Below, piece after piece: positions 1 through 64,000 of a stretch of 64,000 nt of DNA. This stretch comes from Cryomorphaceae bacterium 1068 (GTDB lineage: Bacteria; Bacteroidota; Bacteroidia; Flavobacteriales_D; Cryomorphaceae). The stretch is from assembly GCA_027214385.1 (NCBI GenBank), contig JAPVXR010000011.1, forward strand, positions 62,001-126,000, given 5' to 3'. Position numbers and translations under genes: made by a program. Each line of letters opens with the position of its first letter. Positions within the stretch are counted from its first letter, which is position 1. Under the pieces are notes generated by a model. That model was not told the DNA's origin and did not search any database. It worked only from the letters and a program-made list of their open reading frames with translations.

Positions 1-3000
1 TAGGAGCGATACCGGAACCACCTACATCCTCCCACTCGCTTCCATTCCATCGTGCTACTCTCAAGTCAGCTGGATCCTGAATATCATAACACGTTGTAGA
101 ATCTTTCCATTGAAGCTGCAATTGAGCGTCGATTGCAGGGCCAAAACGATTGACCTCCCAATAATTACAAGTCGAAGCCGAGACTAATCCCGGACCTAAT
201 GGTGGAGGATTACTTGGGAAGCTGGTTCCAGGCAAATAGTTTTGGTGTATGTATTCAATACTGAATTCAAGTGCCGCATTGGTTGATGATGCGATTATAC
301 CCGCAGGGCTCCAAACGGATACGGTATCACCAGGGCTAACGACCTCAAAATATCCAACTGGGAAAATACCTACAGTGCTGGCAAAACCATCTTTTCGAAC
401 CACTCCATTAACATAAGAATTGAGTGCTCCACCACTAGGTAAGACATTGCTTCCAAAAATTACTTCTTCGCCTCCTAGCGGGTGGATAATACCTCCTAGG
501 AAATCGGCATTGCCATTGATGCGGATATCACTTACCAGTTGCACGCCTTCCGCCAATTCTGAAGTATTTTGAATCACGATATCGTCAAAAACTTCTTCTC
601 CCACACTTGAAATGGTTTGAACTTCAGAACCTACAAAATGAACCGTGCCCGTTTCGGTAACTGCACTTTCTCCCGCGAGATTGTTCCAATTTCCACCGAG
701 GAATAACTCCTGACCATTGATGTTGAGGTTTCCGTTGCTTTCAATCTTCAGCTCATCCAGAACAGTTACGTCTTCTTGAAGCGTTTTCACCCCTGTATTA
801 GCAAAAGTCAATTTAAAGAATACCTCTGAAGCTACTCCTCCAAAAGTATTAATGGTCTGGCTTTCAGTTCCGTTGAAAATAACCTCTTGCCCAGTTGGGT
901 TAAATGCACTCGTTGCGCCTGATCGATTCCAATCTCCACCTATTTCGAATGTCCCTGAGTTCGTCGTGAGCGTAAACTGACTTCCCGTAATGGTTAGATC
1001 GTTCCTCAGTGAACGCGGGCTATTTAGTGTTAGGTCAGTACTCGCATCCCCCGAGCTTTCTACGTTGTATGGAATTCCTGGATTTCCTGAGGCAATGTCT
1101 CCATTATCCCAAGTTACATCATCTGCATCGACAACATAGCTGAAACCGTTTGCGAAACGAAGTAATGATGAATTTCCGTAATAACAAGAATTGAGGATGG
1201 CGTACCCACCTCCGGCTACCTCAAGTATTCCGTCGATCTTGGTTGGATTGCCTGTACCAAAATCAAAGCCTCCGTTTCCAATTCTGACTAGTACATCTTC
1301 CTCAAAAAGTAGTTTTGTGTTATTTTGGGAAACCACTTGCTTCGTTCTAAATCCAGGGTCAGTTCCACCTGTACCAATAGCTTGAAAAACGCTACTCGGA
1401 GATCCCGTTACACGACAAGTGTCAACTCCATCCACAATGATTTGCGCATCAAAAGCACCAGCACCTGCTACATTCTCAGCTGCCGAAAGTGTGTTGTTTC
1501 CTAAATCCAATGTGGAATTCACCATGCGAAGATCGCCGTTGAAGGTGCGATCGTCATTCAATGCTACCGATATCGATCCTGAAGCTCCGTTCAGGAATAA
1601 CTCGTCAACAGCATCGACATCTGATGAGAACTCAAACGAGCTGGTCATGGTGCCGGTATATTCAATATCGTATTGATCTGATCCAACTACCAATGGCTCT
1701 TTGTCAATCGTGGATGAGGTAGCTTCACGAAGGATTTTAGAATTATCCTCCATGATAAGGTTGGCATTACTTGTCGTAAAATCGAAGGCACCTTCAGTAA
1801 GCCTTAATCTATTATTAATGGTCAGGTTATCTGTTACACTCACGGTACCGCCTGTGAAGTTTACCGCAAGAAAATCAAATGTAAGGACACCGGAAATGGA
1901 GCTAGTTGAAGAGGCTCCATTAATCATAATCACCTCTCTATCATTGGGGTTAAACGTTCCTGATAGCAGAGAGAAATTTTCTTTTACAAATAGGTCTCCT
2001 CCGAAGTTATTACCCAAAATAAGATTTCCCGTTCCGGTAGTACCGATTTCGACATTCCCTCCTATTGTAAGGTTTCCGGTTCCCCCGTTGTTACCGATGT
2101 TAAGCGTACCGCCTTCAGATATTTGCAGATGTCTCGCTGTTTCATGGGGCGTATTTATGTTCATACTTAGGTTTGTTCCTCTTACCTCAACATCATTGGG
2201 AAAACCCTGTCCGGAAGTAGCATTCCATTCACTTCCTTTTGTATAATTTGGTGTGGCAACGTAGCGTAAACGGGATGAAATAGGGGTGTAGACCGGAGGA
2301 TTGGTTTCAATAAAACCACCATTGGCAATTTCTAAAACTCCTGATACAGTTGTTATATCTGGTGTTCCACAGTTAAGACCTGACTCTAGTCGCACCGTTA
2401 AAGGATTTTCCAATTGAAGACTACCGCCATTTACTGATAGCACCTCTTTCGTTCCATTTTGAATAAGGACTCTACTATCCACTGATGGATTGGTAGATAG
2501 AATGGTGCAAAGCCCGTCATTGACCCGAAGATTTGTGCCGGCAGCCCCTCCATTTGATCCATTAATAGCCAGAGTATGATCTTGGATATCGATTATTGAT
2601 CCCGAAATCATGTCGAGAATATTTGAGTTTATTCCGGTTAGGCTGAGTCCATCTTGAAGTCTTATTCCACCAGTAGGGTCTGCATTGATAGTGGTCATGC
2701 TGGAAAATACTTCGCCTCCAGGGCAAGTAATGTCTTGGAAACCGGTACCGTTGAATAAAACCCTCGAAATTCCTTCGGAAAATCCACTTTGATTGTAATT
2801 GGTCCAGTTTCCTCCGAGTGTCAGAATACCTGAACCCATGGCTAATGTTCCTTCAGCAATGGTGACGTCTCCCTTCACGGTAATTCCTGAGCTTGTGGGG
2901 ATATTCACATTCGGAGGATTTGGCCCGCCGCTCACCACGAGTTCATTTATTTCGGCAAATACTTGGGCTGTAGATGTACTTCCTTGTAATGATTGAGTGC

Positions 3001-6000
3001 TCTGCTCTCCGACGAAACGAAGTGTTCCTGTTAGGTTGTAGTTTGACACGCCACCTTTCACAAAAGCATTACCTCCAACGATTATTTCAATTCCATTATC
3101 GGTAAATACCCCACTTGAAGTCATTTCGTTGTCCCAACTGTTCTTGATCTCTAGCTGCGAAAATCCACCGATGAGATTTATGTCGTTTGAAGTATTAGCT
3201 GTGAAATTGAGGCAACGAACGTCCGTCCATGAATTTACTGACGCATCGATTGTGCTGACCATTGACAAAGTCAATTCATCGTAAGCAGATTGATCAAATG
3301 TAGCAGGCGACTGGAAAATGAAGTGGTGTTCAACCCTGAGCTCGGCACCTGCCTCGGAACCTAGTGAGGCAGACTCGGCAATTGCAATTCCTCTTGTCTC
3401 TACCAACCCGTCGCATGATTTCAGTCCCAAGCCTCTCACAACGACATCTCCATAATTGATGCCGCTGATCTCTTGGGCTCCTGCTCGTTGATAATCGACT
3501 ACCGAAGCATCAGCCAAATTAAAGATAGCAGATGTGTTGGCGAAAGTTCCACCTGTACCTGCGAAGCCAAACTCATTTTCAACATTAACCTCTGAACCAT
3601 TGCTCATGGTAACGGAATTGTAGTCTCCCGGAATGGAGAAGCCATTGTCGTTGAGTATTCCGTTTATCGTGATGTTGGGATTGGTCGAACCTGTTGAATT
3701 GATCGTTTTATCAGAGGTTAAATCAACTATAGCACCTGAAGCAATTTCTAAATCATTGTTATTAAGGCTCAGAATTCCTGTTCCACCTAACACAGCATCT
3801 CCCGTAATTCTGAAAGTACCGCATGCAGGTGAGGCGGACTGAGTGACGTTTCCACTTCCAGTAATGCCGTTTCTGAAGGTTTTTATGCCACTATTTTGCC
3901 AAGAGATGTTTGCATTAGCTTCAAAAATTCCATTTACGGTGGTGGCCGTTCCTGCACCTACTGTACCTACATTTTGCGAGAGCCTAAAAATCGGAATTTC
4001 AGCTAGTGTGGCATTGGGAAAATAATCTTGGTTGCCTGTTGCAAATGATCCGATGGCATTCCATTCAAAAACGGCATCGTTTTCATAGAATACCCGATCC
4101 AAGCTACCATCACCAGCCATTGCGTCAGATATTCCACCCACCGCATTAGAAATGCGGAGCACACCTCCTGACTGAACCAGTATCTCTGCTCCTCCATTAT
4201 AAATGGGTTCATTGCCTCCGTCGAGTTCATAGATCCCACCACTTTCTACCACTATTTCCGCTGGCCCAGTGCCTGGATTCATCGTTATATCGCCACCTTC
4301 GTGAAGGAGTCTACCACCATTTTCAATAATTAAAAATTCGAAATCAATATCCGAACCTACATTTACGGTGTGGCTATTTCGGATAGTTATTTCCTGGGAA
4401 GCATCAGAGTCGGGCGCACATTGGGCATCGCTCCATCCTCCCAGACCCGTGGTGCTGGTTTCCCAAGTTCCACGATTGGTCCAATTTCCTGAGTTCTTGC
4501 TTCTAAAGAATAAGTTGGGCTGCGCACAGCTATTGGGTGTCACATCGAATGAGAAATCATCGATAAAAATGTGTCCTGTACTTGACAATGCAGAAACACG
4601 AATGATTAGTTCGTTAACACCAATAGTGACTGGAGTCGGAAGATTAAAATTGAAGGTTTTCCATTTCGAAGTGTTGCCTAAAAATGTATTATTTAAAACT
4701 GGTATAGCTGTGTTGTATAATGAGCCTCCATTCGTGCTATATTCTACAATGAAATTTGGTTGAGGAGAATCATCCCACCTGCGAACTTTAAAACCGAAAG
4801 AGTTTGCAGTTCCATCGGAAGAGTATGTTGCTGTCCATACAACACTAGAGTTGTTTTGTAAATTCCAACTCGTATTATCCAGGGCAGATGGAACTCCATC
4901 TTGATCAACAGTATTTCTTCTCCTTGCAGGCCCTCCGGTAAATTCCCAATCATTATCTAAGTAAGTGTGGTCATTGGAATAAGTATCTATGTTTCCACTG
5001 CTACCCGCATTCCATTTAGTAACATCATCAAAATCAATAATCACCGTATTCGGACTCAATACCGTTCCGATCAAAGGAATCTGCACGGAGGTAAGTCCAG
5101 GAGACGCCAGTGTTAAATTGCCTGAAAACGCTCCTTCCGTGGTTCCATTGAGTTGAACGTAGACTGTGGTTGCGGCAAGGTTACCTCCGGGTGGAGTGAT
5201 ACTCACGGAAGCGGTAAACGGTCCTCCGCTAGTCAATGAAACAGAAAATCCAGTGGGCGCTGTAATGGTTACATCCCCCGTTAGAGCGGTTCCCGAAATA
5301 TCAAAGCTCTGCTCAGGGGAGGGCGTTGGTTCTATGGTAGTAAACTCATCAAAATCCGAAGTTTCTGTAAGTTCTCTCGGTTTAACTCGACCGGTTAATT
5401 CGAAAGTTCCGCTGATGGGTTCAGAGACCTCGTCGAGGGTTACATCAGTAGCAAGGAGGTTGGCAGCCGTGTTGGCGGTAGATCCAATATGACTCCAAAC
5501 AGTTCCGTTCCATCGGTTTATTTTAATCAGGGACTCTGTTCCGTTTACATCTGAGGTCTCGTACCCAAGAGTAAGGTCGTATGAATAACTCCCGCCAGCC
5601 GAATTAGATCCTACCCAATATCTGGAGAGGTAATTTGTTTGTGCAGCGGGATTGTTGAGGTCAGGGTGATTTCCATCAACTGCTCGCAAACCAATATCAC
5701 GAGGCGTACCTCCGTTGGAAAGATCGAGAAATACGGGTGCAAAACCATTTTCTCCAATTGGGTATCCGAAAATTCCAGACTCAGATGCTCCATAGACTCT
5801 AACCAACTCTCCTGTTCCATTAGTGTTTACATGAGAGCTAGCGGAAGGGGAGCCTAATATTGTTGCACCTGATTCCAATTCCAAGTCATTTGCACCCAAC
5901 GATAGGAGGCCATCCGTGAAGAAGAGCCCACCTGCCAGCGCTCTACCGGCATGTAATGAGACTCCTGCTGCATTGTTTATTTCTAAAAAGGAAGGACCAT

Positions 6001-8176
6001 TTGCCAAAGGAAATTCTCCGTTTGCTGTAGTTATTGCAGCAATGCCATCGTAAGACAGTCTTCCGTCGGGCTGATATAAAATGCTTCCTGATCCTGTGGT
6101 AGTTACGGCTCCTTGCGTTCGGTAGAAAAAAGCATCAGCATTGATGTTTATCGTGCTTCCGTTTTGAATGTTGATTCCAACCGGGTTGTTTACTCGGAAG
6201 CTCACCTCATTATTAACCGCGCCTGTAGAAGTAACTGTCTGAGAAGCCGTTCCGTCAAATTCAACCAAACCCGATCCGGAGCTGGTTTCAGTTAGAGTAC
6301 CTCCCGTGTGCGAGTACTGCGCGGAGCATAAAATTCGGCCGGCGCCTGAGCCTGAGGCGAAATTGATCGTTCCGCCAGTCTGAGTATAATTTGTGCAATC
6401 TATAGTTCCGCTTGTACCAGCTCCAAGACCGAGCCCCCCCGTCCCCGTCGAGGTCATAGTAAAACTGTCTGTGGTTATGGTACTTCCTGTAAGGCTAACA
6501 TTGGCTGATTGAGCCGGGCAATTCCATTCGAAAGAAGAAAAAGGCTGTTCTTCAGAACTCGAGGAGAAATCTACCCCGTTATTCGGATTGGTGAGGCCAT
6601 TTATTAGACAGAGTGAGCCCGGGCTCCATGTAGCTGCGGGGATCTCTCCCAGGGAGGTTCTTACCGATCGCGTCATGTTGTGTTCGTATACACCTCCCGA
6701 CTCAATGATCAGTATGGAAGCGAGCGAAAAATAATCGGCACCCCGACCTCCTGCATTTCTTATCGTTCCGAAAACTTGAACCAACGCTCCACCATTGTTT
6801 GCTGTGAAAACAGCATTATCTCCATGGGTAATCGTTACTCCCGCTGAAATAATGGTGTTTGACGAAGCACCAAAAATCCAGTTGTTACCGAAATCCGAAA
6901 CAGTGGCGTCAGAAAGAATGGTCAAAGTGGCTGCGGTATTGCTATTCAGAAAAAAATCAATTTCCTCTGAAGTATTGCTTTGGTATGTTTGATCCGTCGT
7001 TCCGTTAAATTGAATTTGCCTGTTGTTGCAGTTGAATGCTCCTCCCGTTTTGTTAAAATCACCTGTAAGTTGAAGATCACCTCCTGAATTTGAGCTGAGA
7101 CTAAAGTTGCCATCGATGATATTTAAGTCCCCGTTTACGATGAGTGGTGAGCCACCGCCATTGAAATCGTAGGTTCCCGAAGAATTAATATCACCATTGA
7201 CAGTGAGTGTAAATCCGTTTTGAATTACCGTGCCTCCCGAGTTTATGGTGAGGTCATTGATGGAAACATTCCCTTGGATACTTAAAGTAGCTCCACTGTT
7301 CACGATGATTTCGGAGCTGGCCATGTTTCCCGAAATCTCGAGCGTTCCTTGAGATACTGTTGTTACACCCGTGTATGGATTGTCAGTATCTAATGTTAGA
7401 ATATCCGTACCTGTTTTAGTTAAAGTTGACGAGCCAGTTAAGGTGCGAGGCTCTATTACATTGGATTGAATCTCGTATGGATTATGAGCCTTGATGAACG
7501 AAAAATCATTGAAGAAAATGTTTCGATTTCCGTTAGGATCAGGTTGAGCACCAATGTAAATATTGATATTGTCAATGTTTTGAGAACTCGAAATGGTGGT
7601 AGAGTAAGTGGAGCCATCACTTCTTCTGGTCATTAAAAAAGAATATTCTGTCCAACTTGTTCTGGTCAGAGTTACCAACATTGGGCTCGTACCAAATGCA
7701 CCATCAGCTACCCCATTAGTGGTTGTGATAGTTGCAGAGCTTCCGTTATTTACATTGAAGACAGTTGCTCCTCCTGCTCTCAAATCAAACCCTTTGCTTC
7801 CACTTCCTGCATCCCAATTCATAGCCCAATAAAAGCTGTATTGGTCACCGATTTGCATTGAAACGTTCGTGCCGTTTTCACCAAAGAATCTAACGGCATT
7901 AACGAAAACTCCAGAATGACCAAATAATCCAAAGGCAGTTGATCCAATCCCTATTGTACCCATTCCATTTGCCGCCGGGTCCCCTATAAATGTTCCTGCT
8001 GTTCCTCCACCGGATGTGATGGACCAAGCATTGTATCCTGTACCGTTGTTTGAGCCATTCGTCCAGCTACCGCCGTAGTTGGTTGCATTATCAGAAAAAC
8101 TGAATTGCCCTTGCACCTCAACGACCGCAAACAAAAGAAGTAACAATGATGTAGTTCGCAATAAAAATCTAAGCAT
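1..8176 (-). CDS. Giant secreted beta-repeat surface protein (3' end outside window)
   Basis: The frame is open from the ATG at 8176 to the left edge (2725 codons, no stop), so the C-terminus is missing. It starts with a Sec signal peptide (MLRFLLRTTSLLLLLFAVV..., ending near VQGQ). A jelly-roll-like N-terminal domain follows, then an autotransporter-associated beta-strand motif (around residues 240-280: GSSTLTKTG...GTLEISG). Beyond that are thousands of bases of short Gly/Asn/Thr-rich beta-helix-like repeats. A recurring unit reads F(N/V)GT..Q(T/D)I...G.EVF. Around residues 935-1030 there is a domain typical of Bacteroidota adhesins (SPEQSFDISG...GDVTITAP...). A T9SS sorting domain is expected beyond the edge but is not visible. 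The likely role is a surface adhesin or exported structural protein; no enzyme motif was seen. Plus-strand open frames inside it are antisense shadows. Confidence 0.88.
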   Translation of the reverse strand, partial: MLRFLLRTTSLLLLLFAVVEVQGQFSFSDNATNYGGSWTNGSNNGTGYNAWSITSGGGTAGTFIGDPAANGMGTIGIGSTAFGLFGHSGVFVNAVRFFGENGTNVSMQIGDQYSFYWAMNWDAGSGSKGFDLRAGGATVFNVNNGSSATITTTNGVADGAFGTSPMLVTLTRTSWTEYSFLMTRRSDGSTYSTTISSSQNIDNINIYIGAQPDPNGNRNIFFNDFSFIKAHNPYEIQSNVIEPRTLTGSSTLTKTGTDILTLDTDNPYTGVTTVSQGTLEISGNMASSEIIVNSGATLSIQGNVSINDLTINSGGTVIQNGFTLTVNGDINSSGTYDFNGGGSPLIVNGDLNIIDGNFSLSSNSGGDLQLTGDFNKTGGAFNCNNRQIQFNGTTDQTYQSNTSEEIDFFLNSNTAATLTILSDATVSDFGNNWIFGASSNTIISAGVTITHGDNAVFTANNGGALVQVFGTIRNAGGRGADYFSLASILIIESGGVYEHNMTRSVRTSLGEIPAATWSPGSLCLINGLTNPNNGVDFSSSSEEQPFSSFEWNCPAQSANVSLTGSTITTDSFTMTSTGTGGLGLGAGTSGTIDCTNYTQTGGTINFASGSGAGRILCSAQYSHTGGTLTETSSGSGLVEFDGTASQTVTSTGAVNNEVSFRVNNPVGINIQNGSTININADAFFYRTQGAVTTTGSGSILYQPDGRLSYDGIAAITTANGEFPLANGPSFLEINNAAGVSLHAGRALAGGLFFTDGLLSLGANDLELESGATILGSPSASSHVNTNGTGELVRVYGASESGIFGYPIGENGFAPVFLDLSNGGTPRDIGLRAVDGNHPDLNNPAAQTNYLSRYWVGSNSAGGSYSYDLTLGYETSDVNGTESLIKINRWNGTVWSHIGSTANTAANLLATDVTLDEVSEPISGTFELTGRVKPRELTETSDFDEFTTIEPTPSPEQSFDISGTALTGDVTITAPTGFSVSLTSGGPFTASVSITPPGGNLAATTVYVQLNGTTEGAFSGNLTLASPGLTSVQIPLIGTVLSPNTVIIDFDDVTKWNAGSSGNIDTYSNDHTYLDNDWEFTGGPARRRNTVDQDGVPSALDNTSWNLQNNSSVVWTATYSSDGTANSFGFKVRRWDDSPQPNFIVEYSTNGGSLYNTAIPVLNNTFLGNTSKWKTFNFNLPTPVTIGVNELIIRVSALSSTGHIFIDDFSFDVTPNSCAQPNLFFRSKNSGNWTNRGTWETSTTGLGGWSDAQCAPDSDASQEITIRNSHTVNVGSDIDFEFLIIENGGRLLHEGGDITMNPGTGPAEIVVESGGIYELDGGNEPIYNGGAEILVQSGGVLRISNAVGGISDAMAGDGSLDRVFYENDAVFEWNAIGSFATGNQDYFPNATLAEIPIFRLSQNVGTVGAGTATTVNGIFEANANISWQNSGIKTFRNGITGSGNVTQSASPACGTFRITGDAVLGGTGILSLNNNDLEIASGAIVDLTSDKTINSTGSTNPNITINGILNDNGFSIPGDYNSVTMSNGSEVNVENEFGFAGTGGTFANTSAIFNLADASVVDYQRAGAQEISGINYGDVVVRGLGLKSCDGLVETRGIAIAESASLGSEAGAELRVEHHFIFQSPATFDQSAYDELTLSMVSTIDASVNSWTDVRCLNFTANTSNDINLIGGFSQLEIKNSWDNEMTSSGVFTDNGIEIIVGGNAFVKGGVSNYNLTGTLRFVGEQSTQSLQGSTSTAQVFAEINELVVSGGPNPPNVNIPTSSGITVKGDVTIAEGTLAMGSGILTLGGNWTNYNQSGFSEGISRVLFNGTGFQDITCPGGEVFSSMTTINADPTGGIRLQDGLSLTGINSNILDMISGSIIDIQDHTLAINGSNGGAAGTNLRVNDGLCTILSTNPSVDSRVLIQNGTKEVLSVNGGSLQLENPLTVRLESGLNCGTPDITTVSGVLEIANGGFIETNPPVYTPISSRLRYVATPNYTKGSEWNATSGQGFPNDVEVRGTNLSMNINTPHETARHLQISEGGTLNIGNNGGTGNLTIGGNVEIGTTGTGNLILGNNFGGDLFVKENFSLLSGTFNPNDREVIMINGASSTSSISGVLTFDFLAVNFTGGTVSVTDNLTINNRLRLTEGAFDFTTSNANLIMEDNSKILREATSSTIDKEPLVVGSDQYDIEYTGTMTSSFEFSSDVDAVDELFLNGASGSISVALNDDRTFNGDLRMVNSTLDLGNNTLSAAENVAGAGAFDAQIIVDGVDTCRVTGSPSSVFQAIGTGGTDPGFRTKQVVSQNNTKLLFEEDVLVRIGNGGFDFGTGNPTKIDGILEVAGGGYAILNSCYYGNSSLLRFANGFSYVVDADDVTWDNGDIASGNPGIPYNVESSGDASTDLTLNSPRSLRNDLTITGSQFTLTTNSGTFEIGGDWNRSGATSAFNPTGQEVIFNGTESQTINTFGGVASEVFFKLTFANTGVKTLQEDVTVLDELKIESNGNLNINGQELFLGGNWNNLAGESAVTETGTVHFVGSEVQTISSVGEEVFDDIVIQNTSELAEGVQLVSDIRINGNADFLGGIIHPLGGEEVIFGSNVLPSGGALNSYVNGVVRKDGFASTVGIFPVGYFEVVSPGDTVSVWSPAGIIASSTNAALEFSIEYIHQNYLPGTSFPSNPPPLGPGLVSASTCNYWEVNRFGPAIDAQLQLQWKDSTTCYDIQDPADLRVARWNGSEWEDVGGSGIAP

Positions 8177-8212
8177 CAACAATCGGTTTAAACAACTAGT
8201 TAACAGAGCCTC

Positions 8213-8243
8213 CTAAAATAGTGTAAAATCTACACTTTGTCAA
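8213..8243 (-). promoter_or_regulatory. Promoter of the giant surface protein, with an inverted repeat in the spacer
   Basis: On the minus strand a TTG (8243-8241) is followed after 20 bp by TATTTTAG (8220-8213), one mismatch from the Bacteroidota -7 element TAnnTTTG. The spacer holds GTGTA-N5-TACAC (8221-8235), an inverted repeat placed where a repressor would block RNA polymerase. The predicted transcript begins near 8206, about 30 nt before the ATG. Confidence 0.5.
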
Positions 8244-8410
8244 AAAGCTAAAGCACGTTTTCGACGACTATTCGACCAAAGCATTTTTTCTCGATACGAA
8301 AGGTGTAGATGAACTCCATTCGCAAAGAAGACAATAGGACGAATAGTTTGCCCTTAAAGTAAAAACCGCAAAGCTTTATTATGGTTCGTGACGAGCCCTG
8401 ATAGAGTGGA

Positions 8411-8448
8411 GTAAAAACAAAAAACGCCCCGTTTCCGGAGCGTTTTTT
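8411..8448 (-). terminator. Intrinsic terminator after the DUF4399 gene
   Basis: Read on the minus strand, AACGCTCCG-GAAA-CGGGGCGTT forms a 9-bp stem (one G-U pair) with a GAAA tetraloop, followed by TTTTTTGTTTTT. It lies about 20 bp past the DUF4399 stop and separates that gene from the giant protein gene downstream. Confidence 0.8.
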
Positions 8449-8468
8449 AAACTCAATCTCGTTTGGTT

Positions 8469-8972
8469 TTATTCCAAAATCTTCACTTGAATCTTTGCGC
8501 TCAAGGCTTCGCCATAAGATCTGTGCAAACCATCGGCAAATTGTAGAACAAGTGTGTGCACCCCCGGAGACAGGTTAAGGGTGTCACCCGTCTGACCACC
8601 ACCGTAGTGAATGTGCGTATCATCAGCAGGAACGGCCTCGCCCATAGGAATAAAGTCGCCATCGATAATGATGTGGTGGTGTCCGTAGCCTTCCTTCACT
8701 TCACCGGCTGGCTCTACTGCGATGCCTTCTGCACCAAATTCAACGTAAACGGGAGATGCGACGGCATCACCATTTTTCATATTGGCAAAGAAAATTTTTG
8801 AGTCCGCAGGTACCGCCGGCATTTCAGGACCCGACATCTCATCACCATGATCGTGACCTGCGTGGTCATCCACCATGGTTTCTACTTCTACATTTTCTTC
8901 AGTGGTCTCGGTATTTCCTCCACAAGCGGTCAAAAGGCCAAAGGCAATTAAGGGAATAAACAGCTTTTTCAT
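8469..8972 (-). CDS. DUF4399 domain lipoprotein
   Basis: A lipoprotein of 167 residues. I chose the ATG at 8972 because it begins the signal MKKLFIPLIAFGLLTACGG with lipobox Cys; an upstream in-frame ATG at 9005 would only add charged residues. After an acidic His-containing linker (DDHAGHDHGDE) comes a compact beta domain of the DUF4399 family, with its conserved HHHIIIDG, ADDTHIHYGGGQ and SPGVHTLVLQFAD-type segments. Function of the family is unknown; the His-rich linker and domain suggest, but do not prove, metal binding in the periplasm or at the outer membrane. It appears monocistronic, bounded by terminators on both sides. Confidence 0.85.
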   Translation of the reverse strand: MKKLFIPLIAFGLLTACGGNTETTEENVEVETMVDDHAGHDHGDEMSGPEMPAVPADSKIFFANMKNGDAVASPVYVEFGAEGIAVEPAGEVKEGYGHHHIIIDGDFIPMGEAVPADDTHIHYGGGQTGDTLNLSPGVHTLVLQFADGLHRSYGEALSAKIQVKILE

Positions 8973-9055
8973 GTTCAAATTTTTCGTTTGCGTAAAGGTA
9001 ATCATTGAATGACATTATAAATATCACATTCACCTCTTTGCGAACAAACTCTTGT

Positions 9056-9092
9056 AAAAAAATGGCCGCAGCCCAAAGTGGGCTGCGGCCAT
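9056..9092 (-). terminator. Strong intrinsic terminator after the T9SS repeat protein
   Basis: A perfect 13-bp inverted repeat, ATGGCCGCAGCCC (9062-9074) and GGGCTGCGGCCAT (9080-9092), with a 5-nt loop. On the minus strand it is followed by a run of T (9061-9056). It sits about 27 bp beyond the stop of the 9119-12010 gene. Confidence 0.88.
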
Positions 9093-9118
9093 CATCACTA
9101 GTGATAACCGATGCTCGG

Positions 9119-12010
9119 TTAGCGCGCTACCATGATCTTGGTTATGGTTGTTTTAGATTGGCCGGTATACCGGCAGATGTAAACGCCATTGGGTAAACTA
9201 GAAGCGTCAAAGGTTAAACGGTAGCTTTGGTCTGCTTGGATTTCACCAGCGTAAAGTTGTGCTACTTGTCTTCCGTTCAAATCAAATACGGCGACTGTGG
9301 CATTGTCTGCAAAGTCTGATTTGACGGTTATTGTAGTATTGTCTGACACGGGGTTTGGAGCTGCCGTAATGCTCGCGTCCACCGCTGTAGAGAAAAATTG
9401 CCACGAACTAAATGGACCTGCAATAACCGGAGTTTGGGAACAACCGCAGCGCACTCTCCATTCATAATTCTGATTGATCTGGAGTACACTTCCGGGAATG
9501 GTAAATGCATCAGTATCACCCCCCACGATGGTAGAACCCAATAGGGAGGTAGCACCCGCCAAGCGCAATTGAACTTGGCACCCTACTTGTCCTAAGATAG
9601 ATCCCCAGCCGATATTCACATTCGTAGCGTTGACCTGAGTCGTCAAGCTAGCTTCGTCCAGAGCAGGGAAGGGGATGGGACAGCAAGGCTCTTCACCTGT
9701 ATCTCCGCCTACGCATTCTTCGCAAGTGTCTAAGAAGGCTGTTCCTCCAAAGTCGCCGTTGCAATCAGGTAGACAAGCTTCGAGTCCGGTGTTCCCTTCT
9801 ACGCAGGTACCACAATTGTCAATAAAAGCGGTTCCACCAAAGTCGCCGTTGCAGTCTTGAACACAAGCCTCTAGTCCTGTCAATCCGCCAACGCAGTCAT
9901 CACATTCATCTATAAAGGCCGTTCCGCCAAAATCGCCGTTGCAATCGGGTACGCACTCTTCAATGCCCGTAGTACCTCCTACGCAATCGTCGCAATTGTC
10001 GATAAAGGCTGTACCTCCAATAGTGTTGTTGCAGTCCACTTCTACGATGCACAAGCCGAATACTCCACCGATGGTGCTGTTTCTGTTCCAAGCTCTGAGG
10101 TATAGTGTTTGTCCGGCCAAGGCAGGATTGTCAAAAACATTCTGCTGAGGGGTATTCGCGCAAATTTGACTGCTAAAACTCCCACAAGTTCCTGTGTAAA
10201 GGCTGTAGCCAAAATTGCCCACAACATTTTGCCTTTGAATGGCAAACTTTCCATTGGCCGGAACTTCAAAAGTAAACCAGATGTCGTCTCCCTGATATTG
10301 GCCGCAGCTCGGGTCGGCTACACCCACTTCATCCGTAGCGTTGTATGATCCGAAAAAGTTATAGTTGCATTCCGATGGATTTACGTTGAGTCCAATAGCG
10401 TCTGCGCAATCGTCATTTGGCGAGAGCTCATCAGTTAGCAGGCACAATTCGAAGTCCGAGCCTTGGCGGTTATTGAATCGGAAAGCACGTATAAAGATTG
10501 TTTCGCCACCAAGACTCGGATCATCAAAAATAATTTCATCATCACCTTCGCACAATATTTCGGTAAAATCGCCGCAGCTACCCGTATAAAAAGCCAACTG
10601 TTGAGTTCCCGATGGTCTGTTCAATGTAAATTGTCCCATCGGTGGTGCCTGAAATGAGAACCAAATATCTCCTCCTTGGAAGAATCCGCAAGAAGGATTT
10701 GGCGCAATATCTTCGGATTCAGCCGTCGTAAACTGAGTGGAAAAGGCTTCGGATAAACAAGTATCGCTGAAAGCGATTTCCAATGCATTGGCGCAATTGT
10801 CGTTTGCGGGAGTATTAATGGCAGTGATGCAGATGTCATAAATCGACCCTTGATCATTGTTAAATCGAAAAGTTCGGAGATAAAGAGTCTCTCCCGCTAG
10901 GGTAGGGTCATTAAAATTCAGCGCTCCATTGTCGCAGACCAGTTCGGTAAAGCCACCACAACTGCCTTCATACAAAGACCAATACGAGTTGGTTGCATCA
11001 ATTCTGAATTGCCCCGAAGCAGGTACCGTGAATGTAAACCAGGTGTCGCCTCCTTGGTAAAAACCACAAGAAGGATTTTCGGCTACGGACACATCCTCGG
11101 CCGTACTTAAGGTATGACTGAAAGTCTGGTAGTTGCAAGTTGTCTGAATAGGGAGAGTGATCGCATCGGCACAGTTATCATTGGGTTGGGGCGAGTATTC
11201 CCAAACGCAAAGCGAATAGTCACTGCCCTGTGAGCTATTGAAGCGATATGTTCGCAGATATACGGTTTGACCTGCGAGACCTGACTCTCGGTAATTGAAT
11301 GATCCTGAGTTGCAGTCGATTTCAGTAAAGCTCCCGCATGATCCGGTGTACAATACATATTGAGTGCTGCTCGACTCGACTCTGAAATTTCCCGAAGCAG
11401 GAACTTCAAAACTAAACCAGCTATCGGTTCCTTGATAGAATCCGCAGGAAGGGTTAGCGGCGATACTTGCGTCTTCCGAGGTAGACTCCTTCGTAGAATA
11501 GTCTTGGGAAATACATTCAGTGCCCAATGCTAACGAAGTGGCGTTCGCACAATTGTCATTGGCGGGTGGATTGATTTCCCAGACACATAAAGAAAAGTCA
11601 TTTCCTGATGCATTGTTAAATCGAAATGCTCTGATGTAAAGTGTTTCCCCACTTAGGTCAGGTCTTGCGAAGTTTACCGCTTTGCTTTCGCAGAGTATTT
11701 CGGTAAATGCACCGCAACTACCTTCATAAAGAGAATAGCTGTTTCCACTTAAGTCAATCCTAAAATTTCCTGAGGCCGGCACTTCGAAGGAAAACCAAAC
11801 ATCGCCTCCTTGGTAAAAACCGCAAGTTGGATTTTCAGCTATGGTCAGGTCTTCGGCAGTTGCCGAAATGGAGGTGTAATCTTCCGATATACACTCGGTG
11901 CCAACTGAAAGTGTGATGGCATCCGCACAATTGTCATTAAGTGGTTGAGAAAAAAGACTTGTGCTAAACAGAATCGCACAAAGCCCAAGAAACGTGCTTA
12001 CTACTTTCAT
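9119..12010 (-). CDS. T9SS-secreted multi-repeat protein with Cys-rich calcium-binding-like repeats
   Basis: 963 residues from the ATG at 12010, which opens the signal peptide MKVVSTFLGLCAILFSTSLFSQ. Residues 25-655 hold five copies of a roughly 125-residue beta domain (NDNCADAI..., PSCGFYQGGDxWFSFEVPASG, YxGSCGxFTEI, GETLYLRxFRFN), resembling pre-peptidase C-terminal folds. Residues 659-777 hold four 30-residue Cys/Asp-rich repeats (DCNGDFGGTAFIDxC..C). A fibronectin-like segment follows. The last 75 or so residues form a T9SS type A sorting domain (AAPNPVSDNTTITV, FDLNGRQV, LPNGVYI). It should be exported, cross the outer membrane by T9SS and be anchored or released. No catalytic motif was seen; adhesion or structure is an inference. 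Confidence 0.88.
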   Translation of the reverse strand: MKVVSTFLGLCAILFSTSLFSQPLNDNCADAITLSVGTECISEDYTSISATAEDLTIAENPTCGFYQGGDVWFSFEVPASGNFRIDLSGNSYSLYEGSCGAFTEILCESKAVNFARPDLSGETLYIRAFRFNNASGNDFSLCVWEINPPANDNCANATSLALGTECISQDYSTKESTSEDASIAANPSCGFYQGTDSWFSFEVPASGNFRVESSSTQYVLYTGSCGSFTEIDCNSGSFNYRESGLAGQTVYLRTYRFNSSQGSDYSLCVWEYSPQPNDNCADAITLPIQTTCNYQTFSHTLSTAEDVSVAENPSCGFYQGGDTWFTFTVPASGQFRIDATNSYWSLYEGSCGGFTELVCDNGALNFNDPTLAGETLYLRTFRFNNDQGSIYDICITAINTPANDNCANALEIAFSDTCLSEAFSTQFTTAESEDIAPNPSCGFFQGGDIWFSFQAPPMGQFTLNRPSGTQQLAFYTGSCGDFTEILCEGDDEIIFDDPSLGGETIFIRAFRFNNRQGSDFELCLLTDELSPNDDCADAIGLNVNPSECNYNFFGSYNATDEVGVADPSCGQYQGDDIWFTFEVPANGKFAIQRQNVVGNFGYSLYTGTCGSFSSQICANTPQQNVFDNPALAGQTLYLRAWNRNSTIGGVFGLCIVEVDCNNTIGGTAFIDNCDDCVGGTTGIEECVPDCNGDFGGTAFIDECDDCVGGLTGLEACVQDCNGDFGGTAFIDNCGTCVEGNTGLEACLPDCNGDFGGTAFLDTCEECVGGDTGEEPCCPIPFPALDEASLTTQVNATNVNIGWGSILGQVGCQVQLRLAGATSLLGSTIVGGDTDAFTIPGSVLQINQNYEWRVRCGCSQTPVIAGPFSSWQFFSTAVDASITAAPNPVSDNTTITVKSDFADNATVAVFDLNGRQVAQLYAGEIQADQSYRLTFDASSLPNGVYICRYTGQSKTTITKIMVAR
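9680..10036 (-). repeat. Four tandem 90-bp coding repeats (DCNGDFGGTAF units)
   Basis: Inside the T9SS protein gene, four in-frame 90-bp units encode DCNxxxGGTAFxDxCxxCVxGxTGxExC. The Asp/Asn/Cys spacing recalls thrombospondin type 3 calcium-binding repeats. Units begin at residues 659, 689, 719 and 749. The DNA copies are similar enough to be prone to recombination or assembly collapse. Confidence 0.8.
10046..11938 (-). repeat. Five tandem ~380-bp coding repeats (NDNCADAI domains)
   Basis: Five beta-sandwich-like domains start near residues 25, 150, 277, 403 and 532 of the T9SS protein. Each opens with NDxCA and contains CGxxQGxDxWFxF and a xGxCGxF motif. The copies are diverged in protein sequence, so the duplication is old. 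Confidence 0.8.
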
Positions 12011-12431
12011 AATGGTTGTTCTTTGGTTATTAAATTGATTGAACCAAAGGTGCGGTATGCATTCGGGAGGGCTTTCACCCATATGGGTGATTTTGCTTTT
12101 TTAAGTATTAAGTACAAAGACATCAGTACGAAGAGTTGTGCGTAAGCTTGGATCACCGTAACCTTTAAATCCTAATACCACGTCTAATTGCAGAACTCGT
12201 CATAAATTTGATTGCGATTAAGCCCGGGACATAATACTTAATACGTACATTATTAGGTGTTAAGGTATCAGTATTAAGGGCTGTTAAGTAATGCATTTTT
12301 ATCATCTTCAACACTTGAAACTATGTGAAGAGCAGGTCAAACTTGATAATGGAAGTCGATTCTCACTTAGATGCTTCTCAATCTTTCGGCTTACTAACTA
12401 ATACTTTGTACTTAATGCTTTCCAGATCCCT
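12011..12431. other. 421-bp intergenic region
   Basis: No gene seen. It holds the upstream region of the T9SS gene and the downstream region of the NarL-type regulator. A 13-bp element ATTAAGTACAAAG occurs at 12107-12119 and again inverted at 12404-12416. A related TACTTAATACGTACATTATT lies near 12236. No clear terminator follows the regulator gene. Confidence 0.5.
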
Positions 12432-13073
12432 TTAACGCAAAAACTCCAAGATTTTAAAAATGGCCTGCGTACGGTTCGAGACATCCAACTTTTCAAAAAG
12501 ATGAAGCAAGTGGGTCTTAACAGTGTTGACCGAAACATACATGGAGTCGGCGATTTCCTTATTTGTCTTACCCTCTCGCAAGTGGAGTAGGAGATCATAC
12601 TCTCTGGGGCTAAGTGGCACTGGAATAGAGCGATTGATGTTGTCGATGTCCAGCGTACTCTGTGTTTTCTCCAGGTGATTGTAAATCGCAATTTCCAAAG
12701 AAGTCATCACATCCCTTCCGTCGAATGGCTTGAGTAGATACCCGTCAGGTCGGGTTTTCTTGGCGCGTTCTAAAACCTGTTTTCCCGAATAACTGGTGAG
12801 GTAGATGAAGGGGATATTGTAATGATCGCGTATTTCTTGCCCGATATCGATACCGTCCTTTTCTTCTCCCAAATTGATGTCTAGAAGGACAGCTTGCGGA
12901 TTTGCATGCTTGATTTTTTCGATGGCAGACGTGTAGTTGTGAGCTATACCTACTGTCTCAAAATTGTTCTCTTCTAGGAACCCAACTAAATCTTCCGCTA
13001 TAAGCGGCTCATCTTCTACTACTAGGATGCGATATTTTTCGGCCAAAGTCTCTTGTATTTTCCAATGGTACAA
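12432..13073 (-). CDS. NarL/LuxR-type response regulator
   Basis: 213 residues. The receiver domain spans about 14-128: acidic pocket VVEDEP, predicted phospho-acceptor D65 in VLLDINL, conserved Thr/Ser in YLTSYSG and Lys in YLLKPFD. A LuxR-type helix-turn-helix spans about 146-206 (LSPREYDLLLHLREGKTNKE, NTVKTHLLHLFEKLDVSNR). It is a DNA-binding transcription factor activated by phosphorylation. Its ATG lies 52 bp inside the end of the sensor kinase gene, so the two are cotranscribed and very likely form one two-component system. A TTG ten codons later would reduce the overlap and cannot be excluded. The target genes are not evident from the sequence. Confidence 0.9.
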   Translation of the reverse strand: MYHWKIQETLAEKYRILVVEDEPLIAEDLVGFLEENNFETVGIAHNYTSAIEKIKHANPQAVLLDINLGEEKDGIDIGQEIRDHYNIPFIYLTSYSGKQVLERAKKTRPDGYLLKPFDGRDVMTSLEIAIYNHLEKTQSTLDIDNINRSIPVPLSPREYDLLLHLREGKTNKEIADSMYVSVNTVKTHLLHLFEKLDVSNRTQAIFKILEFLR

Positions 13074-14860
13074 ATTACTTCAAAGCCCCCGTTTTCCAAA
13101 ATTTCAATTTTTGCTTGAAGCTTTTCTTCAAAGGCCCTGATCAATTTCATCCCAAAAGAGAGTTCAGATCTTGTCTTGCCCTGCATTCCTTTCCCGCTGT
13201 CACTTACCGTGAGCATCAGTTGATTCTGCCTTTCGGCAAATGTGACTGAGATCTGCCCTTCATCGTTAGCGTCAAAAGCGTACTTCAGGGAGTTGGTGAT
13301 CAATTCGTTGATGATAATCCCGAGCGGGATAGCCGTGTCGATGTCGAGCGAAATAGGCTCAACTTCAATTTTTAAATCGATGAGGTCGTGGTCGAGCTTG
13401 TAGGCATTAAACAGTTTTTTACACAAGTTCGGGATGTACTCCTCCATATTTATGCTTGCCAGCTCTTTATCGCTATAGAGGTATTGGTGAATGAGCGCCA
13501 TGGAGTGCACGCGGTTTTTGCTTTCGCTAATAGCATCTTTCGCTTTTTCGTCTTTAATCTCGCGACCTTGAATGCTCAGCAGGGAACTTACCACTTGAAG
13601 GTTGTTCTTCACCCGATGGTGAATTTCTCGCAAGAGAAGTTCGCGTTCAGAAAGGGCTTCGGCGATGGTTTCATTCTTCGACCTCAAAAGCTTAGCCACT
13701 TTTCTTTGGTTGAAAAAACGGTATGTCATAAATCCCAGTACTCCGATTAAAAGGATGGCGAAAAAGAACAAAAGCCTGCGCTGATTTTCATTTTTGGCTG
13801 CTGCCAAATTCTGTTCGATTGCTGCCAATTCCAACTCGGTTATTTCTTGCTCCTTTTTGGCACTTTGGTATTTCTGTTCTAATTCATTCGTGTTTCGTAC
13901 TAGCTCTTCGCTCGATAGTTTTTCTCTCAGATCGAGATACTTTTCGAGCTGCTCGTATCCTTTTTGATATTCTTTTTTGGAATTGTAAACTCTTGCCAGA
14001 CCCAGATGTGCTCTGGATTGGTAGTCAGGTGAGTGCAGGGCAATGGCTTCCTCAAGTGCAATTTTGTATTCCCGCACCGCTTTGGTATAATCTCCTTCGA
14101 CACTGAGCATTTCAGCCAATCCTATTCGAGCCACGCAACCCGAGGCTTCATCGTCCAATTTTTCGGCAAGAGGAAGAGCTTGATCATAGAAAAATTTGGC
14201 TGAGTCATTTATTTCTTGCTGAAAATACCAATCACCTAAGTTGAGTAGGCAATGCAGAACGATACTTTCACTACCTGCCTCCTCAGCCAATTGAAGAGAT
14301 CTTCTGAGCAAGTTTGGGACGCTATCAAGGGCTCCCATTTTTTTATACGATATAGCAATATTGTTTAGGCTTCCCGCCATGCCTCTTTTGCTGCCTTTCT
14401 TTACCTCTAGGTCATAGCTCTTTTTGAAATATTCTAAGGCTTTTCTGTGGTTTTCCTGAACCCTGAAAATTACTGCCATATTATTGAAGGTGTTTTCCAG
14501 GCCTTCACCGCCCAATTCATTTCTCAGAGGAATTACTTCGAGGTATAGCTTTATGGCTTGGTCCAAGTTCCCACTCATTTCGAAAAGAATGGCATTCATT
14601 TCCATTGAGACCGCTCGCCAATAGGTAGAGTTTTCCTCTTCGGCTAGTGCAAGTGCTAGTTGTACATAATGGGTGGCGCTATCAAAATTACTAGTAGAAT
14701 ATTCCCAAGCTAGGTCGTTGTATATGCTCAGCAAATCTCCGGTTGTAGGTTCTTCCGTCATTTTTGTCTTAATGGACAAAATGATGTCTGACTCGGTGTC
14801 TGCTGCATTTAGCATCGAGTAAACCAGAAAAAATAGAAGCAAAAGAAGTTGCCTTTTCAT
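13022..14860 (-). CDS. TPR-containing sensor histidine kinase (HisKA_2 family)
   Basis: 612 residues from the ATG at 14860, which starts the signal sequence MKRQLLLLLFFLVYSMLNA. Residues 40-320 are TPR-like helical repeats in the periplasm. A coiled coil (320-360) leads to one membrane helix (about 362-383). The cytoplasmic part carries the HisKA_2 phospho-acceptor box (REIHHRVKNNL, His414/415) and a HATPase with GIIINELITNSLKYAF (N box) and DSGKGM (G1). This layout is a common Bacteroidota sensor type whose TPRs probably bind a protein or peptide ligand. It overlaps the downstream response regulator, its presumed partner. Confidence 0.9.
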   Translation of the reverse strand: MKRQLLLLLFFLVYSMLNAADTESDIILSIKTKMTEEPTTGDLLSIYNDLAWEYSTSNFDSATHYVQLALALAEEENSTYWRAVSMEMNAILFEMSGNLDQAIKLYLEVIPLRNELGGEGLENTFNNMAVIFRVQENHRKALEYFKKSYDLEVKKGSKRGMAGSLNNIAISYKKMGALDSVPNLLRRSLQLAEEAGSESIVLHCLLNLGDWYFQQEINDSAKFFYDQALPLAEKLDDEASGCVARIGLAEMLSVEGDYTKAVREYKIALEEAIALHSPDYQSRAHLGLARVYNSKKEYQKGYEQLEKYLDLREKLSSEELVRNTNELEQKYQSAKKEQEITELELAAIEQNLAAAKNENQRRLLFFFAILLIGVLGFMTYRFFNQRKVAKLLRSKNETIAEALSERELLLREIHHRVKNNLQVVSSLLSIQGREIKDEKAKDAISESKNRVHSMALIHQYLYSDKELASINMEEYIPNLCKKLFNAYKLDHDLIDLKIEVEPISLDIDTAIPLGIIINELITNSLKYAFDANDEGQISVTFAERQNQLMLTVSDSGKGMQGKTRSELSFGMKLIRAFEEKLQAKIEILENGGFEVICTIGKYKRLWPKNIAS

Positions 14861-14907
14861 AATGAGGTTAGGAAAAGTACTGATTAGGTCCGTGTATCTC
14901 CAAAAAG

Positions 14908-14938
14908 TTGGACACAAGTTTTATACTAATTAAATTTG
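14908..14938 (+). promoter_or_regulatory. Promoter of the radical SAM gene
   Basis: TTG (14908-14910), a 20-bp spacer and a perfect TAAATTTG (14931-14938). The expected start of transcription is near 14945, only about 6 nt before the ATG at 14951. A TTG start codon at 14936 would lie inside the -7 element, which argues against it. Confidence 0.65.
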
Positions 14939-14950
14939 CAAGCCAATAAT

Positions 14951-16012
14951 ATGATAAAAAAGAATTCGAGTCGAGGTGCTTCCATTAATCCGCACAATCG
15001 ATTTTTCAAGCAGGAGTATTCGCGTGAACACGAAGAGGGAATCGACTTGCCACCCGATGAGGATGCGGGTCGCACCACTTTTTTGGAAGTATATCCCAAA
15101 ACCATCGTCAACAAGGTTTTAAGTCCCGATGTAGGAATGGATTTTTCCATCAATCCTTACCAAGGCTGCGAGCACGGGTGTGTGTATTGCTATGCACGCA
15201 ACTCCCATGAGTATTGGGGCTACTCTGCGGGAGTGGACTTCGAGCGAAAAATTATGGTGAAAAAAAACGCAGCTGAGCTGCTTCGAAAGAAGCTCGATTC
15301 CCGCAGCTGGAAGCCGGTGGCCATCTCCCTTTCTGGAAATACCGATTGCTACCAACCCATAGAGCGAAAGCTAAAAATTACGAGATCCCTGCTTGAGGTT
15401 TTTCAGGAATATCGCCATCCTGTCGGAATAATTACCAAGAACGCATTGATTACTCGTGACCTTGATATTCTAAAAGACTTGGCCGCTCAAAACTTGGTGC
15501 GCGTCTATTTGAGTATTACCACTCTCGATGAAGAGCTACGAAGGAAAATGGAACCCCGCACGGCTACAGTAGCTCAGCGACTAAAAACACTGGAAAGTCT
15601 TTTTGAAGCTGGTATTCCAACGGGAGTGATGATGGCACCGATTATCCCCGGACTCAACAGCCACGAAATCTTGCCTTTGGTAAAGGAAGTGACTGTCAGA
15701 GGAGCGCTGAAAGTGGGCTACACGATGGTGAGATTAAACGGGCAAATCGCTGATATTTTCGAGGAATGGATTCGCGAGAATTACCCAGATCGTGCAGGTA
15801 AAGTATTGCATCAAGTGGCCAATGCGCATGGCGGAAAACTCAAGGACAGTCGCTTCGGTACTAGAATGAAAGGGGAAGGAAATTACGCATCTATGGTTAA
15901 GCGCACGATGGAGATAGCAAGAGAGAGGTATTTACCTGGACGCAAGATCCCCGATTTTGATACCTCTCTTTTTCGCAGACCTCCCAAAGGGCAGCTGAAT
16001 TTATGGACATAA
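14951..16012 (+). CDS. PA0069-family radical SAM protein
   Basis: 353 residues. The radical SAM 4Fe-4S motif is CEHGCVYC with C73, C77 and C80, preceded by SINPYQG. Further family features are ISLSGNTDCYQP, a TKNALITRDLDIL segment, MEPRTATVAQRL and GVMMAPIIPGLN. The family is related to spore photoproduct lyase (SplB-like) proteins, but the reaction catalysed by PA0069-type members is not established. The protein looks cytosolic. The ATG at 14951 is preferred over the TTG at 14936 because the latter overlaps the promoter, leaving an almost leaderless mRNA. It is divergent from the kinase-regulator pair and ends at a bidirectional terminator. Confidence 0.9.
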   Translation: MIKKNSSRGASINPHNRFFKQEYSREHEEGIDLPPDEDAGRTTFLEVYPKTIVNKVLSPDVGMDFSINPYQGCEHGCVYCYARNSHEYWGYSAGVDFERKIMVKKNAAELLRKKLDSRSWKPVAISLSGNTDCYQPIERKLKITRSLLEVFQEYRHPVGIITKNALITRDLDILKDLAAQNLVRVYLSITTLDEELRRKMEPRTATVAQRLKTLESLFEAGIPTGVMMAPIIPGLNSHEILPLVKEVTVRGALKVGYTMVRLNGQIADIFEEWIRENYPDRAGKVLHQVANAHGGKLKDSRFGTRMKGEGNYASMVKRTMEIARERYLPGRKIPDFDTSLFRRPPKGQLNLWT

Positions 16013-16041
16013 AAAAAGCCCTCACGAGGAGGGCTCTTTTT
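16011..16041. terminator. Bidirectional intrinsic terminator
   Basis: GCCCTC (16018-16023) and GAGGGC (16029-16034) form a 6-bp GC stem with a 5-nt loop. It has an A-run on the left and a T-run on the right, so it can stop both the radical SAM transcript and the convergent lipoprotein transcript. Confidence 0.85.
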
Positions 16042-16056
16042 AAATATAAGCTTGAA

Positions 16057-16971
16057 TTATTGGCAACCCATGGTTCCGAATCCTTCAACTTCAACAAAAT
16101 CGAATTCGAAAATGTCGTCGTCTTCAGGATCGTCCGGATCATCGAAGAAATCTCCGAGAACCAATCCAAAGTACTCGCCGTTAAATGACATTGACCCACC
16201 TGATACGTTCAACTGTCCTGATTTAGAGAAGTAAACTCCAAATTCGTCAGCTGAGAACTCGTATACCCAAGCAAAACCATTTCCACCCAAGTCGTCAGGC
16301 TCGGTGTCACCGTCGAGCTCATCAAACCAGTTGAGGATGTCATAATTTCCATTTGCCTCATTATCGTAAACGATGTAGTAGGCAATACCCTGAAAGAAAT
16401 CAAAGATTTCATTCGGGTCTTCAAAGTCTCCGGTTGCCAATGCTTCGAGGTCACCCGCAAAGCCAATCACACCCGAAATACCATCAAACTCAGGTCCTCC
16501 AAATTCGAAGAGGTCAAGTCCCAAAGCTTCTTCTGATGCTGAGAAACAAAATGTGCTTGAAATATTCAAGACAGCGTTTCCGGCAACAACCGAACCTCCG
16601 CCACCGGCATTTCCTCCGAATGCTCCTGCACCGACAAAGAGAATTCCTCCTCCATTTTCGGCTGGAGCCCAAACGACACCTTCGCTACTGCTAAAATTCC
16701 ATCCCGGATTCGGGTCGGAAAAGCTGAAAGACTTGGTTTTGTTTTTCGGATCAAACTTGATGATTTTATCCATCGTCGAATTGTACCAAGAAATGGCAGG
16801 TACTTTATCCGCGAGGTTTTCTATCGATTCTTGTGTATCCTTATCAGTTACTTGCTTCGTATCAGAATAGGCGGGGCCAACGACGGCATCGTCATTTTTC
16901 GAGCAAGAAGTGACAAGAAGAAGCCCTGAGGCTAACATCAAGATCGAACTACTTTTTAATAGACGTTTCAT
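16057..16971 (-). CDS. Acidic hypothetical lipoprotein
   Basis: 304 residues with signal peptide and lipobox (MKRLLKSSSILMLASGLLLVTSC). The mature protein is strongly acidic, with Asp/Glu runs near the C-terminus (FFDDPDDPEDDDIFEF) and a Gly-rich stretch (GGNAGGGG, about residues 118-127). I recognise no family; repeated aromatic-Gly-acid patterns suggest an all-beta fold. The acidic character fits a marine organism, and an outer-membrane location is inferred from the lipobox. It is followed by the shared terminator at 16011-16041. Its neighbour upstream, a small beta-barrel protein on the same strand, is 44 bp away and may be cotranscribed. Confidence 0.8.
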   Translation of the reverse strand: MKRLLKSSSILMLASGLLLVTSCSKNDDAVVGPAYSDTKQVTDKDTQESIENLADKVPAISWYNSTMDKIIKFDPKNKTKSFSFSDPNPGWNFSSSEGVVWAPAENGGGILFVGAGAFGGNAGGGGSVVAGNAVLNISSTFCFSASEEALGLDLFEFGGPEFDGISGVIGFAGDLEALATGDFEDPNEIFDFFQGIAYYIVYDNEANGNYDILNWFDELDGDTEPDDLGGNGFAWVYEFSADEFGVYFSKSGQLNVSGGSMSFNGEYFGLVLGDFFDDPDDPEDDDIFEFDFVEVEGFGTMGCQ

Positions 16972-17015
16972 AAAACTGATTTCTTTTGGTTCTTAATATC
17001 CGAAGTTACGGAATC

Positions 17016-17681
17016 TTAGAACAAGAAACCGGCTCTGATTTGTCCAACTACATTTGGTCCGATGCCGAAAGAGTTTCCATTTGGCGTTTCAACAGTATCA
17101 GCACCTTCAATTGTTGATTCAGAAACCGTGTCAAAATCAGTAGTAAACTGAAGACCGAATCCTAATTCTGCTCCGATGTAAATATTGTCATGGAAATAGT
17201 AGTCAACACCACAAATAGCGTTAGCACCAAGTGTTAATGATCCGTCTTTAGTCGTGTTCTCTTCTACGTCATCACCAACTAACACTTCGTCCTTTTGTCT
17301 CATGTTAGAAAAACCGATAAGTGCTTCGGCTCCATAGTAAGGAGAAAGTCTGTCAGTACCCGGGAAATGTCTTTCAATACCAGGTGCGATAGTGATGTTG
17401 AATTCAGACATGTTCATTTTCAATTCTGTCTGATCTTCATCTTCCGCTAGCATTATGTCAGTTTCACTGCTGAAACCCAAGAAAACAGTTGCACGAAAAG
17501 CTGTAGTAGCTGATGTGAATTTTCTGTACTTGATGCCGTTGATTCCAATCGGGCTTCCGCCTAGGGGAGCAAACAAGAACTCGATGTTCTGCTCACCACC
17601 TTGTTGTTTAAATACATCTTGTGCGTTGGCTGTTGAGCCGATTAGCAGTGCTGCAACTGCTATAACTAAATACTTTTTCAT
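17016..17681 (-). CDS. Outer membrane beta-barrel protein
   Basis: 221 residues with signal peptide MKKYLVIAVAALLIGSTANAQ. The mature chain alternates hydrophobic and polar residues in strands separated by acidic loops and ends in an aromatic residue (...QIRAGFLF), as expected of a small 8-10-strand barrel assembled by BAM. Other strand-like segments are APGIERHFPG, SPYYGAEALIGF and NIYIGAELGFGLQF. It resembles the generic outer membrane beta-barrel (OmpW/OprF-like) proteins of Bacteroidota. No ligand can be inferred. It lies upstream of the acidic lipoprotein on the same strand with a short gap, so an operon is possible. Confidence 0.82.
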   Translation of the reverse strand: MKKYLVIAVAALLIGSTANAQDVFKQQGGEQNIEFLFAPLGGSPIGINGIKYRKFTSATTAFRATVFLGFSSETDIMLAEDEDQTELKMNMSEFNITIAPGIERHFPGTDRLSPYYGAEALIGFSNMRQKDEVLVGDDVEENTTKDGSLTLGANAICGVDYYFHDNIYIGAELGFGLQFTTDFDTVSESTIEGADTVETPNGNSFGIGPNVVGQIRAGFLF

Positions 17682-18059
17682 AACTCTTTTTTTAAGTTAG
17701 GTTGTTGAGTTTTATCAAAATCGAAGTAACAGAACTTAATCCCCAATATTCTAGTCGAATTCCGAAGTAATTAACAATGAATAGTTAATTTGTTGAAAAC
17801 TTTAAGGTGTTGATATATAGGGTTCAACAATGCTTGGCTGTCATTAGTTAACATTAAATGAACACTTTTTGACTGTTTTTTGACTCCGTTTAAAGCTCCT
17901 GGTCATGGTCATTTTTTTGATCGGCGGATGTTCAATGCCTTCTCCTAATAAACCAAGTAATGATGAGTAGCGGTGAAATATGATTCTATCATTTTGTTTT
18001 TTCTATTGATTAGATTTGGTGAGAAATCAGGAATTCACGAGCCCTCATTAAACTAACTT
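17682..18059. other. 378-bp divergent intergenic region
   Basis: No gene seen. It must contain promoters for the barrel gene (minus) and the pullulanase gene (plus). A perfect -7 element TAGATTTG lies at 18011-18018, 41 bp before the pullulanase ATG, without a well-spaced TTG. The rest is AT-rich with no hairpin or repeat that I could find. Confidence 0.45.
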
Positions 18060-20057
18060 ATGAAGTTTTCTATTCTTCTAACCTACGTCTTTCTTTTATT
18101 TAGCACAATACTCTTTACAAGCTGTCAAGAAAGAGCGGAAAAACAAATTCAAGTGAGCGAATACCCTATTTACCGGAAGTCTGATTTGGGATTGACCTTT
18201 CAACCGGAAGCCATGATCCTAAAAGTTTGGTCACCCGTGGCAAAATCAATGAGGCTTAATTTATACAAAAGTGACTTAGGAGTGACTCAGCCTATTGAGG
18301 TCATTGATATGGGTAAAGTTGAAAATGGAGTATGGCAGGCAAAATTGACCAATGACAAGACAGGACTTTACTATACTTTTCAAGCAGAACACCGAGATGG
18401 TTGGAGCGATGAGGTTCCTGACCCTTATGCCAAAGCAGTGGGTAGAAATGGAAAACGAGGCCAGCTGATCAATCCCTCTGAAGCCAATCCCGAAAATTGG
18501 TCCTCAGATGCCAAGCCTGATTTCTCGGGTATGAAGCCCAATGACTTTTTGGTTTACGAAGTTCATGTCCGTGACTTCTCGATTTCTGAAAACTCGGGAA
18601 TGGAAAACAAAGGGAAATTTTTGGCCTTCACCGAAAGGGGAACAAAAAATTCAAAAGGTTTCAGCACGGGAGTTGATCACCTCAAGGAAATGGGCGTGAC
18701 ACATGTGCATCTTTTACCTTCATTTGATTTCCATACCATAGACGAAACCAGGCTGGACGAACCACAATATAATTGGGGTTATGATCCACAAAATTACAAT
18801 GTCCCCGAAGGCAGCTATTCCACCAATCCCGCTGATGGGGCAATTCGGATCAAAGAGTTTAAAGCAATGGTGCAATCGCTCCATGAAGAGGGAATAGGCG
18901 TCGTGATGGATGTGGTCTACAACCATACTTCCCGCACTGATGGTCTCTCTTTCGAGGAATTGGTTCCCGGCTATTACTACCGTCATTGGAACGACAGCAC
19001 GCTGGGAAACGCCAGTGGATGCGGGAATGAGACTGCTTCGGAGCAACCGATGATGCGTAAGTTCATAATCGAATCGCTGAAATACTGGGCCAATGAATAC
19101 CATGTAGACGGGTTTCGTTTTGATCTCATGGCCATTCACGATATGGAGACCATGAAAGAAATTGAAAAAGAATTGAGGATCACCAATCCCAATGTGCTCT
19201 TGTATGGCGAAGGATGGACAGCGGGAGATTCGCCCCTTCCGATTGAACAAAGAGCATTGAAATCACATACCTATCAAATGCCGGGTATTGCCGCTTTTAG
19301 CGATGAGATTCGCGATGGCTTGAAGGGACATTGGAGTAGCCATGAATCGAAAGGTTATGTGAGCGGAAACTTTGATTTGAACGAAAGTGTAAAGTTTGGA
19401 ATAGTAGGAGGGATAGAGCATCCGCAGATAGACTACGCCGCGGTGAATAATACCGACACAGCTTGGGCTGCAGAGCCGCACCAATGCATGGTGTACGTTT
19501 CGTGTCACGATAACCATACGCTTTACGACAAACTTAAAATTGCCAATCCTGATGCGAGTGAAAAAGAGATTCGCGAGATGCATCTCCTGAGCAATTTTGT
19601 AGTCCTGACTTCTCAGGGAGTGCCGTTTTTACATGCGGGTGTGGAGTACTTAAGAACTAAGGACGGAGTAGAGAATTCGTATCAATCTCCTGATAGCATC
19701 AATCAAATGGATTGGGACGAAAAGTCTCTCAATCTGTATCACGTGGAGCAGCACCAAGCGCTGATCAAGCTGCGCAAAGAGCATCCCTCATTTCGTTTGG
19801 GTTCCGCTCATGAAGTAAGAGGACGTGTGGTTTTTCTCGATTCGCCGGCAGGAGTTCTAGCCTACCGAATCGAATCGCCTAAAGAAGATGAATGGAAGCG
19901 AGTTGTAGTTGTGATTAATGCCACAAACGCGCTGGTGGATTGGAATGTTCCTGCAGGGGACTGGGATTTGGTTTACCCTGAGAATAACGTTAGTGTCAAT
20001 TTTCTAAAAGGAAAATTGTCTCCAAGGCAGGGATATATTTTTGCTGAAAGGCGCTAG
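18060..20057 (+). CDS. pulA: Type I pullulanase, lipoprotein form (GH13)
   Basis: 665 residues; hydrolyses alpha-1,6 branches of pullulan, glycogen or starch. The lipobox Cys is C22 (LFTSC), so it is predicted to sit at the cell envelope rather than in the cytoplasm. A CBM48-like beta domain (about 35-145) precedes the GH13 barrel. The type I pullulanase signature YNWGYDP is at 237-243, DVVYNH at 284-289, nucleophile D355 in DGFRFDL, acid/base E384 in LYGEGW, and the third Asp D484 in SCHDNHT. All catalytic residues are present. No susC/susD or other glycan genes are adjacent. Its stop overlaps by 4 bp the convergent FMN reductase gene. Confidence 0.93.
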   Translation: MKFSILLTYVFLLFSTILFTSCQERAEKQIQVSEYPIYRKSDLGLTFQPEAMILKVWSPVAKSMRLNLYKSDLGVTQPIEVIDMGKVENGVWQAKLTNDKTGLYYTFQAEHRDGWSDEVPDPYAKAVGRNGKRGQLINPSEANPENWSSDAKPDFSGMKPNDFLVYEVHVRDFSISENSGMENKGKFLAFTERGTKNSKGFSTGVDHLKEMGVTHVHLLPSFDFHTIDETRLDEPQYNWGYDPQNYNVPEGSYSTNPADGAIRIKEFKAMVQSLHEEGIGVVMDVVYNHTSRTDGLSFEELVPGYYYRHWNDSTLGNASGCGNETASEQPMMRKFIIESLKYWANEYHVDGFRFDLMAIHDMETMKEIEKELRITNPNVLLYGEGWTAGDSPLPIEQRALKSHTYQMPGIAAFSDEIRDGLKGHWSSHESKGYVSGNFDLNESVKFGIVGGIEHPQIDYAAVNNTDTAWAAEPHQCMVYVSCHDNHTLYDKLKIANPDASEKEIREMHLLSNFVVLTSQGVPFLHAGVEYLRTKDGVENSYQSPDSINQMDWDEKSLNLYHVEQHQALIKLRKEHPSFRLGSAHEVRGRVVFLDSPAGVLAYRIESPKEDEWKRVVVVINATNALVDWNVPAGDWDLVYPENNVSVNFLKGKLSPRQGYIFAERR

Positions 20058-20557
20058 TTCAGGTGATTTTGAAAAGTGCTTTGAGCCAATTGTACAGCTT
20101 CAAAGTTTTCGGCACGTGAACTGATATAAACTCCACGGTGGTATCTCATGCCCAAGTATTTGGCGGTTTCCCGAAAAGGAACTTCAAAACCATCCGGGTG
20201 AAACTGGTCTGCACCAACTGAAAAAAGGAAAACATTTTTGCCCGCAAGCGCTCGACCTTTTTCTTTTTCTACACTGATCAAGTCTGTGAATCGGTCCATG
20301 AAATTCTTTAAGATTCCACTCATCGAATACCAGTAAACCGGAGTGGCAAAAATGATACTTTTTGCGTTCACCATTCTGTCTGCCAACTCTTGAAATTGGT
20401 CCGTAGAAGGGTACTTGGCGTTATAGTCGAAAGGTGCAATTTCGAAATCGAGCAAGTCCACTAAATCGTGTGGAATACCATTGAACACGTTTCGTAAAAG
20501 CGTACGAGTATGACTGTCTTTTCTCGCACTTCCCAGTAGTATTATCGTATCGCTCAT
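20054..20557 (-). CDS. NAD(P)H-dependent FMN reductase / flavodoxin-like protein
   Basis: 167 residues of the flavodoxin-fold FMN_red family. The FMN phosphate loop is GSARKDSHT near the N-terminus. The flavin-ring loop ATPVYWYSMSGILKNFMDR is at about 91-109. A third conserved segment (LFSVGAD) is typical of NAD(P)H:quinone or azo reductases. It is probably a cytosolic quinone or nitro-compound reductase; the physiological substrate cannot be told. The gene is convergent with pullulanase and shares its last four bases with it. No operon partner is seen. Confidence 0.85.
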   Translation of the reverse strand: MSDTIILLGSARKDSHTRTLLRNVFNGIPHDLVDLLDFEIAPFDYNAKYPSTDQFQELADRMVNAKSIIFATPVYWYSMSGILKNFMDRFTDLISVEKEKGRALAGKNVFLFSVGADQFHPDGFEVPFRETAKYLGMRYHRGVYISSRAENFEAVQLAQSTFQNHLN

Positions 20558-20768
20558 ATTCGTATGAATCTTATTATTTGCAAAAGGTGCAGGTGTAAAT
20601 GTAAGGATGGTTCTCAGTTTCTCAAACCTTCGAGCTTGTGTTGAGAATTTATTAATCGCGCTGCATAGAACTTGCGAGTCTCACAACTAACCGTCAATCA
20701 GATTGTTTACAAGGCCTGTTCCGTATTTTTTTTAGTTTCGTTTTTTGAACCTGTATGATCCAAACTAA

Positions 20769-21791
20769 ATGAAAAAGATTTTATTCTTTCTGACATTTAT
20801 TTCCTTGGCGCAATCTGTTTGCGCACAGTCTGATTCATTGATTTTTCGAAATGGAAATACCATGGTGGGTGAGGTAAAAGAAATGACCCGCGGGGTTCTG
20901 ACCATTGAGACCGAATACAGCGATAGTGACTTCATGATTGAATGGCAGCAGATCTCGGAGTTTTATAGCGATCAACTGTATACCGTCAATTTAGATGACA
21001 GAACTTTGCTCACTGAAGCGAAGATTGAGAATCTTGGAAACGGAAAGTTCAAAATAGTCGGCGAGGCTCAAACACGTGAAGTGAATATTGATGAGATTGT
21101 ATATCTGAGACAATTGGATTCATCGTTTTGGAGTAAGATGTCAGCTTCGGTAGATTTGGGTTTTAGCTTGACCAAAGCCAGTAATCTACGACAGTACAAT
21201 GCTTCTGCAAACTTGGGCTACAAGACGGATCAATGGACGGTAAACGGACATTACCGACAAGTGCGATCGAATCAAGATGATGTGGACCCGATACGTAGAA
21301 CAGAGGCAGGAATTGGCGGTGACTATTCATTGCGAAACGGGATTTTCTTTGGTGCAGCTTTGAACTTTCTCTCCAATACGGAGCAGCAAATCGATCTGCG
21401 TACCACCGGATCAGTAGGCGCGGGATACTACATTCTTAGAAACAACGACATGTATTGGAATGGATTTCTCGGGGTAGCCATTAACAACGAAAACTTTTTG
21501 GAGGTGCCTGAAGAAGTATCTTCAGACAGGGAGAGTTTAGAAGGCGTATTGGGTACCGAACTTAACATGTACGACGTTGGGGATCTGAACCTTTTTACCA
21601 ATGTACTTTGGTATCCGAGTTTTACTGAAGAAGGTCGTAATCGTATCGACTACCGCTTCGATTTATCCTATGACTTGCCATTTGATTTTTATATCAAAAC
21701 GGGACTAACACTCAATTACGATAGCCAGCCCGCACCCGGGGCTTCTCAAACCGATTATGTGATTGTTACTGGTTTTGGCTGGGAGCTATAA
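20769..21791 (+). CDS. DUF481 (YdiY-like) outer membrane protein
   Basis: 340 residues with signal peptide MKKILFFLTFISLAQSVCAQ. Residues 22-110 form a small beta domain (LIFRNGNTMVGEVKEMTRGV) often found in front of DUF481. Residues 120-340 match DUF481, an integral outer-membrane barrel, with many alternating strands (ASVDLGFSLTKASN, YNASANLGYKTDQW) and a terminal aromatic-Gly-Trp pattern (TGFGWEL). Function of the family is unknown; E. coli YdiY is an acid-induced relative. The upstream 211 bp contain a weak -7-like TAGTTTCG at 20733. It appears monocistronic, with a possible 8-bp hairpin at 21799-21834 after the stop. Confidence 0.85.
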   Translation: MKKILFFLTFISLAQSVCAQSDSLIFRNGNTMVGEVKEMTRGVLTIETEYSDSDFMIEWQQISEFYSDQLYTVNLDDRTLLTEAKIENLGNGKFKIVGEAQTREVNIDEIVYLRQLDSSFWSKMSASVDLGFSLTKASNLRQYNASANLGYKTDQWTVNGHYRQVRSNQDDVDPIRRTEAGIGGDYSLRNGIFFGAALNFLSNTEQQIDLRTTGSVGAGYYILRNNDMYWNGFLGVAINNENFLEVPEEVSSDRESLEGVLGTELNMYDVGDLNLFTNVLWYPSFTEEGRNRIDYRFDLSYDLPFDFYIKTGLTLNYDSQPAPGASQTDYVIVTGFGWEL

Positions 21792-21857
21792 ACCGCCCTT
21801 GAAGCTATTTTAACTAGTAGTATTCCAGCTTCAAACTGAGAGCGATCTTTTGTTTTG

Positions 21858-22568
21858 CTAAAAAGTGTTGAATAAATCTCCCATAATAAATGCGAAAATG
21901 CCAATTGGAATTACAATGATTAATACTGGAATGACCAGATTTAAAATGGCCTTTCCGATTCCGAAATTATGAGCCAGGCTCAAACCTATAACCAGTAATA
22001 CGGCGGCCCAAATCGAGACAACTATACTGAGAAAAGCGAGCAAGTACAGAATCATTTCAGACTTGGTCAGCCCCAGTACGACAATCTCAATATCACCGGA
22101 GTAGAACGTGAAATAGGGTCCAAAAAAGCCAATTTGAAAAAAGAGAAGGACCACTCCTGCAATATTTGGAACCATAGACCATGCTACAATAGTGAGTGTT
22201 CTACTGTAATTGCCTTTTCCTCCGATCCATCTCCCGACCATGCTCAGAATCGCTGCAAAAACCATATTGGCCAAAGGGCCAAGTATGGCTCCTATTATGA
22301 CAATGACCACCAAAGAGAACCAAGGTCCCAAGTCAAAAAGTGGCGCACCATCCAAGGCATTTCCTAAAGCCGACACAGCTCCTCCGATTATAAGAAGTTG
22401 GGTGATGTACTTATCGGGGCATTTCTTGAGGATGTACCTCAACGTGTCTTTTGGTCGCAGCCAAATGGATTGCAGTAATTTGCTCTCTTCAATGCCTTCA
22501 ATGCCTTCAATCAGTTCCTCTTCCTGATTTTGTTCAAAATCTAGTATTTCAATTTCATTTTCGCTCAT
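21858..22568 (-). CDS. Yip1-domain membrane protein
   Basis: 236 residues. An acidic cytoplasmic N-terminus (about 1-50, Glu/Ile-rich) is followed by five or six membrane helices (for example LVVIVIIGAILGPLANMVFA, LAFLSIVVSIWAAVLLVIG and VLIIVIPIGIFAFIMG). The segment SIWLRPKDTLRYIL before the first helix is typical of bacterial Yip1-family proteins. No enzymatic role is known for bacterial members. The N-terminal IEGIEGIEE is encoded by a short DNA repeat. It precedes the DUF5686 gene's 3' end on the same strand (DUF5686 stop at 22598, 29 bp upstream), so the two may be cotranscribed. Confidence 0.85.
   Translation of the reverse strand: MSENEIEILDFEQNQEEELIEGIEGIEESKLLQSIWLRPKDTLRYILKKCPDKYITQLLIIGGAVSALGNALDGAPLFDLGPWFSLVVIVIIGAILGPLANMVFAAILSMVGRWIGGKGNYSRTLTIVAWSMVPNIAGVVLLFFQIGFFGPYFTFYSGDIEIVVLGLTKSEMILYLLAFLSIVVSIWAAVLLVIGLSLAHNFGIGKAILNLVIPVLIIVIPIGIFAFIMGDLFNTF
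22487..22512 (-). repeat. Three 9-bp coding repeats
   Basis: CTTCAATGC, CTTCAATGC, CTTCAATCA in tandem, encoding IEGIEGIEE in the acidic tail of the Yip1 protein. Unit length is a multiple of three, so slippage would change tail length without a frameshift. Confidence 0.75.
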
Positions 22569-22597
22569 ACTCTAAAAAGTTGCTAAGTGAATATAGC

Positions 22598-24988
22598 TTA
22601 AAAACTGATTGCGAAGCTCACTGCATAAGCCAGATTGTCGCCGAATGAAGGCAACTCATAATAGCCGTGTCGGTAGAAAACGCCTATGCCAAGACCCGAA
22701 TAGTAGAGACTTCCGCCCTTGTAGCGCAAGATATTGTCAATCACTATTCCTCCTTCCAGATAGGCTCTGTCCATGGTAACTTGTGGCATATCTGGCACGA
22801 AGGTCGAAGGCGTTTCCAAATTCCCGATTGCCGCTTGATACATCAGTCGAATTTCAGGTCTGGAAAAGACCCATTCCATTCCGAAAGGGTTTCCGAAGTT
22901 TTGGGAAATTCCCGCTTGGGCGTATTGATCGTTAATAAAAGAATAGAGCGGCATCGTGTGGAAATACCCAAAGCCAACAATTCCCAAATCTCGTTCGCCC
23001 GAAATACCGCGGCTAAGTATCAAATTGGATTGGTTGATTTGGTCCGCCCAGATCTTTCCTCCTGTAGCAAATAGGCGAAGAGCTCCTAGACGCGCCACAT
23101 TAATTTCATGCATCACGCGCAATTCTGCTTTGGTATATTCTTGTTCACTTTCGAAAAGCTCATTGATGGCTTGATTTACTTCCAGCGAAATACGAGGGTA
23201 CGAAACCCCTTGAGGCACCAAGGTGCTTCCGACCATCATGAGCGCTTCGCCTGGATTGTATTCTACCAAGATTCCAACTTCGGTTGTCGTGAGGTTGTAC
23301 TCCTCGAAAGAGGCATCTGTACGATTCGTTCTTTCAAAATTCCGCCGTTCATTCCGGATGCTCAGGGTTGTTCGAACGTCGCGCATCGGGCGGTACTTGA
23401 GTTCAGCTTTATATGCTTCGTAAGGATTCATAAAGCGGATGAACAAGTCACGCTCGACCTCTCCCAATTTTAGGAATCCACCCATGTTTTCGGTGCTTGA
23501 TCTACCCGGTTCGTCTACATCGTTTTCGTAACCCACATAGAATTCAAACTCTCGCTTTGGCTGGATTCTGAAGCGCAACCCGCCACCATATTTCATCTCT
23601 TTATCGCGAAAACCATAGGCGAAATAGGCTTCAGGACTCATCCATTTAATGAGTTTGTCATTGGTGGACAAACCGATACCCAAGCGCAAACCCTCGTATT
23701 GATTAAATCCCAAAATGTGCGGCAAAAGAATATCGGCCTTACCAATGCTAAAACGGCCTCGGGCGAGGGAGGCTGATTGGCTCATGGTCCAATCAAATGC
23801 TTTTAAGATTCGCGTATCAAGTGTATCGTAAACTTTGTATGTATTGCTTTCTTCGTCAGTAAGGTCTACTTGCCGATAGGGCTTCCAGCTTTCAGCGGTT
23901 TGATTGTTCGCGTCCTTTGTTATTTCCACATTGGCAATGCCAAAGCGTCCCGGGTCAAATTCGTACTCCACCGAATCGATGTAGGTATTGCTGATCACCC
24001 ATATTGGTGGCTCGGACTCGGTGAAAATATACCGAGAACTTGATTGCTCGGGAAACCAATGACCGTTCACCTTTTGGTATTGCTGCCTGATTTCAAAACT
24101 CGCTAAGTTGTGCTCTCCCGAGTTCTTCGCTTGAATGGTCACGATAGCCCACTCATTGGCGTCGAGAGTGATGCTTCCTTCAAGGAGGTTTCCATTGGCA
24201 TTTTTTCTAGGCTGAAAAGCAATGACATAAGCTTTTCCCTCTGCGGTTTCGACGCTGTCTTCCAATTGAAACAAATACCGTCCGTCGCTATTCGGACTTA
24301 TCGGATTGAGGAAATCAAAATCGATGAATTTCAGATAGGCGGAGTAGCTTGAAAATGGTTGAAACGAATTGGATTGGAGAGAGAATAACGGATTCGAAAA
24401 CCCTGAAATTTGATTGGCTAAGACCCGTTCTTTCACTTTATTCGGCTGCTCGAAAGTTACCTCGGTGGCACTTTCCAACATCATGAAATGCGCGTTGGCA
24501 AAGTTGGAGGAATCTATTTCTCGCTTTATTTGCTCGTCGCTCCGATCCATATCCAAGTAGGCCTTATTGTATGAATGGTATCGAAATTTCGGGAGCTGTT
24601 CGGGGTCGTTTTGCTTCCGCATTTTAACTGCTTTTCGAATCATCGCATACGCGGGATCCTCTTTCGCTACCACCGTGAATACAGCCAGATCAAGAGCCGA
24701 TTTTTCCATTTTCACTTTTGGGCTTTCCGCCAAATCACTAAAGGTGATTTTCTTTTTTGCATAGCCAATCACGGAAAATTCAATGCTGTCAGCGAGGTTT
24801 GTATTGCGAGGTACACGCAACGTGTAGTTACCTTCTATGTCGCTTACTGCTTTGGCTTTCGCCGAAATAATATGCACAAAGGGGAGACTCTCGCCTGATT
24901 TGGAGTCAGTGATTTTACCTTTGATTACTTCCTGTCCAAATCCCCAAAAGGGAAGAAATGCAAACAGAATCAGAACGTTTTTTCTCAT
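22598..24988 (-). CDS. DUF5686 protein with carboxypeptidase-like regulatory domain
   Basis: 796 residues. After the signal peptide (MRKNVLILFAFLPFWGFGQ) comes a CarboxypepD_reg-like domain (about 20-105: VIKGKITDSKSGESLPFVHI, DIEGNYTLRVP). The rest matches the Bacteroidota-specific DUF5686 family, with a periplasmic part and a C-terminal barrel of about 400 residues (GLRLGIGLSTNDKLIKWMSP, YFAYGFRDKEMKYGGGLRFR). It ends in the strand AYAVSFAISF. Its length is normal for the family. The role is unknown; the architecture resembles a plugless outer-membrane receptor. The thioesterase gene ends 11 bp upstream on the same strand, and the Yip1 gene follows after 29 bp. Confidence 0.87.
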   Translation of the reverse strand: MRKNVLILFAFLPFWGFGQEVIKGKITDSKSGESLPFVHIISAKAKAVSDIEGNYTLRVPRNTNLADSIEFSVIGYAKKKITFSDLAESPKVKMEKSALDLAVFTVVAKEDPAYAMIRKAVKMRKQNDPEQLPKFRYHSYNKAYLDMDRSDEQIKREIDSSNFANAHFMMLESATEVTFEQPNKVKERVLANQISGFSNPLFSLQSNSFQPFSSYSAYLKFIDFDFLNPISPNSDGRYLFQLEDSVETAEGKAYVIAFQPRKNANGNLLEGSITLDANEWAIVTIQAKNSGEHNLASFEIRQQYQKVNGHWFPEQSSSRYIFTESEPPIWVISNTYIDSVEYEFDPGRFGIANVEITKDANNQTAESWKPYRQVDLTDEESNTYKVYDTLDTRILKAFDWTMSQSASLARGRFSIGKADILLPHILGFNQYEGLRLGIGLSTNDKLIKWMSPEAYFAYGFRDKEMKYGGGLRFRIQPKREFEFYVGYENDVDEPGRSSTENMGGFLKLGEVERDLFIRFMNPYEAYKAELKYRPMRDVRTTLSIRNERRNFERTNRTDASFEEYNLTTTEVGILVEYNPGEALMMVGSTLVPQGVSYPRISLEVNQAINELFESEQEYTKAELRVMHEINVARLGALRLFATGGKIWADQINQSNLILSRGISGERDLGIVGFGYFHTMPLYSFINDQYAQAGISQNFGNPFGMEWVFSRPEIRLMYQAAIGNLETPSTFVPDMPQVTMDRAYLEGGIVIDNILRYKGGSLYYSGLGIGVFYRHGYYELPSFGDNLAYAVSFAISF

Positions 24989-24999
24989 GAAGTTTTCCG

Positions 25000-25425
25000 C
25001 TAAGCTTCCGACAAGATAAACCGACTCTTTACAAATCTTCCCTTTCCGATAGCAATTTTTCGACCTCGCTCATCCAGTAAAACCGCTTCAGCTACCCATA
25101 GGTTTTTTGAAGTGAAGCTTAAGGTGCCCTTTGCGCTAAGTGTTCCTCCCGTGACGGGTCTTAGCAGATCGATTGAGAATGATGTGGTTACCACAAAGTA
25201 TTCGGGTACGATCGAATTCACGGCAAAATAGGCCGCATCATCCAGCATTTTGAAATAGACCGATCCGTGTAGGGCTTCCATTTTGTGAAAAAAATCGGAA
25301 GACACCGGATAGGTGATTTCTGCTGCCCCTTCACTCACTTTCAAGGTCATTCCCTCGAAGGGAATTCGGTTGATTTTGGCACTATGGAAGAGCTCTTCTA
25401 GTTTTTTGAAATGAGATTCGTTCAT
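25000..25425 (-). CDS. PaaI-type hotdog-fold thioesterase
   Basis: 141 residues of the 4-hydroxybenzoyl-CoA/PaaI-like thioesterase family. The hotdog helix is LHGSVYFKMLDDAAYFAVNS (about residues 52-71) with the HG and D positions used for catalysis in this family. Strands SFSIDLLRPVTGGTLSAKG and LWVAEAVLLDERGRKIAIGK complete the fold. It should hydrolyse an acyl- or aryl-CoA in the cytosol; the substrate cannot be assigned. It is the first gene of a likely minus-strand operon with the DUF5686 gene (11-bp gap), a pairing whose meaning is unclear. Confidence 0.85.
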   Translation of the reverse strand: MNESHFKKLEELFHSAKINRIPFEGMTLKVSEGAAEITYPVSSDFFHKMEALHGSVYFKMLDDAAYFAVNSIVPEYFVVTTSFSIDLLRPVTGGTLSAKGTLSFTSKNLWVAEAVLLDERGRKIAIGKGRFVKSRFILSEA

Positions 25426-25491
25426 TATATTGTTTTCGAAAGGAGTTGATTGGAAGTAGGAGGATTTAGAAACAAACTTAGAATTTAGATT

Positions 25492-26379
25492 ATGAAACCG
25501 TTTTTCTTTTTTGTCTTTTTCATTTTTTCCATCTCAACTTCGGCTCAAGATGCCGAGTGGTTTGAGTTGGGAACTACTTGGGTTTACAATTGGAACAGTG
25601 TAGGCGATATCAGTCAAGAAGATATAACTACCACTTATTCTGTCACTGAGCTTACTGATTTCTTGGGACAGCCGTGCAGTAAGATCGAACCGCTTCCTTC
25701 GGGGTTGGGCTGCTTGCACAATGAGCCGCCTTACTACATGTACGAATCAAACGACACCGTTTATTACGCTACCCAAGAAATGGACTCTTTCGCCATTGGG
25801 ATGATTTACAGCGACGGAGCAGAGTGGATTTATACCGTGGACTTGAATGGAACGCAAGAGAGTATGAGCGCAACTGTTTCCGGGCTTACTACCGTAACCA
25901 TTGACGGGCAAGAATTGGCAGTATTGCAGGTTACTTACAGCCACTTATCGGGATTCGAAGGGATGATAGAAATGTTTCCTGCTACACGCACGGTTTGGGA
26001 ATATATGGGCGACCCAGCCATGTTTATCATTCCCTTCGGAAAATTCGGGATCTGCGATATTGAAACAAATTTGGAATTGCGCTGCTTTACTTCGCCCTCT
26101 TTAGATTACCTCAACCCCGATTTTTCTTCCTGCACCCTCTCCTTGGATGAGGTACAAAAAAATCGTCAGATATTTTTTCCTAACCCTGCCACCGAAAGCA
26201 TTTCGTGGGCCGAACCAATCGATCAAATCTCCTTGTTTGATGTCACGGGTAAACTCATTTTACAGAAGCAAATTAACAGTGAGCAATACTTGTCAGTAGA
26301 GCATCTGCCACCTGGAATTTATACCGTATTAATCAAAGACGGGGATACCAATTTTAGCCAAAAAATAATCATCGAATGA
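25492..26379 (+). CDS. T9SS-sorted secreted protein, first of a tandem paralog pair
   Basis: 295 residues with signal peptide MKPFFFFVFFIFSISTSAQ. The mature N-terminus opens with DAEWFELGTTWVYNW, a motif shared with the next gene (DEVEWFQPGQEWYYR). The middle is an all-beta domain of unknown function containing several Cys. The C-terminal 75 residues form a T9SS type A sorting domain (FFPNPATESISWAEP, LFDVTGKLILQ, LPPGIYTVLIKDG). It is exported and sorted by T9SS; no enzyme motif was seen. Only 1 bp separates its stop from the start of the paralog, so they form an operon that arose by tandem duplication. Confidence 0.86.
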   Translation: MKPFFFFVFFIFSISTSAQDAEWFELGTTWVYNWNSVGDISQEDITTTYSVTELTDFLGQPCSKIEPLPSGLGCLHNEPPYYMYESNDTVYYATQEMDSFAIGMIYSDGAEWIYTVDLNGTQESMSATVSGLTTVTIDGQELAVLQVTYSHLSGFEGMIEMFPATRTVWEYMGDPAMFIIPFGKFGICDIETNLELRCFTSPSLDYLNPDFSSCTLSLDEVQKNRQIFFPNPATESISWAEPIDQISLFDVTGKLILQKQINSEQYLSVEHLPPGIYTVLIKDGDTNFSQKIIIE

Positions 26380-26380
26380 T

Positions 26381-27325
26381 ATGAAACGGCTTCCTACTTT
26401 TTTACTCATCCTTTTTTCTTTTCAAGGCTTTGCACAAGACGAAGTCGAATGGTTCCAGCCTGGACAGGAGTGGTATTACAGGGTCTTTTGTCTTACCACG
26501 ATTGATTGCGGAACAATACATTATGCAGTTGTCGGAGAAGAAACAATTGGTGGTGAAGAAGCCGCCGTGTTAACAAGAACTGAAATTCAAGAGGGATGGA
26601 ATGAAGCGGACGTACGCACGGAATACCTGCGCTATGAGAGCGATACGGTATGGCGCTATTCCTTGCAAAGTGAGGAGTGGCATATGTTGTTCGATTTTGG
26701 CGCTGAATCGGGAGATGTATGGACTATTCAAGAAGAGGAAGACCATGGATACACCTTTCCCGGCGAAGAGCCTCAAGATGTGCTGCTATTCGAAGTGGTA
26801 GTTGATTCAGTTGATTTTTGGATGGAAATTCCTGAATCACCTATTCAAAACAGGCGGGTTGTATACACATCTCCAACCTATAATCCTGTTTTTTCGGCTT
26901 TTTCATTCGGTTTATTTACTGCGCCGATCATTGAAGGTATCGGTCCTGTCGGTTCTGCATCAGATCTTATAGGTAATTCTAATTTCGTCATACTCCCTAC
27001 CTATGAAGCTAGATTTCAGTGCTTTCTCGAAAATGGTGAATTGGTTTACGGAGTCGGTGGGAGTCCGTGTTTCATCCTCAGCACGGATGAAGTTGAACAA
27101 GTCGATCATGGTTTGATTTACCCCAATCCCGCTTCAGAGAGTATTTTTTGGGATAAGCAGATTGACGAATTGAGAATTTTCGATGCACGTGGAAAAGTGG
27201 TTCTTCAAAAGAATCAGATTGCCGGAGTTTCTTCCGTTTCCATTTCTGAATTAGAAAGGGGGTTTTACACAGTGGTGATGACAGGAGGTAACGGTATTTT
27301 CAGTCAGAAACTAATCGTTCAATAA
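26381..27325 (+). CDS. T9SS-sorted secreted protein, second of a tandem paralog pair
   Basis: 314 residues with signal peptide MKRLPTFLLILFSFQGFAQ. It shares with its upstream neighbour the opening EWF.PG.EWYY, a central domain (YESDTVWRYSL against YESNDTVYYAT) and the T9SS type A domain (IYPNPASESIFWDKQ, IFDARGKVVLQ, LERGFYTVVMTGG). The two have diverged enough that duplication is old, but the sorting domains remain very similar. Function is unknown. It is translated directly after the first copy. The minus-strand MORN gene converges from the right with a 26-bp gap. Confidence 0.86.
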   Translation: MKRLPTFLLILFSFQGFAQDEVEWFQPGQEWYYRVFCLTTIDCGTIHYAVVGEETIGGEEAAVLTRTEIQEGWNEADVRTEYLRYESDTVWRYSLQSEEWHMLFDFGAESGDVWTIQEEEDHGYTFPGEEPQDVLLFEVVVDSVDFWMEIPESPIQNRRVVYTSPTYNPVFSAFSFGLFTAPIIEGIGPVGSASDLIGNSNFVILPTYEARFQCFLENGELVYGVGGSPCFILSTDEVEQVDHGLIYPNPASESIFWDKQIDELRIFDARGKVVLQKNQIAGVSSVSISELERGFYTVVMTGGNGIFSQKLIVQ

Positions 27326-27351
27326 TACGGGCTGCACAAAACGAAAAGCTT

Positions 27352-28089
27352 TTACTTGCGTCCTGATGCTACTTCAGGATCGAGATAAATCGTCATAAAC
27401 TCCCGAAAAACAGCAGGCTCTCCATCGCGCAATCCCGATTTCCATGAGTACAAATTGGAAAAAGCTTTTTCCACCATTTTTGCTGCTTCGGCATTTTCTG
27501 ATTTGGCCTCAGTTGCTCGGATATCTCCATCGCGTGTGATCCAAAACTCAACGTCAACGGTGACCACATCTTCGTTTTCTTCTTCAGTCAGTTTCAGCAG
27601 CTTCCCGATTTCCGCCAAGAAAGCATCTTGTCCTTTTTGCGGACCTGGAGGCACCTCAAATGGGTAGGGCTTTACCCGCTTTCCATCTTCGTTGTAGTTC
27701 CAACCCGAAATCAATGTGTCATTGCGGTAGAAATCTTGTCTCTTCATTTTGCCATTGGGGTGGAAGCTAATGATGTTTCCGTTTTTGATTCCTTCTTTAT
27801 ACTCGGACTGATACCAAGTTTTTCCTCCTTCGTAATACTCGATGCATTTGCCGTGTTTGATGTTTTTGCCGTAGTCGGCGTAAGTGCATTGGCGTTTCAA
27901 GGAGCGATCGAGGTAGTAAGCCGTCTCAAGGGTGAGGTCAGCCGTATCTACTTTCGTGAAAACAGAATATGTCTCGGCATCCATCCAGGTAAAAACCGGA
28001 AATCCCTCTGGAGCGAAGAAGATGGTGTCTTGGGCTTTTCCTGAAAGGGTAGAGCCAATAATTAAGAGTGCTATAATCAGATTTTTCAT
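27352..28089 (-). CDS. MORN/YwqK-type repeat protein with TonB-C-like domain
   Basis: 245 residues with signal peptide MKNLIIALLIIGSTLSGKAQ. Residues 60-140 hold MORN-like (YwqK-type) repeats: KHGKCIEYYEGGKTWYQSEY, KNGNIISFHPNGKMKRQDFY, NDTLISGWNYNEDGKRVKPY. Residues 150-245 resemble a TonB C-terminal domain (VDVEFWITRDGDIRATEAKS). This fusion is common in Bacteroidota and probably works in the periplasm. A label such as toxin-antitoxin antitoxin, sometimes given to YwqK repeats, is not supported here because no toxin gene is adjacent. Confidence 0.8.
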   Translation of the reverse strand: MKNLIIALLIIGSTLSGKAQDTIFFAPEGFPVFTWMDAETYSVFTKVDTADLTLETAYYLDRSLKRQCTYADYGKNIKHGKCIEYYEGGKTWYQSEYKEGIKNGNIISFHPNGKMKRQDFYRNDTLISGWNYNEDGKRVKPYPFEVPPGPQKGQDAFLAEIGKLLKLTEEENEDVVTVDVEFWITRDGDIRATEAKSENAEAAKMVEKAFSNLYSWKSGLRDGEPAVFREFMTIYLDPEVASGRK

Positions 28090-28178
28090 GAGGTCTTTTT
28101 GGTTGATTCAAAGTTAGCCGAGAAAAGGTGGTATGGCAAAATATTATTTGATTAACACTCCATTTTCCATGCCGACTT

Positions 28179-29195
28179 TCACAGTACGCGATGCAGATAG
28201 CCGATTATTTCCATGCCCCAAGCTACGCCGACGTGAATGATGATACCACCCCAAATATTGCGGTGATACAGTGCAATGATTCCTAAAATATACCCGCCAA
28301 ATATGGAAGAGATGGCCTCTGTCATTGGCTTGCCAAAGTGTAAGACGCAATAGCTTACCACCATGGGATAAACCACATAGGGGCCTAAATACTTGTGCAT
28401 GCCGAGGATGAGAAATCCCCGAAAAATCAGTTCTGTAGAAATGAAATCGAGGCCATAAAAGAATTCGTAAACCGCTACTACTTTCCATTCGGGAATGCCA
28501 TTGTGCAGAGCGAAAACGCTACCGCCGCTTTTGAGGTAGCGGGGGTAATATTCTTGTAGATCACTGAAGAATCCACCGATGAAAATGAATACCAACGCCA
28601 CTGCCAGAATACTGAAATAAGGCCGAGGAGTGAACCCTTTGAACTGCAAGCCATAAAACTCTGTTTTACCTTTGGGTTCTAAAATGGGGTATAAGACTAT
28701 TAGTGGTAGTACGACAGCGAGAAGACCTTTTACAGTTGATAGGTTTTTGTAGATGAATCTTGATTCAGAGGGGTCCAGTAGATCTTTGACATGAGGCCAG
28801 AGATACCATGATCTATCAAAGGCAAGTATCCCAAAACCGATCGAGAAATGAACCCAGAATCCCGGCTTTTTGATCCAGTCCTTTTTTAAACCGAAAATAG
28901 CCAGCAAGCCAACAGTGATGAGGTAGGGAATGCCTTCATACAAAAACATCCAGAGCCCTTTTAGCCAAGAGCCCGTGTAAGAATCGATCACCGAATCTTC
29001 AAAGTCATACGTGAAATTGAAAGCGACCAGTCCTGCCAAAAGCAAGCTCATAGAGGTGAGAAAGCCTAGATGGCTGTATTCTCGGGTAAAACGGATGAGT
29101 TCTTTGGCGATGGATTTCAAGGAGGGTAAAGCTATAACAAATACTATTTTCTGCCTGATAAAGGTTTGTTTTTGAGTTCTGCTGACTCCATTCAC
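28179..29195 (-). CDS. CPBP-family intramembrane protease homolog
   Basis: 338 residues with about eight membrane helices. The C-terminal half carries the CPBP (Rce1-like) motifs: TELIFRGFL at 254-262, LHFGKP with H286, and HVGVAWG with H321. The usual EExxxR of motif 1 is TELIFR here, so the first Glu is replaced by Thr; E255, R259 and both His remain. It may be a prenyl-protein-protease-like or abortive-infection-type membrane enzyme, or a non-catalytic homolog. The GTG at 29195 is the only start that keeps the first helices; an ATG appears only at residue 49. It is divergent from the 29.5-kb operon. Confidence 0.8.
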   Translation of the reverse strand: MNGVSRTQKQTFIRQKIVFVIALPSLKSIAKELIRFTREYSHLGFLTSMSLLLAGLVAFNFTYDFEDSVIDSYTGSWLKGLWMFLYEGIPYLITVGLLAIFGLKKDWIKKPGFWVHFSIGFGILAFDRSWYLWPHVKDLLDPSESRFIYKNLSTVKGLLAVVLPLIVLYPILEPKGKTEFYGLQFKGFTPRPYFSILAVALVFIFIGGFFSDLQEYYPRYLKSGGSVFALHNGIPEWKVVAVYEFFYGLDFISTELIFRGFLILGMHKYLGPYVVYPMVVSYCVLHFGKPMTEAISSIFGGYILGIIALYHRNIWGGIIIHVGVAWGMEIIGYLHRVL

Positions 29196-29376
29196 TTTGC
29201 GCAGTGAATGTTTAAAGCAGCGATAGCTGAAGTGGATCCTTTGAGAGCAAAATACCTAACGACGATAATGAACCAAAGCTTTATGCAGATTTCAGTCCAC
29301 ACTCATTCTTCACATACTTTTGAGGTCATCTGCGCTTTGATCTGCCCGATGTTTGTTTTGTTTACCGCGAGTGTTG

Positions 29377-29446
29377 CCACTTATATAGTCAACCTTACCA
29401 GTTGTTAACGAATTCTTGGCAAACTCAATACGACTTGCTATTCTTG
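29377..29446 (+). promoter_or_regulatory. LytTR-type direct-repeat site and promoter, first module
   Basis: Half-sites CCACTTATATAG (29377) and CCAGTTGTTAAC (29398) are 21 bp apart. A -7-like TATTCTTG starts at 29439, 41 bp after the second half-site begins. Predicted transcription starts near 29453, about 58 nt before the ATG at 29511. It is the most degenerate of the four sites but has the same geometry. Confidence 0.6.
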
Positions 29447-29510
29447 ACCTCAAATGAGCACACGGCTTTCCTCAAATTTCAATAACTTGCTTTTGCGAAG
29501 ACATTGTGAA

Positions 29511-30785
29511 ATGCACAGAATACTCAAATATCCGATTGTTCTTTTGACTGTTTCACTTCTATGGCTTTCTTGTGCAAAAGACGAAGTTGCCCCATCGGAA
29601 AATTCTGTTCAGAAAATCAAGGTTTTTCAAGATGAAGAAATATTTGCCGTAAATGGAATGGTAGCTGGGGAAGGTTCTATTTTATTGGTTTATACGACTA
29701 ACGCGGACACTTCCTACCTTAAACTGACAGACAATCAAGGTGTGGAAAAATGGACAGTAAATGCATCTTCGAACTTCGGAATTCAAACCACCAATTATTC
29801 TGCCGAAGGCTACTTGCGCAAAGTCATCCATGAAAATGGCGTGTTTACATTTTTCATTCAAAATGGAGACAATAATCTTCGCATCCTTCGAATAGATAAG
29901 TCGGGAAGTGTCATTTCCGAAATTGAAAATTTCACAAATGAGAATACATCCTCATTCAAGATTTTTGGGGTACAGCTTAATTCAAATGGAAATTATGTTT
30001 TGTACGGAAGCATCACTTTGGGTTCTGATAATCGATGCTATTTCGCAGAAATCACTCCAGCCGGTGATGTCGTTTTCAGATCTATCTATACTCCTTTCGG
30101 CGGAGGTACAAAAGGTTTTTCGGGTCTAGAGGAGATAGATGGGGGCTATTATTTGGGAGGGTATTTTAGGTCGAATAGTCAAGTCGTATCTAGTTCTATA
30201 TTTTTAGTCGAATACTCAATTTCGGGCGAATTAGTATCAGAAGAGTTTGTGAATACTCCTATCTCTAATAGCGACTTATTTTTGAACCCTTTTCCGGTTG
30301 GCAGAGAATTGATTAAAAACTTAAACGGCTCCTTTAGCTATTTAATTAGTTCGAACGGATCAGATCAAAATTCAGAACCGACGTTAATTTTTAATTTCTC
30401 AAATGAGGGTCAATTTCTCGATTCGAATCAAATTGACTTTTTAGAAGAGAACTATTTGCCTGGAATCAGTCCTTTTTTTGGTGAAGGGATTATTAAACTA
30501 CGGGATGGTTCTCATATAGGGGTTGGTAATGCCGATTTTGGAAGCCTGCTTCAAGACGAAACTCCCGGACTTACGGGATTCAATCCGAATTATAACAACC
30601 CGAGATACTCATTTATTTACGAGCTAAACACCACAGGACAAATAGCCAGCTATTCCTACCTACAAAGAGAAGTCTTCAATTACATTTCGTGTTTGGATAA
30701 AACATCTGATGGTAAGATCGTAGCTGCAGGAACTTCAATGAGCTTTGGAACCAAACCACAACTTTCAATTCTTTGGCTAAAATGA
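29511..30785 (+). CDS. Lipoprotein, propeller-like, module 1 gene A
   Basis: 424 residues from the ATG at 29511, chosen because it begins the lipoprotein signal MHRILKYPIVLLTVSLLWLSC. The mature protein is all-beta with repeated blades such as YLKLTDNQGVEKWTVNASS, ITPAGDVVFRSIYTPFGGG, GGYYLGGYFRSNSQV and SCLDKTSDGKIVAAGTSM. These patterns (D..G...W, DGGY...G) are typical of beta-propeller proteins. No catalytic residues were recognised. It is the homolog of the 39024-40295 gene in module 2 (KIKVFQDEEIFAVNGMVAG against QVKILGDWNVANSHTVVAG). It is the first gene of an operon; the next gene starts in its stop codon. Confidence 0.82.
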   Translation: MHRILKYPIVLLTVSLLWLSCAKDEVAPSENSVQKIKVFQDEEIFAVNGMVAGEGSILLVYTTNADTSYLKLTDNQGVEKWTVNASSNFGIQTTNYSAEGYLRKVIHENGVFTFFIQNGDNNLRILRIDKSGSVISEIENFTNENTSSFKIFGVQLNSNGNYVLYGSITLGSDNRCYFAEITPAGDVVFRSIYTPFGGGTKGFSGLEEIDGGYYLGGYFRSNSQVVSSSIFLVEYSISGELVSEEFVNTPISNSDLFLNPFPVGRELIKNLNGSFSYLISSNGSDQNSEPTLIFNFSNEGQFLDSNQIDFLEENYLPGISPFFGEGIIKLRDGSHIGVGNADFGSLLQDETPGLTGFNPNYNNPRYSFIYELNTTGQIASYSYLQREVFNYISCLDKTSDGKIVAAGTSMSFGTKPQLSILWLK

Positions 30786-32053
30786 GGTTGTTGAAGTACA
30801 TATGGCTGATTCTTTTAATTTCCTTGTTTTCGTGTTCCAAAGAATCTTCGGAAGGACCTTCGGATATAAAAAGAATAAAAGTTATTGATACGGATGCATC
30901 GTACATATCCAGAAATACTTCCTTCTTGCCAGACGGTTCCACCGTTACTTTAACTCTGCCATTGGATGATAGTCAATCCAACGATAGCCTACCGAGTAAA
31001 CTCTTTCGCTATTCACCTGAAGGTGATTTTATTTGGGAATTGGATCTCCCCGAATCACTGAATGAAGGCTGGAAAGTAATAGCATTGGCAGATGGAAATA
31101 TACTGGTACTGGGATTCTCTGGAGATCTTTTTCCTGAAATGGCCGCCTTGGTGCTCATAAGTCCTGATGCTCAGGTTTTGGAAGAGGTAACCTTCACAGC
31201 GCAAACCAGAATTTTTGAATTTTTGGAGAGCAGGAGAAGTATAGATGGACTTCAACGACAGAATGCGGAGATAGCCGTAGTTGTGCCCGTTATTCCAGGA
31301 CAAGGTCAAGATCTGGTGCCTCGGTTACTTCGTTTTACTTCGAGCTTAGAAATGATTAGTGATGAGATTTATACTGATATTAATGCGAGCCTAAGTCATC
31401 CGGGTTCAGTTTTTCAAATTGGCATTGATGAGGATGATCAGACTCAAATTCACCTACACGGAAAGCTATCACCGCCTGATCCCGACATGAATTATTTCGT
31501 CATGAATATCACCTTAGATGGAGAGACCATAGAAGAAACCAACAGCTACGTGACAAAGGGTAATATCAGAAACTATCCATCAGGGGTTGCGTCATCTGAG
31601 TTAAGCCGTTCTATTTGGTGCGCCGCCGGTAACAATGAGGACGCAGGTATTTTTTCTGCGAACGGTATGGATCTCTTCAGCGTGGGTACTGAAATATCGG
31701 TTTTTCAAACGAGTAGCGAAGCCGATAGTCTTGCGGCAACTGTAATCAGTTCGTTTCCCGGAGGTGGCTACATCAAAACGGTTAAAAGAACCAGAGATGG
31801 TGGTTACGTGCTCTTGGGTACATGCAATGTTGTAGGCGATCAAACCTTTCCATCTGACTACCGAATTTTATTGGTAAAGTTGAGGTTTGACTTAGCCGTC
31901 GAATGGATTCAAAGCCCATCTTTGGGAGTGCCCGCCATAGGAACCGATATCCTAGAATTAGCTGATGGTTACCTAGTAACATGCACACAATACACTTTTT
32001 CAGAAATCAATAAACCCTTCTTGATTCAAACAGATATCATGGGTCAATTTTAA
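30782..32053 (+). CDS. Lipoprotein, propeller-like, module 1 gene B
   Basis: 423 residues. The ATG at 30782 overlaps the previous stop as ATGA, implying translational coupling; a TTG at 30773 is less likely. The signal and lipobox are MRLLKYIWLILLISLFSC. The mature protein starts with KRIKVIDTDASYISRNTSFL and DGSTVTLTLP and has propeller-like repeats (SPEGDFIWELDLPE, GWKVIALADGNILVLGF, RDGGYVLLGTCNVVGDQTFP). It matches gene B of module 2 (RDGGYVLLGTCNVVGDQTFP against SDGGYIMVGTCGVNDNQGIP). Like gene A, it is predicted at the outer membrane. Function is unknown. Confidence 0.83.
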   Translation: MRLLKYIWLILLISLFSCSKESSEGPSDIKRIKVIDTDASYISRNTSFLPDGSTVTLTLPLDDSQSNDSLPSKLFRYSPEGDFIWELDLPESLNEGWKVIALADGNILVLGFSGDLFPEMAALVLISPDAQVLEEVTFTAQTRIFEFLESRRSIDGLQRQNAEIAVVVPVIPGQGQDLVPRLLRFTSSLEMISDEIYTDINASLSHPGSVFQIGIDEDDQTQIHLHGKLSPPDPDMNYFVMNITLDGETIEETNSYVTKGNIRNYPSGVASSELSRSIWCAAGNNEDAGIFSANGMDLFSVGTEISVFQTSSEADSLAATVISSFPGGGYIKTVKRTRDGGYVLLGTCNVVGDQTFPSDYRILLVKLRFDLAVEWIQSPSLGVPAIGTDILELADGYLVTCTQYTFSEINKPFLIQTDIMGQF

Positions 32054-32064
32054 TAAATCAGAAC

Positions 32065-33780
32065 ATGAAAAATCCACTATTCTACATCACAACAGGCTTT
32101 GCAATTATTTTAGCTTTCTCCGTTCAGGGACAAGTAAACTCCTGGTCAGTTTCTCTGACTTCTCAAGGTGAAGGGTCGGAGAGCATAAATAAAATGGAGA
32201 CAGATGACTCAGGCAATATTTTCATTTCAGGAAGTTACAGTGGGAGTGAAAATGTAATGATTGGTGATGTCCTACTCGAACCCCAAGGTTCGCTTTTCTT
32301 GGATTCATTCTTTGGTAAACTGAGTCCATCGGGAGAGCCTCAATGGATTCACCCCCTCGGCGATCCTGGCACTGTATTTTTAGCAGTGCGTGACTTTACG
32401 GTCGATGATGAAGGGTTTTCATATGTCCTGATTTTTGTAGTTCCTTTCGTGGCGGATCTTCCACTTTCATTTGAATTTGCAGGTCTTACCCTCAATCATT
32501 TGCCAGGTGCAGGCGATACGAGCATACTTGTTAAGATCAATCAAGATGGCAACGGCATCTGGAGCAAAACGCTCACAGGTGATGCTAGCTCTGTGGCTAA
32601 CGCAAACTTAACGCTCCTTTCTGATGGCAATATTTTGGTTTCGGGAAACTTTATTGGTGAGGCTCAATTTGACGAGATCAGTTTGTTTTCAGACGGAGGT
32701 GCTGGTCTGGATCTTTTTGCCGCAAAACTTGACGTAAATGATGATTTCGTTTGGGCCAATAGGTTTGGCTCTGTTGAGCTAGATCAATTTGTGGTAGCGG
32801 AGCCAGCTGATGATGGTGGTTATTTCATGTCAGGGTATTGGTCTGGAGAGGAATTTTCCATAGGTGGATTAACGGTGACTAATGACAATCCTGTGATCGG
32901 GGGCAATTTTGATAGATGGATAGCCAAACTTGATTTAGACGGAGTAGGTGAATGGTTGGTTCGTGAAGCGAGTTTAGGCGATGAAGCTGAGGCTGTTCTA
33001 AAAACAACTTCAGATGGGGGGGTTATGGCAGTTTCCTATGCATATGATCCAATTGAAATTGGAGATCAGAGTTTTGAAACAGGTGCAATAGCAGCGAGTA
33101 AGTACGATGATGGGGGTAATTTGGCTTTTGTAAAAGAACTAATTGCTCCTGAGGTTGGCGCTAACAGTGAACTTCTATTTCTCGAAGGAGATGGGGATAC
33201 CTTTTTTCTATCGACGTCGTTTGCCTCCAACACAATAGAAATTGGTGGTGAAGTTTTTGAGAATCAAGGAGGAGAATCAGGTTCATACGACGGCTTATTA
33301 CTTGAAATAGACAGCGAAGGAGATGTGACCGATGGTTTTTCTTATGGGGGTGATGATCAAGACTATTTCACTCCTGCCGTTTTATTACCTAGTGGTGATT
33401 TATTGATTTCGGGAGCCTTTAGTAGTAGTGAAATAACATTAGGTGAGACCACTCTAGTCAACTCGGGTGAATTCACTTCTGACTTCTTCATAGCCAATCT
33501 GTCCTTACCTCTTGGATTATTTGAGAGCTCATTCAATCGCAGCAATCTTTTGATCTACCCCAATCCGGCTGTAGACAATATTCAGATTTCGGGTCAACTT
33601 CAAAATGGCACGCCTGCTCTAGTTCGCATTTATACGCTAGAAGGTAGATTAATCGATGAAATCGTTCGAACTGCGAAGCCAAATAACCTGATAGATGTAT
33701 CACATTTACAGACAGGTGCTTACCTAATTGAATGGGTTCAAGGAAATGATCAGTTTGTGGGCAAATTTTTGAAAAACTGA
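32065..33780 (+). CDS. T9SS-sorted propeller-like protein, module 1 gene C
   Basis: 571 residues with signal peptide MKNPLFYITTGFAIILAFSVQG. The body has SBBP-like propeller blades (DDSGNIFISGSYSGSENVMI, LSDGNILVSGNFIGEAQFDE, DDGGYFMSGYWSGEEFSIGG). The C-terminal 75 residues form a T9SS type A sorting domain (IYPNPAVDNIQISG, IYTLEGRLIDEI, LQTGAYLIEWVQG). It should reach the cell surface through T9SS, whereas genes A and B are lipoproteins, so the three may form a surface complex. It is paralogous to the 41627-43351 product. It starts 11 bp after gene B; no terminator was seen downstream. Confidence 0.87.
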   Translation: MKNPLFYITTGFAIILAFSVQGQVNSWSVSLTSQGEGSESINKMETDDSGNIFISGSYSGSENVMIGDVLLEPQGSLFLDSFFGKLSPSGEPQWIHPLGDPGTVFLAVRDFTVDDEGFSYVLIFVVPFVADLPLSFEFAGLTLNHLPGAGDTSILVKINQDGNGIWSKTLTGDASSVANANLTLLSDGNILVSGNFIGEAQFDEISLFSDGGAGLDLFAAKLDVNDDFVWANRFGSVELDQFVVAEPADDGGYFMSGYWSGEEFSIGGLTVTNDNPVIGGNFDRWIAKLDLDGVGEWLVREASLGDEAEAVLKTTSDGGVMAVSYAYDPIEIGDQSFETGAIAASKYDDGGNLAFVKELIAPEVGANSELLFLEGDGDTFFLSTSFASNTIEIGGEVFENQGGESGSYDGLLLEIDSEGDVTDGFSYGGDDQDYFTPAVLLPSGDLLISGAFSSSEITLGETTLVNSGEFTSDFFIANLSLPLGLFESSFNRSNLLIYPNPAVDNIQISGQLQNGTPALVRIYTLEGRLIDEIVRTAKPNNLIDVSHLQTGAYLIEWVQGNDQFVGKFLKN

Positions 33781-33933
33781 GCCCTGGATCAATGAGAACA
33801 TCAGGATAAGCTATCACATTGATAAGGACAGTTTAGATTTCTTCATCGGGCTTTGGTTCCATAGATTTGGATAAGAAAGAGCCATTTTGACTTACAGTTA
33901 TATATTTGTTGCTTTTGTCTAAAAGCGAAATAC

Positions 33934-34653
33934 TTGTATAAAGCCGTTATAGTAGAAGACGATTCATTATCTGCAGAGGCATTTTCAGACCTACTGAAGG
34001 GAGGTGAATTCGATATTGAAGTGGCGGCGGTTTTCGATTCGGTATCGAGCGCTATCACAGGTATTCGGAATTCAGCTCCAGACTTATTATTTCTCGATAT
34101 GGAACTAGGCGATGGAAAAGGATTTGACGTCTTGCAGGCCATAGGTGAGATTTCCTTTGAGGTGATCATTACCACCGCCCATGAAACATATATGTTGGAA
34201 GCAATTAAGCACTCTGCGCTGGATTATTTGCTCAAGCCGGTGGAAAAGCAAGAATTGAGAGAAGCGTTTCGTCGCTTTGAAAAACGTATTGCTCAAAAGG
34301 TTCCTAAAGTTGATCAGCAGTCAGTCAAATCAAATAAACTGGTTATCCCCAACCAAGAAGGGCTTATTTTGGTAGAAATTGAAGACATTCTTCGTCTTGA
34401 ATCGGATGGACCGTACACTACCCTTCATCTTGCAGGTGGACAAAAGAAAGTATCGAGTAAGAACCTGGGTTTCTATGAGGAGTCACTAAAACATCATTCC
34501 TTTTTTCGGGTCCACCATAGTCACGTTGTGAACTTGAATCACGTGGCCAATTACGTGAGAGGAGAAGGAGGCCACGTAGTACTCTCAGACAAAAGTATAG
34601 TAGCCGTATCTCGCAGAAAAAAGGAAGATTTCCTCTCGGTACTTGGAGTCTGA
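33934..34653 (+). CDS. LytTR-family response regulator
   Basis: 239 residues. The receiver domain (about 1-118) has VIVEDDS, phospho-acceptor D55 in LLFLDMEL, TTAHE and Lys in YLLKPVEK. The LytTR DNA-binding domain is at about 135-238 (LVEIEDILRLESDGPYTTLH, FFRVHHSHVVNLNHVANYVR). The start is TTG; no in-frame ATG exists between the upstream stop at 33862 and residue 56. LytTR proteins bind two direct repeats about 21-22 bp apart, and such repeats lie in front of four nearby operons. No LytS-like kinase is adjacent; the hybrid kinase 9 kb downstream, whose promoter carries the same repeats, is a candidate partner. Confidence 0.9.
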   Translation: MYKAVIVEDDSLSAEAFSDLLKGGEFDIEVAAVFDSVSSAITGIRNSAPDLLFLDMELGDGKGFDVLQAIGEISFEVIITTAHETYMLEAIKHSALDYLLKPVEKQELREAFRRFEKRIAQKVPKVDQQSVKSNKLVIPNQEGLILVEIEDILRLESDGPYTTLHLAGGQKKVSSKNLGFYEESLKHHSFFRVHHSHVVNLNHVANYVRGEGGHVVLSDKSIVAVSRRKKEDFLSVLGV

Positions 34654-34687
34654 ACTGCCTGTGCTAGTGGTGTTTTGCTTCTTCTTT

Positions 34688-34757
34688 CCACTTGTTAAAT
34701 GAACTTCGCCACTTATTAAGCACAGCATTGTACTAGGGATTTCTTTTCCCATACTTG
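34688..34757 (+). promoter_or_regulatory. LytTR-type direct-repeat site and promoter, nSTAND1 operon
   Basis: Half-sites CCACTTGTTAAA (34688) and CCACTTATTAAG (34709) are 21 bp apart. A -7-like CATACTTG starts at 34750, 41 bp after the second half-site begins. The implied transcript start near 34764 excludes a GTG start at 34762 and favours the ATG at 34855. Confidence 0.65.
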
Positions 34758-34854
34758 CCTTGTGGAAACAAGAGATAATACATCGAATGAGCTCTCAGGT
34801 AAGGAGAATTCTTTTATTTTGGTGGAAAACCAATCTACCACTCACGCTAATTTG

Positions 34855-37809
34855 ATGGAAGGGAATTCCAATCCATTTGTCGGTCTTCGAGCTTTCGACC
34901 CAAATGAGAGTCAATTGTTTTTCGGAAGGGAAGAACACGTTTCTGATGTCAGAGCAAAGCTCGAATCCAATCACTTTGTCGCAGTAGTCGGCACTTCTGG
35001 AACTGGAAAGAGTTCTTTGATTCGTGCAGGTGTTTTGCCTTCGATAGCTTCCGAAAACGAGAATGACGAGTCTCCCAATTGGCATATTGTTTCGATGAAG
35101 CCAGGGAATGACCCACTTGGAAATCTTTCCAAATCTGTTTCTGGTAAGTTCCAAAGCTTAGACGAGGATAAAACGCTGACTTTGATCAAGAGGAGTTCCT
35201 TGGGGTTGGTTCAGGCCATGCGTGGAATCATGGAATCCAATGAGCGACTCTTAATTCTTGTTGATCAATTTGAAGAGGTTTTTCGATTTACTACCGACGC
35301 ATCTGAAGACGCCATGCAGGTGTACAATCATTTTGTGCAGACTTTGGTCGATACGATGCGTCAGCGCGATATTCCGATTTATCTCATTCTAACACTTCGA
35401 TCTGACTTTTTAGGAGACTGTGTGCGCTTCGCGGGCTTACCCGAAGCCATTAATGATGGTCATTATTTAGTTCCGCGAATGCGCGAAGAGCAAATCAAGC
35501 GGGTCATTACGGGCCCGATAGCATTAGCCGAAGGTAGAATTTCCCCTCGTGTGGTGCAGAAAGTGGTTCAGGAGATGGGCAATGACTCCGACCGACTGCC
35601 CATTTTGCAGCATGCTTTAATGCGAACTTATGATGTTTGGCAATCTGCAGGAGTGACGGGTGAACCAATTGATGTGAAACATCTCGACCAAACGGGAGGC
35701 ATAAATCAAGCATTGTCAACCCATGCCGACGAAGCTTTTAATGAGCTAAGTCAAGATCAGCAGAAGCTTGCTGCAAAAATATTTAAAGCATTAACCGTGA
35801 AGGCGGAAGGAAGTCGTGGGGTGAGAAGACCTATGAGCCTTAGTCAATTAATAGAAGTGACAGAAGCTTCGAGCGACCATATACTATCGGCTTTAAATCC
35901 TTTCAGAAAGTCAGGAAGAAGTTTTGTATCGCCTGGTGAGACGGCCGAAGTAAATGACTCGACCATATTCGATATTTCCCACGAAAGCTTAATGCGCGGT
36001 TGGAAACGCCTCAAAAACTGGACGGAAGAGGAGATGGATTCTGCTGCACTTTATGTGCGCATTTCAGAAGCGGCCGCTTTGCATAAAGAAGGTGCCGCCG
36101 CGCTCTGGAGAGATCCCGAATTGCAACTGGCTGAAGATTGGAAAGCGCGCCAAAAGCCAAATGATGCCTGGGGTTCGCTTTATCATTCAGGGTATTCTGA
36201 TGCCATGAGTTTTCTGGAAAAAAGTCACGACCGGCAAGCGGCAGAGGTAGCAGCCAAAAAACGACGCTCACTATTGGTTCGGGCGGCCGTATTGGTTTTT
36301 GTAGTGGTGGTTACTAGCCTATCTGCTTGGGCACTTTACCAATCAAATATCGCTACTGAAAAATCACTGGAAGCTCAGGCAAAAAGTGAGGAGGCATTGA
36401 ACGAAAAAGCGCGAGCTGAAACGGAAAAAGAGCGTGCAGTAGAAGCTTCTCAATTGGCTGAAGAGGCCCAACTCACCGCGGAAGAAGAGGCCGCAAGGGC
36501 CGAGCGTCAAGCTAAAATAGCGGCTGAGCAAGAAAGTCTTGCCAGCGAAGAGAGAAATAAAGCTGAATTGGCCGCAGCTCTGGCAATGACTGAGCGAGAA
36601 AAAGCCCTTCAGCAGAAGGAATTGGCCGACCTTAAAACGGTTGAGGCACTTACAGAAAAACAAAAAGCTGACTCCGCAAGAGATGAGGCCTACCGTTTGC
36701 GCATGATAGCCTTGAGTGAAAACGTGGCATATCAGTCGGCCCAAATTACCGCAGATCCTGAGTTGGCAGCGCTTCTGGCCATTGAGTCATTTAAACTGGC
36801 TCGCGAAAATGGGGGAGACCCTAACAATCCATCCCTTTACGCATCAGCACAAAGAGCTCTGGAGAATATAGATCGTTCCTACAGTCCTATCAAAAAACAA
36901 TTAAATACCAGTGTCGTGGCAATGAGTGTTGCTGGATCAAAGGCTGCTGTCATAGATAAAGAAGGCTCGTTTACCACCTTCAATGTAAACAATGACTACA
37001 CTACAATTGTCTCCGAAACGAAGCTCAAGGCAGGAGAGGAGCTCAACTCAGCTGTCTTCCTTAGTGCTAACCTTTCGTATGCGATCGGTTTACAAAATTT
37101 AAACATCAAGACTTCAGAAGGAACTGTTCTCAGCGGACATGAGGGATTTTTGAGAGGTGCGGCGAAAACGGCTGATGGTGCTCAATTGATCACAGGAGGA
37201 AGGGATGGACTCATCAAAGTATGGGACGGGAATTCTGAAGTGTATTCAAACGATTTAGGTTCTCGAGTGAGAGACTTGACGAGACTTGGAAACAAAGATG
37301 AGTTTCTTATTGCCTTAGAAAGTGGAAAGACATTAAAGTTTAAGCTTAACGATAAGAGGAAAATGGATTTTTCTTCTCGGAGTGGCGTTCGCGCTGAAAC
37401 TCTTTCTTCTTCTACAAGCGGAAACAGAATAGCCATAGGGTACTCTGACGGAATTGTTGAACTTCTTTCAAAAAGCGGAGGCCAAATCGCACAAATTCCA
37501 CATGTAGGAAGCATTAAATTCCTGGAACTAATTGAGGGTGACGACCTCTTGATTGTAGGCACCAGTGCAAAAGCGGTTTTCATTTATCAATTGAGCAATC
37601 CTACCGCATTGCCTATTGAAGTTAGAGACAATAGACCGATCGAAGCAGTGGCTTTTTGTCCTGTAAAAAAAGCGATCATCATTGCTACCTCAGACCGTAA
37701 ACTCAAAGAATACCCCGTTCGAAATCAAGATTGGATCAACCAGCTGGAAAGTTTGGTGAGTCGCCAATTGACTGCGGCAGAGCGAGAAACTTTTATTGAA
37801 AAAGAATAA
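34855..37809 (+). CDS. nSTAND1 NTPase with membrane helix, coiled coil and propeller-like C-terminus
   Basis: 984 residues from the ATG at 34855 (1015 if a GTG at 34762 is used, which would lie at the transcription start). The NTPase begins at once with NPFVGLRAFDPNESQLFFGR. The Walker A is GTSGTGKSS (about residues 46-54), Walker B LLILVDQFEE (132-141), and LTLRSDFLGDC follows, all hallmarks of nSTAND1. A membrane helix lies at about 473-495. An Ala/Glu-rich coiled coil of about 130 residues follows, then a degenerate WD40-like propeller (LSGHEGFLRG, LITGGRDGLIKVWDG). STAND proteins are ligand-driven oligomerising switches; the ligand and output here are unknown. It is cotranscribed with the TPR/barrel protein (10-bp gap). 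Confidence 0.88.
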   Translation: MEGNSNPFVGLRAFDPNESQLFFGREEHVSDVRAKLESNHFVAVVGTSGTGKSSLIRAGVLPSIASENENDESPNWHIVSMKPGNDPLGNLSKSVSGKFQSLDEDKTLTLIKRSSLGLVQAMRGIMESNERLLILVDQFEEVFRFTTDASEDAMQVYNHFVQTLVDTMRQRDIPIYLILTLRSDFLGDCVRFAGLPEAINDGHYLVPRMREEQIKRVITGPIALAEGRISPRVVQKVVQEMGNDSDRLPILQHALMRTYDVWQSAGVTGEPIDVKHLDQTGGINQALSTHADEAFNELSQDQQKLAAKIFKALTVKAEGSRGVRRPMSLSQLIEVTEASSDHILSALNPFRKSGRSFVSPGETAEVNDSTIFDISHESLMRGWKRLKNWTEEEMDSAALYVRISEAAALHKEGAAALWRDPELQLAEDWKARQKPNDAWGSLYHSGYSDAMSFLEKSHDRQAAEVAAKKRRSLLVRAAVLVFVVVVTSLSAWALYQSNIATEKSLEAQAKSEEALNEKARAETEKERAVEASQLAEEAQLTAEEEAARAERQAKIAAEQESLASEERNKAELAAALAMTEREKALQQKELADLKTVEALTEKQKADSARDEAYRLRMIALSENVAYQSAQITADPELAALLAIESFKLARENGGDPNNPSLYASAQRALENIDRSYSPIKKQLNTSVVAMSVAGSKAAVIDKEGSFTTFNVNNDYTTIVSETKLKAGEELNSAVFLSANLSYAIGLQNLNIKTSEGTVLSGHEGFLRGAAKTADGAQLITGGRDGLIKVWDGNSEVYSNDLGSRVRDLTRLGNKDEFLIALESGKTLKFKLNDKRKMDFSSRSGVRAETLSSSTSGNRIAIGYSDGIVELLSKSGGQIAQIPHVGSIKFLELIEGDDLLIVGTSAKAVFIYQLSNPTALPIEVRDNRPIEAVAFCPVKKAIIIATSDRKLKEYPVRNQDWINQLESLVSRQLTAAERETFIEKE

Positions 37810-37819
37810 GTAAAACAGC

Positions 37820-38842
37820 ATGACTAGACTACATCTATATCGAACTATAACAATTGCAGTTGGAATATTCCTGTTTCACACGATGATTGCGCAGAACAGT
37901 CCTTGTATGACAAAACTGAAAGATGCGGGACTATTGATAGAAGAGGGGAGAAATGATGAGGCTATCAATCTATTAAAAGATGCCCTTGAGAACTGCAACT
38001 TCTCGTCAGAAGACAAGATCACGGCTCACAAAGCTTTGATACTAGCCTACTTCGAAATTGATGATTTGGAAAGTGCCGATGCCTCGGCGGAAGCCATCAT
38101 AAAAATCAATCCCAATTACAAGGCGGACAAATTGCGCGATCCTGCCGAGATGATCGCACTTTTTGAGAAGTACAAGCCGGTAGTGACATTCAGGGCGGGA
38201 TTGACTGGTGGAATCAATAGTACTTCCGTCGAGGCATCGGCTACTTATTCTATTGTTACCGATGATGATACACCCGGATTAGCCAACTATGAATCAGAGG
38301 TAGGTTTTCAAATTGGCGCTACAGCTGAATACCGACTTTGGATGGAGCTTTGGGTAGGTTCGGGATTGAGCTTTCGGCGATCTTCCTATTCCAATTCTGT
38401 ACCCAATGTAGAGGGAAGGACCATTTCTTACAGTGAAGACCTGAACTACTTTGATATACCGTTGAGCCTGAATTATTATTTTCTTGATTCCAAATTACAG
38501 CCCTTCGTTACTGCAGGCGGACAGGTCTCCTTTTTGGCTTCGGCAGTGGGAGAGCTTAGTCGTGACGATATTTCAGATCTTGTTGATCGTGACATCCAAC
38601 GGGAAGATGTGATGGTTGGTTTTTTCGGTGGAGCTGGACTAGCCTATCAATATGGCAACCTTTCTTTCCGCTTATCGGCAAACTATATGTTCTACCCCGA
38701 AGAGGTTAATAAAGAAGGAACCCGCTACGAAAACTTGGAAAGCATTTTTAGGTACTACTACCTCGACAATGATTTTACCATCGACTTTTTGCAGGTCAAA
38801 GCGGGTGTGGTGTACCACCTAGGATTTAAGACCGCGAAATGA
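37820..38842 (+). CDS. TPR plus outer membrane beta-barrel protein
   Basis: 340 residues with a signal peptide (MTRLHLYRTITIAVGIFLFH..., ending near IAQ). Residues 28-120 are TPR-like helices (LKDAGLLIEEGRNDEAINLL, ALILAYFEIDDLESADASAE) leading to a short segment (LRDPAEMIALFEKYKP). Residues 125-340 form a beta-barrel (TFRAGLTGGINST, GATAEYRLWMELWVGSG, YFDIPLSLNYYFLDS, LQVKAGVVYHLGF). It probably sits in the outer membrane with its TPRs in the periplasm. Being in one operon with the membrane-anchored nSTAND1 protein, it may connect the inner-membrane switch to the envelope; this is inference. Confidence 0.84.
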   Translation: MTRLHLYRTITIAVGIFLFHTMIAQNSPCMTKLKDAGLLIEEGRNDEAINLLKDALENCNFSSEDKITAHKALILAYFEIDDLESADASAEAIIKINPNYKADKLRDPAEMIALFEKYKPVVTFRAGLTGGINSTSVEASATYSIVTDDDTPGLANYESEVGFQIGATAEYRLWMELWVGSGLSFRRSSYSNSVPNVEGRTISYSEDLNYFDIPLSLNYYFLDSKLQPFVTAGGQVSFLASAVGELSRDDISDLVDRDIQREDVMVGFFGGAGLAYQYGNLSFRLSANYMFYPEEVNKEGTRYENLESIFRYYYLDNDFTIDFLQVKAGVVYHLGFKTAK

Positions 38843-38895
38843 TATCCTGTCTCTCCGCTTTATTCGTTTTAATGGGTTCAGCTCTTGCGAATTTT

Positions 38896-38965
38896 CCACT
38901 TGTAAAAGGAATCCTAGCACTTATTAAGGAATATTTGTTTGCTCTGTGGAATGCTTGTATCATCG
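38896..38965 (+). promoter_or_regulatory. LytTR-type direct-repeat site and promoter, second module
   Basis: Half-sites CCACTTGTAAAA (38896) and GCACTTATTAAG (38917) are 21 bp apart. A weak -7-like TATCATCG starts at 38958, 41 bp after the second half-site begins; AATGCTTG at 38950 is an alternative. The ATG of the first gene is at 39024. Confidence 0.6.
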
Positions 38966-39023
38966 TGTGGTGAATAAAGCTAGCACTAAGTTCAACACGA
39001 TCTGAGACTAACAGGAATGATAA

Positions 39024-40295
39024 ATGCTGAATAGCACATACAAAGTCTTCTTTTTTCTTTCTGTAAGCCTTCTTTTCAGCGGTTGCCAGAAGAGTGATGA
39101 TCCATCTGATGGAATTCAAGAGATTTCTCAAGTCAAGATTCTAGGGGATTGGAATGTGGCAAATTCACATACCGTAGTTGCTGGAAATGGCGTCTATATT
39201 TTACTGTTTAGCGATGTCGAATCTCAATACATTGCTAAATTGATGACAAATGAAGGCGCAGAACTTTGGACCAAGAACATCAGTGAAGAAACCGGGCTAA
39301 TTGCGTCAGAAGAATCACTCGCTATAGAAGAAGGCTTATACGATACGGATGGCACATTTGTATTTTTTTCTCACCGCAGACTCTTTAAAATAGATCTACA
39401 GGGAGAAGTGGTCTATGACAATCCTGATTTCCTATCAGCTTTTTCTAGTGGAGTTAGTTTTATAAGCATCCTAAACGCATTTGTGACCAGTGATGGCGGG
39501 TACCTTGTCACAGGAAGTATACGCGTAGGAACGGGCAATACAAGGGCTTATTATACGAAGTACTCCAAAGAAGGAGATGTTATATTTTCTAAGACTTATT
39601 TTATCGACACGGGTGGTAATATGGGTATAACCGGAGCTGTCGAGCAAGATGGTTTTTATATGTTGGGTGGCTATTATTCGGTGACTTCAGGAACAGGTAA
39701 TAACCAATTTTACCTGCTTAAAATTTCATCTAGTGGTAAGCTAGTTTGGGCTCAGAACCACAGCACTTTGTCTACGGATTTCTTTTACCCTTTCAGCTAC
39801 GAAGCAATACTTGGAAGGGAATTGATCCCCTTAGCCAATGAGCAAACCATGTATATTATGGTACCACCAAATGAATTTATGGCAGATCGGCGGTCGAAGG
39901 GATTTATCTTAGATGAAACGGGGGCTGTGGTCGACAGCATTTTCTTTGATTTATCCGACTCAAATGCCGCCGGTGGTGCACATCCCGGTATCGGAAAAGG
40001 TATTGTGCAAACAAATGAAAACTGTTTTGTCGGAATTATAAACCCTATTGCTAGCATTGAAGGGACTGTTCTTCCTAACGAAATCAATGTCCCCATCAAT
40101 TACGAAATTCCAAATTTCGGTTATGTCTATACTATTGATGCTTTTGGAAGAATTGAAGATATGAAGTATGTCAACCGGTCTTTGTCGAATACTTTTACCG
40201 CTATTGCATTGCTGTCGAATGGGAATACTTTGATTTTCGGAGTTCAAGCGAGTATTAACAATGAGGTGCGGCTCATTTTAATTACCAACAAATGA
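39024..40295 (+). CDS. Lipoprotein, propeller-like, module 2 gene A
   Basis: 423 residues. The lipoprotein signal MLNSTYKVFFFLSVSLLFSGC is followed by a short polar linker. The mature protein has beta blades like those of the 29511-30785 product (YIAKLMTNEGAELWTKNISE, VTSDGGYLVTGSIRVGTGNT, YSKEGDVIFSKTYFIDTGGN, LSNGNTLIFGVQASINN). Placement, length and blade order agree with module 1 gene A, so the two are paralogs from duplication of the whole operon. It is predicted at the outer membrane. No catalytic motif was seen. The next gene overlaps its stop codon. Confidence 0.83.
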   Translation: MLNSTYKVFFFLSVSLLFSGCQKSDDPSDGIQEISQVKILGDWNVANSHTVVAGNGVYILLFSDVESQYIAKLMTNEGAELWTKNISEETGLIASEESLAIEEGLYDTDGTFVFFSHRRLFKIDLQGEVVYDNPDFLSAFSSGVSFISILNAFVTSDGGYLVTGSIRVGTGNTRAYYTKYSKEGDVIFSKTYFIDTGGNMGITGAVEQDGFYMLGGYYSVTSGTGNNQFYLLKISSSGKLVWAQNHSTLSTDFFYPFSYEAILGRELIPLANEQTMYIMVPPNEFMADRRSKGFILDETGAVVDSIFFDLSDSNAAGGAHPGIGKGIVQTNENCFVGIINPIASIEGTVLPNEINVPINYEIPNFGYVYTIDAFGRIEDMKYVNRSLSNTFTAIALLSNGNTLIFGVQASINNEVRLILITNK

Positions 40296-41611
40296 GCGGG
40301 TTGAAAATATTGATTTGCCTATTCGCTTTGATTACTTGGGGATGTTCCAAAGATTCCGATTCAAGTCGGAGTTTCTCTTCTATCAAATTGCTTGATACCA
40401 GTACAGATTATTTGGCAAGAACCATATTAACACTTCCTGATGGTTCAGTTTTTATGGGCTGTGTGGGGCAGGAAGATGAAGGGAATCCAGGGAATTACGG
40501 AACTAGACCCTCCCTACTTGCCAAGTATGACGGTCAAAGTGCATTGGAATGGGTAATAGAATTACCACCGGAGGTATACGTACTATGGAAATGCATCTCG
40601 TTGAGCAATGGACACATTCTGGCGGTTGGATATGACAATGAGCGCAACTCCCAAATGGTTGGAGCGGTAATTTTGGATTCTGAAGGTACCGTATTGCATA
40701 CAACAAGTTTTTTCAATCAATTATCCACTTCGAGTAGTGACGGTCCAAGAAGCACCGTAGATGCGATTCAAATTCAAGATGGCAGGATTATTTTGGTGAT
40801 CCCAAACCGTATTACTGAGAATGGTAATGCCGTTCTGCGTGTCGTCTCATTAGACGATCAACTATTTGCTCTTGAAGACATTAATTACGAGAATCTGGAC
40901 GATCTGGAAAATCGGGGGATGAGGCAATTTAGCATTGAGCAAGACTCTAACGGAGATCTTCTTATTGCAGGAACCATGATACGTACCGTGGGATCGGAGA
41001 ACCCGTTCATGGGCATTATCAAATTAAGTAGTAGCCTTGATGTTATCAGTTCTCGGGCAATCACATCTTTAAGCATTCCTTTTCCAGGTCCTTTCGAAGG
41101 AAACTCCCGTGGTGAAATTGCATCTAATATTGCCCTTGATCCTATTGGTTATCCTGTTTTTGTGTCTTCATTGCGCAATCCAAACGATAGTCTTTATGAG
41201 CCACTTTTTAATTTGAGAGATCAAGAGTTTTTTATGCGTGCTCCGCAGTTTGAGCTTTGGAATGTCAATAGCAATGAAGTGGAAGCTCCGATAAAGCAAA
41301 TCAGCGGTTATCCTTCCAATGCAATAATTCAGAAATTACGAAGTACAAGTGACGGCGGCTACATTATGGTTGGCACCTGCGGAGTAAACGATAATCAGGG
41401 TATTCCTTCAAATTACCAATTGCTCATCGTCAAAGTAGATCCGTCCTTGAATCTTCAGTGGTTGAGTTTTCCACGTATGCAATACGCTACACTTGGCGCA
41501 GATATAATCGAATCAGGGGGAGGCTACTTAGTCACTGGTTCACAACGTTTCCTCGGTCAAACGAATAAGCCTTTCTTTTTACGAATCAATCAATCGGGAA
41601 TTATAGAATAA
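40292..41611 (+). CDS. Lipoprotein, propeller-like, module 2 gene B
   Basis: 439 residues. The start overlaps the preceding stop as ATGA, exactly as in module 1. The signal and lipobox are MSGLKILICLFALITWGC. The mature part begins SIKLLDTSTDYLARTILTLP with DGSVFMG, the counterpart of module 1 gene B. Later blades include WKCISLSNGHILAVGYDNE, SDGGYIMVGTCGVNDNQGIP and GGGYLVTGSQRFLGQTNKPF, the last corresponding to ADGYLVTCTQYTFSEINKPF in module 1. It is predicted to act on the cell envelope with gene A and the T9SS product of gene C. Its function is unknown. Confidence 0.83.
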   Translation: MSGLKILICLFALITWGCSKDSDSSRSFSSIKLLDTSTDYLARTILTLPDGSVFMGCVGQEDEGNPGNYGTRPSLLAKYDGQSALEWVIELPPEVYVLWKCISLSNGHILAVGYDNERNSQMVGAVILDSEGTVLHTTSFFNQLSTSSSDGPRSTVDAIQIQDGRIILVIPNRITENGNAVLRVVSLDDQLFALEDINYENLDDLENRGMRQFSIEQDSNGDLLIAGTMIRTVGSENPFMGIIKLSSSLDVISSRAITSLSIPFPGPFEGNSRGEIASNIALDPIGYPVFVSSLRNPNDSLYEPLFNLRDQEFFMRAPQFELWNVNSNEVEAPIKQISGYPSNAIIQKLRSTSDGGYIMVGTCGVNDNQGIPSNYQLLIVKVDPSLNLQWLSFPRMQYATLGADIIESGGGYLVTGSQRFLGQTNKPFFLRINQSGIIE

Positions 41612-41626
41612 TCCGATTTAGCAAAA

Positions 41627-43351
41627 ATGAAAATCATGAGAAAAATTAACTATTGTCTATTTAGTGCTTTGTATCTTTCCAGTCTTTCCATGCAGGTAGA
41701 TGCGCAAACGCCTGAATGGCAAAGTGTAACAGAGTCGGGTGGTGCGGAGAGTGAAACGGCTAGACTGATATCAGAAGATCAGGATGGAAATGTTTTTGTT
41801 GCGGGGAATTATTCAGGTGATTTTTCATACGCAGGTCAATCTTTTGAGTATTCGGAAAACGAGAACCCAAGTGGTTCAGATGCTTTTCTCTCAAAATTAA
41901 GTCCAGATGGAACCACGGTATGGTCCATAAATCTGGGCAATCCAAATACTCAACTTTCATATTTTTCAGGATTGGTAAATGACTTTGAAGGTAATACCTA
42001 TCTCTGCGGAATTATTCAACCTACTGTACCTGGTTTAATGGTATCATTTGCCGGGTTTGAAGTAATCGCAAACCCGCCAAACTCTGCGTTCTTATGTAAA
42101 ATTGATGCTGATGGAAACGGTGTATGGATCAAGACATTTAGTGCATCGGGAAGCGATTTCCTAATAACGGTAAACCCCTCTCTCGGAATAGATAGTAATG
42201 ACGATCTTATTCTTGGTGGTTCTTTTACAGGTACATTGGACTTAGATGGTACAATTTTATCAGTGATAGGAAATCATTTTGACCACTTCACAAGTAAGTT
42301 TGATTCAGATGGAAATGTGCTTTGGGCCAAAAGTTTCGGGAGTTCCAATACAGAACAACTCTTAACCTTAAGCGTGGCAAGCGACGATGGTATATTTCTC
42401 GGTGGATCTTGGTCAGGGGATAGTCTCTTTTTGGGTGACTTAGTTGTCGTAAACGACGACCCATTGGTGGGTGACAATTTTGATCGGTGGATTGGAAAGT
42501 TGAATTCAGATGGAGAGGAAATACTTCTAAGCCGAGAAGCCGTTGGTGGTTCTAACCCTTTTCTTGTGAACCCCGCAGCTATTGCACCTGCAGCAGATGG
42601 TGGTGCAATGATCCTTTCGGGTGTCTATAATCCAATCACGATTGGCGGAGAAGAAATCAGTGAGAATGGAGTGTTGATGACAAAATATAACTTTGAGGGA
42701 CAGCTGGCATCCGTTGAATTCATTGCTGAATTGACACCTTCAGGGACCATCATTCCAGATGGTAATGGAAACTACTTTTATGCTGGGAATTTCACAACGC
42801 CGGAAATAACCATAGGTACGGATGTATTTTCCAACATGGGTGGAGCAACGGGTACGACCGATGCGGTGTTAATCCAATGCGATGAAAATGGGGCCACCAA
42901 TTACGCACTGCAAATAGGGGATGTAGAGAATGAATCTATTTCAAGATTGAGATTGATGTCGTCGAGTCAATTGTTGGTGGCTGGAACGTACAATAGCTCA
43001 AGCTTAAGCTTAGGTGGCGAAACGCTTGAAAATATTGGGTTTCTGACCAATGATTTTTTCTTGGGTAATTTGGATTTCACTACGGGGCTTATCGAATGGA
43101 ACGATGCCGAGGAAATTTCTGTTTTTCCAAATCCAGCTAGCGACTTACTTAGCATCGACTTACCATCCATTGAAAGAGGTAATTCCAAGGTGTCCATTTT
43201 CGACATGAATGGTCGTGTTGTTTATCAAGCCAATGAAAGGATGAGCAAGGTGAAGCGTTTGGATGTGTCTTTCCTCGAAAACGGAATTTATGTTTTGGAT
43301 ATCCAAGGGGCAGAAGCTCATTATGTGAGCAAATTTATTGTCAATAAGTAA
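41627..43351 (+). CDS. T9SS-sorted propeller-like protein, module 2 gene C
   Basis: 574 residues with a signal peptide (MKIMRKINYCLFSALYLSSL..., ending near VDAQ). SBBP-like blades correspond to those of module 1 gene C: DQDGNVFVAGNYSGDFSYAG, GDNFDRWIGKLNSDGEEIL (module 1: GGNFDRWIAKLDLDGVGEWL), SDDGIFLGGSWSGDSLFLGD. The C-terminal T9SS type A domain is VFPNPASDLLSIDL, IFDMNGRVVYQ, LENGIYVLDIQGAE. It starts 15 bp after gene B and is the last gene of the operon, which ends at a terminator 46 bp downstream. Confidence 0.87.
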   Translation: MKIMRKINYCLFSALYLSSLSMQVDAQTPEWQSVTESGGAESETARLISEDQDGNVFVAGNYSGDFSYAGQSFEYSENENPSGSDAFLSKLSPDGTTVWSINLGNPNTQLSYFSGLVNDFEGNTYLCGIIQPTVPGLMVSFAGFEVIANPPNSAFLCKIDADGNGVWIKTFSASGSDFLITVNPSLGIDSNDDLILGGSFTGTLDLDGTILSVIGNHFDHFTSKFDSDGNVLWAKSFGSSNTEQLLTLSVASDDGIFLGGSWSGDSLFLGDLVVVNDDPLVGDNFDRWIGKLNSDGEEILLSREAVGGSNPFLVNPAAIAPAADGGAMILSGVYNPITIGGEEISENGVLMTKYNFEGQLASVEFIAELTPSGTIIPDGNGNYFYAGNFTTPEITIGTDVFSNMGGATGTTDAVLIQCDENGATNYALQIGDVENESISRLRLMSSSQLLVAGTYNSSSLSLGGETLENIGFLTNDFFLGNLDFTTGLIEWNDAEEISVFPNPASDLLSIDLPSIERGNSKVSIFDMNGRVVYQANERMSKVKRLDVSFLENGIYVLDIQGAEAHYVSKFIVNK

Positions 43352-43396
43352 GCAGCACTTGCTGCACTTTCAGAAATCATTAAGACTTTGAATAGG

Positions 43397-43428
43397 AAGC
43401 CTCCACTTTGGTGGCTTTCACTTTTTTT
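43397..43428 (+). terminator. Intrinsic terminator after module 2
   Basis: AAGCC-T-CCA, loop CTT, TGG-T-GGCTT: an 8-bp stem with one internal T-T mismatch, followed by TCACTTTTTTT (43418-43428). Confidence 0.75.
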
Positions 43429-43520
43429 GAATTGAACTCAAGCCATAAGGTTTGAGGGGTTCAACAGCAGGGAAAGGCAAATTTATCTTTAGGATGTGGC
43501 GTCGGAAAACGAAGATTACC

Positions 43521-43589
43521 CCACTTATTAAACCATCTATGCCACTTGTTAAGAATCTTTGTAATTCCGCTTAACAAGTGGCATACTTG
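43521..43589 (+). promoter_or_regulatory. LytTR-type site with an extra inverted half-site, hybrid kinase promoter
   Basis: Half-sites CCACTTATTAAA (43521) and CCACTTGTTAAG (43542) are 21 bp apart. A third, inverted copy at 43570-43582 matches GCCACTTGTTAAG (43541-43553) over 13 of 13 bases. A -7-like CATACTTG starts at 43582, 40 bp after the second half-site begins. The inverted copy touches the core promoter, so binding there could repress. Confidence 0.65.
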
Positions 43590-43646
43590 TATTGAGGTAT
43601 CCTCTAGAGACATAAAAATAGGCGAGCTTCTTAAATCAAACCGTAA

Positions 43647-45989
43647 ATGACTATCGTATTCATCGTAGTATTTCTTTTGGCAGGCATAGCAGTTGGTTTT
43701 TTTGTGTCCAAAGCAAAGGCAGCGAAAGAGCAGAGCTCTGTATTGCAATTCCTGAAGGCCTCCGCTACAGGTCAGATAGCCGATGAAGCTGGAATGCCTG
43801 ATCGGGCTAGAGAAATTGCAATACTGATCAAGTCAACACAGGAAGAAGAGGAGATCGAAAAGTCTACAAGTGATCCTGCAGTCGATGAAAACATTGATAC
43901 TACAATAAAAGAACGACTCAATAATACCCTTATCATCAATGAACTCGGGCAAAAAATCACTTCTTCGCTCGAACTTGAAAACACCTTCGATCACCTACAC
44001 CACACCCTCAACTCCTTAATGGATGCTTCCGCATTGGAATTGGGCGTGTACAATGAAGAGATGGAAAGATGGTCGGTTTTCTCCAATCTGGAAAAGCCTC
44101 ATGTGGGTGAGTACAATAATCACTTTGCAACTTGGGTGCTTAAGAATGACCGTGTGGTTTTCTTGAATGACGCCGAACTTGATTACGGCCGATTTGTGGA
44201 TACGCCTCTGCAATTGAAAGGTGGAGAGATGGCTCAAAGTCTGATGTCGTTTCCCATTTCCATTGATGGAATCGTTCGCGGAACCATTACTATCATCAGC
44301 TTTAGAAAAGACGCTTTCAACGATTACCACAAGGACAGCATCGATCAGCTTCTCGGCTTTCTTTCGGTGGCTTTGCAAAACGCTTTCACTCACGAGCAAC
44401 TCAATCTTTTGAAGATTAGAGCAGAACAGAGCGAAAAACACGAGCAACAGTTCCTGGCAAACATGAGCCACGAAATTCGCACTCCGATGAACGCCGTTTT
44501 GGGAATGACGAATCTCCTTCTCGATACGCCCATGAACGAGAAACAAGTGAAGTACCTCAGGGCTATCAACACCTCTTCGAAGAATCTACTGGTTATTATC
44601 AACGATATTCTCGACCTCAGCAAGCTCGAAGCGGGTAAAATGGAAATCGAACGGATCCCTTTTCGCATAAGAGATGTCATTGAAAATGTGAGTGAAACAA
44701 ACCGATTTAAAGCAGAAGAGAAAGGCTTAAACTTCGAAATAAACATCAGTCCCGACATACCCGATGTAGTAAAAGGCGATCCGACCAGGCTCAATCAAAT
44801 TATCACCAATCTATGTTCCAACGCCATCAAGTTCACCGAAAAAGGACGTATTACCATAAGTGTGGATCAGCCCAAGGATAGCCATTTTATCTCTTTCCGA
44901 GTAATCGATACAGGAATTGGAATTCCCGAAGACAAATTGCACTTGCTCTTCAGCAACTTTAAGCAAGTAGATTCAAGTACGTTTAGAAAGTACGGTGGTA
45001 CAGGGTTGGGACTTTCTATCTCAAAAACACTGATCGAACTGCAAGGTGGAAAGGTAGAAGTGAAAAGTGAATTAGGGAAAGGATCCGAATTCTCAGTGCA
45101 AATTCCATACGAAGTGGGTGATGTGGATGATGTTAAGAGTTTGGATGGCGATAAAAAGTCCGACTACAGCTCATTGACTGGCATGAGAATCCTCATTGCA
45201 GAGGACAACGAGTACAATCAAATTGTGGTAAATGACACTTTGGAATCGTTGATTCCTGATGTACACCTAGACATTGCCGAGAATGGCTTGATTGCTCTGG
45301 AAATGGCAACGACCAATGAGTATGATGCGATTCTTATGGATGCTCAAATGCCCGAAATGGACGGATTGGATTCTACACGTTCGATTCGAAAATTAGCAGA
45401 CTCCGACAAATCTAAAATCCCAATCATAGCCCTAACCGCAAGCGTGCACAAAGCCGATATCGATAAATGTCTGGATGCGGGAATGGACGATTTCGTTCCC
45501 AAGCCTTTTACACGCGATGAACTACTCGGTACGCTGGCCAAATATTATGAAAGTGCGAATCCAAAAACCGAGGTGAAGAAACAATCGGTTCCTGCCAAAG
45601 AAACTCCATCTGAGGTATCAGAGAATGCCATTGTTGCACCTCAAAATGGTATGGTTACACATCTGGAATTCTTGCGCGAATTTGCCGAAGGCGACGAAAC
45701 GAGAATGAGAAAGTACGTGGGTATGTACCTGAAGCTTCTTCCCGGGAATCTGGAGAAGATCGAAGCTGCCACTGCTCAAAATGACAATGAATTGCTCGTA
45801 AAAGTACTGCACTCCATGAGGCCACACCTCAACTATATGGGGATGAAGAAGGCAGCTGAAATTGCAGGGAATATTGAAAGTGCCGTGCGAGAAGAAGCTG
45901 ATCAGTCATTTGTACCTGAGGCGGCACAAACAATTTTAAATCAATGTAAAAAATCTGAAGGCGAACTAAATGAATGGCTTAGCAAATAA
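43647..45989 (+). CDS. Hybrid sensor histidine kinase with GAF, receiver and Hpt domains
   Basis: 780 residues. An N-terminal membrane helix (3-20) is followed by a coiled coil and a GAF-like sensory domain (about 95-250). HisKA has H275 in NMSHEIRTPMNAV. The HATPase has N box NLCSNAIKF, G1 DTGIGIP (421-427) and G2 GGTGLGLS (450-457). The receiver (512-635) has D565 in AILMDAQMPEMDG and Lys in FVPKPF. The Hpt domain (about 665-775) has H722 in VLHSMRPHLNYMG. The full phosphorelay chain is therefore in one protein. It overlaps by 20 bp a stand-alone receiver gene, and a receiver-adenylate cyclase gene follows, so these are likely phosphate acceptors. Its promoter carries the LytTR-type repeats. 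Confidence 0.92.
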   Translation: MTIVFIVVFLLAGIAVGFFVSKAKAAKEQSSVLQFLKASATGQIADEAGMPDRAREIAILIKSTQEEEEIEKSTSDPAVDENIDTTIKERLNNTLIINELGQKITSSLELENTFDHLHHTLNSLMDASALELGVYNEEMERWSVFSNLEKPHVGEYNNHFATWVLKNDRVVFLNDAELDYGRFVDTPLQLKGGEMAQSLMSFPISIDGIVRGTITIISFRKDAFNDYHKDSIDQLLGFLSVALQNAFTHEQLNLLKIRAEQSEKHEQQFLANMSHEIRTPMNAVLGMTNLLLDTPMNEKQVKYLRAINTSSKNLLVIINDILDLSKLEAGKMEIERIPFRIRDVIENVSETNRFKAEEKGLNFEINISPDIPDVVKGDPTRLNQIITNLCSNAIKFTEKGRITISVDQPKDSHFISFRVIDTGIGIPEDKLHLLFSNFKQVDSSTFRKYGGTGLGLSISKTLIELQGGKVEVKSELGKGSEFSVQIPYEVGDVDDVKSLDGDKKSDYSSLTGMRILIAEDNEYNQIVVNDTLESLIPDVHLDIAENGLIALEMATTNEYDAILMDAQMPEMDGLDSTRSIRKLADSDKSKIPIIALTASVHKADIDKCLDAGMDDFVPKPFTRDELLGTLAKYYESANPKTEVKKQSVPAKETPSEVSENAIVAPQNGMVTHLEFLREFAEGDETRMRKYVGMYLKLLPGNLEKIEAATAQNDNELLVKVLHSMRPHLNYMGMKKAAEIAGNIESAVREEADQSFVPEAAQTILNQCKKSEGELNEWLSK

Positions 45990-46383
45990 ATTTACGGGCA
46001 ATCGCACCAAGCGCATCTGCATTGTAGATGATGACGAGATGCTCAGCATGATGCTGGAAGATCATCTCGCCAAAAACCCGTCGTATTTCATAGAAACATT
46101 TCCTACGGGTGAGGATTTTTTAAAAATCTTGGATGAGGAAGAAACCCCTGATGTGATTATCTTGGATTTCAATTTGGATTCAATTCAGCCCGAAGCAATG
46201 AATGGTCTTGAGGTGTTGAAGCAAATTAAATCCTACGATCGAACCATAAAAGTAATCATGTATTCATCTCAAGAACAATACGGCAAAGCTTTACAAACCA
46301 TTTCGACGGGTGCAGTAGAATACATCATCAAGGACGATGGGGCGTTTCAAAAAATTGAAAAAATTTTAAGGGCCTTAAGCTAA
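45970..46383 (+). CDS. Single-domain response regulator
   Basis: 137 residues consisting of a receiver domain only. Acidic residues are in ICIVDDDEM (about 17-24), the predicted phospho-acceptor is D66 in VIILDFNL, then MYSSQ and Lys in YIIKDDG. No output domain, so it works by protein-protein contact or as a phosphate shuttle, like CheY or Spo0F. Its ATG lies inside the last codons of the hybrid kinase (20-bp overlap), indicating coupled translation and a shared pathway. The next gene starts 22 bp after its stop. Confidence 0.88.
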   Translation: MNGLANKFTGNRTKRICIVDDDEMLSMMLEDHLAKNPSYFIETFPTGEDFLKILDEEETPDVIILDFNLDSIQPEAMNGLEVLKQIKSYDRTIKVIMYSSQEQYGKALQTISTGAVEYIIKDDGAFQKIEKILRALS

Positions 46384-46405
46384 AGAGATTGCTCCTACAA
46401 AACCT

Positions 46406-47464
46406 ATGGATAGCCGAGAGTTAAATATATTGATTATTGAAGATGACCCGTTTATCACGATGGTTTATCAAGATCATATGGAAGCTTCAAAAGCTGCTCA
46501 TTTCAAGTGGGATGTATGCACTGACTTGGCATCGGGTATCTCCGCATTGGGTAGTAAGTCGTATGATGTTCTTCTGCTGGATTTAAACCTTCCCGACTCA
46601 GACCACGAAAACACCGTTTCTCGAATACCTGAAATATCAGACCATCTTCCCATTGTGGTGATGACCAGTACCAATGACGAACTACTGGCTCTTAAAACCA
46701 TGAACATGGGTGGGCAGGATTATTTGATTAAAAACAAGCTCGACCCTACGCTATTTATACGGTCGATGCTATATGCCATTGAGCGCCACGAACTGAAACG
46801 AGAACTGAAATCAGCCAAGAAAAAAAGCGACGATTTGTTGTTGAATATTCTTCCGGCAGAAGTTGTGAAAGAAGTCAAAGTAAATGGTTTTGCTGAAGCA
46901 AAAGAATTCGATCAGGCCACTATAATATTTACTGATTTCAAGGGGTTTACAGCGATGAGTGAAAAGGTTAGTCCAAAGCAATTGGTCAAAGACCTTCACG
47001 AATGTTTCTCAGCTTTTGATAGAATTACTTCGGCGTACGGAATAGAAAAAATAAAGACGATTGGAGATGCTTACATGGCGGCTGGCGGATTGCCAACACC
47101 CAATAAAACCCATGCCACCGATATCATTAATGCCGCTTTTGAGATGAGGGATTTTGTAGCCGAAGGCAAAAGGAGAAAAATAGAAAATGGTCTTCCTTAT
47201 TTTGAGATAAGAATTGGCATAAACACGGGGCCGGTAGTGGCCGGTATTGTTGGTCTAAAGAAGTTTCAGTACGACATTTGGGGAGATACCGTCAACACCG
47301 CCAGCCGCATGGAAAGTAGCGGAGAAATAGGTGAGGTGAACATTAGCCGCACAACCTACGACTTGGTGAAAGACAATTTGAATTTCCATTTTGAGTCAAG
47401 AGGCAAGTTAGAGGTCAAGGGAAAGGGGTTGATGGAAATGTGGAGAGTCCATTCAAACAAATGA
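46406..47464 (+). CDS. Receiver-linked class III adenylate cyclase
   Basis: 352 residues. The receiver (5-125) has IIEDDP and D59 in VLLLDLNLP. A coiled linker (about 125-160, including DDLLLNILPAEVVKEVK) couples to the class III cyclase domain (165-350). Metal-binding residues are D177 (IFTDFKGFT) and D221. Adenine-selecting residues are K217 (EKIKTIGDAYM) and D290 (QYDIWGD), which is the adenylate rather than guanylate pattern. The transition-state residues N297 and R301 (VNTASRM) are present. It should make cAMP under phosphorylation control by the adjacent kinase. The convergent GreA-like gene ends only 1 bp beyond its stop, and no terminator was seen. Confidence 0.92.
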   Translation: MDSRELNILIIEDDPFITMVYQDHMEASKAAHFKWDVCTDLASGISALGSKSYDVLLLDLNLPDSDHENTVSRIPEISDHLPIVVMTSTNDELLALKTMNMGGQDYLIKNKLDPTLFIRSMLYAIERHELKRELKSAKKKSDDLLLNILPAEVVKEVKVNGFAEAKEFDQATIIFTDFKGFTAMSEKVSPKQLVKDLHECFSAFDRITSAYGIEKIKTIGDAYMAAGGLPTPNKTHATDIINAAFEMRDFVAEGKRRKIENGLPYFEIRIGINTGPVVAGIVGLKKFQYDIWGDTVNTASRMESSGEIGEVNISRTTYDLVKDNLNFHFESRGKLEVKGKGLMEMWRVHSNK

Positions 47465-47465
47465 G

Positions 47466-47918
47466 TCAGCATATGCTAATCAGAGTGATTTCTTGACCTC
47501 GGAATTCCACGCTCTCATCTCTTCTTTTTCCTAACATGGCCTGACCGATTGGAGATGCAGGGGAGATGACAAAGTAGATCTTGCCATCTAATTCAACCTT
47601 GCCCATGCCCATTGCCATGAAATAAACGCCCGATGTGGTTTCTACCAAACTCCCTGTTTGGACGAATGCTGATTTTTCCGATGGCAGGTGTTTGAGGGAG
47701 TTGGCTTGTTCCTTCAATTCAATCAAGCGTTTGCTCAGATTGTCGAGTTCCGTTTGAGCCATAGCGCGGCCGACGGCGTGTTTATCGCCTGCGGTGCTCT
47801 TCGATTCTGAATTGCGTGATTCCTCCAAGCCTTCGATTTGGACTTGGAGTTCTTTGATTTTCTCGTTGGTATTTTCCAATAAAAACCGAATAAGTTCAAC
47901 TTTGGGTGCAGTGGTCAT
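47466..47918 (-). CDS. GreA/GreB-family protein
   Basis: 150 residues. A long N-terminal helix pair (about 5-75, VELIRFLLENTNEKIKELQV and TELDNLSKRLIELKEQANSL) surrounds the segment SRNSESKSTAGDKHAVGRAM. The C-terminal half (80-150) is an FKBP-like domain with VYFMAMGMG, VISPASPIGQAMLGKRRDE and VEFRGQEITLISI, as in GreA/GreB. It may act at the RNA polymerase secondary channel as a cleavage or inhibitory factor. Bacteroidota homologs of this type are often mislabelled 3-oxoacyl-ACP synthase. It is followed in the same direction by no close gene; the UDG-family gene lies 21 bp upstream and could be cotranscribed. Confidence 0.82.
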   Translation of the reverse strand: MTTAPKVELIRFLLENTNEKIKELQVQIEGLEESRNSESKSTAGDKHAVGRAMAQTELDNLSKRLIELKEQANSLKHLPSEKSAFVQTGSLVETTSGVYFMAMGMGKVELDGKIYFVISPASPIGQAMLGKRRDESVEFRGQEITLISIC

Positions 47919-47939
47919 AGTGTCAATTTGCAGGAATTA

Positions 47940-48512
47940 TTAGTGATTGATGACAGCTTTTATCTTCTCTTGTAATGCGGGCACGACCTCTTTTTCAAAC
48001 CAAGGATTCTTTCGCATCCATATTCCGTTGCGAGGCGACGGGTGGGGGAGTGGAAAGAATTCGGGAAGGTAGTCATTAAAGGTTCTGACCGTTTCGGTGA
48101 GGGTCGATTTTCGATTAGTGCCCAAGTAAGCTTTTTGAGAGTATTGGCCAATGAGCAGCTTCAGCTCCAAGCCATCCAGCGTATCGAATAATTGATCGTG
48201 CCAGGTCGCTGCGCATTCCGGTCGTGGAGGCAGGTCTCCGCCTTTTCCTTTTCCCGGATAGCAAAAGCCCATTGGCGCTATTGAAAATAGATCTTCGTTG
48301 TAAAAAGTAGCTTCATCAACACCTAGCCATTTCCTCAGATTTCTCCCACTAGGATCCATAAAGGCTATACCCGCCTCATGGGCAATCCTACCCGGGGCTT
48401 GACTTACGATGGCAATCTTGCTCTTACTACTCCCGCTTAAGATGGGTTTGGGCCCGAGCGGAAGGTGCTCACAGCAGATGGTGCATTGGCGGATGTCATG
48501 AATTAGGCTCAT
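47940..48512 (-). CDS. Uracil-DNA glycosylase superfamily protein
   Basis: 190 residues. It has the superfamily fold features: IAIVSQAPGRIAHEAGIAF (motif A, with the GxAPG-like loop), NLRKWLGV, SIAPMGFCYPG, LLIGQYSQKAYLG and the C-terminal LPHPSPRN (motif B, HPSPRN). Motif A lacks the catalytic Asp of family 1 enzymes, and the CTIC near the N-terminus is not a full four-Cys iron-sulfur set. It thus matches the uracil-DNA glycosylase-like group frequent in Bacteroidota, whose activity is not established. The role is probably DNA base repair in the cytosol. Confidence 0.83.
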   Translation of the reverse strand: MSLIHDIRQCTICCEHLPLGPKPILSGSSKSKIAIVSQAPGRIAHEAGIAFMDPSGRNLRKWLGVDEATFYNEDLFSIAPMGFCYPGKGKGGDLPPRPECAATWHDQLFDTLDGLELKLLIGQYSQKAYLGTNRKSTLTETVRTFNDYLPEFFPLPHPSPRNGIWMRKNPWFEKEVVPALQEKIKAVINH

Positions 48513-48530
48513 TGCCGCACCAAGAAAAAG

Positions 48531-48559
48531 AAAAAAGCCCGAACTAAACGATTCGAGCT
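48531..48559 (-). terminator. Intrinsic terminator after the Asp-rich lipoprotein gene
   Basis: On the minus strand AGCTCGAA and TTCGGGCT form an 8-bp stem (one T-G pair) with an 8-nt loop, then TTTTTT. It lies about 30 bp past the stop at 48591. Confidence 0.75.
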
Positions 48560-48590
48560 TTGGTCATTTAATGGTTGTTATAAATGATGC

Positions 48591-49172
48591 CTACCAAGGG
48601 AATTCTTCTGCCCAGAAAAATCCCACAACATTGGTTTCTTGACTGGTAAATGCATTGAAAGTGGCGTCAACTTCTCCAATTACAGAATAAACTCCTGCAG
48701 CTGTTGACACGTCTCTTGAAATCTTGATGGTACCCTCTGCGTTTCCGGTGAAAGGTGACCCACTGATTGAGTAGAACTCTGAGAATACTTCGGTCATGCC
48801 TCCGGTATCTTGTAAGTCCAAGCGGAACGGGAACAACGTGTGATCCTTATTAACCGCATCACTGGAAGCAGTATCTTGAGGGATACTGATTCGAAAGAAA
48901 AAAGTAGCCGTATCTGTACTGATCAGAAACTGTCTGTAATAATCCAGATCCAAAAGTTGTCCATCTGCGTCATTTACACTTGTGCCACCTGTACTCACTG
49001 TTGTGCCATCGGGATAAGTAATGTCAAATGTGGAACCTTCAGTCCCACTTACGAAGCTAAAGCCGGTATTTGTGGGTGGGTTAGAAGGCCCGTTGTCATC
49101 ATCGTCGTCATTGCAGCTCACCAATCCAACACACAAAAGCATCATCACAGCCCAAATGAAATTGTTCTTCAT
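48591..49172 (-). CDS. Asp-rich hypothetical lipoprotein
   Basis: 193 residues with signal and lipobox MKNNFIWAVMMLLCVGLVSC, then the acidic linker NDDDDDNGPSNPP. The rest is a beta-rich domain (FSFVSGTEGSTFDITYPDGT, LLDLDYYRQFLIS, ATFFFRISIP, AEGTIKISRDVSTAAGVYSV) that ends in WAEEFPW. It contains no motif I recognise. A surface or outer-membrane location is inferred. It stands alone, with a strong promoter whose -33 element lies in a 16-bp palindrome, and its own terminator. The layout suggests tight regulation by a dimeric DNA-binding protein. Confidence 0.78.
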   Translation of the reverse strand: MKNNFIWAVMMLLCVGLVSCNDDDDDNGPSNPPTNTGFSFVSGTEGSTFDITYPDGTTVSTGGTSVNDADGQLLDLDYYRQFLISTDTATFFFRISIPQDTASSDAVNKDHTLFPFRLDLQDTGGMTEVFSEFYSISGSPFTGNAEGTIKISRDVSTAAGVYSVIGEVDATFNAFTSQETNVVGFFWAEEFPW

Positions 49173-49195
49173 GTTTTATTTTTTTGAATTTTGGA

Positions 49196-49230
49196 CAAAA
49201 CTAAACGCATAGACTCCATTTGCAAATGGA
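49196..49230 (-). promoter_or_regulatory. Promoter with palindromic operator, Asp-rich lipoprotein gene
   Basis: On the minus strand TTTG (49226-49223), a 19-bp spacer and a perfect TAGTTTTG (49203-49196). The -33 element is inside the perfect 16-bp palindrome TCCATTTGCAAATGGA (49215-49230). The coding start is at 49172. Confidence 0.7.
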
Positions 49231-49540
49231 CTAGGTTTAGAGCATGTGCATTACTTTGGTGTATATTTAGTTGTAGAATAATGTTTTAGAGTGATCATGA
49301 GTCAGGTTTAGTGAGGTGGAAATCATGAGAATTAGTGAGGAGCCTTCACCTTTCTCAAAGTGAAGAGTGACTCAGTACAACCAACGTTTATCATTTTTTA
49401 ACCCGAGCCAAATCAATTTATTGTCATGTTTGTTGACTTCTCAACATTGGTGAAAATGCCGGAAAGATAATGGCGGTATTCATCTCAAATGCATTCAAAG
49501 ATGGCGGAGTATCCTCCGTTCAAAAAATAGATACCAAGAA
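49231..49540. other. 310-bp noncoding region with a tandem imperfect repeat
   Basis: No gene seen. ATCATGAG...TTAGTGAGG occurs twice in tandem with a 28-bp offset (copies starting at 49294 and 49322; the second lacks about 2 bases in its middle). The remainder up to the S9 peptidase ATG has no clear TAnnTTTG element. Confidence 0.45.
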
Positions 49541-51385
49541 ATGACAAACTCAGCTCTCTCGGTAATTCCCGAGATTCCGGTAGAAGACTTTTTTAAAAAC
49601 CCCGAGATTTCCGCCTTTCGGATTTCGCCCGATGGGAAATACTACTCGTATTTAGCGCCGTGGAAGAGCAGGATGAACATCTTCGTGAAAGAAGTGGGCA
49701 GCGATGAGGCGAAACGAATTACCGGCCAAACGGATCGCGATATCCAAGATTGTTTTTGGGCCAGTGCAGAACGAATCGTTTACCTTAAAGATGACAACGG
49801 GGATGAGAATTTCTACCTCGTAGCTTTAGATCCCGATGGAAGTGATCTAAAGCCCCTCACGAGAATAGAAGGAGTGCGAACCCAAATCATCGACGATTTG
49901 GAAGAAGACAAGGAACACATGATCGTGGGGCTGAATAAGCGCAACCCGCAGCTTTTTGATCCTTACCGCCTCAATGTGAAAACGGGCAATCTGGAATTGA
50001 TCATGGAGAATCCTGGTAACATTACGGGCTGGATGACCGATCACGACGGCAAGCTCCGCGTGGCCATGACCAGTGATGGGGTGAATACTTCCTTGCTCTA
50101 CCGCGATTCAGAAGATCAGTCTTTCGAAACCATTCTCACCACCAGCTTTAAGGAGACACTCAGCCCTGAGTTTTTCACTTTTGACAACAAGAAACTTTAC
50201 GCAAGTAGTAATTTGGGCCGAGATAAATCGGCCATCGTCGTATTCGATCCCAAAACGGGAAAAGAGGAAAACGTGCTCTACGAAGATCCTGACTTCGATG
50301 TGAGCGGATTGGGCTTTAGCCAAAAAGAGAAAAAGCTCACCGCCGTTTCGTACACGGGCATCAAGCACAAATACCATTTCTTTGACGAGGAGAGGAAAGC
50401 CATGCACGAGAAGTTGCAAAAGGAGTTCCCCGAGATGGAAATTTACTTTGTCTCGAGAAATGATGAAGAGGATAAATTTATCATCAGAACACATAGCGAC
50501 AAGTCACTCGGTGCTTACAGTTTATATGATAAGGCGAATGGTGAACTGACTTTTATTGGCAATACGGCACCCTGGCTTGACGAAAAACATATGGCTTCGG
50601 CGACGCCAATCAAATACCAAAGCCGCGATGGATTGACCATTCACGGTTACCTTACTTTGCCGGCAGGCTACGATATGGATTCGGCTAAAGGCCTGCCCGT
50701 AGTGGTCAATCCACACGGAGGACCATGGGCCAGAGACACATGGGGCTTCAATCCCGAAATTCAGTTGATGGCCAATCGAGGTTTCGCTGTATTGCAAATG
50801 AACTTCCGTGGATCAACGGGATTTGGTCGCAAGTTCTGGGAAGCCTCCTTCCGCGAATGGGGAAAGAAGATGCAAGACGACATCACCGACGGTGTGAACT
50901 GGTTGATAGAAAAAGGTATCGCTGACAAAGACCGCGTGGCTATCTATGGCGCCAGCTATGGCGGGTATGCTACCCTTGCAGGAATGGCCTTTACACCCAG
51001 CATGTACGCTTGTGGAATTGACTACGTAGGCGTGTCGAATCTTTTCACTTTTATGGGAACTATCCCTCCGTATTGGGAGCCGTTTAAAAAGATGATGTAC
51101 GAAATGGTGGGCGATCCTGAAGACGAAAAGGACGCAGAGATGCTCCGCGCAGCTTCCCCTGTTTTTCATGCTGATAAAATCACAGCACCTCTTTTCGTAG
51201 CTCAAGGAGCAAAAGATCCACGCGTAAATGTGGATGAAAGCGATCAGATGGTGGCAGCAATGAAAAAGCGAGGAGTTGAGGTGGAGTATATGGTGAAGGA
51301 GAACGAAGGACACGGCTTCAGAAATGAAGAGAACCGCTTTGAATTTTACAGGGCGATGGAGCACTTTCTCGCGGGGCATTTATAA
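49541..51385 (+). CDS. S9-family prolyl oligopeptidase-type peptidase
   Basis: 614 residues without a signal peptide, so probably cytosolic. Residues 20-345 form a beta-propeller (FRISPDGKYYSYLAP, YLKDDNGDENFYLVALDPDG). Residues 355-614 are the alpha/beta-hydrolase domain with Ser472 in YGASYGGYA, Asp559 in GAKDPRV and His591 in EGHGF; the oxyanion segment is VNPHGGPWARD. The triad is complete. It resembles acylaminoacyl-peptidase/dipeptidyl-peptidase-like S9C members that trim short peptides. It stands alone; the sulfide:quinone oxidoreductase gene begins 126 bp downstream. Confidence 0.9.
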   Translation: MTNSALSVIPEIPVEDFFKNPEISAFRISPDGKYYSYLAPWKSRMNIFVKEVGSDEAKRITGQTDRDIQDCFWASAERIVYLKDDNGDENFYLVALDPDGSDLKPLTRIEGVRTQIIDDLEEDKEHMIVGLNKRNPQLFDPYRLNVKTGNLELIMENPGNITGWMTDHDGKLRVAMTSDGVNTSLLYRDSEDQSFETILTTSFKETLSPEFFTFDNKKLYASSNLGRDKSAIVVFDPKTGKEENVLYEDPDFDVSGLGFSQKEKKLTAVSYTGIKHKYHFFDEERKAMHEKLQKEFPEMEIYFVSRNDEEDKFIIRTHSDKSLGAYSLYDKANGELTFIGNTAPWLDEKHMASATPIKYQSRDGLTIHGYLTLPAGYDMDSAKGLPVVVNPHGGPWARDTWGFNPEIQLMANRGFAVLQMNFRGSTGFGRKFWEASFREWGKKMQDDITDGVNWLIEKGIADKDRVAIYGASYGGYATLAGMAFTPSMYACGIDYVGVSNLFTFMGTIPPYWEPFKKMMYEMVGDPEDEKDAEMLRAASPVFHADKITAPLFVAQGAKDPRVNVDESDQMVAAMKKRGVEVEYMVKENEGHGFRNEENRFEFYRAMEHFLAGHL

Positions 51386-51511
51386 AACGTGACGGAGAAA
51401 GATATCTCTTAATTAGACCTTTTCTAACTCCTTTATTTGCCTCAAGTAACTCAGGTCACATTTTCCTGAATTCTACTCCTTATCTTTAGCTGTTGAATAA
51501 AACCTATCGAG

Positions 51512-52777
51512 ATGAAATCACATTATGAAGTAATTATAGTAGGCGGTGGAACGGGAGGAATAATGACTGCTGCTCAGTTAAAAAGAAAGAGACCCAACAC
51601 TGAGGTAGCTATTATCGAACCGGCAAAAGATCACGTCTATCAGCCGGCGTGGACGCTAGTAGGAGCGGGAACTTTCGATTACGATGCGACAATAAGACCC
51701 GAGAAAGATCAAATTCCGAAGGGGGTAGAGTGGATAAAAGACTTCGCAACGACTTTTGATCCTGAAAACAATAAAGTAAGCACCAAGTCATCCGGAGATT
51801 TCACCTATGATTATTTAGTTCTGACCCCGGGAATTCAAATGGACTTGGACGCCCTTCCAGGTCTGAAAGAAGCACTGGGAAAAGATGGGGTTTGCAGTAA
51901 TTACACAGATCCAAATTATACTTGGGAAGTACTCAAGAAATTTGCTGGAGGAAATGCCGTATTCACGCAACCTGCTACTCCAATAAAGTGCGGTGGTGCA
52001 CCTCAAAAAATCATGTATTTGGCGGAGCACTATTTGCGTAAGAATGGCCTCCGAGATATGTCCAACGTTATATTTGCTACGCCGGGCTCTGTGATTTTCG
52101 GAGTGAAAGAATTTGCGAAAACATTGAATAAGATCATTCTGGAAAGGGATATCATATTCAAGCCTTACTATGCGCCATCGAGGATAGATGGACCGAATAA
52201 GACCATCTACTTTCATTACTCAGAGCCAGGAGAGAATGGCTGTGTGATAAACGAAGGAAATTTGATTAATGAGCGACTCGAAGGTGAAACCGTGATTGCG
52301 ATGCCTTACGATATGCTCCATTTGGCTCCGCCTCAGTCAGCCCCCGATTTCATTAAGGACTCTCCTTTTTCATTTAAAGAAGGTGCGAATAAAGGCTGGA
52401 TGAATGTAGATATAAACACCTTGCAGAACCCTGATTATCCCAATGTATTTGGTTTGGGCGATTCGGCGGCATTGCCCACAGCAAAAACAGGAGCAGCTAT
52501 TCGAAAGCAAGCACCTGTTGTAGTAGGTAATATCATCCATATCATGAACCACGACAGCAAGCCGCAGGAGAAATACGAAGGATATAGTTCCTGTCCATTG
52601 GTAACGGGTTATGGAAAAATGGTATTGGCCGAATTCAAGTATGGAAACGTGCGCGATAGCGATCCATTCCTCAGCAAGTTTGTGGATACTACCAAAGAGC
52701 AATACAGTATGTGGATCCTCAAAAAATACGGACTTCCTTATCTCTATTGGAATCAGATGATGAAGGGGAAAATGTAA
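51512..52777 (+). CDS. sqr: Sulfide:quinone oxidoreductase, type II (SQRDL-like)
   Basis: 421 residues; a flavoprotein that oxidises sulfide and passes electrons to the quinone pool. The FAD-binding motif is VGGGTGG (10-16), with a second flavin segment at VFGLGDSAALPTAKTGAAI (312-330). The two catalytic Cys are C160 in PIKCGGAPQKIMYL and C361 in YSSCPLVTGYGKM, both embedded in the same context as in the mitochondrial-type enzyme. It is a peripheral membrane protein on the cytoplasmic side. The adjacent cytochrome bd oxidase, which is sulfide-resistant in other bacteria, would reoxidise the quinol, so the gene order makes metabolic sense. Confidence 0.9.
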   Translation: MKSHYEVIIVGGGTGGIMTAAQLKRKRPNTEVAIIEPAKDHVYQPAWTLVGAGTFDYDATIRPEKDQIPKGVEWIKDFATTFDPENNKVSTKSSGDFTYDYLVLTPGIQMDLDALPGLKEALGKDGVCSNYTDPNYTWEVLKKFAGGNAVFTQPATPIKCGGAPQKIMYLAEHYLRKNGLRDMSNVIFATPGSVIFGVKEFAKTLNKIILERDIIFKPYYAPSRIDGPNKTIYFHYSEPGENGCVINEGNLINERLEGETVIAMPYDMLHLAPPQSAPDFIKDSPFSFKEGANKGWMNVDINTLQNPDYPNVFGLGDSAALPTAKTGAAIRKQAPVVVGNIIHIMNHDSKPQEKYEGYSSCPLVTGYGKMVLAEFKYGNVRDSDPFLSKFVDTTKEQYSMWILKKYGLPYLYWNQMMKGKM

Positions 52778-52810
52778 TATTCTTTTAAGTTTTTTCTTTC
52801 CCAAAAAACA

Positions 52811-52853
52811 GTGATTGAAATCACAATTGAGAAAGAGATGTCTTGTACCTTTG
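52811..52853 (+). promoter_or_regulatory. Crp/Fnr-type operator and promoter upstream of cydAB
   Basis: GTGATTGAAATCAC (52811-52824) is a perfect palindrome apart from the central TGAA. It matches the Crp core GTGA-N6-TCAC and the Fnr core TGAT-N4-ATCA. A perfect -7 element TACCTTTG follows at 52846-52853, with a TTG at 52827 spaced only 16 bp. With transcription starting near 52860, the operator centre is about -42, the usual class II activator position. Confidence 0.7.
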
Positions 52854-52859
52854 AAGCCG

Positions 52860-52991
52860 TGAATCATATGTGTTGAGAGAAACAAAACAGAGATCGACAG
52901 AGGACGTTTATCGCTTGGTAGCGAAACCAACTTCCTTTTTTCAAATAATTCTGAAATCATTTAAACGCCCGATCATTCGGGCGTTTTTTTT
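52860..52991 (+). ncRNA. Candidate leader RNA or small RNA in front of cydA
   Basis: The roughly 130-nt transcript predicted from the Crp/Fnr-type promoter contains a small hairpin (TCGCT-TGGT-AGCGA, 52911-52924) and ends in a strong intrinsic terminator. It has no convincing reading frame. It could be an attenuator controlling cydAB, or an independent small RNA analogous in layout to Fnr-controlled sRNAs. Both readings are inference. Confidence 0.35.
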
Positions 52992-52992
52992 T
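52963..52992 (+). terminator. Intrinsic terminator 11 bp before the cydA start
   Basis: AACGCCCGA and TCGGGCGTT form a 9-bp stem with a 4-nt loop, followed by an uninterrupted run of T. It lies between sqr and cydA and leaves only about 10 nt before the cydA ATG. Confidence 0.85.
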
Positions 52993-53002
52993 AGCAAAAT
53001 CT

Positions 53003-54379
53003 ATGGATGTTGAAATATTAGCTCGAATTCAGTTTGCCTTTACGGTAGCGTTCCATTACATCTACCCTCCATTGAGTATTGGTATTGCATTGGTTATGGT
53101 GTTTATGGAGGGTATGTACCTGCGTACGGGTAAGAAGGTGTATGAGAATATGACCCGTTTTTGGGTAAAGATATTTGCCTTGACTTTCGGTATTGGCGTC
53201 GCTACGGGAATTGTGATGGAGTTTGAATTCGGAACAAATTGGGCCGTCTACTCCAGGTATGTTGGTGATGTATTCGGCTCGGCTCTGGCTGCCGAAGGGA
53301 TTTTTGCATTTGCATTGGAGTCGGGATTTTTGGGCATTCTTCTTTTTGGTTGGAATCGAGTGAGCAAGAGGGTTCACTTTTTTTCTACTATAATGGTCAC
53401 TTTGGGGGCGATGTTTTCTGCCATTTGGATTGTTGTGGCCAACTCTTGGCAACAGACTCCCACAGGATTTCACATTGTAGGAGAAGGTATGCAGGCACGA
53501 GCTGAGATTACAGATTTTTGGGCCATGGTATTCAATCCTTCTTCCATTGAGCGAATAAGTCATGTTTGGATCGGAGCTTTCTTGGCGGGAGCATTCTTGG
53601 TAATGAGTGTTCACGCCTATTACATCCTGAAGGGGCGCAATATCGATCTTTCGAAAAAGGCATTTGGAATAGCGCTGAAAGTGGCAGTTGTTTCTTCCTT
53701 GATGCAACTTTTTACGGGGCACCAAAGTGCGGAAGTTGTAGCCGAATATCAACCCATAAAATTGGCTGCTATGGAGGGGCATTATGATAGTCTTTCAGTA
53801 GCTGACCTCTATATTCTGGGTTGGGTCAATGCCGAGAAGAAAAAGACCACGGGACTGAAGGTGCCGGGTGGTTTGACCTTTATGCTTCATCAGGATGTTG
53901 AAACGCCTGTCAAGGGCTTGGATGCCTTTCCCGAAGAAGATCATCCCGATATGATTAATGCCGTATTTCAGACCTATCACATTATGGTAGCCATCGGGAT
54001 GGTTCTCATTGGCTTGAGCCTCTTCGCCGCATTTCATCTTTATCGAGGTACCCTTTTTGAGAAGCGATGGCTCATGTGGGTTTTTGTACCGGGAGTCTTG
54101 CTTCCACAAATAGCCAATCAGTTTGGCTGGTATACTGCCGAAATGGGCCGTCAGCCTTGGGTGGTGTATGGGCACTTGAGAACAAGCAATGCTCTAAGCG
54201 AAACCGTAACGGCAAACCATGTGGCATTTTCACTCGTCCTGTTCACTCTCGTCTACATGCTCCTGTTCGGACTCTTCATATACCTTTTGAGTCGTAAGAT
54301 TAAGCATGGCCCTGATGATCCCGAATTGCACCAACACAGTCCGCGTCATAGTCAAATGGCATCATCCGTAAATCAGTAG
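53003..54379 (+). CDS. cydA: Cytochrome bd quinol oxidase subunit I
   Basis: 458 residues, with nine or so membrane helices. H18 (FHYIYPPLS) corresponds to the heme b595 ligand, H187 (ISHVWIGAF) and M328 (YHIMVAIGM) to the heme b558 ligands. E98 and E106 ([16 protein letters not shown]) are the conserved acidic pair. The quinol-binding [20 protein letters not shown] is at 239-258, and the Q-loop is of the short type. The C-terminal [16 protein letters not shown] is conserved. It reduces oxygen with quinol without pumping protons. cydB starts 5 bp after its stop. A terminator hairpin ends only about 11 bp upstream of the ATG. Confidence 0.95.
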
Positions 54380-54384
54380 AAATA

Positions 54385-55419
54385 ATGGAAACGTTTTTAG
54401 GATTCGACTACCCCACCTTATGGTTTTTTGTAGTGGGAGGTGTATTTACCGGATACGCCATATTGGATGGCTTTGATTTGGGAGCAGGAGCTGTGCACCT
54501 CTTTTTCAGGAAAGAAAAGAGCCGCCGTATTGCACTGAATGCCATTGGCCCTGTTTGGGACGGAAATGAAGTTTGGTTGGTTATTGGAGGTGGAGCCTTG
54601 TTTGCCGGTTTTCCCATTATCTATGCCAATATGTTCTCGGCTTTTTACATTCCGTTTATGCTCTTTTTGGTTGTGCTTATTTTTCGAGCCATCGGGATTG
54701 AGGTGCGCTCAAAAGAGGAGAATAAAACATGGAGAAAATTTTGGGATGTAGCCTACAGTTTATCTTCTATTTTGATAGCCTTTCTTCTGGGAGTAGTAGT
54801 AGGTAATATCATTCTTGGGATTCCCTTGGATGAAGATCACCTCTTTCGTGGTAGCTGGTTGGATTTTCTGAATCCTTATTCCATCTTGGTCGCTATTACG
54901 ACGGTAGCACTATTCATGATGCATGGCTCTATATACCTCACCATGAAAACGGAGGACCGACTATACGACAGGCTAACCGTTCTCGTGAAGAATTCCACGA
55001 TATTTTTTGTCATGAGCCTGATTGTCGTAACCATTTATACGCTACTCTATCTCCCGCATATGGTCGATCAACTCAGCGCGCATCCCGTGATGTTTATCAT
55101 TCCTTTGATTATGATGCTGGCTGTTGCCAATATCACTCGCCAAATATCTAAGCGAAAGTACCTCTACGCATTTCTCTCTTCGGCTTTAGTAATGGCTATG
55201 CTGCTTATTATCGTGGCTCTAGAGCTTTATCCGACGGTGATTTTTGCTCCGAATAGTCCTGAAAATAGTCTGACCGTGTACAATGCAGCTTCTTCCGAGA
55301 AGTCATTGGGTATTATGCTCACTTTCGCTGCTATCGGAGTACCATTGGTCGCCTCGTATACTGCCTTCGTATTTTACACTTTCAGGGGAAAAGTGAAATT
55401 GGATGAAACGAGTTACTAA
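54385..55419 (+). CDS. cydB: Cytochrome bd quinol oxidase subunit II
   Basis: 344 residues with eight or nine membrane helices. The conserved N-terminal GYAILDGFDLGAGAVHLF and GPVWDGNEVWLVIGGGALFA are present, as is FRAIGIEVRSKEENKTW. It pairs with cydA as the second structural subunit of the oxidase in the inner membrane. No cydC/cydD or cydX is seen next to it, though cydX would be too short to notice with certainty. It converges on the urocanase gene, whose stop is 23 bp away, and no terminator is obvious between them. Confidence 0.94.
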   Translation: METFLGFDYPTLWFFVVGGVFTGYAILDGFDLGAGAVHLFFRKEKSRRIALNAIGPVWDGNEVWLVIGGGALFAGFPIIYANMFSAFYIPFMLFLVVLIFRAIGIEVRSKEENKTWRKFWDVAYSLSSILIAFLLGVVVGNIILGIPLDEDHLFRGSWLDFLNPYSILVAITTVALFMMHGSIYLTMKTEDRLYDRLTVLVKNSTIFFVMSLIVVTIYTLLYLPHMVDQLSAHPVMFIIPLIMMLAVANITRQISKRKYLYAFLSSALVMAMLLIIVALELYPTVIFAPNSPENSLTVYNAASSEKSLGIMLTFAAIGVPLVASYTAFVFYTFRGKVKLDETSY

Positions 55420-55441
55420 GCTACCTCAGGCGGGCAAAAAG

Positions 55442-57466
55442 CTATTGTAAATTGTCAAGAAGGGTGGAATCAACCTTATTCGGCAATGTCACTTTCAGTT
55501 TCGACTCTTCTTCCATGGCTCTCTTGATAGCAAAAATCGCCTCATCATTTCGGGCCCAGCTCCTTCTGGCTATTCCGTTATTAACGTCCCAGTGAAGCAT
55601 GCTTTTCAACTTCTTTTCGCTGGATGCGCTACCGTCGAGAAGCATACCGAATCCGCCGTTTATCACTTCGCCCCAGCCTACGCCGCCGCCATTATGCAAA
55701 CTCACCCAAGTGGCGCCACGGAAGGCATCGCCAACAAAGTTTTGGACGGCCATGTCAGCGGTAAATTGTGACCCGTCGTAGATGTTGCTGGTTTCCCGGT
55801 AAGGGGAATCCGTTCCTGAAACATCGTGGTGATCCCTTCCGAGAATGACTGGCCCGATGTCGCCTAAAGCGATAGCCTCATTAAAAGCCTTCGCAATTTT
55901 TACGCGTCCCTCAGCATCGGCGTAAAGGATGCGAGCTTTGGAGCCCACAACTAATTTATTTTCTCCTGCAGCCTTGATCCAGCGAATGTTATCAGACATT
56001 TGCTGCTGGATCTCTTCGGGGCTGTTTTCTTTGATTTTCTCCAAAACCTTCGCAGCTATGGCATCCGTTTTTTCCAAGTCAGAATCCTTATCTGAGGCAC
56101 AAACCCATCTAAAAGGACCGAAGCCATAATCGAAACACATCGGCCCCATTATGTCTTGAACGTAAGATGAGTACTTGAAATGAATGCCATCATCAGCCAT
56201 GACATCGGCACCCGCTCGTCCTGCTTCCAGCAAAAAGGCATTTCCATAATCGAAGAAGTAGGTGCCATTTGCCGAATGCTTGTTGATGGCAGTAGCTTGC
56301 CTCTTCAGGCTTTCTTGCACAGAGGAGTGGAATTTTTCGGGATCTTCCACCATCATTTGGTTCGCTTCTTCGTAGGTCAATCCTACAGGGTAGTAACCAC
56401 CTGCCCAAGGATTGTGCAATGAAGTTTGGTCAGAACCAAGTTCAACAAAAATTCCCTCTTCGTAAAACTGCTCCCAAACATCTACCGTATTTCCAATGTA
56501 AGCAATGGATACCACTTCTTTATTGGCCTTAGCCAATTTCACCCGTTCTACCAATTCAGACATTTCGGTAATGATTTCATCTACCCAGCCTTGCTCGTGT
56601 CTTTTGTGAGCCGCCTTTGGGTTGATTTCGGAAGTCACTGACACACAGCCTGCAATATTTCCGGCTTTTGGCTGAGCTCCACTCATCCCTCCCAATCCAC
56701 TGGTTACGAATAGCTTTCCTTCCAGTCCCTCTCCATGTTTCGAAATTTTTCTACCTGCATTCAAAACAGTGATGGTTGTACCGTGTACAATTCCCTGCGG
56801 TCCGATGTACATATAAGATCCTGCAGTCATTTGTCCATACTGAGTTACGCCCAGTGCATTGAACTTTTCCCAGTCATCGGGTTTGGAGTAATTCGGAATC
56901 ATCATTCCGTTTGTAACCACTACTCTGGGGGCATTTTTGTTGGATGGAAACAGGCCCATTGGATGACCACTATACATGACCAATGTCTGTTCATCTGTCA
57001 TTTCAGAGAGATACTTCATAGTGAGCAGGTACTGTGCCCAATTTTGAAATACTGCACCATTTCCTCCATAGGTAATCAGCTCATGGGGGTGTTGTGCCAC
57101 TTTTGGATCCAAGTTGTTTTGGATCATAAGCATGATGGCAGCTGCTTGTTTTGTTTGAGCCGGATACTCAGATATGGCTCTGGCATGCATCTCATAATGT
57201 GGTCTGAACCGGAGCATGTAGATGCGGCCAAAATCATTCAGCTCTTTGTAAAACTCGGGAGCCAATATGGGGTGAAACTTAGGGTCGAAATACCGAAGCG
57301 CATTTTCCAAAGCCAATTTCTTTTCGGTAGGAGTCAGAATTTCTTTTCGTTTCGGAGCGTGATTCGTATCAGGGTCGTAAGGTCTTGCGTCGGGTAAGTG
57401 ATTGGGGATCCCTTCACAGATGAGTTCCTTAAAAGCCTTTGTATTTTCTCGAATTGAAGTTTCCAT
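55442..57466 (-). CDS. hutU: Urocanate hydratase
   Basis: 674 residues, the long form also found in animals (bacterial short forms are near 555). It converts urocanate to imidazolonepropionate in histidine degradation, using tightly bound NAD. Visible signatures are LITYGGNGAVFQNWAQYLLT, MYSGHPMGLFPS, VTSGLGGMSGAQPKAGNIAG (NAD-binding), RDHHDVSGTDSPYRETSNIY and VSLHNGGGVGWGEVINGGFG. It is cytosolic. No hutH, hutI or hutG lies next to it; the only operon partner is the small DUF5522 protein 8 bp upstream. Confidence 0.93.
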   Translation of the reverse strand: METSIRENTKAFKELICEGIPNHLPDARPYDPDTNHAPKRKEILTPTEKKLALENALRYFDPKFHPILAPEFYKELNDFGRIYMLRFRPHYEMHARAISEYPAQTKQAAAIMLMIQNNLDPKVAQHPHELITYGGNGAVFQNWAQYLLTMKYLSEMTDEQTLVMYSGHPMGLFPSNKNAPRVVVTNGMMIPNYSKPDDWEKFNALGVTQYGQMTAGSYMYIGPQGIVHGTTITVLNAGRKISKHGEGLEGKLFVTSGLGGMSGAQPKAGNIAGCVSVTSEINPKAAHKRHEQGWVDEIITEMSELVERVKLAKANKEVVSIAYIGNTVDVWEQFYEEGIFVELGSDQTSLHNPWAGGYYPVGLTYEEANQMMVEDPEKFHSSVQESLKRQATAINKHSANGTYFFDYGNAFLLEAGRAGADVMADDGIHFKYSSYVQDIMGPMCFDYGFGPFRWVCASDKDSDLEKTDAIAAKVLEKIKENSPEEIQQQMSDNIRWIKAAGENKLVVGSKARILYADAEGRVKIAKAFNEAIALGDIGPVILGRDHHDVSGTDSPYRETSNIYDGSQFTADMAVQNFVGDAFRGATWVSLHNGGGVGWGEVINGGFGMLLDGSASSEKKLKSMLHWDVNNGIARRSWARNDEAIFAIKRAMEEESKLKVTLPNKVDSTLLDNLQ

Positions 57467-57474
57467 TTTGAATT

Positions 57475-57657
57475 TTATTTGAATCGTCCCTTTTTTTTAT
57501 CAAAGCCATAGGGACAATGCTTACATCCGTTTTGACAACAGTAACCTCTTTTTAAAAGATACTTCGCAGTAAAGACAATATAGCCTTCCTCGCTCAGGTA
57601 GTAATCGTCTTTCTCGAATTCCTTCCTTCTACCAAAATCACCAAAACCTGTGGACAT
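57475..57657 (-). CDS. DUF5522 Cys-rich small protein
   Basis: 60 residues from the ATG at 57657. The DUF5522 core is YYLSEEGYIVFTAKYLLKRG followed by YCCQNGCKHCPYGFDKK, with four Cys in a CC-x3-C-x2-C pattern that suggests metal binding. A GTG at 57717 would add 20 residues with another Cys; the ATG fits the usual family start better, but the longer form is possible. Function of the family is unknown. It lies 8 bp upstream of hutU on the same strand, so the two are probably cotranscribed. Confidence 0.78.
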   Translation of the reverse strand: MSTGFGDFGRRKEFEKDDYYLSEEGYIVFTAKYLLKRGYCCQNGCKHCPYGFDKKKGRFK

Positions 57658-57878
57658 GTCTGCAAATTTCGTCAATTTGATCCAAACAGTTTCCCTCTCT
57701 CCAAGGCATTCTTTCACACCTGTTTTCTCATGCTGATTTTCTTAGCTTTGCAGCCTTTGTTTAAAGCCAATCACTGCATGAATCTTGATGCGTTTTTCAC
57801 TCTTCCGGAGGCCGAACTGCGAGCAAATGATGAACCGATCGTTTACCGCAACATGGTTAATTCTGAAAAGCTGTTCGT

Positions 57879-59003
57879 ATGAAAATTGCGGTGAATACAC
57901 GGCTGCTGCTCAAAGACAAAATGGAGGGCATAGGCTGGTTCACTTACGAAACGCTAAAGCGAATCACCACTTCTCATCCGGAGATTGAATTCATTTTTAT
58001 TTTCGATCGTAAGCCTTCACAAGAATTTATTTTTTCACAAAATGTGAAGGCTGTTGTGGCGCACCCTCAATCTCGACATCCGATATTGTGGTATTTGTTT
58101 TTTGAATTCGGGGTATACCGCGTTTTGAAAAAGCACAAACCCGATTTGTTCCTTTCTCCCGACGGATGGTTGTCATTGCGATCAAATGTTCCTCAATTGT
58201 CGGTCATTCATGATTTGAATTTTGAGAAACATCCTGAGTTTGTCCCTTTCCTTGTTCGAAAGTATTACCTCTATTTTTTCCCGAGGTTTGCCAAGAAAGC
58301 TCGGCGCATCGCGACAGTTTCTGAATACTCTAAAAAGGACATCGAGAACCGCTACGGAGTAAATAAGGATAAAATCGACGTGGTGTACAATGGTGTGAAT
58401 GATGTGTTTCGGGTTCACACACCTTCCGAAATTGAAGCGATTCGAAGACAGTTTACTACAGGAGTTCCGTACTTCTTATTTGTAGGTTTGATTCATGCCC
58501 GAAAGAATCTGAAAAACCAATTGTTGGCTTTTCTAAAGTTTAAAGAACGGCACGCTAGTGACCTGAAATATGTTATCGTAGGGGAGAAGTTTTGGTGGGA
58601 TAATGAGATCGATGAGGTTTTGAAGAATTCGAAATTTAGCGATGACGTTATTTTCCTCGGTCGGAGAAGAATGGATGAACTCATTGCGCTTTATGGTGGA
58701 GCCTATGCACTCACTTACGCCAGTTTCTTCGAAGGCTTCGGCATACCCATTATTGAGGCATTTAAATCAGGAGTTCCCGTCATTACTTCAAACACTTCAT
58801 CAATGCCCGAGGTTGCAGGTGAAGGAGCTCTATTGGTGAATCCTAACTCCGTAAATGAAATTGCTGAGGCGATGAATAGGCTTGTGACAGATTCTTCAAA
58901 GCGACAATCTTTGATCGCTTTTGGTAAAGAACGAGCGAAGAAGTTTACGTGGGAAAATGCCGCTGAAGGACTTTGGAACTCTATCCAAAAAGCACTCTCC
59001 TAA
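57879..59003 (+). CDS. Glycosyltransferase family 4 (GT-B fold)
   Basis: 374 residues. The N-terminal Rossmann domain opens MKIAVNTRLLLKDKMEGIGW, with the glycine turn typical of GT4 acceptor domains. The C-terminal domain has LFVGLIHARKNLKNQLLAF, VIVGEKFWW and the nucleotide-sugar segment FFEGFGIPIIEAFKSGVPVI with the E-x7-E pattern, then NTSSMPEVAGEGALLVNP. It probably transfers a hexose in the assembly of a surface polysaccharide, acting in the cytoplasm at the inner membrane. Donor and acceptor cannot be told. It shares four bases with the convergent methyltransferase gene and opens the polysaccharide region. Confidence 0.9.
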   Translation: MKIAVNTRLLLKDKMEGIGWFTYETLKRITTSHPEIEFIFIFDRKPSQEFIFSQNVKAVVAHPQSRHPILWYLFFEFGVYRVLKKHKPDLFLSPDGWLSLRSNVPQLSVIHDLNFEKHPEFVPFLVRKYYLYFFPRFAKKARRIATVSEYSKKDIENRYGVNKDKIDVVYNGVNDVFRVHTPSEIEAIRRQFTTGVPYFLFVGLIHARKNLKNQLLAFLKFKERHASDLKYVIVGEKFWWDNEIDEVLKNSKFSDDVIFLGRRRMDELIALYGGAYALTYASFFEGFGIPIIEAFKSGVPVITSNTSSMPEVAGEGALLVNPNSVNEIAEAMNRLVTDSSKRQSLIAFGKERAKKFTWENAAEGLWNSIQKALS

Positions 59004-59746
59004 TCTCTGGTAAAAACAGCGTTGATGCCTGTTCGAAAGGTTTGTGGGAGCCAGTTGGTGACGGCATCAAACAACCGCCCTTTGTTCGTGAATCGCGCAA
59101 AGTAATTGCTTGTCTCATAGTCGGTCATTCTTAAGCCTGCCTCTTCGCCCAGCTCCTTCAGTTCTTTTACGGTGTATTCTCTGAAATGACCGGGGTTATC
59201 TTTATTCAATCTGATCAGTTCGTATGGATTATTCCCGGCCAACATGTGTATGCGCTTCTCCAAAGCCACAGCATTGGGCGTTCCCAAAATAAATAGCCCT
59301 CCGGGTTTCAAGAAACTTCTGACAAAAGAAAGAACGTGAACCGGGCTCGTGTGAAGATGCTCTAAAACTTCTCCCATGATAACAACATCCATCTTAGGGG
59401 GGCTGATCCACTCTGATTTTTGATCGCTCTTGTTCAAATCGAATTGATGAAACTTCGATGGATCTATTTTGATAAACTCCGGGAAATGCCCACCTCGACT
59501 TGCGGCATGCGCGAATCCCATCGTGTATATTTCTGCCTGGGGGAGATTCTTGGAAAGAACATCAGTAAAGAAACTCGGCCCAATATCCATGACACTAAGA
59601 CCTTCACCATTTTTGGAATTCACCGATTTTAAAATCAAATCTATTAGAAATGAAAATCGCTTTGAATGAATTGTGATGTAATCTTTCGATTCAGAATCTT
59701 GAACAAGAGGTAGATAGTGTCCTAATATTTCTGCAGTAGAGCGCAT
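59000..59746 (-). CDS. SAM-dependent methyltransferase, class I
   Basis: 248 residues. Motif I is VMDIGPSFFTDVLSKN, a variant in which the usual GxGxG is reduced (DIGPSF). Motif post-I and II are visible as KMDVVIMGEVLEHLHTSP and FLKPGGLFILGTPNAVALEK, typical of Methyltransf_11/23 members. Substrate is unknown; its place beside glycosyltransferase and flippase genes suggests methylation of a sugar, a lipid-linked intermediate or a small molecule. It is transcribed divergently from the flippase gene and ends inside the last codons of the glycosyltransferase gene. Confidence 0.84.
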   Translation of the reverse strand: MRSTAEILGHYLPLVQDSESKDYITIHSKRFSFLIDLILKSVNSKNGEGLSVMDIGPSFFTDVLSKNLPQAEIYTMGFAHAASRGGHFPEFIKIDPSKFHQFDLNKSDQKSEWISPPKMDVVIMGEVLEHLHTSPVHVLSFVRSFLKPGGLFILGTPNAVALEKRIHMLAGNNPYELIRLNKDNPGHFREYTVKELKELGEEAGLRMTDYETSNYFARFTNKGRLFDAVTNWLPQTFRTGINAVFTRD

Positions 59747-59755
59747 TTTTTAATA

Positions 59756-59788
59756 TTGGCGAGCAAAGATAATTTTTTTGTATTGTTG
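59756..59788 (+). promoter_or_regulatory. Promoter of the flippase gene
   Basis: TTG (59756-59758), a 22-bp spacer and TATTGTTG (59781-59788), one mismatch from TAnnTTTG. The ATG follows at 59808. Confidence 0.5.
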
Positions 59789-59807
59789 TGGGTCTCGATA
59801 GGGCGAA

Positions 59808-61253
59808 ATGCAAAGAAAGTTTCTTTCCAGTTTAGGTCTCATATTACTCCTGAACTTAATCGTAAAGCCATTCTATCTGCTAGGAATTGATGCCGAAGTG
59901 CAAATCCGAGTGGGGAAGGATGCTTATGGACTTTATTTTGGCCTCTTAAACCTGAGTTTCATCTTGAATATGTTTATCGATCTAGGAATAAACAACTTCA
60001 ACAATCGAAATATTTCTCAGAACATCCAACTGGTTTCAAAGCACTTCACAAAGCTTTTTACCATCAAGGCCTACCTAGCCTTCGGGTATGCCCTGCTCAC
60101 CCTTGGGTTGGGGTTAGCTTTGGGATACGGACAAGAATCCTTTGAGATACTCGCTCTTTTGACTTTGAATCAAGTGTTGGTTTCATTTATTCTCTTTGGG
60201 AGATCAAACCTTGCTGCACTTCATCTTTTTTCAAGAGACAGTATCATTTCAGTACTTGATCGGGCGCTGCTAATTGCATTTTGTTCCATCTTCCTCTTTA
60301 CCAATTTTACCGACCAGGAGTTCAAAATAGAGTGGTTTGTGTATCTACAAACTTTAGCTTATGTCATCACTCTATTGGTTTCCATCTTCATGCTTCGCGG
60401 CAATATAGGGCGACTCAAGTTTAAGTTTGATAAGTTGTTTGCCATCCAAATATTCAAGAAGAGTATTCCCTATGCTACGTTTACACTGATAGCGGGGCTC
60501 TACAATAGGCTGGATGGAATTATGCTGGAGAAGATAGGTCCGGAAGGGAGTTTTACGGCAGGAGAGTATGCTCAAGGCTTTCGCTTTTTTGAAGCAGCAT
60601 CCATGTTTGCCTATCTCTTTGCGGTATTGTTGCTGCCCATTTATTCACGAATGCTAAAAGAGGGATCTCCTATTAAACCTATGGTGGATACCGCGACGAG
60701 ATTACTACTCGGGAGTTCTTTAGCGGTAGCGATTTTGTTTTATTTCCACGGCGATTTTGTCTTGGAATGGAGGTATCCCGATGTCACGGAAAGTTCAGCT
60801 CAAGCCTTTTCTGCATTGATGATTGGTTTCGTCGGTGTAGGGATGTTCTATGTTTACGGAACCCTCATGACAGCTGATGAAGATTTGAAGAAATTGAATT
60901 ACATCTCGATCGGGGGGTTGGTGCTTAACGTGCTTCTCAATTTCTACTTGATCCCGATTCACGGCGCTTTTGGTGCTGCTATAGCCACCATGGCCACTCA
61001 GTTGTTTGCGGGAGTTGCCCAACTATTCAGTGTGGTGATTCGATTCAAGTTTGGTGTGAATACCAGGTTGCTTTTACAATTCATTCTCTATGGTATTCTT
61101 GCAGTTGGCACCAATCTTTTCCTTGAGGATTTCATACCGGAAAATGCATTCTATCGCTTCCTCGTTTCCGCTCTTGTTGGAGGAGTGCTTTTACTTGTAA
61201 CAGGTTTGTTTTCAGTCAACAAATTCGTTCGCCTTTTGAAAAGCAATGAATAA
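59808..61253 (+). CDS. Polysaccharide flippase (Wzx/MATE-like)
   Basis: 481 residues with 12-14 membrane helices across its whole length. The first helix pair FLSSLGLILLLNLIVKPFYL and the charged loop LGIDAEVQIRVGKDAYGLYF are typical of the polysaccharide-transport (MOP/PST) superfamily. Later features are YATFTLIAGLYNRLDGIMLE, GEYAQGFRFFEAASMFAYLF and YLIPIHGAFGAAIATMATQL. It moves lipid-linked oligosaccharide units across the inner membrane. The gene has its own promoter, and the chain-length protein and O-antigen ligase follow in the same direction. Confidence 0.9.
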   Translation: MQRKFLSSLGLILLLNLIVKPFYLLGIDAEVQIRVGKDAYGLYFGLLNLSFILNMFIDLGINNFNNRNISQNIQLVSKHFTKLFTIKAYLAFGYALLTLGLGLALGYGQESFEILALLTLNQVLVSFILFGRSNLAALHLFSRDSIISVLDRALLIAFCSIFLFTNFTDQEFKIEWFVYLQTLAYVITLLVSIFMLRGNIGRLKFKFDKLFAIQIFKKSIPYATFTLIAGLYNRLDGIMLEKIGPEGSFTAGEYAQGFRFFEAASMFAYLFAVLLLPIYSRMLKEGSPIKPMVDTATRLLLGSSLAVAILFYFHGDFVLEWRYPDVTESSAQAFSALMIGFVGVGMFYVYGTLMTADEDLKKLNYISIGGLVLNVLLNFYLIPIHGAFGAAIATMATQLFAGVAQLFSVVIRFKFGVNTRLLLQFILYGILAVGTNLFLEDFIPENAFYRFLVSALVGGVLLLVTGLFSVNKFVRLLKSNE

Positions 61254-61254
61254 A

Positions 61255-61283
61255 TTGTACGAGGGCTAATATTGCTACTTTTG
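61255..61283 (+). promoter_or_regulatory. Promoter of the chain-length gene
   Basis: TTG (61255-61257), an 18-bp spacer and a perfect TACTTTTG (61276-61283). It starts right after the flippase stop, so the chain-length and ligase genes can be transcribed separately. Confidence 0.65.
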
Positions 61284-61311
61284 TGCCGTTTATTTTCCAA
61301 ATATCTTATTG

Positions 61312-62253
61312 ATGGAATCGAAGAGTTTTGACTTTAAATGGTTGATCGGCGTCGTAAAAGCCAATCTTAGACTTTTTATTTTGGTAGCTGTGCTTTCTGC
61401 TATTGTAGGGGTAGTAATATCACTACCTGTATTTATGACTCCAAAGTACAAGAGTACAGCTGTGGTATACCCCACTAATATTGTGGTATATGCAGACGAA
61501 TCAGAAACGGAGCAATTGCTTCAATTCTTTGAAGCTTCATCAGTAAGAGATTCTGTTATTGAAAAATTTGATCTCTACACGGTCTATGACATTGAACGTG
61601 ATGCAGAAAATTCCAGATTTTATCTGCTTGAAGAATACAGAAACAATGTCAGGGTCTCAAAGACCAAATACGAATCTGTGATGCTCGAGGTTATTGCTGA
61701 AGATCCCCAATTGGCTAAGGATATGGCCGATGAAGTTATTCGTCAAGTCAACATCAAATACGACAATGTCATTAATGATCGTTCAAATCTGATTGCTGAA
61801 TCGTTTCAGAAACAATTGACTTACCAGAAAACGGTATTGGACAGTCTTGAGTCTTTAATTTCGCGAATCAGCACAGAGAATGATGTTCTCGACTATGGAA
61901 ATCAAACGAGAGAATTGGTTAGGGGATACGTAGATGCACTTTCCAGAAACGGAACGGCAGGTGTCAACAAGGATCTGGCACAATTGATCACCAGCACTCA
62001 GGAAAAAGGTAGCTTGGTTCGCATGCTGCAAAACTTGAGTTATATGGGAACCATGCAGTACGATTTTCTTTCGAAAAAATACTTGGAACAAAAGGTTTTG
62101 GCTGAGGGAGATTTAACCTACACCGACCTCATCGTTGAACCGGAAGTAGCGGATAAAAAATTCTGGCCCGTGCGTTGGTTGGTCTTGGTGATTACCATGA
62201 TCTCTGCTTTACTATTCACGCTGGTAATGGTTTTACTGCTTAAGAAGTCGTAG
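61312..62253 (+). CDS. Wzz-type polysaccharide chain-length / co-polymerase protein
   Basis: 313 residues from the ATG at 61312 (a TTG one codon earlier is unlikely). Two membrane helices bracket a periplasmic domain: LFILVAVLSAIVGVVISLPV near the N-terminus and VRWLVLVITMISALLFTLVM near the C-terminus. Between them are the Wzz-like segment PKYKSTAVVYPTNIVVYADE and long helices (NLIAESFQKQLTYQKTVLDS). No tyrosine-kinase domain is fused. It regulates chain length of an exported polysaccharide together with the polymerase encoded 4 bp downstream. Confidence 0.85.
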   Translation: MESKSFDFKWLIGVVKANLRLFILVAVLSAIVGVVISLPVFMTPKYKSTAVVYPTNIVVYADESETEQLLQFFEASSVRDSVIEKFDLYTVYDIERDAENSRFYLLEEYRNNVRVSKTKYESVMLEVIAEDPQLAKDMADEVIRQVNIKYDNVINDRSNLIAESFQKQLTYQKTVLDSLESLISRISTENDVLDYGNQTRELVRGYVDALSRNGTAGVNKDLAQLITSTQEKGSLVRMLQNLSYMGTMQYDFLSKKYLEQKVLAEGDLTYTDLIVEPEVADKKFWPVRWLVLVITMISALLFTLVMVLLLKKS

Positions 62254-62257
62254 CAAC

Positions 62258-63718
62258 TTGCAGAATACCTTCCGCATAGAGGGTCGAGAGAAGAAGCTCA
62301 TCGGCATTTTGACGGCACTGTTTGTGCTGATCAATGCTGTGGCGTTCACGAGGGAGATTTATATTCTTACCATCCTTCCAATTGCCATCTTCGTTGGTTA
62401 CCTGCTTTTATACAATACCAAGTTTCTTCTTTTATTCATCGTATTTGCCACACCTCTGTCTTTCAATTTTGAGGATCTGGCATCTTTTGGTGGTATAGGT
62501 TTTTATTTTCCTACAGAGCCGCTCCTCTTTGCATTGATGCTGCTTTATATCGTTAAGCTTTTGGGGGGATACCGAGAAAAGCAGGAGTTTCTTACTCACC
62601 CCTTAACGTTGGCAATTCTGTTTAATTTGGCTTGGCTGGCTACTACTGTTTTCACTTCTGTAGATTTAATCGTATCGCTCAAATACCTCATTTCGAGGCT
62701 ATGGTTTGTCTTGGTCATGTATTTTATGATCAATTCGTTCTTTCAAGATCGTAACCTAATCAGGCAATTCTATTTGGCACTGATAAGTAGTATGACCATA
62801 GCGATAATCTATACCCTCTCTGCTCATGCAACTCATGGATTTTCAGAGGAAGCAGGTCACTGGGTAATGTTCCCGTTTTTCAAAGACCACACCTCCTATG
62901 GAGCCATCATGGCATTGCTTTTCCCGATGGTACTTTTTCATCTTTCACGAGCCAAGGCTCTTAGTCTGCATCAATTGATTTGGATTGGCGTTACGGCTAT
63001 CTATACTATCGGTCTCATTATGTCCTACACACGCGCAGCTTGGGTGAGTCTTGTGGGTGCATTGGGGATCTATTTTCTAATCAAACTTCGAATTGATTAC
63101 AAGTTGGTATTGATCACACTGCTTATGCTGGTTGGTGGGTTTTTTGCATTTCAAGATGACATCATTCATCAGTTAGAAAAGAACAGACAGGATTCATCCG
63201 ATAGTTTTGCCGAACACGTCCAATCCATCACCAACATCAGCAGCGATGCATCTAACTTAGAGCGATTGAACCGTTGGAATAGCGCGTGGAAAATGTTTTT
63301 GGACAAACCTGTATTCGGACATGGACCGGGTACCTATATGTTCGAATACGCCAAGTACCAAAAGAGTTCTGATAAAACCATCATTTCTACCAATCAAGGT
63401 GACGGAGGAAATGCACACAGCGAGTACCTGGGGCCCATGTCTGAGTCGGGTGTTTTAGGAGCTCTGACTATACTCATTATTATCATTGTCAGCGTTTACA
63501 CGGGCATAAAACTTTACTACCAGATGGATCATGATCCATATCTCAAGGGGGTTGTTATGTGCATTGTACTTGGATTAACGACCTACTACCTGCATGGTAT
63601 TCTCAATAACTTCTTGGATACCGACAAGGCTTCCATACCAATATGGGGTAGTATGAGCGTGCTTGTGGCGATTTCAATTTACCACCGGAAAAAATCACTT
63701 AAATCTGCAGCAGAGTAA
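62258..63718 (+). CDS. O-antigen ligase / Wzy-type polymerase
   Basis: 486 residues, ten or more membrane helices. It starts at a TTG 4 bp after the previous stop, the only start that keeps the first helix without overlap. The Wzy_C/WaaL region (about 260-410) contains the conserved MSYTRAAWVSLVGALGIYFL and a periplasmic loop with NRWNSAWKMFLDKPVFGHGP and GGNAHSEYLGPMSESGVLGA, with the His-Ser-Glu arrangement common to this family. It joins polysaccharide repeats or ligates glycan to a lipid or protein acceptor in the periplasm. Its 3' end overlaps by 24 bp the convergent phosphatase gene. Confidence 0.9.
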   Translation: MQNTFRIEGREKKLIGILTALFVLINAVAFTREIYILTILPIAIFVGYLLLYNTKFLLLFIVFATPLSFNFEDLASFGGIGFYFPTEPLLFALMLLYIVKLLGGYREKQEFLTHPLTLAILFNLAWLATTVFTSVDLIVSLKYLISRLWFVLVMYFMINSFFQDRNLIRQFYLALISSMTIAIIYTLSAHATHGFSEEAGHWVMFPFFKDHTSYGAIMALLFPMVLFHLSRAKALSLHQLIWIGVTAIYTIGLIMSYTRAAWVSLVGALGIYFLIKLRIDYKLVLITLLMLVGGFFAFQDDIIHQLEKNRQDSSDSFAEHVQSITNISSDASNLERLNRWNSAWKMFLDKPVFGHGPGTYMFEYAKYQKSSDKTIISTNQGDGGNAHSEYLGPMSESGVLGALTILIIIIVSVYTGIKLYYQMDHDPYLKGVVMCIVLGLTTYYLHGILNNFLDTDKASIPIWGSMSVLVAISIYHRKKSLKSAAE

Positions 63719-64000
63719 AGCTGTATCATCAAAGTAGGGCATGTTTCCTCGGTGAAGATCCATGGCGTGAACAATATGGGAAATAGCATCATCAGCTTTT
63801 TCCAAATAGGGTTCTTTCTCGATCATTAACTTGCACAAACGTTCACTTCCGAATTCATCGTTTTCGGCATTTTCAAGTTCGAGCACACCATCTGTGCTTA
63901 GCACCAGAAGGGCATTTCGTGAAAGCTTCAGTTGTCCTTTATTGACAAATGGCAGTTGAGGAAGCATTCCTATTCCGACAGTGCCTTCTTCTAAGAATGT
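63695..64000 (-). CDS. PP2C/SpoIIE-type protein phosphatase (5' part outside window)
   Basis: The frame is open to the right edge; 101 residues of the C-terminus are visible. LEEGTVGIGMLPQLPFVNKG, then LKLSRNALLVLSTDGVLELE with the conserved metal-binding Asp-Gly (TDGVLE), and NMPYFDDTALLCC, with the DD that also binds metal in PPM phosphatases, identify a SpoIIE-like domain. The full protein would usually carry GAF, PAS or receiver domains before it; none can be seen here. It should dephosphorylate serine or threonine, often on an anti-sigma antagonist. Confidence 0.85.
   Translation of the reverse strand, partial: TFLEEGTVGIGMLPQLPFVNKGQLKLSRNALLVLSTDGVLELENAENDEFGSERLCKLMIEKEPYLEKADDAISHIVHAMDLHRGNMPYFDDTALLCCRFK

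Follow-up and report, generated by a model that had tools for sequence, protein, structure and literature searches.

STAND switches are known to act as danger sensors in the cytosol, as in NLRs, Apaf-1 and bacterial defence; what, then, would a STAND protein do among genes for proteins of the cell surface? The question is raised by a locus in Cryomorphaceae bacterium 1068, where a preliminary description made from the sequence had noted two three-gene modules, each encoding two lipoproteins (A and B) and one protein for the type IX secretion system (C), with genes for a LytTR regulator, an nSTAND1 protein and a TPR/barrel protein between them. The locus was analyzed within a stretch of 64,000 nucleotides (contig JAPVXR010000011.1, positions 62,001 to 126,000), here called the window; coordinates refer to the window, and the genes and boxes of the block are on the plus strand.

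An 18.3-kb Block That Is Absent from a Congener

A check of the open reading frames found every gene of the preliminary description open at the coordinates given for it, with the LytTR, nSTAND1 and TPR/barrel genes lying between the modules as described (33934-34653, 34762-37809, and 37820-38842). The end that had been set for the region, at 43351, did not hold, because the unit runs on to 47464. The block covers ~29.2-47.47 kb of the window (~18.3 kb), its right limit being the stop codon of a cyclase gene at 47464, and besides the modules and the LytTR and nSTAND1 genes it includes the TPR/β-barrel gene and three signaling genes, which encode a hybrid histidine kinase, a single-domain response regulator and a response regulator-cyclase. 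In a congeneric genome (G001), the left neighbour of the block (window positions 28179-29195, 77% identical) adjoins the right neighbour (window positions 47466-47918), the flanks being colinear on both sides with none of the block's genes between them. Because the congener has colinear flanks without any block gene, the ~18.3 kb are gained or lost as one piece, and the block comprises exactly the set of genes discussed here, present or absent as a unit. The empty site suggests an insertion of the block, with loss in the congener as the alternative. Since nSTAND1 was found in two of the eight genomes of the family, the block has a patchy distribution. A mobile-element origin was checked and set aside: the two block ends share no repeat longer than 8 bp, the GC contents compared are nearly equal (0.42 vs 0.44), and no recombinase is found among the open reading frames listed in 24-50 kb.

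A genome of another genus of the same family ('Cryomorphaceae bacterium', G003; contig PXBH01000100.1, locus L011) carries on one strand, in this order, LytTR, nSTAND1, TPR/barrel, A, B, C, a second C, the hybrid kinase and the regulator-cyclase, with 4-bp overlaps between the genes from nSTAND1 to B. Module 1 and the single-domain regulator of the window are thus extra, as this order does without them, whereas the whole run of signaling genes from the kinase to the cyclase (43647-47464) is part of the unit. The flanking layout itself, in which one module stands on each side of the core, is not a conserved feature, since G003 has a single A-B-C module after the core.

Two further differences were seen near the block. 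On its right (47940-49172), two genes of the window, one uracil-DNA-glycosylase-like and one for a small lipoprotein, are both missing at the colinear place in G001, which marks the right junction as a variable site. At 25492-27325, two neighbouring secreted proteins share a C-terminal T9SS-type tail (45% identical) and little likeness elsewhere, and G001 has a counterpart of one only, which is partial (L126, 3840-4328).

Two Homologous Sets of Predicted Surface Propellers

Module 1 consists of A1 (29511..30785), a propeller-like lipoprotein (C-AKDEV) with a weak DUF5122 propeller match, B1 (30782..32053), a propeller lipoprotein, and C1 (32065..33780), an SBBP-like propeller with a T9SS type-A sorting domain; module 2 repeats the order with the lipoproteins A2 (39024..40295) and B2 (40292..41611) and with C2 (41627..43351), built like C1. 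The ATGA overlap of A and B reported for both modules was located at 30782 and 40292. The pairwise alignments that the preliminary description had called for bore out the homology of the two modules, with BLASTP giving 27% identity over 420 aa for A1 and A2 (E 7e-39), 25% identity for B1 and B2 (E ~1e-44), and 32% identity over 577 aa for C1 and C2 (E 4e-82). Shuffle Z-scores were 44-67 when genes of like position were paired but did not exceed ~4 for cross-position pairs such as A1-B2 or B1-C2, indicating that the similarity is specific to gene position. Generic propeller similarity, which had been named as one outcome that would speak against a duplicated module, was rejected, as the same-position scores lie far above the cross-position scores and the similarity is well above the level of unrelated propellers.

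B1 and B2 are the only B genes in the source genome, and a search of the genome contigs with the B profile gave G003 as the sole other match. The A and B profiles are distantly related (hhalign probability 85%, E 6e-6, ~156 columns), and the module therefore combines two old lineages of one propeller-lipoprotein family with C. A recent duplication of the module was unsupported, A1 and A2, like B1 and B2, being about as distant from each other as from their G003 counterparts, with the split undecided in the trees. The two C genes of G003 are mutual sisters in the tree and stem from a separate duplication. NCBIfam holds no full-length name for A or B.

The features ascribed to these proteins were also recovered. 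The AF2 model of B2 (pLDDT 75, pTM 0.80) has ~28 strands, and its nearest fold is the CylK propeller (Z 34), followed by lectins and others, BtuG propellers being also alike; as modelled, B2 is thus a propeller similar to those with seven blades. The C proteins C1 and C2 matched Por_Secre_tail at 45 bits (E 1.4e-11) and 58.7 bits (E 7e-16), respectively, against a cut-off of 27, and the genome encodes SprA (SprA_N), so that by sorting domain and secretion system both qualify as type-A cargo of the T9SS. Both also matched the model of LipL53-type SBBP propellers partially and far below its curated cut-off (E 3.5e-16 for C2), and they differ from that type in being type-A T9SS cargo and not lipoproteins. 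The lipoprotein surface-export signal (LES), in its optimal form C-X-K-(D/E)2-X after the lipid-modified Cys (PMC5080379), is exact in A1 (CAKDEV) and approximate only in A2 (CQKSDD), B1 (CSKESS) and B2 (CSKDSD), and the surface exposure of these three is predicted from such approximate signals.

An nSTAND1 NTPase That May Span the Periplasm

The nSTAND1 gene (34762..37809), whose start may lie near codon 31, encodes a protein that matched the nSTAND1 family of Pfam at 313 bits (E 4.5e-93; cut-off 27.1), with Walker A (GTSGTGKSS, aa 77) and Walker B (LVDQFEE, aa 166) both intact and with Walker core residues that are invariant in 19 homologues. By this domain and these motifs, the protein qualifies as an nSTAND1-type STAND NTPase. 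It has a single hydrophobic segment (aa 504-522) preceded by AAKKRRS, and each of the 15 intact or near-intact homologues examined has one such transmembrane segment, mostly after a K/R-rich stretch. From the single segment and its flank, the NTPase is predicted to lie in the cytoplasm and the C-terminal half in the periplasm. In the AF2 model (pLDDT 83; pTM 0.48, so that the placement of the domains is unreliable), the NTPase region is accompanied by a long helix (478-661), whose one interruption is near residue 563, and by a C-terminal WD40 propeller (~705-985). By arithmetic, the ~140 helix residues after the membrane segment would measure ~200 angstroms, and the helix could cross the periplasm.

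In Foldseek searches Apaf-1 gave the top full-length matches, and the propeller alone matched 5yzv with a TM-score of 0.82. Pfam, model and Foldseek agree on the likeness, an NTPase with a winged-helix region followed by a C-terminal WD40 propeller in one chain. Apaf-1 is cytosolic and has two propellers and no transmembrane segment, whereas the protein of the block has one such segment, the long helix, and a single, predicted-periplasmic propeller; it thus has the NTPase and C-terminal WD40 of the Apaf-1-like STAND-WD40 proteins and departs from their cytosolic, membrane-free form. The whole-chain TM-score to Apaf-1 is ~0.24, owing to the differing domain arrangement.

A Core That Recurs across the Bacteroidia

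The gene that follows (37820..38842) encodes a TPR and outer-membrane β-barrel protein (OMP_b-brl_2, E 8e-13; weak TPR matches), for which no solved structure was matched by sequence. Among 395 Bacteroidia genomes, its profile matched in 34 and that of nSTAND1 in 30, the latter counting only matches that cover the TM/WD40 half; 29 genomes have both (Fisher p ~1e-37), and in the sole genome with nSTAND1 alone the locus is cut by a contig end. The barrel gene directly follows 27 of the 34 nSTAND1 genes and lies within 8 kb of three more. The co-occurrence with LytTR and nSTAND1 genes, which had been proposed as a check, was borne out in other genomes. Of the 20 loci read from end to end, most have between one and eight lipoproteins of ~400-450 aa next to the barrel, and the core that is conserved consists of nSTAND1, TPR/barrel and propeller lipoproteins. 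T9SS-sorted proteins come after the core in loci L070, L076 and L077. Families other than this one also have several lipoprotein pairs per locus: L064 has at least three and probably four, L062 has two, and L065 has two whose genes show the same 4-bp overlaps. The doubled module is thus one case of a recurrent pattern.

Candidate LytTR Boxes and Signaling Genes

The LytTR response regulator (33934..34653; TTG start; Response_reg and LytTR domains) shares 53% identity with its positional counterpart in G003. Four copies of a direct repeat with the consensus CCACTTRTTAA-N10-CCACTTRTTAA and a period of 21 bp were found in the window. Box 1, upstream of A1 (29377..29408), reads CCACTTATATA-N10-CCAGTTGTTAA and has two mismatches to the consensus; box 2, upstream of nSTAND1 (34688..34719), box 3, upstream of A2 (38896..38927), and box 4, upstream of the kinase operon (43521..43552), match exactly. 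Each lies 42-102 bp 5' of the annotated start of its gene, that of nSTAND1 being perhaps further downstream. Shuffles of the window gave an expectation of 0.01 matches, compared with the four observed; in the whole 4.3-Mb genome, the three exact sites and the two-mismatch site fall in the block, two weak matches lie elsewhere, and a control pattern read backward has no match. Published LytTR sites consist of paired 9-11-bp repeats with spacers of 11-13 bp (PMC4847170) or 10-13 bp (PMC11347149), a geometry that the boxes, with 11-bp repeats, a 10-bp spacer and positions upstream of the putative target genes, fit. Because the genome has nine LytTR genes, the link between boxes and regulator is positional, and the boxes are assigned to the LytTR protein of the block by position, as candidate targets. 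This protein resembles the YpdB-type response regulators in its REC-LytTR composition and in paired direct repeats of near-published spacing, and differs from them in that, judging by its candidate sites, it would control a surface-propeller and STAND locus.

Some 30 bp beyond the boxes, the sequence hints at a -7 promoter element in front of A1, nSTAND1 and the kinase; for A2 the indication is weak. An inverted half-site (TTAACAAGTGG) 3' of box 4 (43571-43581) may be a third binding half-site. Upstream of nSTAND1 in G003 and in G575 (L058), a related repeat CCGAATATMAA-N10-CCGRTTRTMAA with the period of the window's boxes was noted by eye, the matrix trained on the window scoring the G003 site weakly and leaving the G575 site unlisted. 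The full box sequence therefore differs between genera (CCACTTRTTAA vs CCGRTTRTMAA).

Behind box 4 lie the hybrid histidine kinase (43647..45989), with GAF, HisKA, HATPase, REC and Hpt domains (Pfam), an N-terminal hydrophobic segment and 59% identity to the syntenic G003 gene; the single-domain response regulator (45970..46383; Response_reg); and a response regulator fused to a class III nucleotide cyclase (46406..47464; Guanylate_cyc, E 6e-59), 54% identical to its syntenic G003 gene. An evident periplasmic sensor is missing from the kinase, as is any known domain that would connect it with nSTAND1. Across families the signaling partners of the core are LytTR, a class III cyclase, SpoIIE, a kinase, or none, so that the read-out is not fixed.

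A Possible Trans-envelope Sensing System and Its Alternatives

Taken together, these results lead us to propose, with about an even chance of being right, that the locus encodes a sensing system which spans the envelope, reinforces itself by positive feedback and has two interchangeable sets of surface proteins. From the predicted topology and folds we infer how binding, ligand, signal direction and output might be connected. Two alternative sets, each of two propeller lipoproteins (A and B) and a T9SS-exported propeller (C), would be made and would assemble on the TPR/β-barrel of the outer membrane, or close to it, the TPR part of this protein facing the periplasm. With the NTPase in the cytoplasm, the membrane segment and the long helix could hold the WD40 propeller near the outer membrane, where it might read the state of the barrel/lipoprotein assembly. 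Release or binding at the WD40 propeller would alter the state of the NTPase, as in Apaf-1, and this would be passed to the kinase, Hpt and response-regulator set. Phosphorylated LytTR could then bind the four boxes and activate the surface sets of both modules as well as nSTAND1-TPR and the kinase-cyclase operon, closing the positive feedback, while the cyclase would add a second-messenger output. The doubled module might allow one switch to read two ligands or to present two surface variants. The duplication with its ATGA overlaps, the boxes with their LytTR-like geometry, the repeats of equal period in two other genomes, the single transmembrane segment, the modelled long helix and WD40 propeller, the Apaf-1 fold match, the co-occurrence of nSTAND1 and TPR/barrel, the synteny with G003, the empty site, the multiplied lipoprotein pairs, the T9SS-sorted proteins beside the core elsewhere and the presence of SprA all support the sensing reading. 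Against it weigh the kinase, with neither an evident periplasmic sensor nor a domain tying it to nSTAND1, the varying signaling partners, the box sequence that differs between genera, the nine LytTR genes of the genome, and the approximate export signals of B1, A2 and B2. With somewhat less confidence, a little short of even, we extend it to a hitherto undescribed class of envelope-spanning STAND switches in Bacteroidota, in which a cytoplasmic Apaf-1-like NTPase would read the surface through a periplasmic WD40, the TPR/barrel and multiplied lipoprotein pairs, and would control its own surface repertoire.

The main rival to this sensing system is an assembly machine working from the inside out, in which NTP binding or hydrolysis by nSTAND1 would energize or gate the assembly or display of surface propellers via the TPR/barrel, the kinase and LytTR regulating expression only. 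The intact and invariant Walker residues would suit such a machine, as would a core that recurs with varied or no signaling genes, but STAND NTPases are established as switches and not motors, and export can proceed by the T9SS and lipoprotein flipping without an extra machine; we hold it to be unlikely. The fold of B2, close to lectin and BtuG propellers, also invites comparison with BtuG-BtuB of Bacteroides, where, according to one report (PMC10404256), the surface lipoprotein BtuG is stably bound to BtuB, a barrel of the outer membrane, and the propellers could accordingly bind a vitamin or glycan, for which the barrel would serve as the pore. The likeness, a surface lipoprotein propeller beside an outer-membrane barrel, stops there: no TonB-dependent transporter, SusD or hydrolase gene was found among the open reading frames of the block (29.2-47.5 kb), which has two propeller lipoproteins and a T9SS propeller instead, the barrel is small with TPR in place of a plug, and the propeller fold matches are unspecific. 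Such a nutrient-binding locus is less likely than the assembly machine, and rather improbable.

A slightly smaller probability still is given to defence, in which the surface propellers and the envelope STAND protein would detect phage adsorption and trigger a response, perhaps via the cyclase. STAND NTPases, among them nSTAND1, have been connected with conflict systems (PMC8195603; PMC10907252), whose nSTAND1 proteins belong to the same NTPase family; the block is patchy and has an empty site in a congener, and its cyclase domain aligns weakly with Pycsar cyclases. Against this, the conflict nSTAND1s pair with effector-associated or lectin domains, whereas that of the block has as its partners an outer-membrane TPR/barrel, lipoproteins, cargo of the T9SS and two-component genes; no effector domain was found when the main open reading frames of the block were scanned with Pfam, no phage-defence gene is among its open reading frames, PADLOC matched nSTAND1 and the cyclase domain weakly and partially and A2, B2, C2 and TPR/barrel not at all, and the core is linked to two-component and SpoIIE genes. 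Finally, propellers are common in Bacteroidota (a search with C2 gave ~150 first-look candidates in the source genome), and their genes might stand beside a signaling cluster by chance, with no joint function. The synteny in G003, the shared local boxes, the gain or loss of the block and the class-wide co-occurrence make this very improbable, and the boxes, the co-occurrence and the empty site largely refute it.

Returning to the proposed sensing system, no description of it was found in the open-access literature, to which the search extended with most subscription papers outside it, in agreement with the earlier remark that no system with such a layout was known. The parts are of known families; it is the combination, and especially an envelope-spanning STAND protein, for which no description was found there. 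We regard it as a novel form of STAND signaling that may, with fair probability, prove to be a class of its own. If the proposal is true, a periplasmic sensing propeller tied to outer-membrane and T9SS propellers would offer a new way to carry information from the surface through both membranes, and the widespread unnamed families of TPR/barrel proteins and propeller lipoproteins would gain a function, the core being present in ~8% of the sampled Bacteroidia genomes. The local boxes make the circuit directly testable.

Other Arrangements around the Core

The loci read elsewhere differed in several minor respects. The TPR/barrel gene often occurs in tandem pairs or triples (L060, L062, L063, L064, L065, L067 and L068) and sometimes without an adjacent nSTAND1 gene, the two being unlinked in G494, G582 and G608. 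A second nSTAND1 class, of ~1500 aa, is frequent in family f55 (G340, G378, G412, G471, G498 and others), and the genomes of this family gave no TPR/barrel match. In loci of several families (L021, L022, L059, L069, L071 and L074), the core is preceded by an MFS-HEAT protein, which is sometimes accompanied by a HAMP-SpoIIE phosphatase and by a 440-aa protein that matches nothing in Pfam. Several of these loci run on into giant proteins; in L069, the one scanned, these have PKD repeats.
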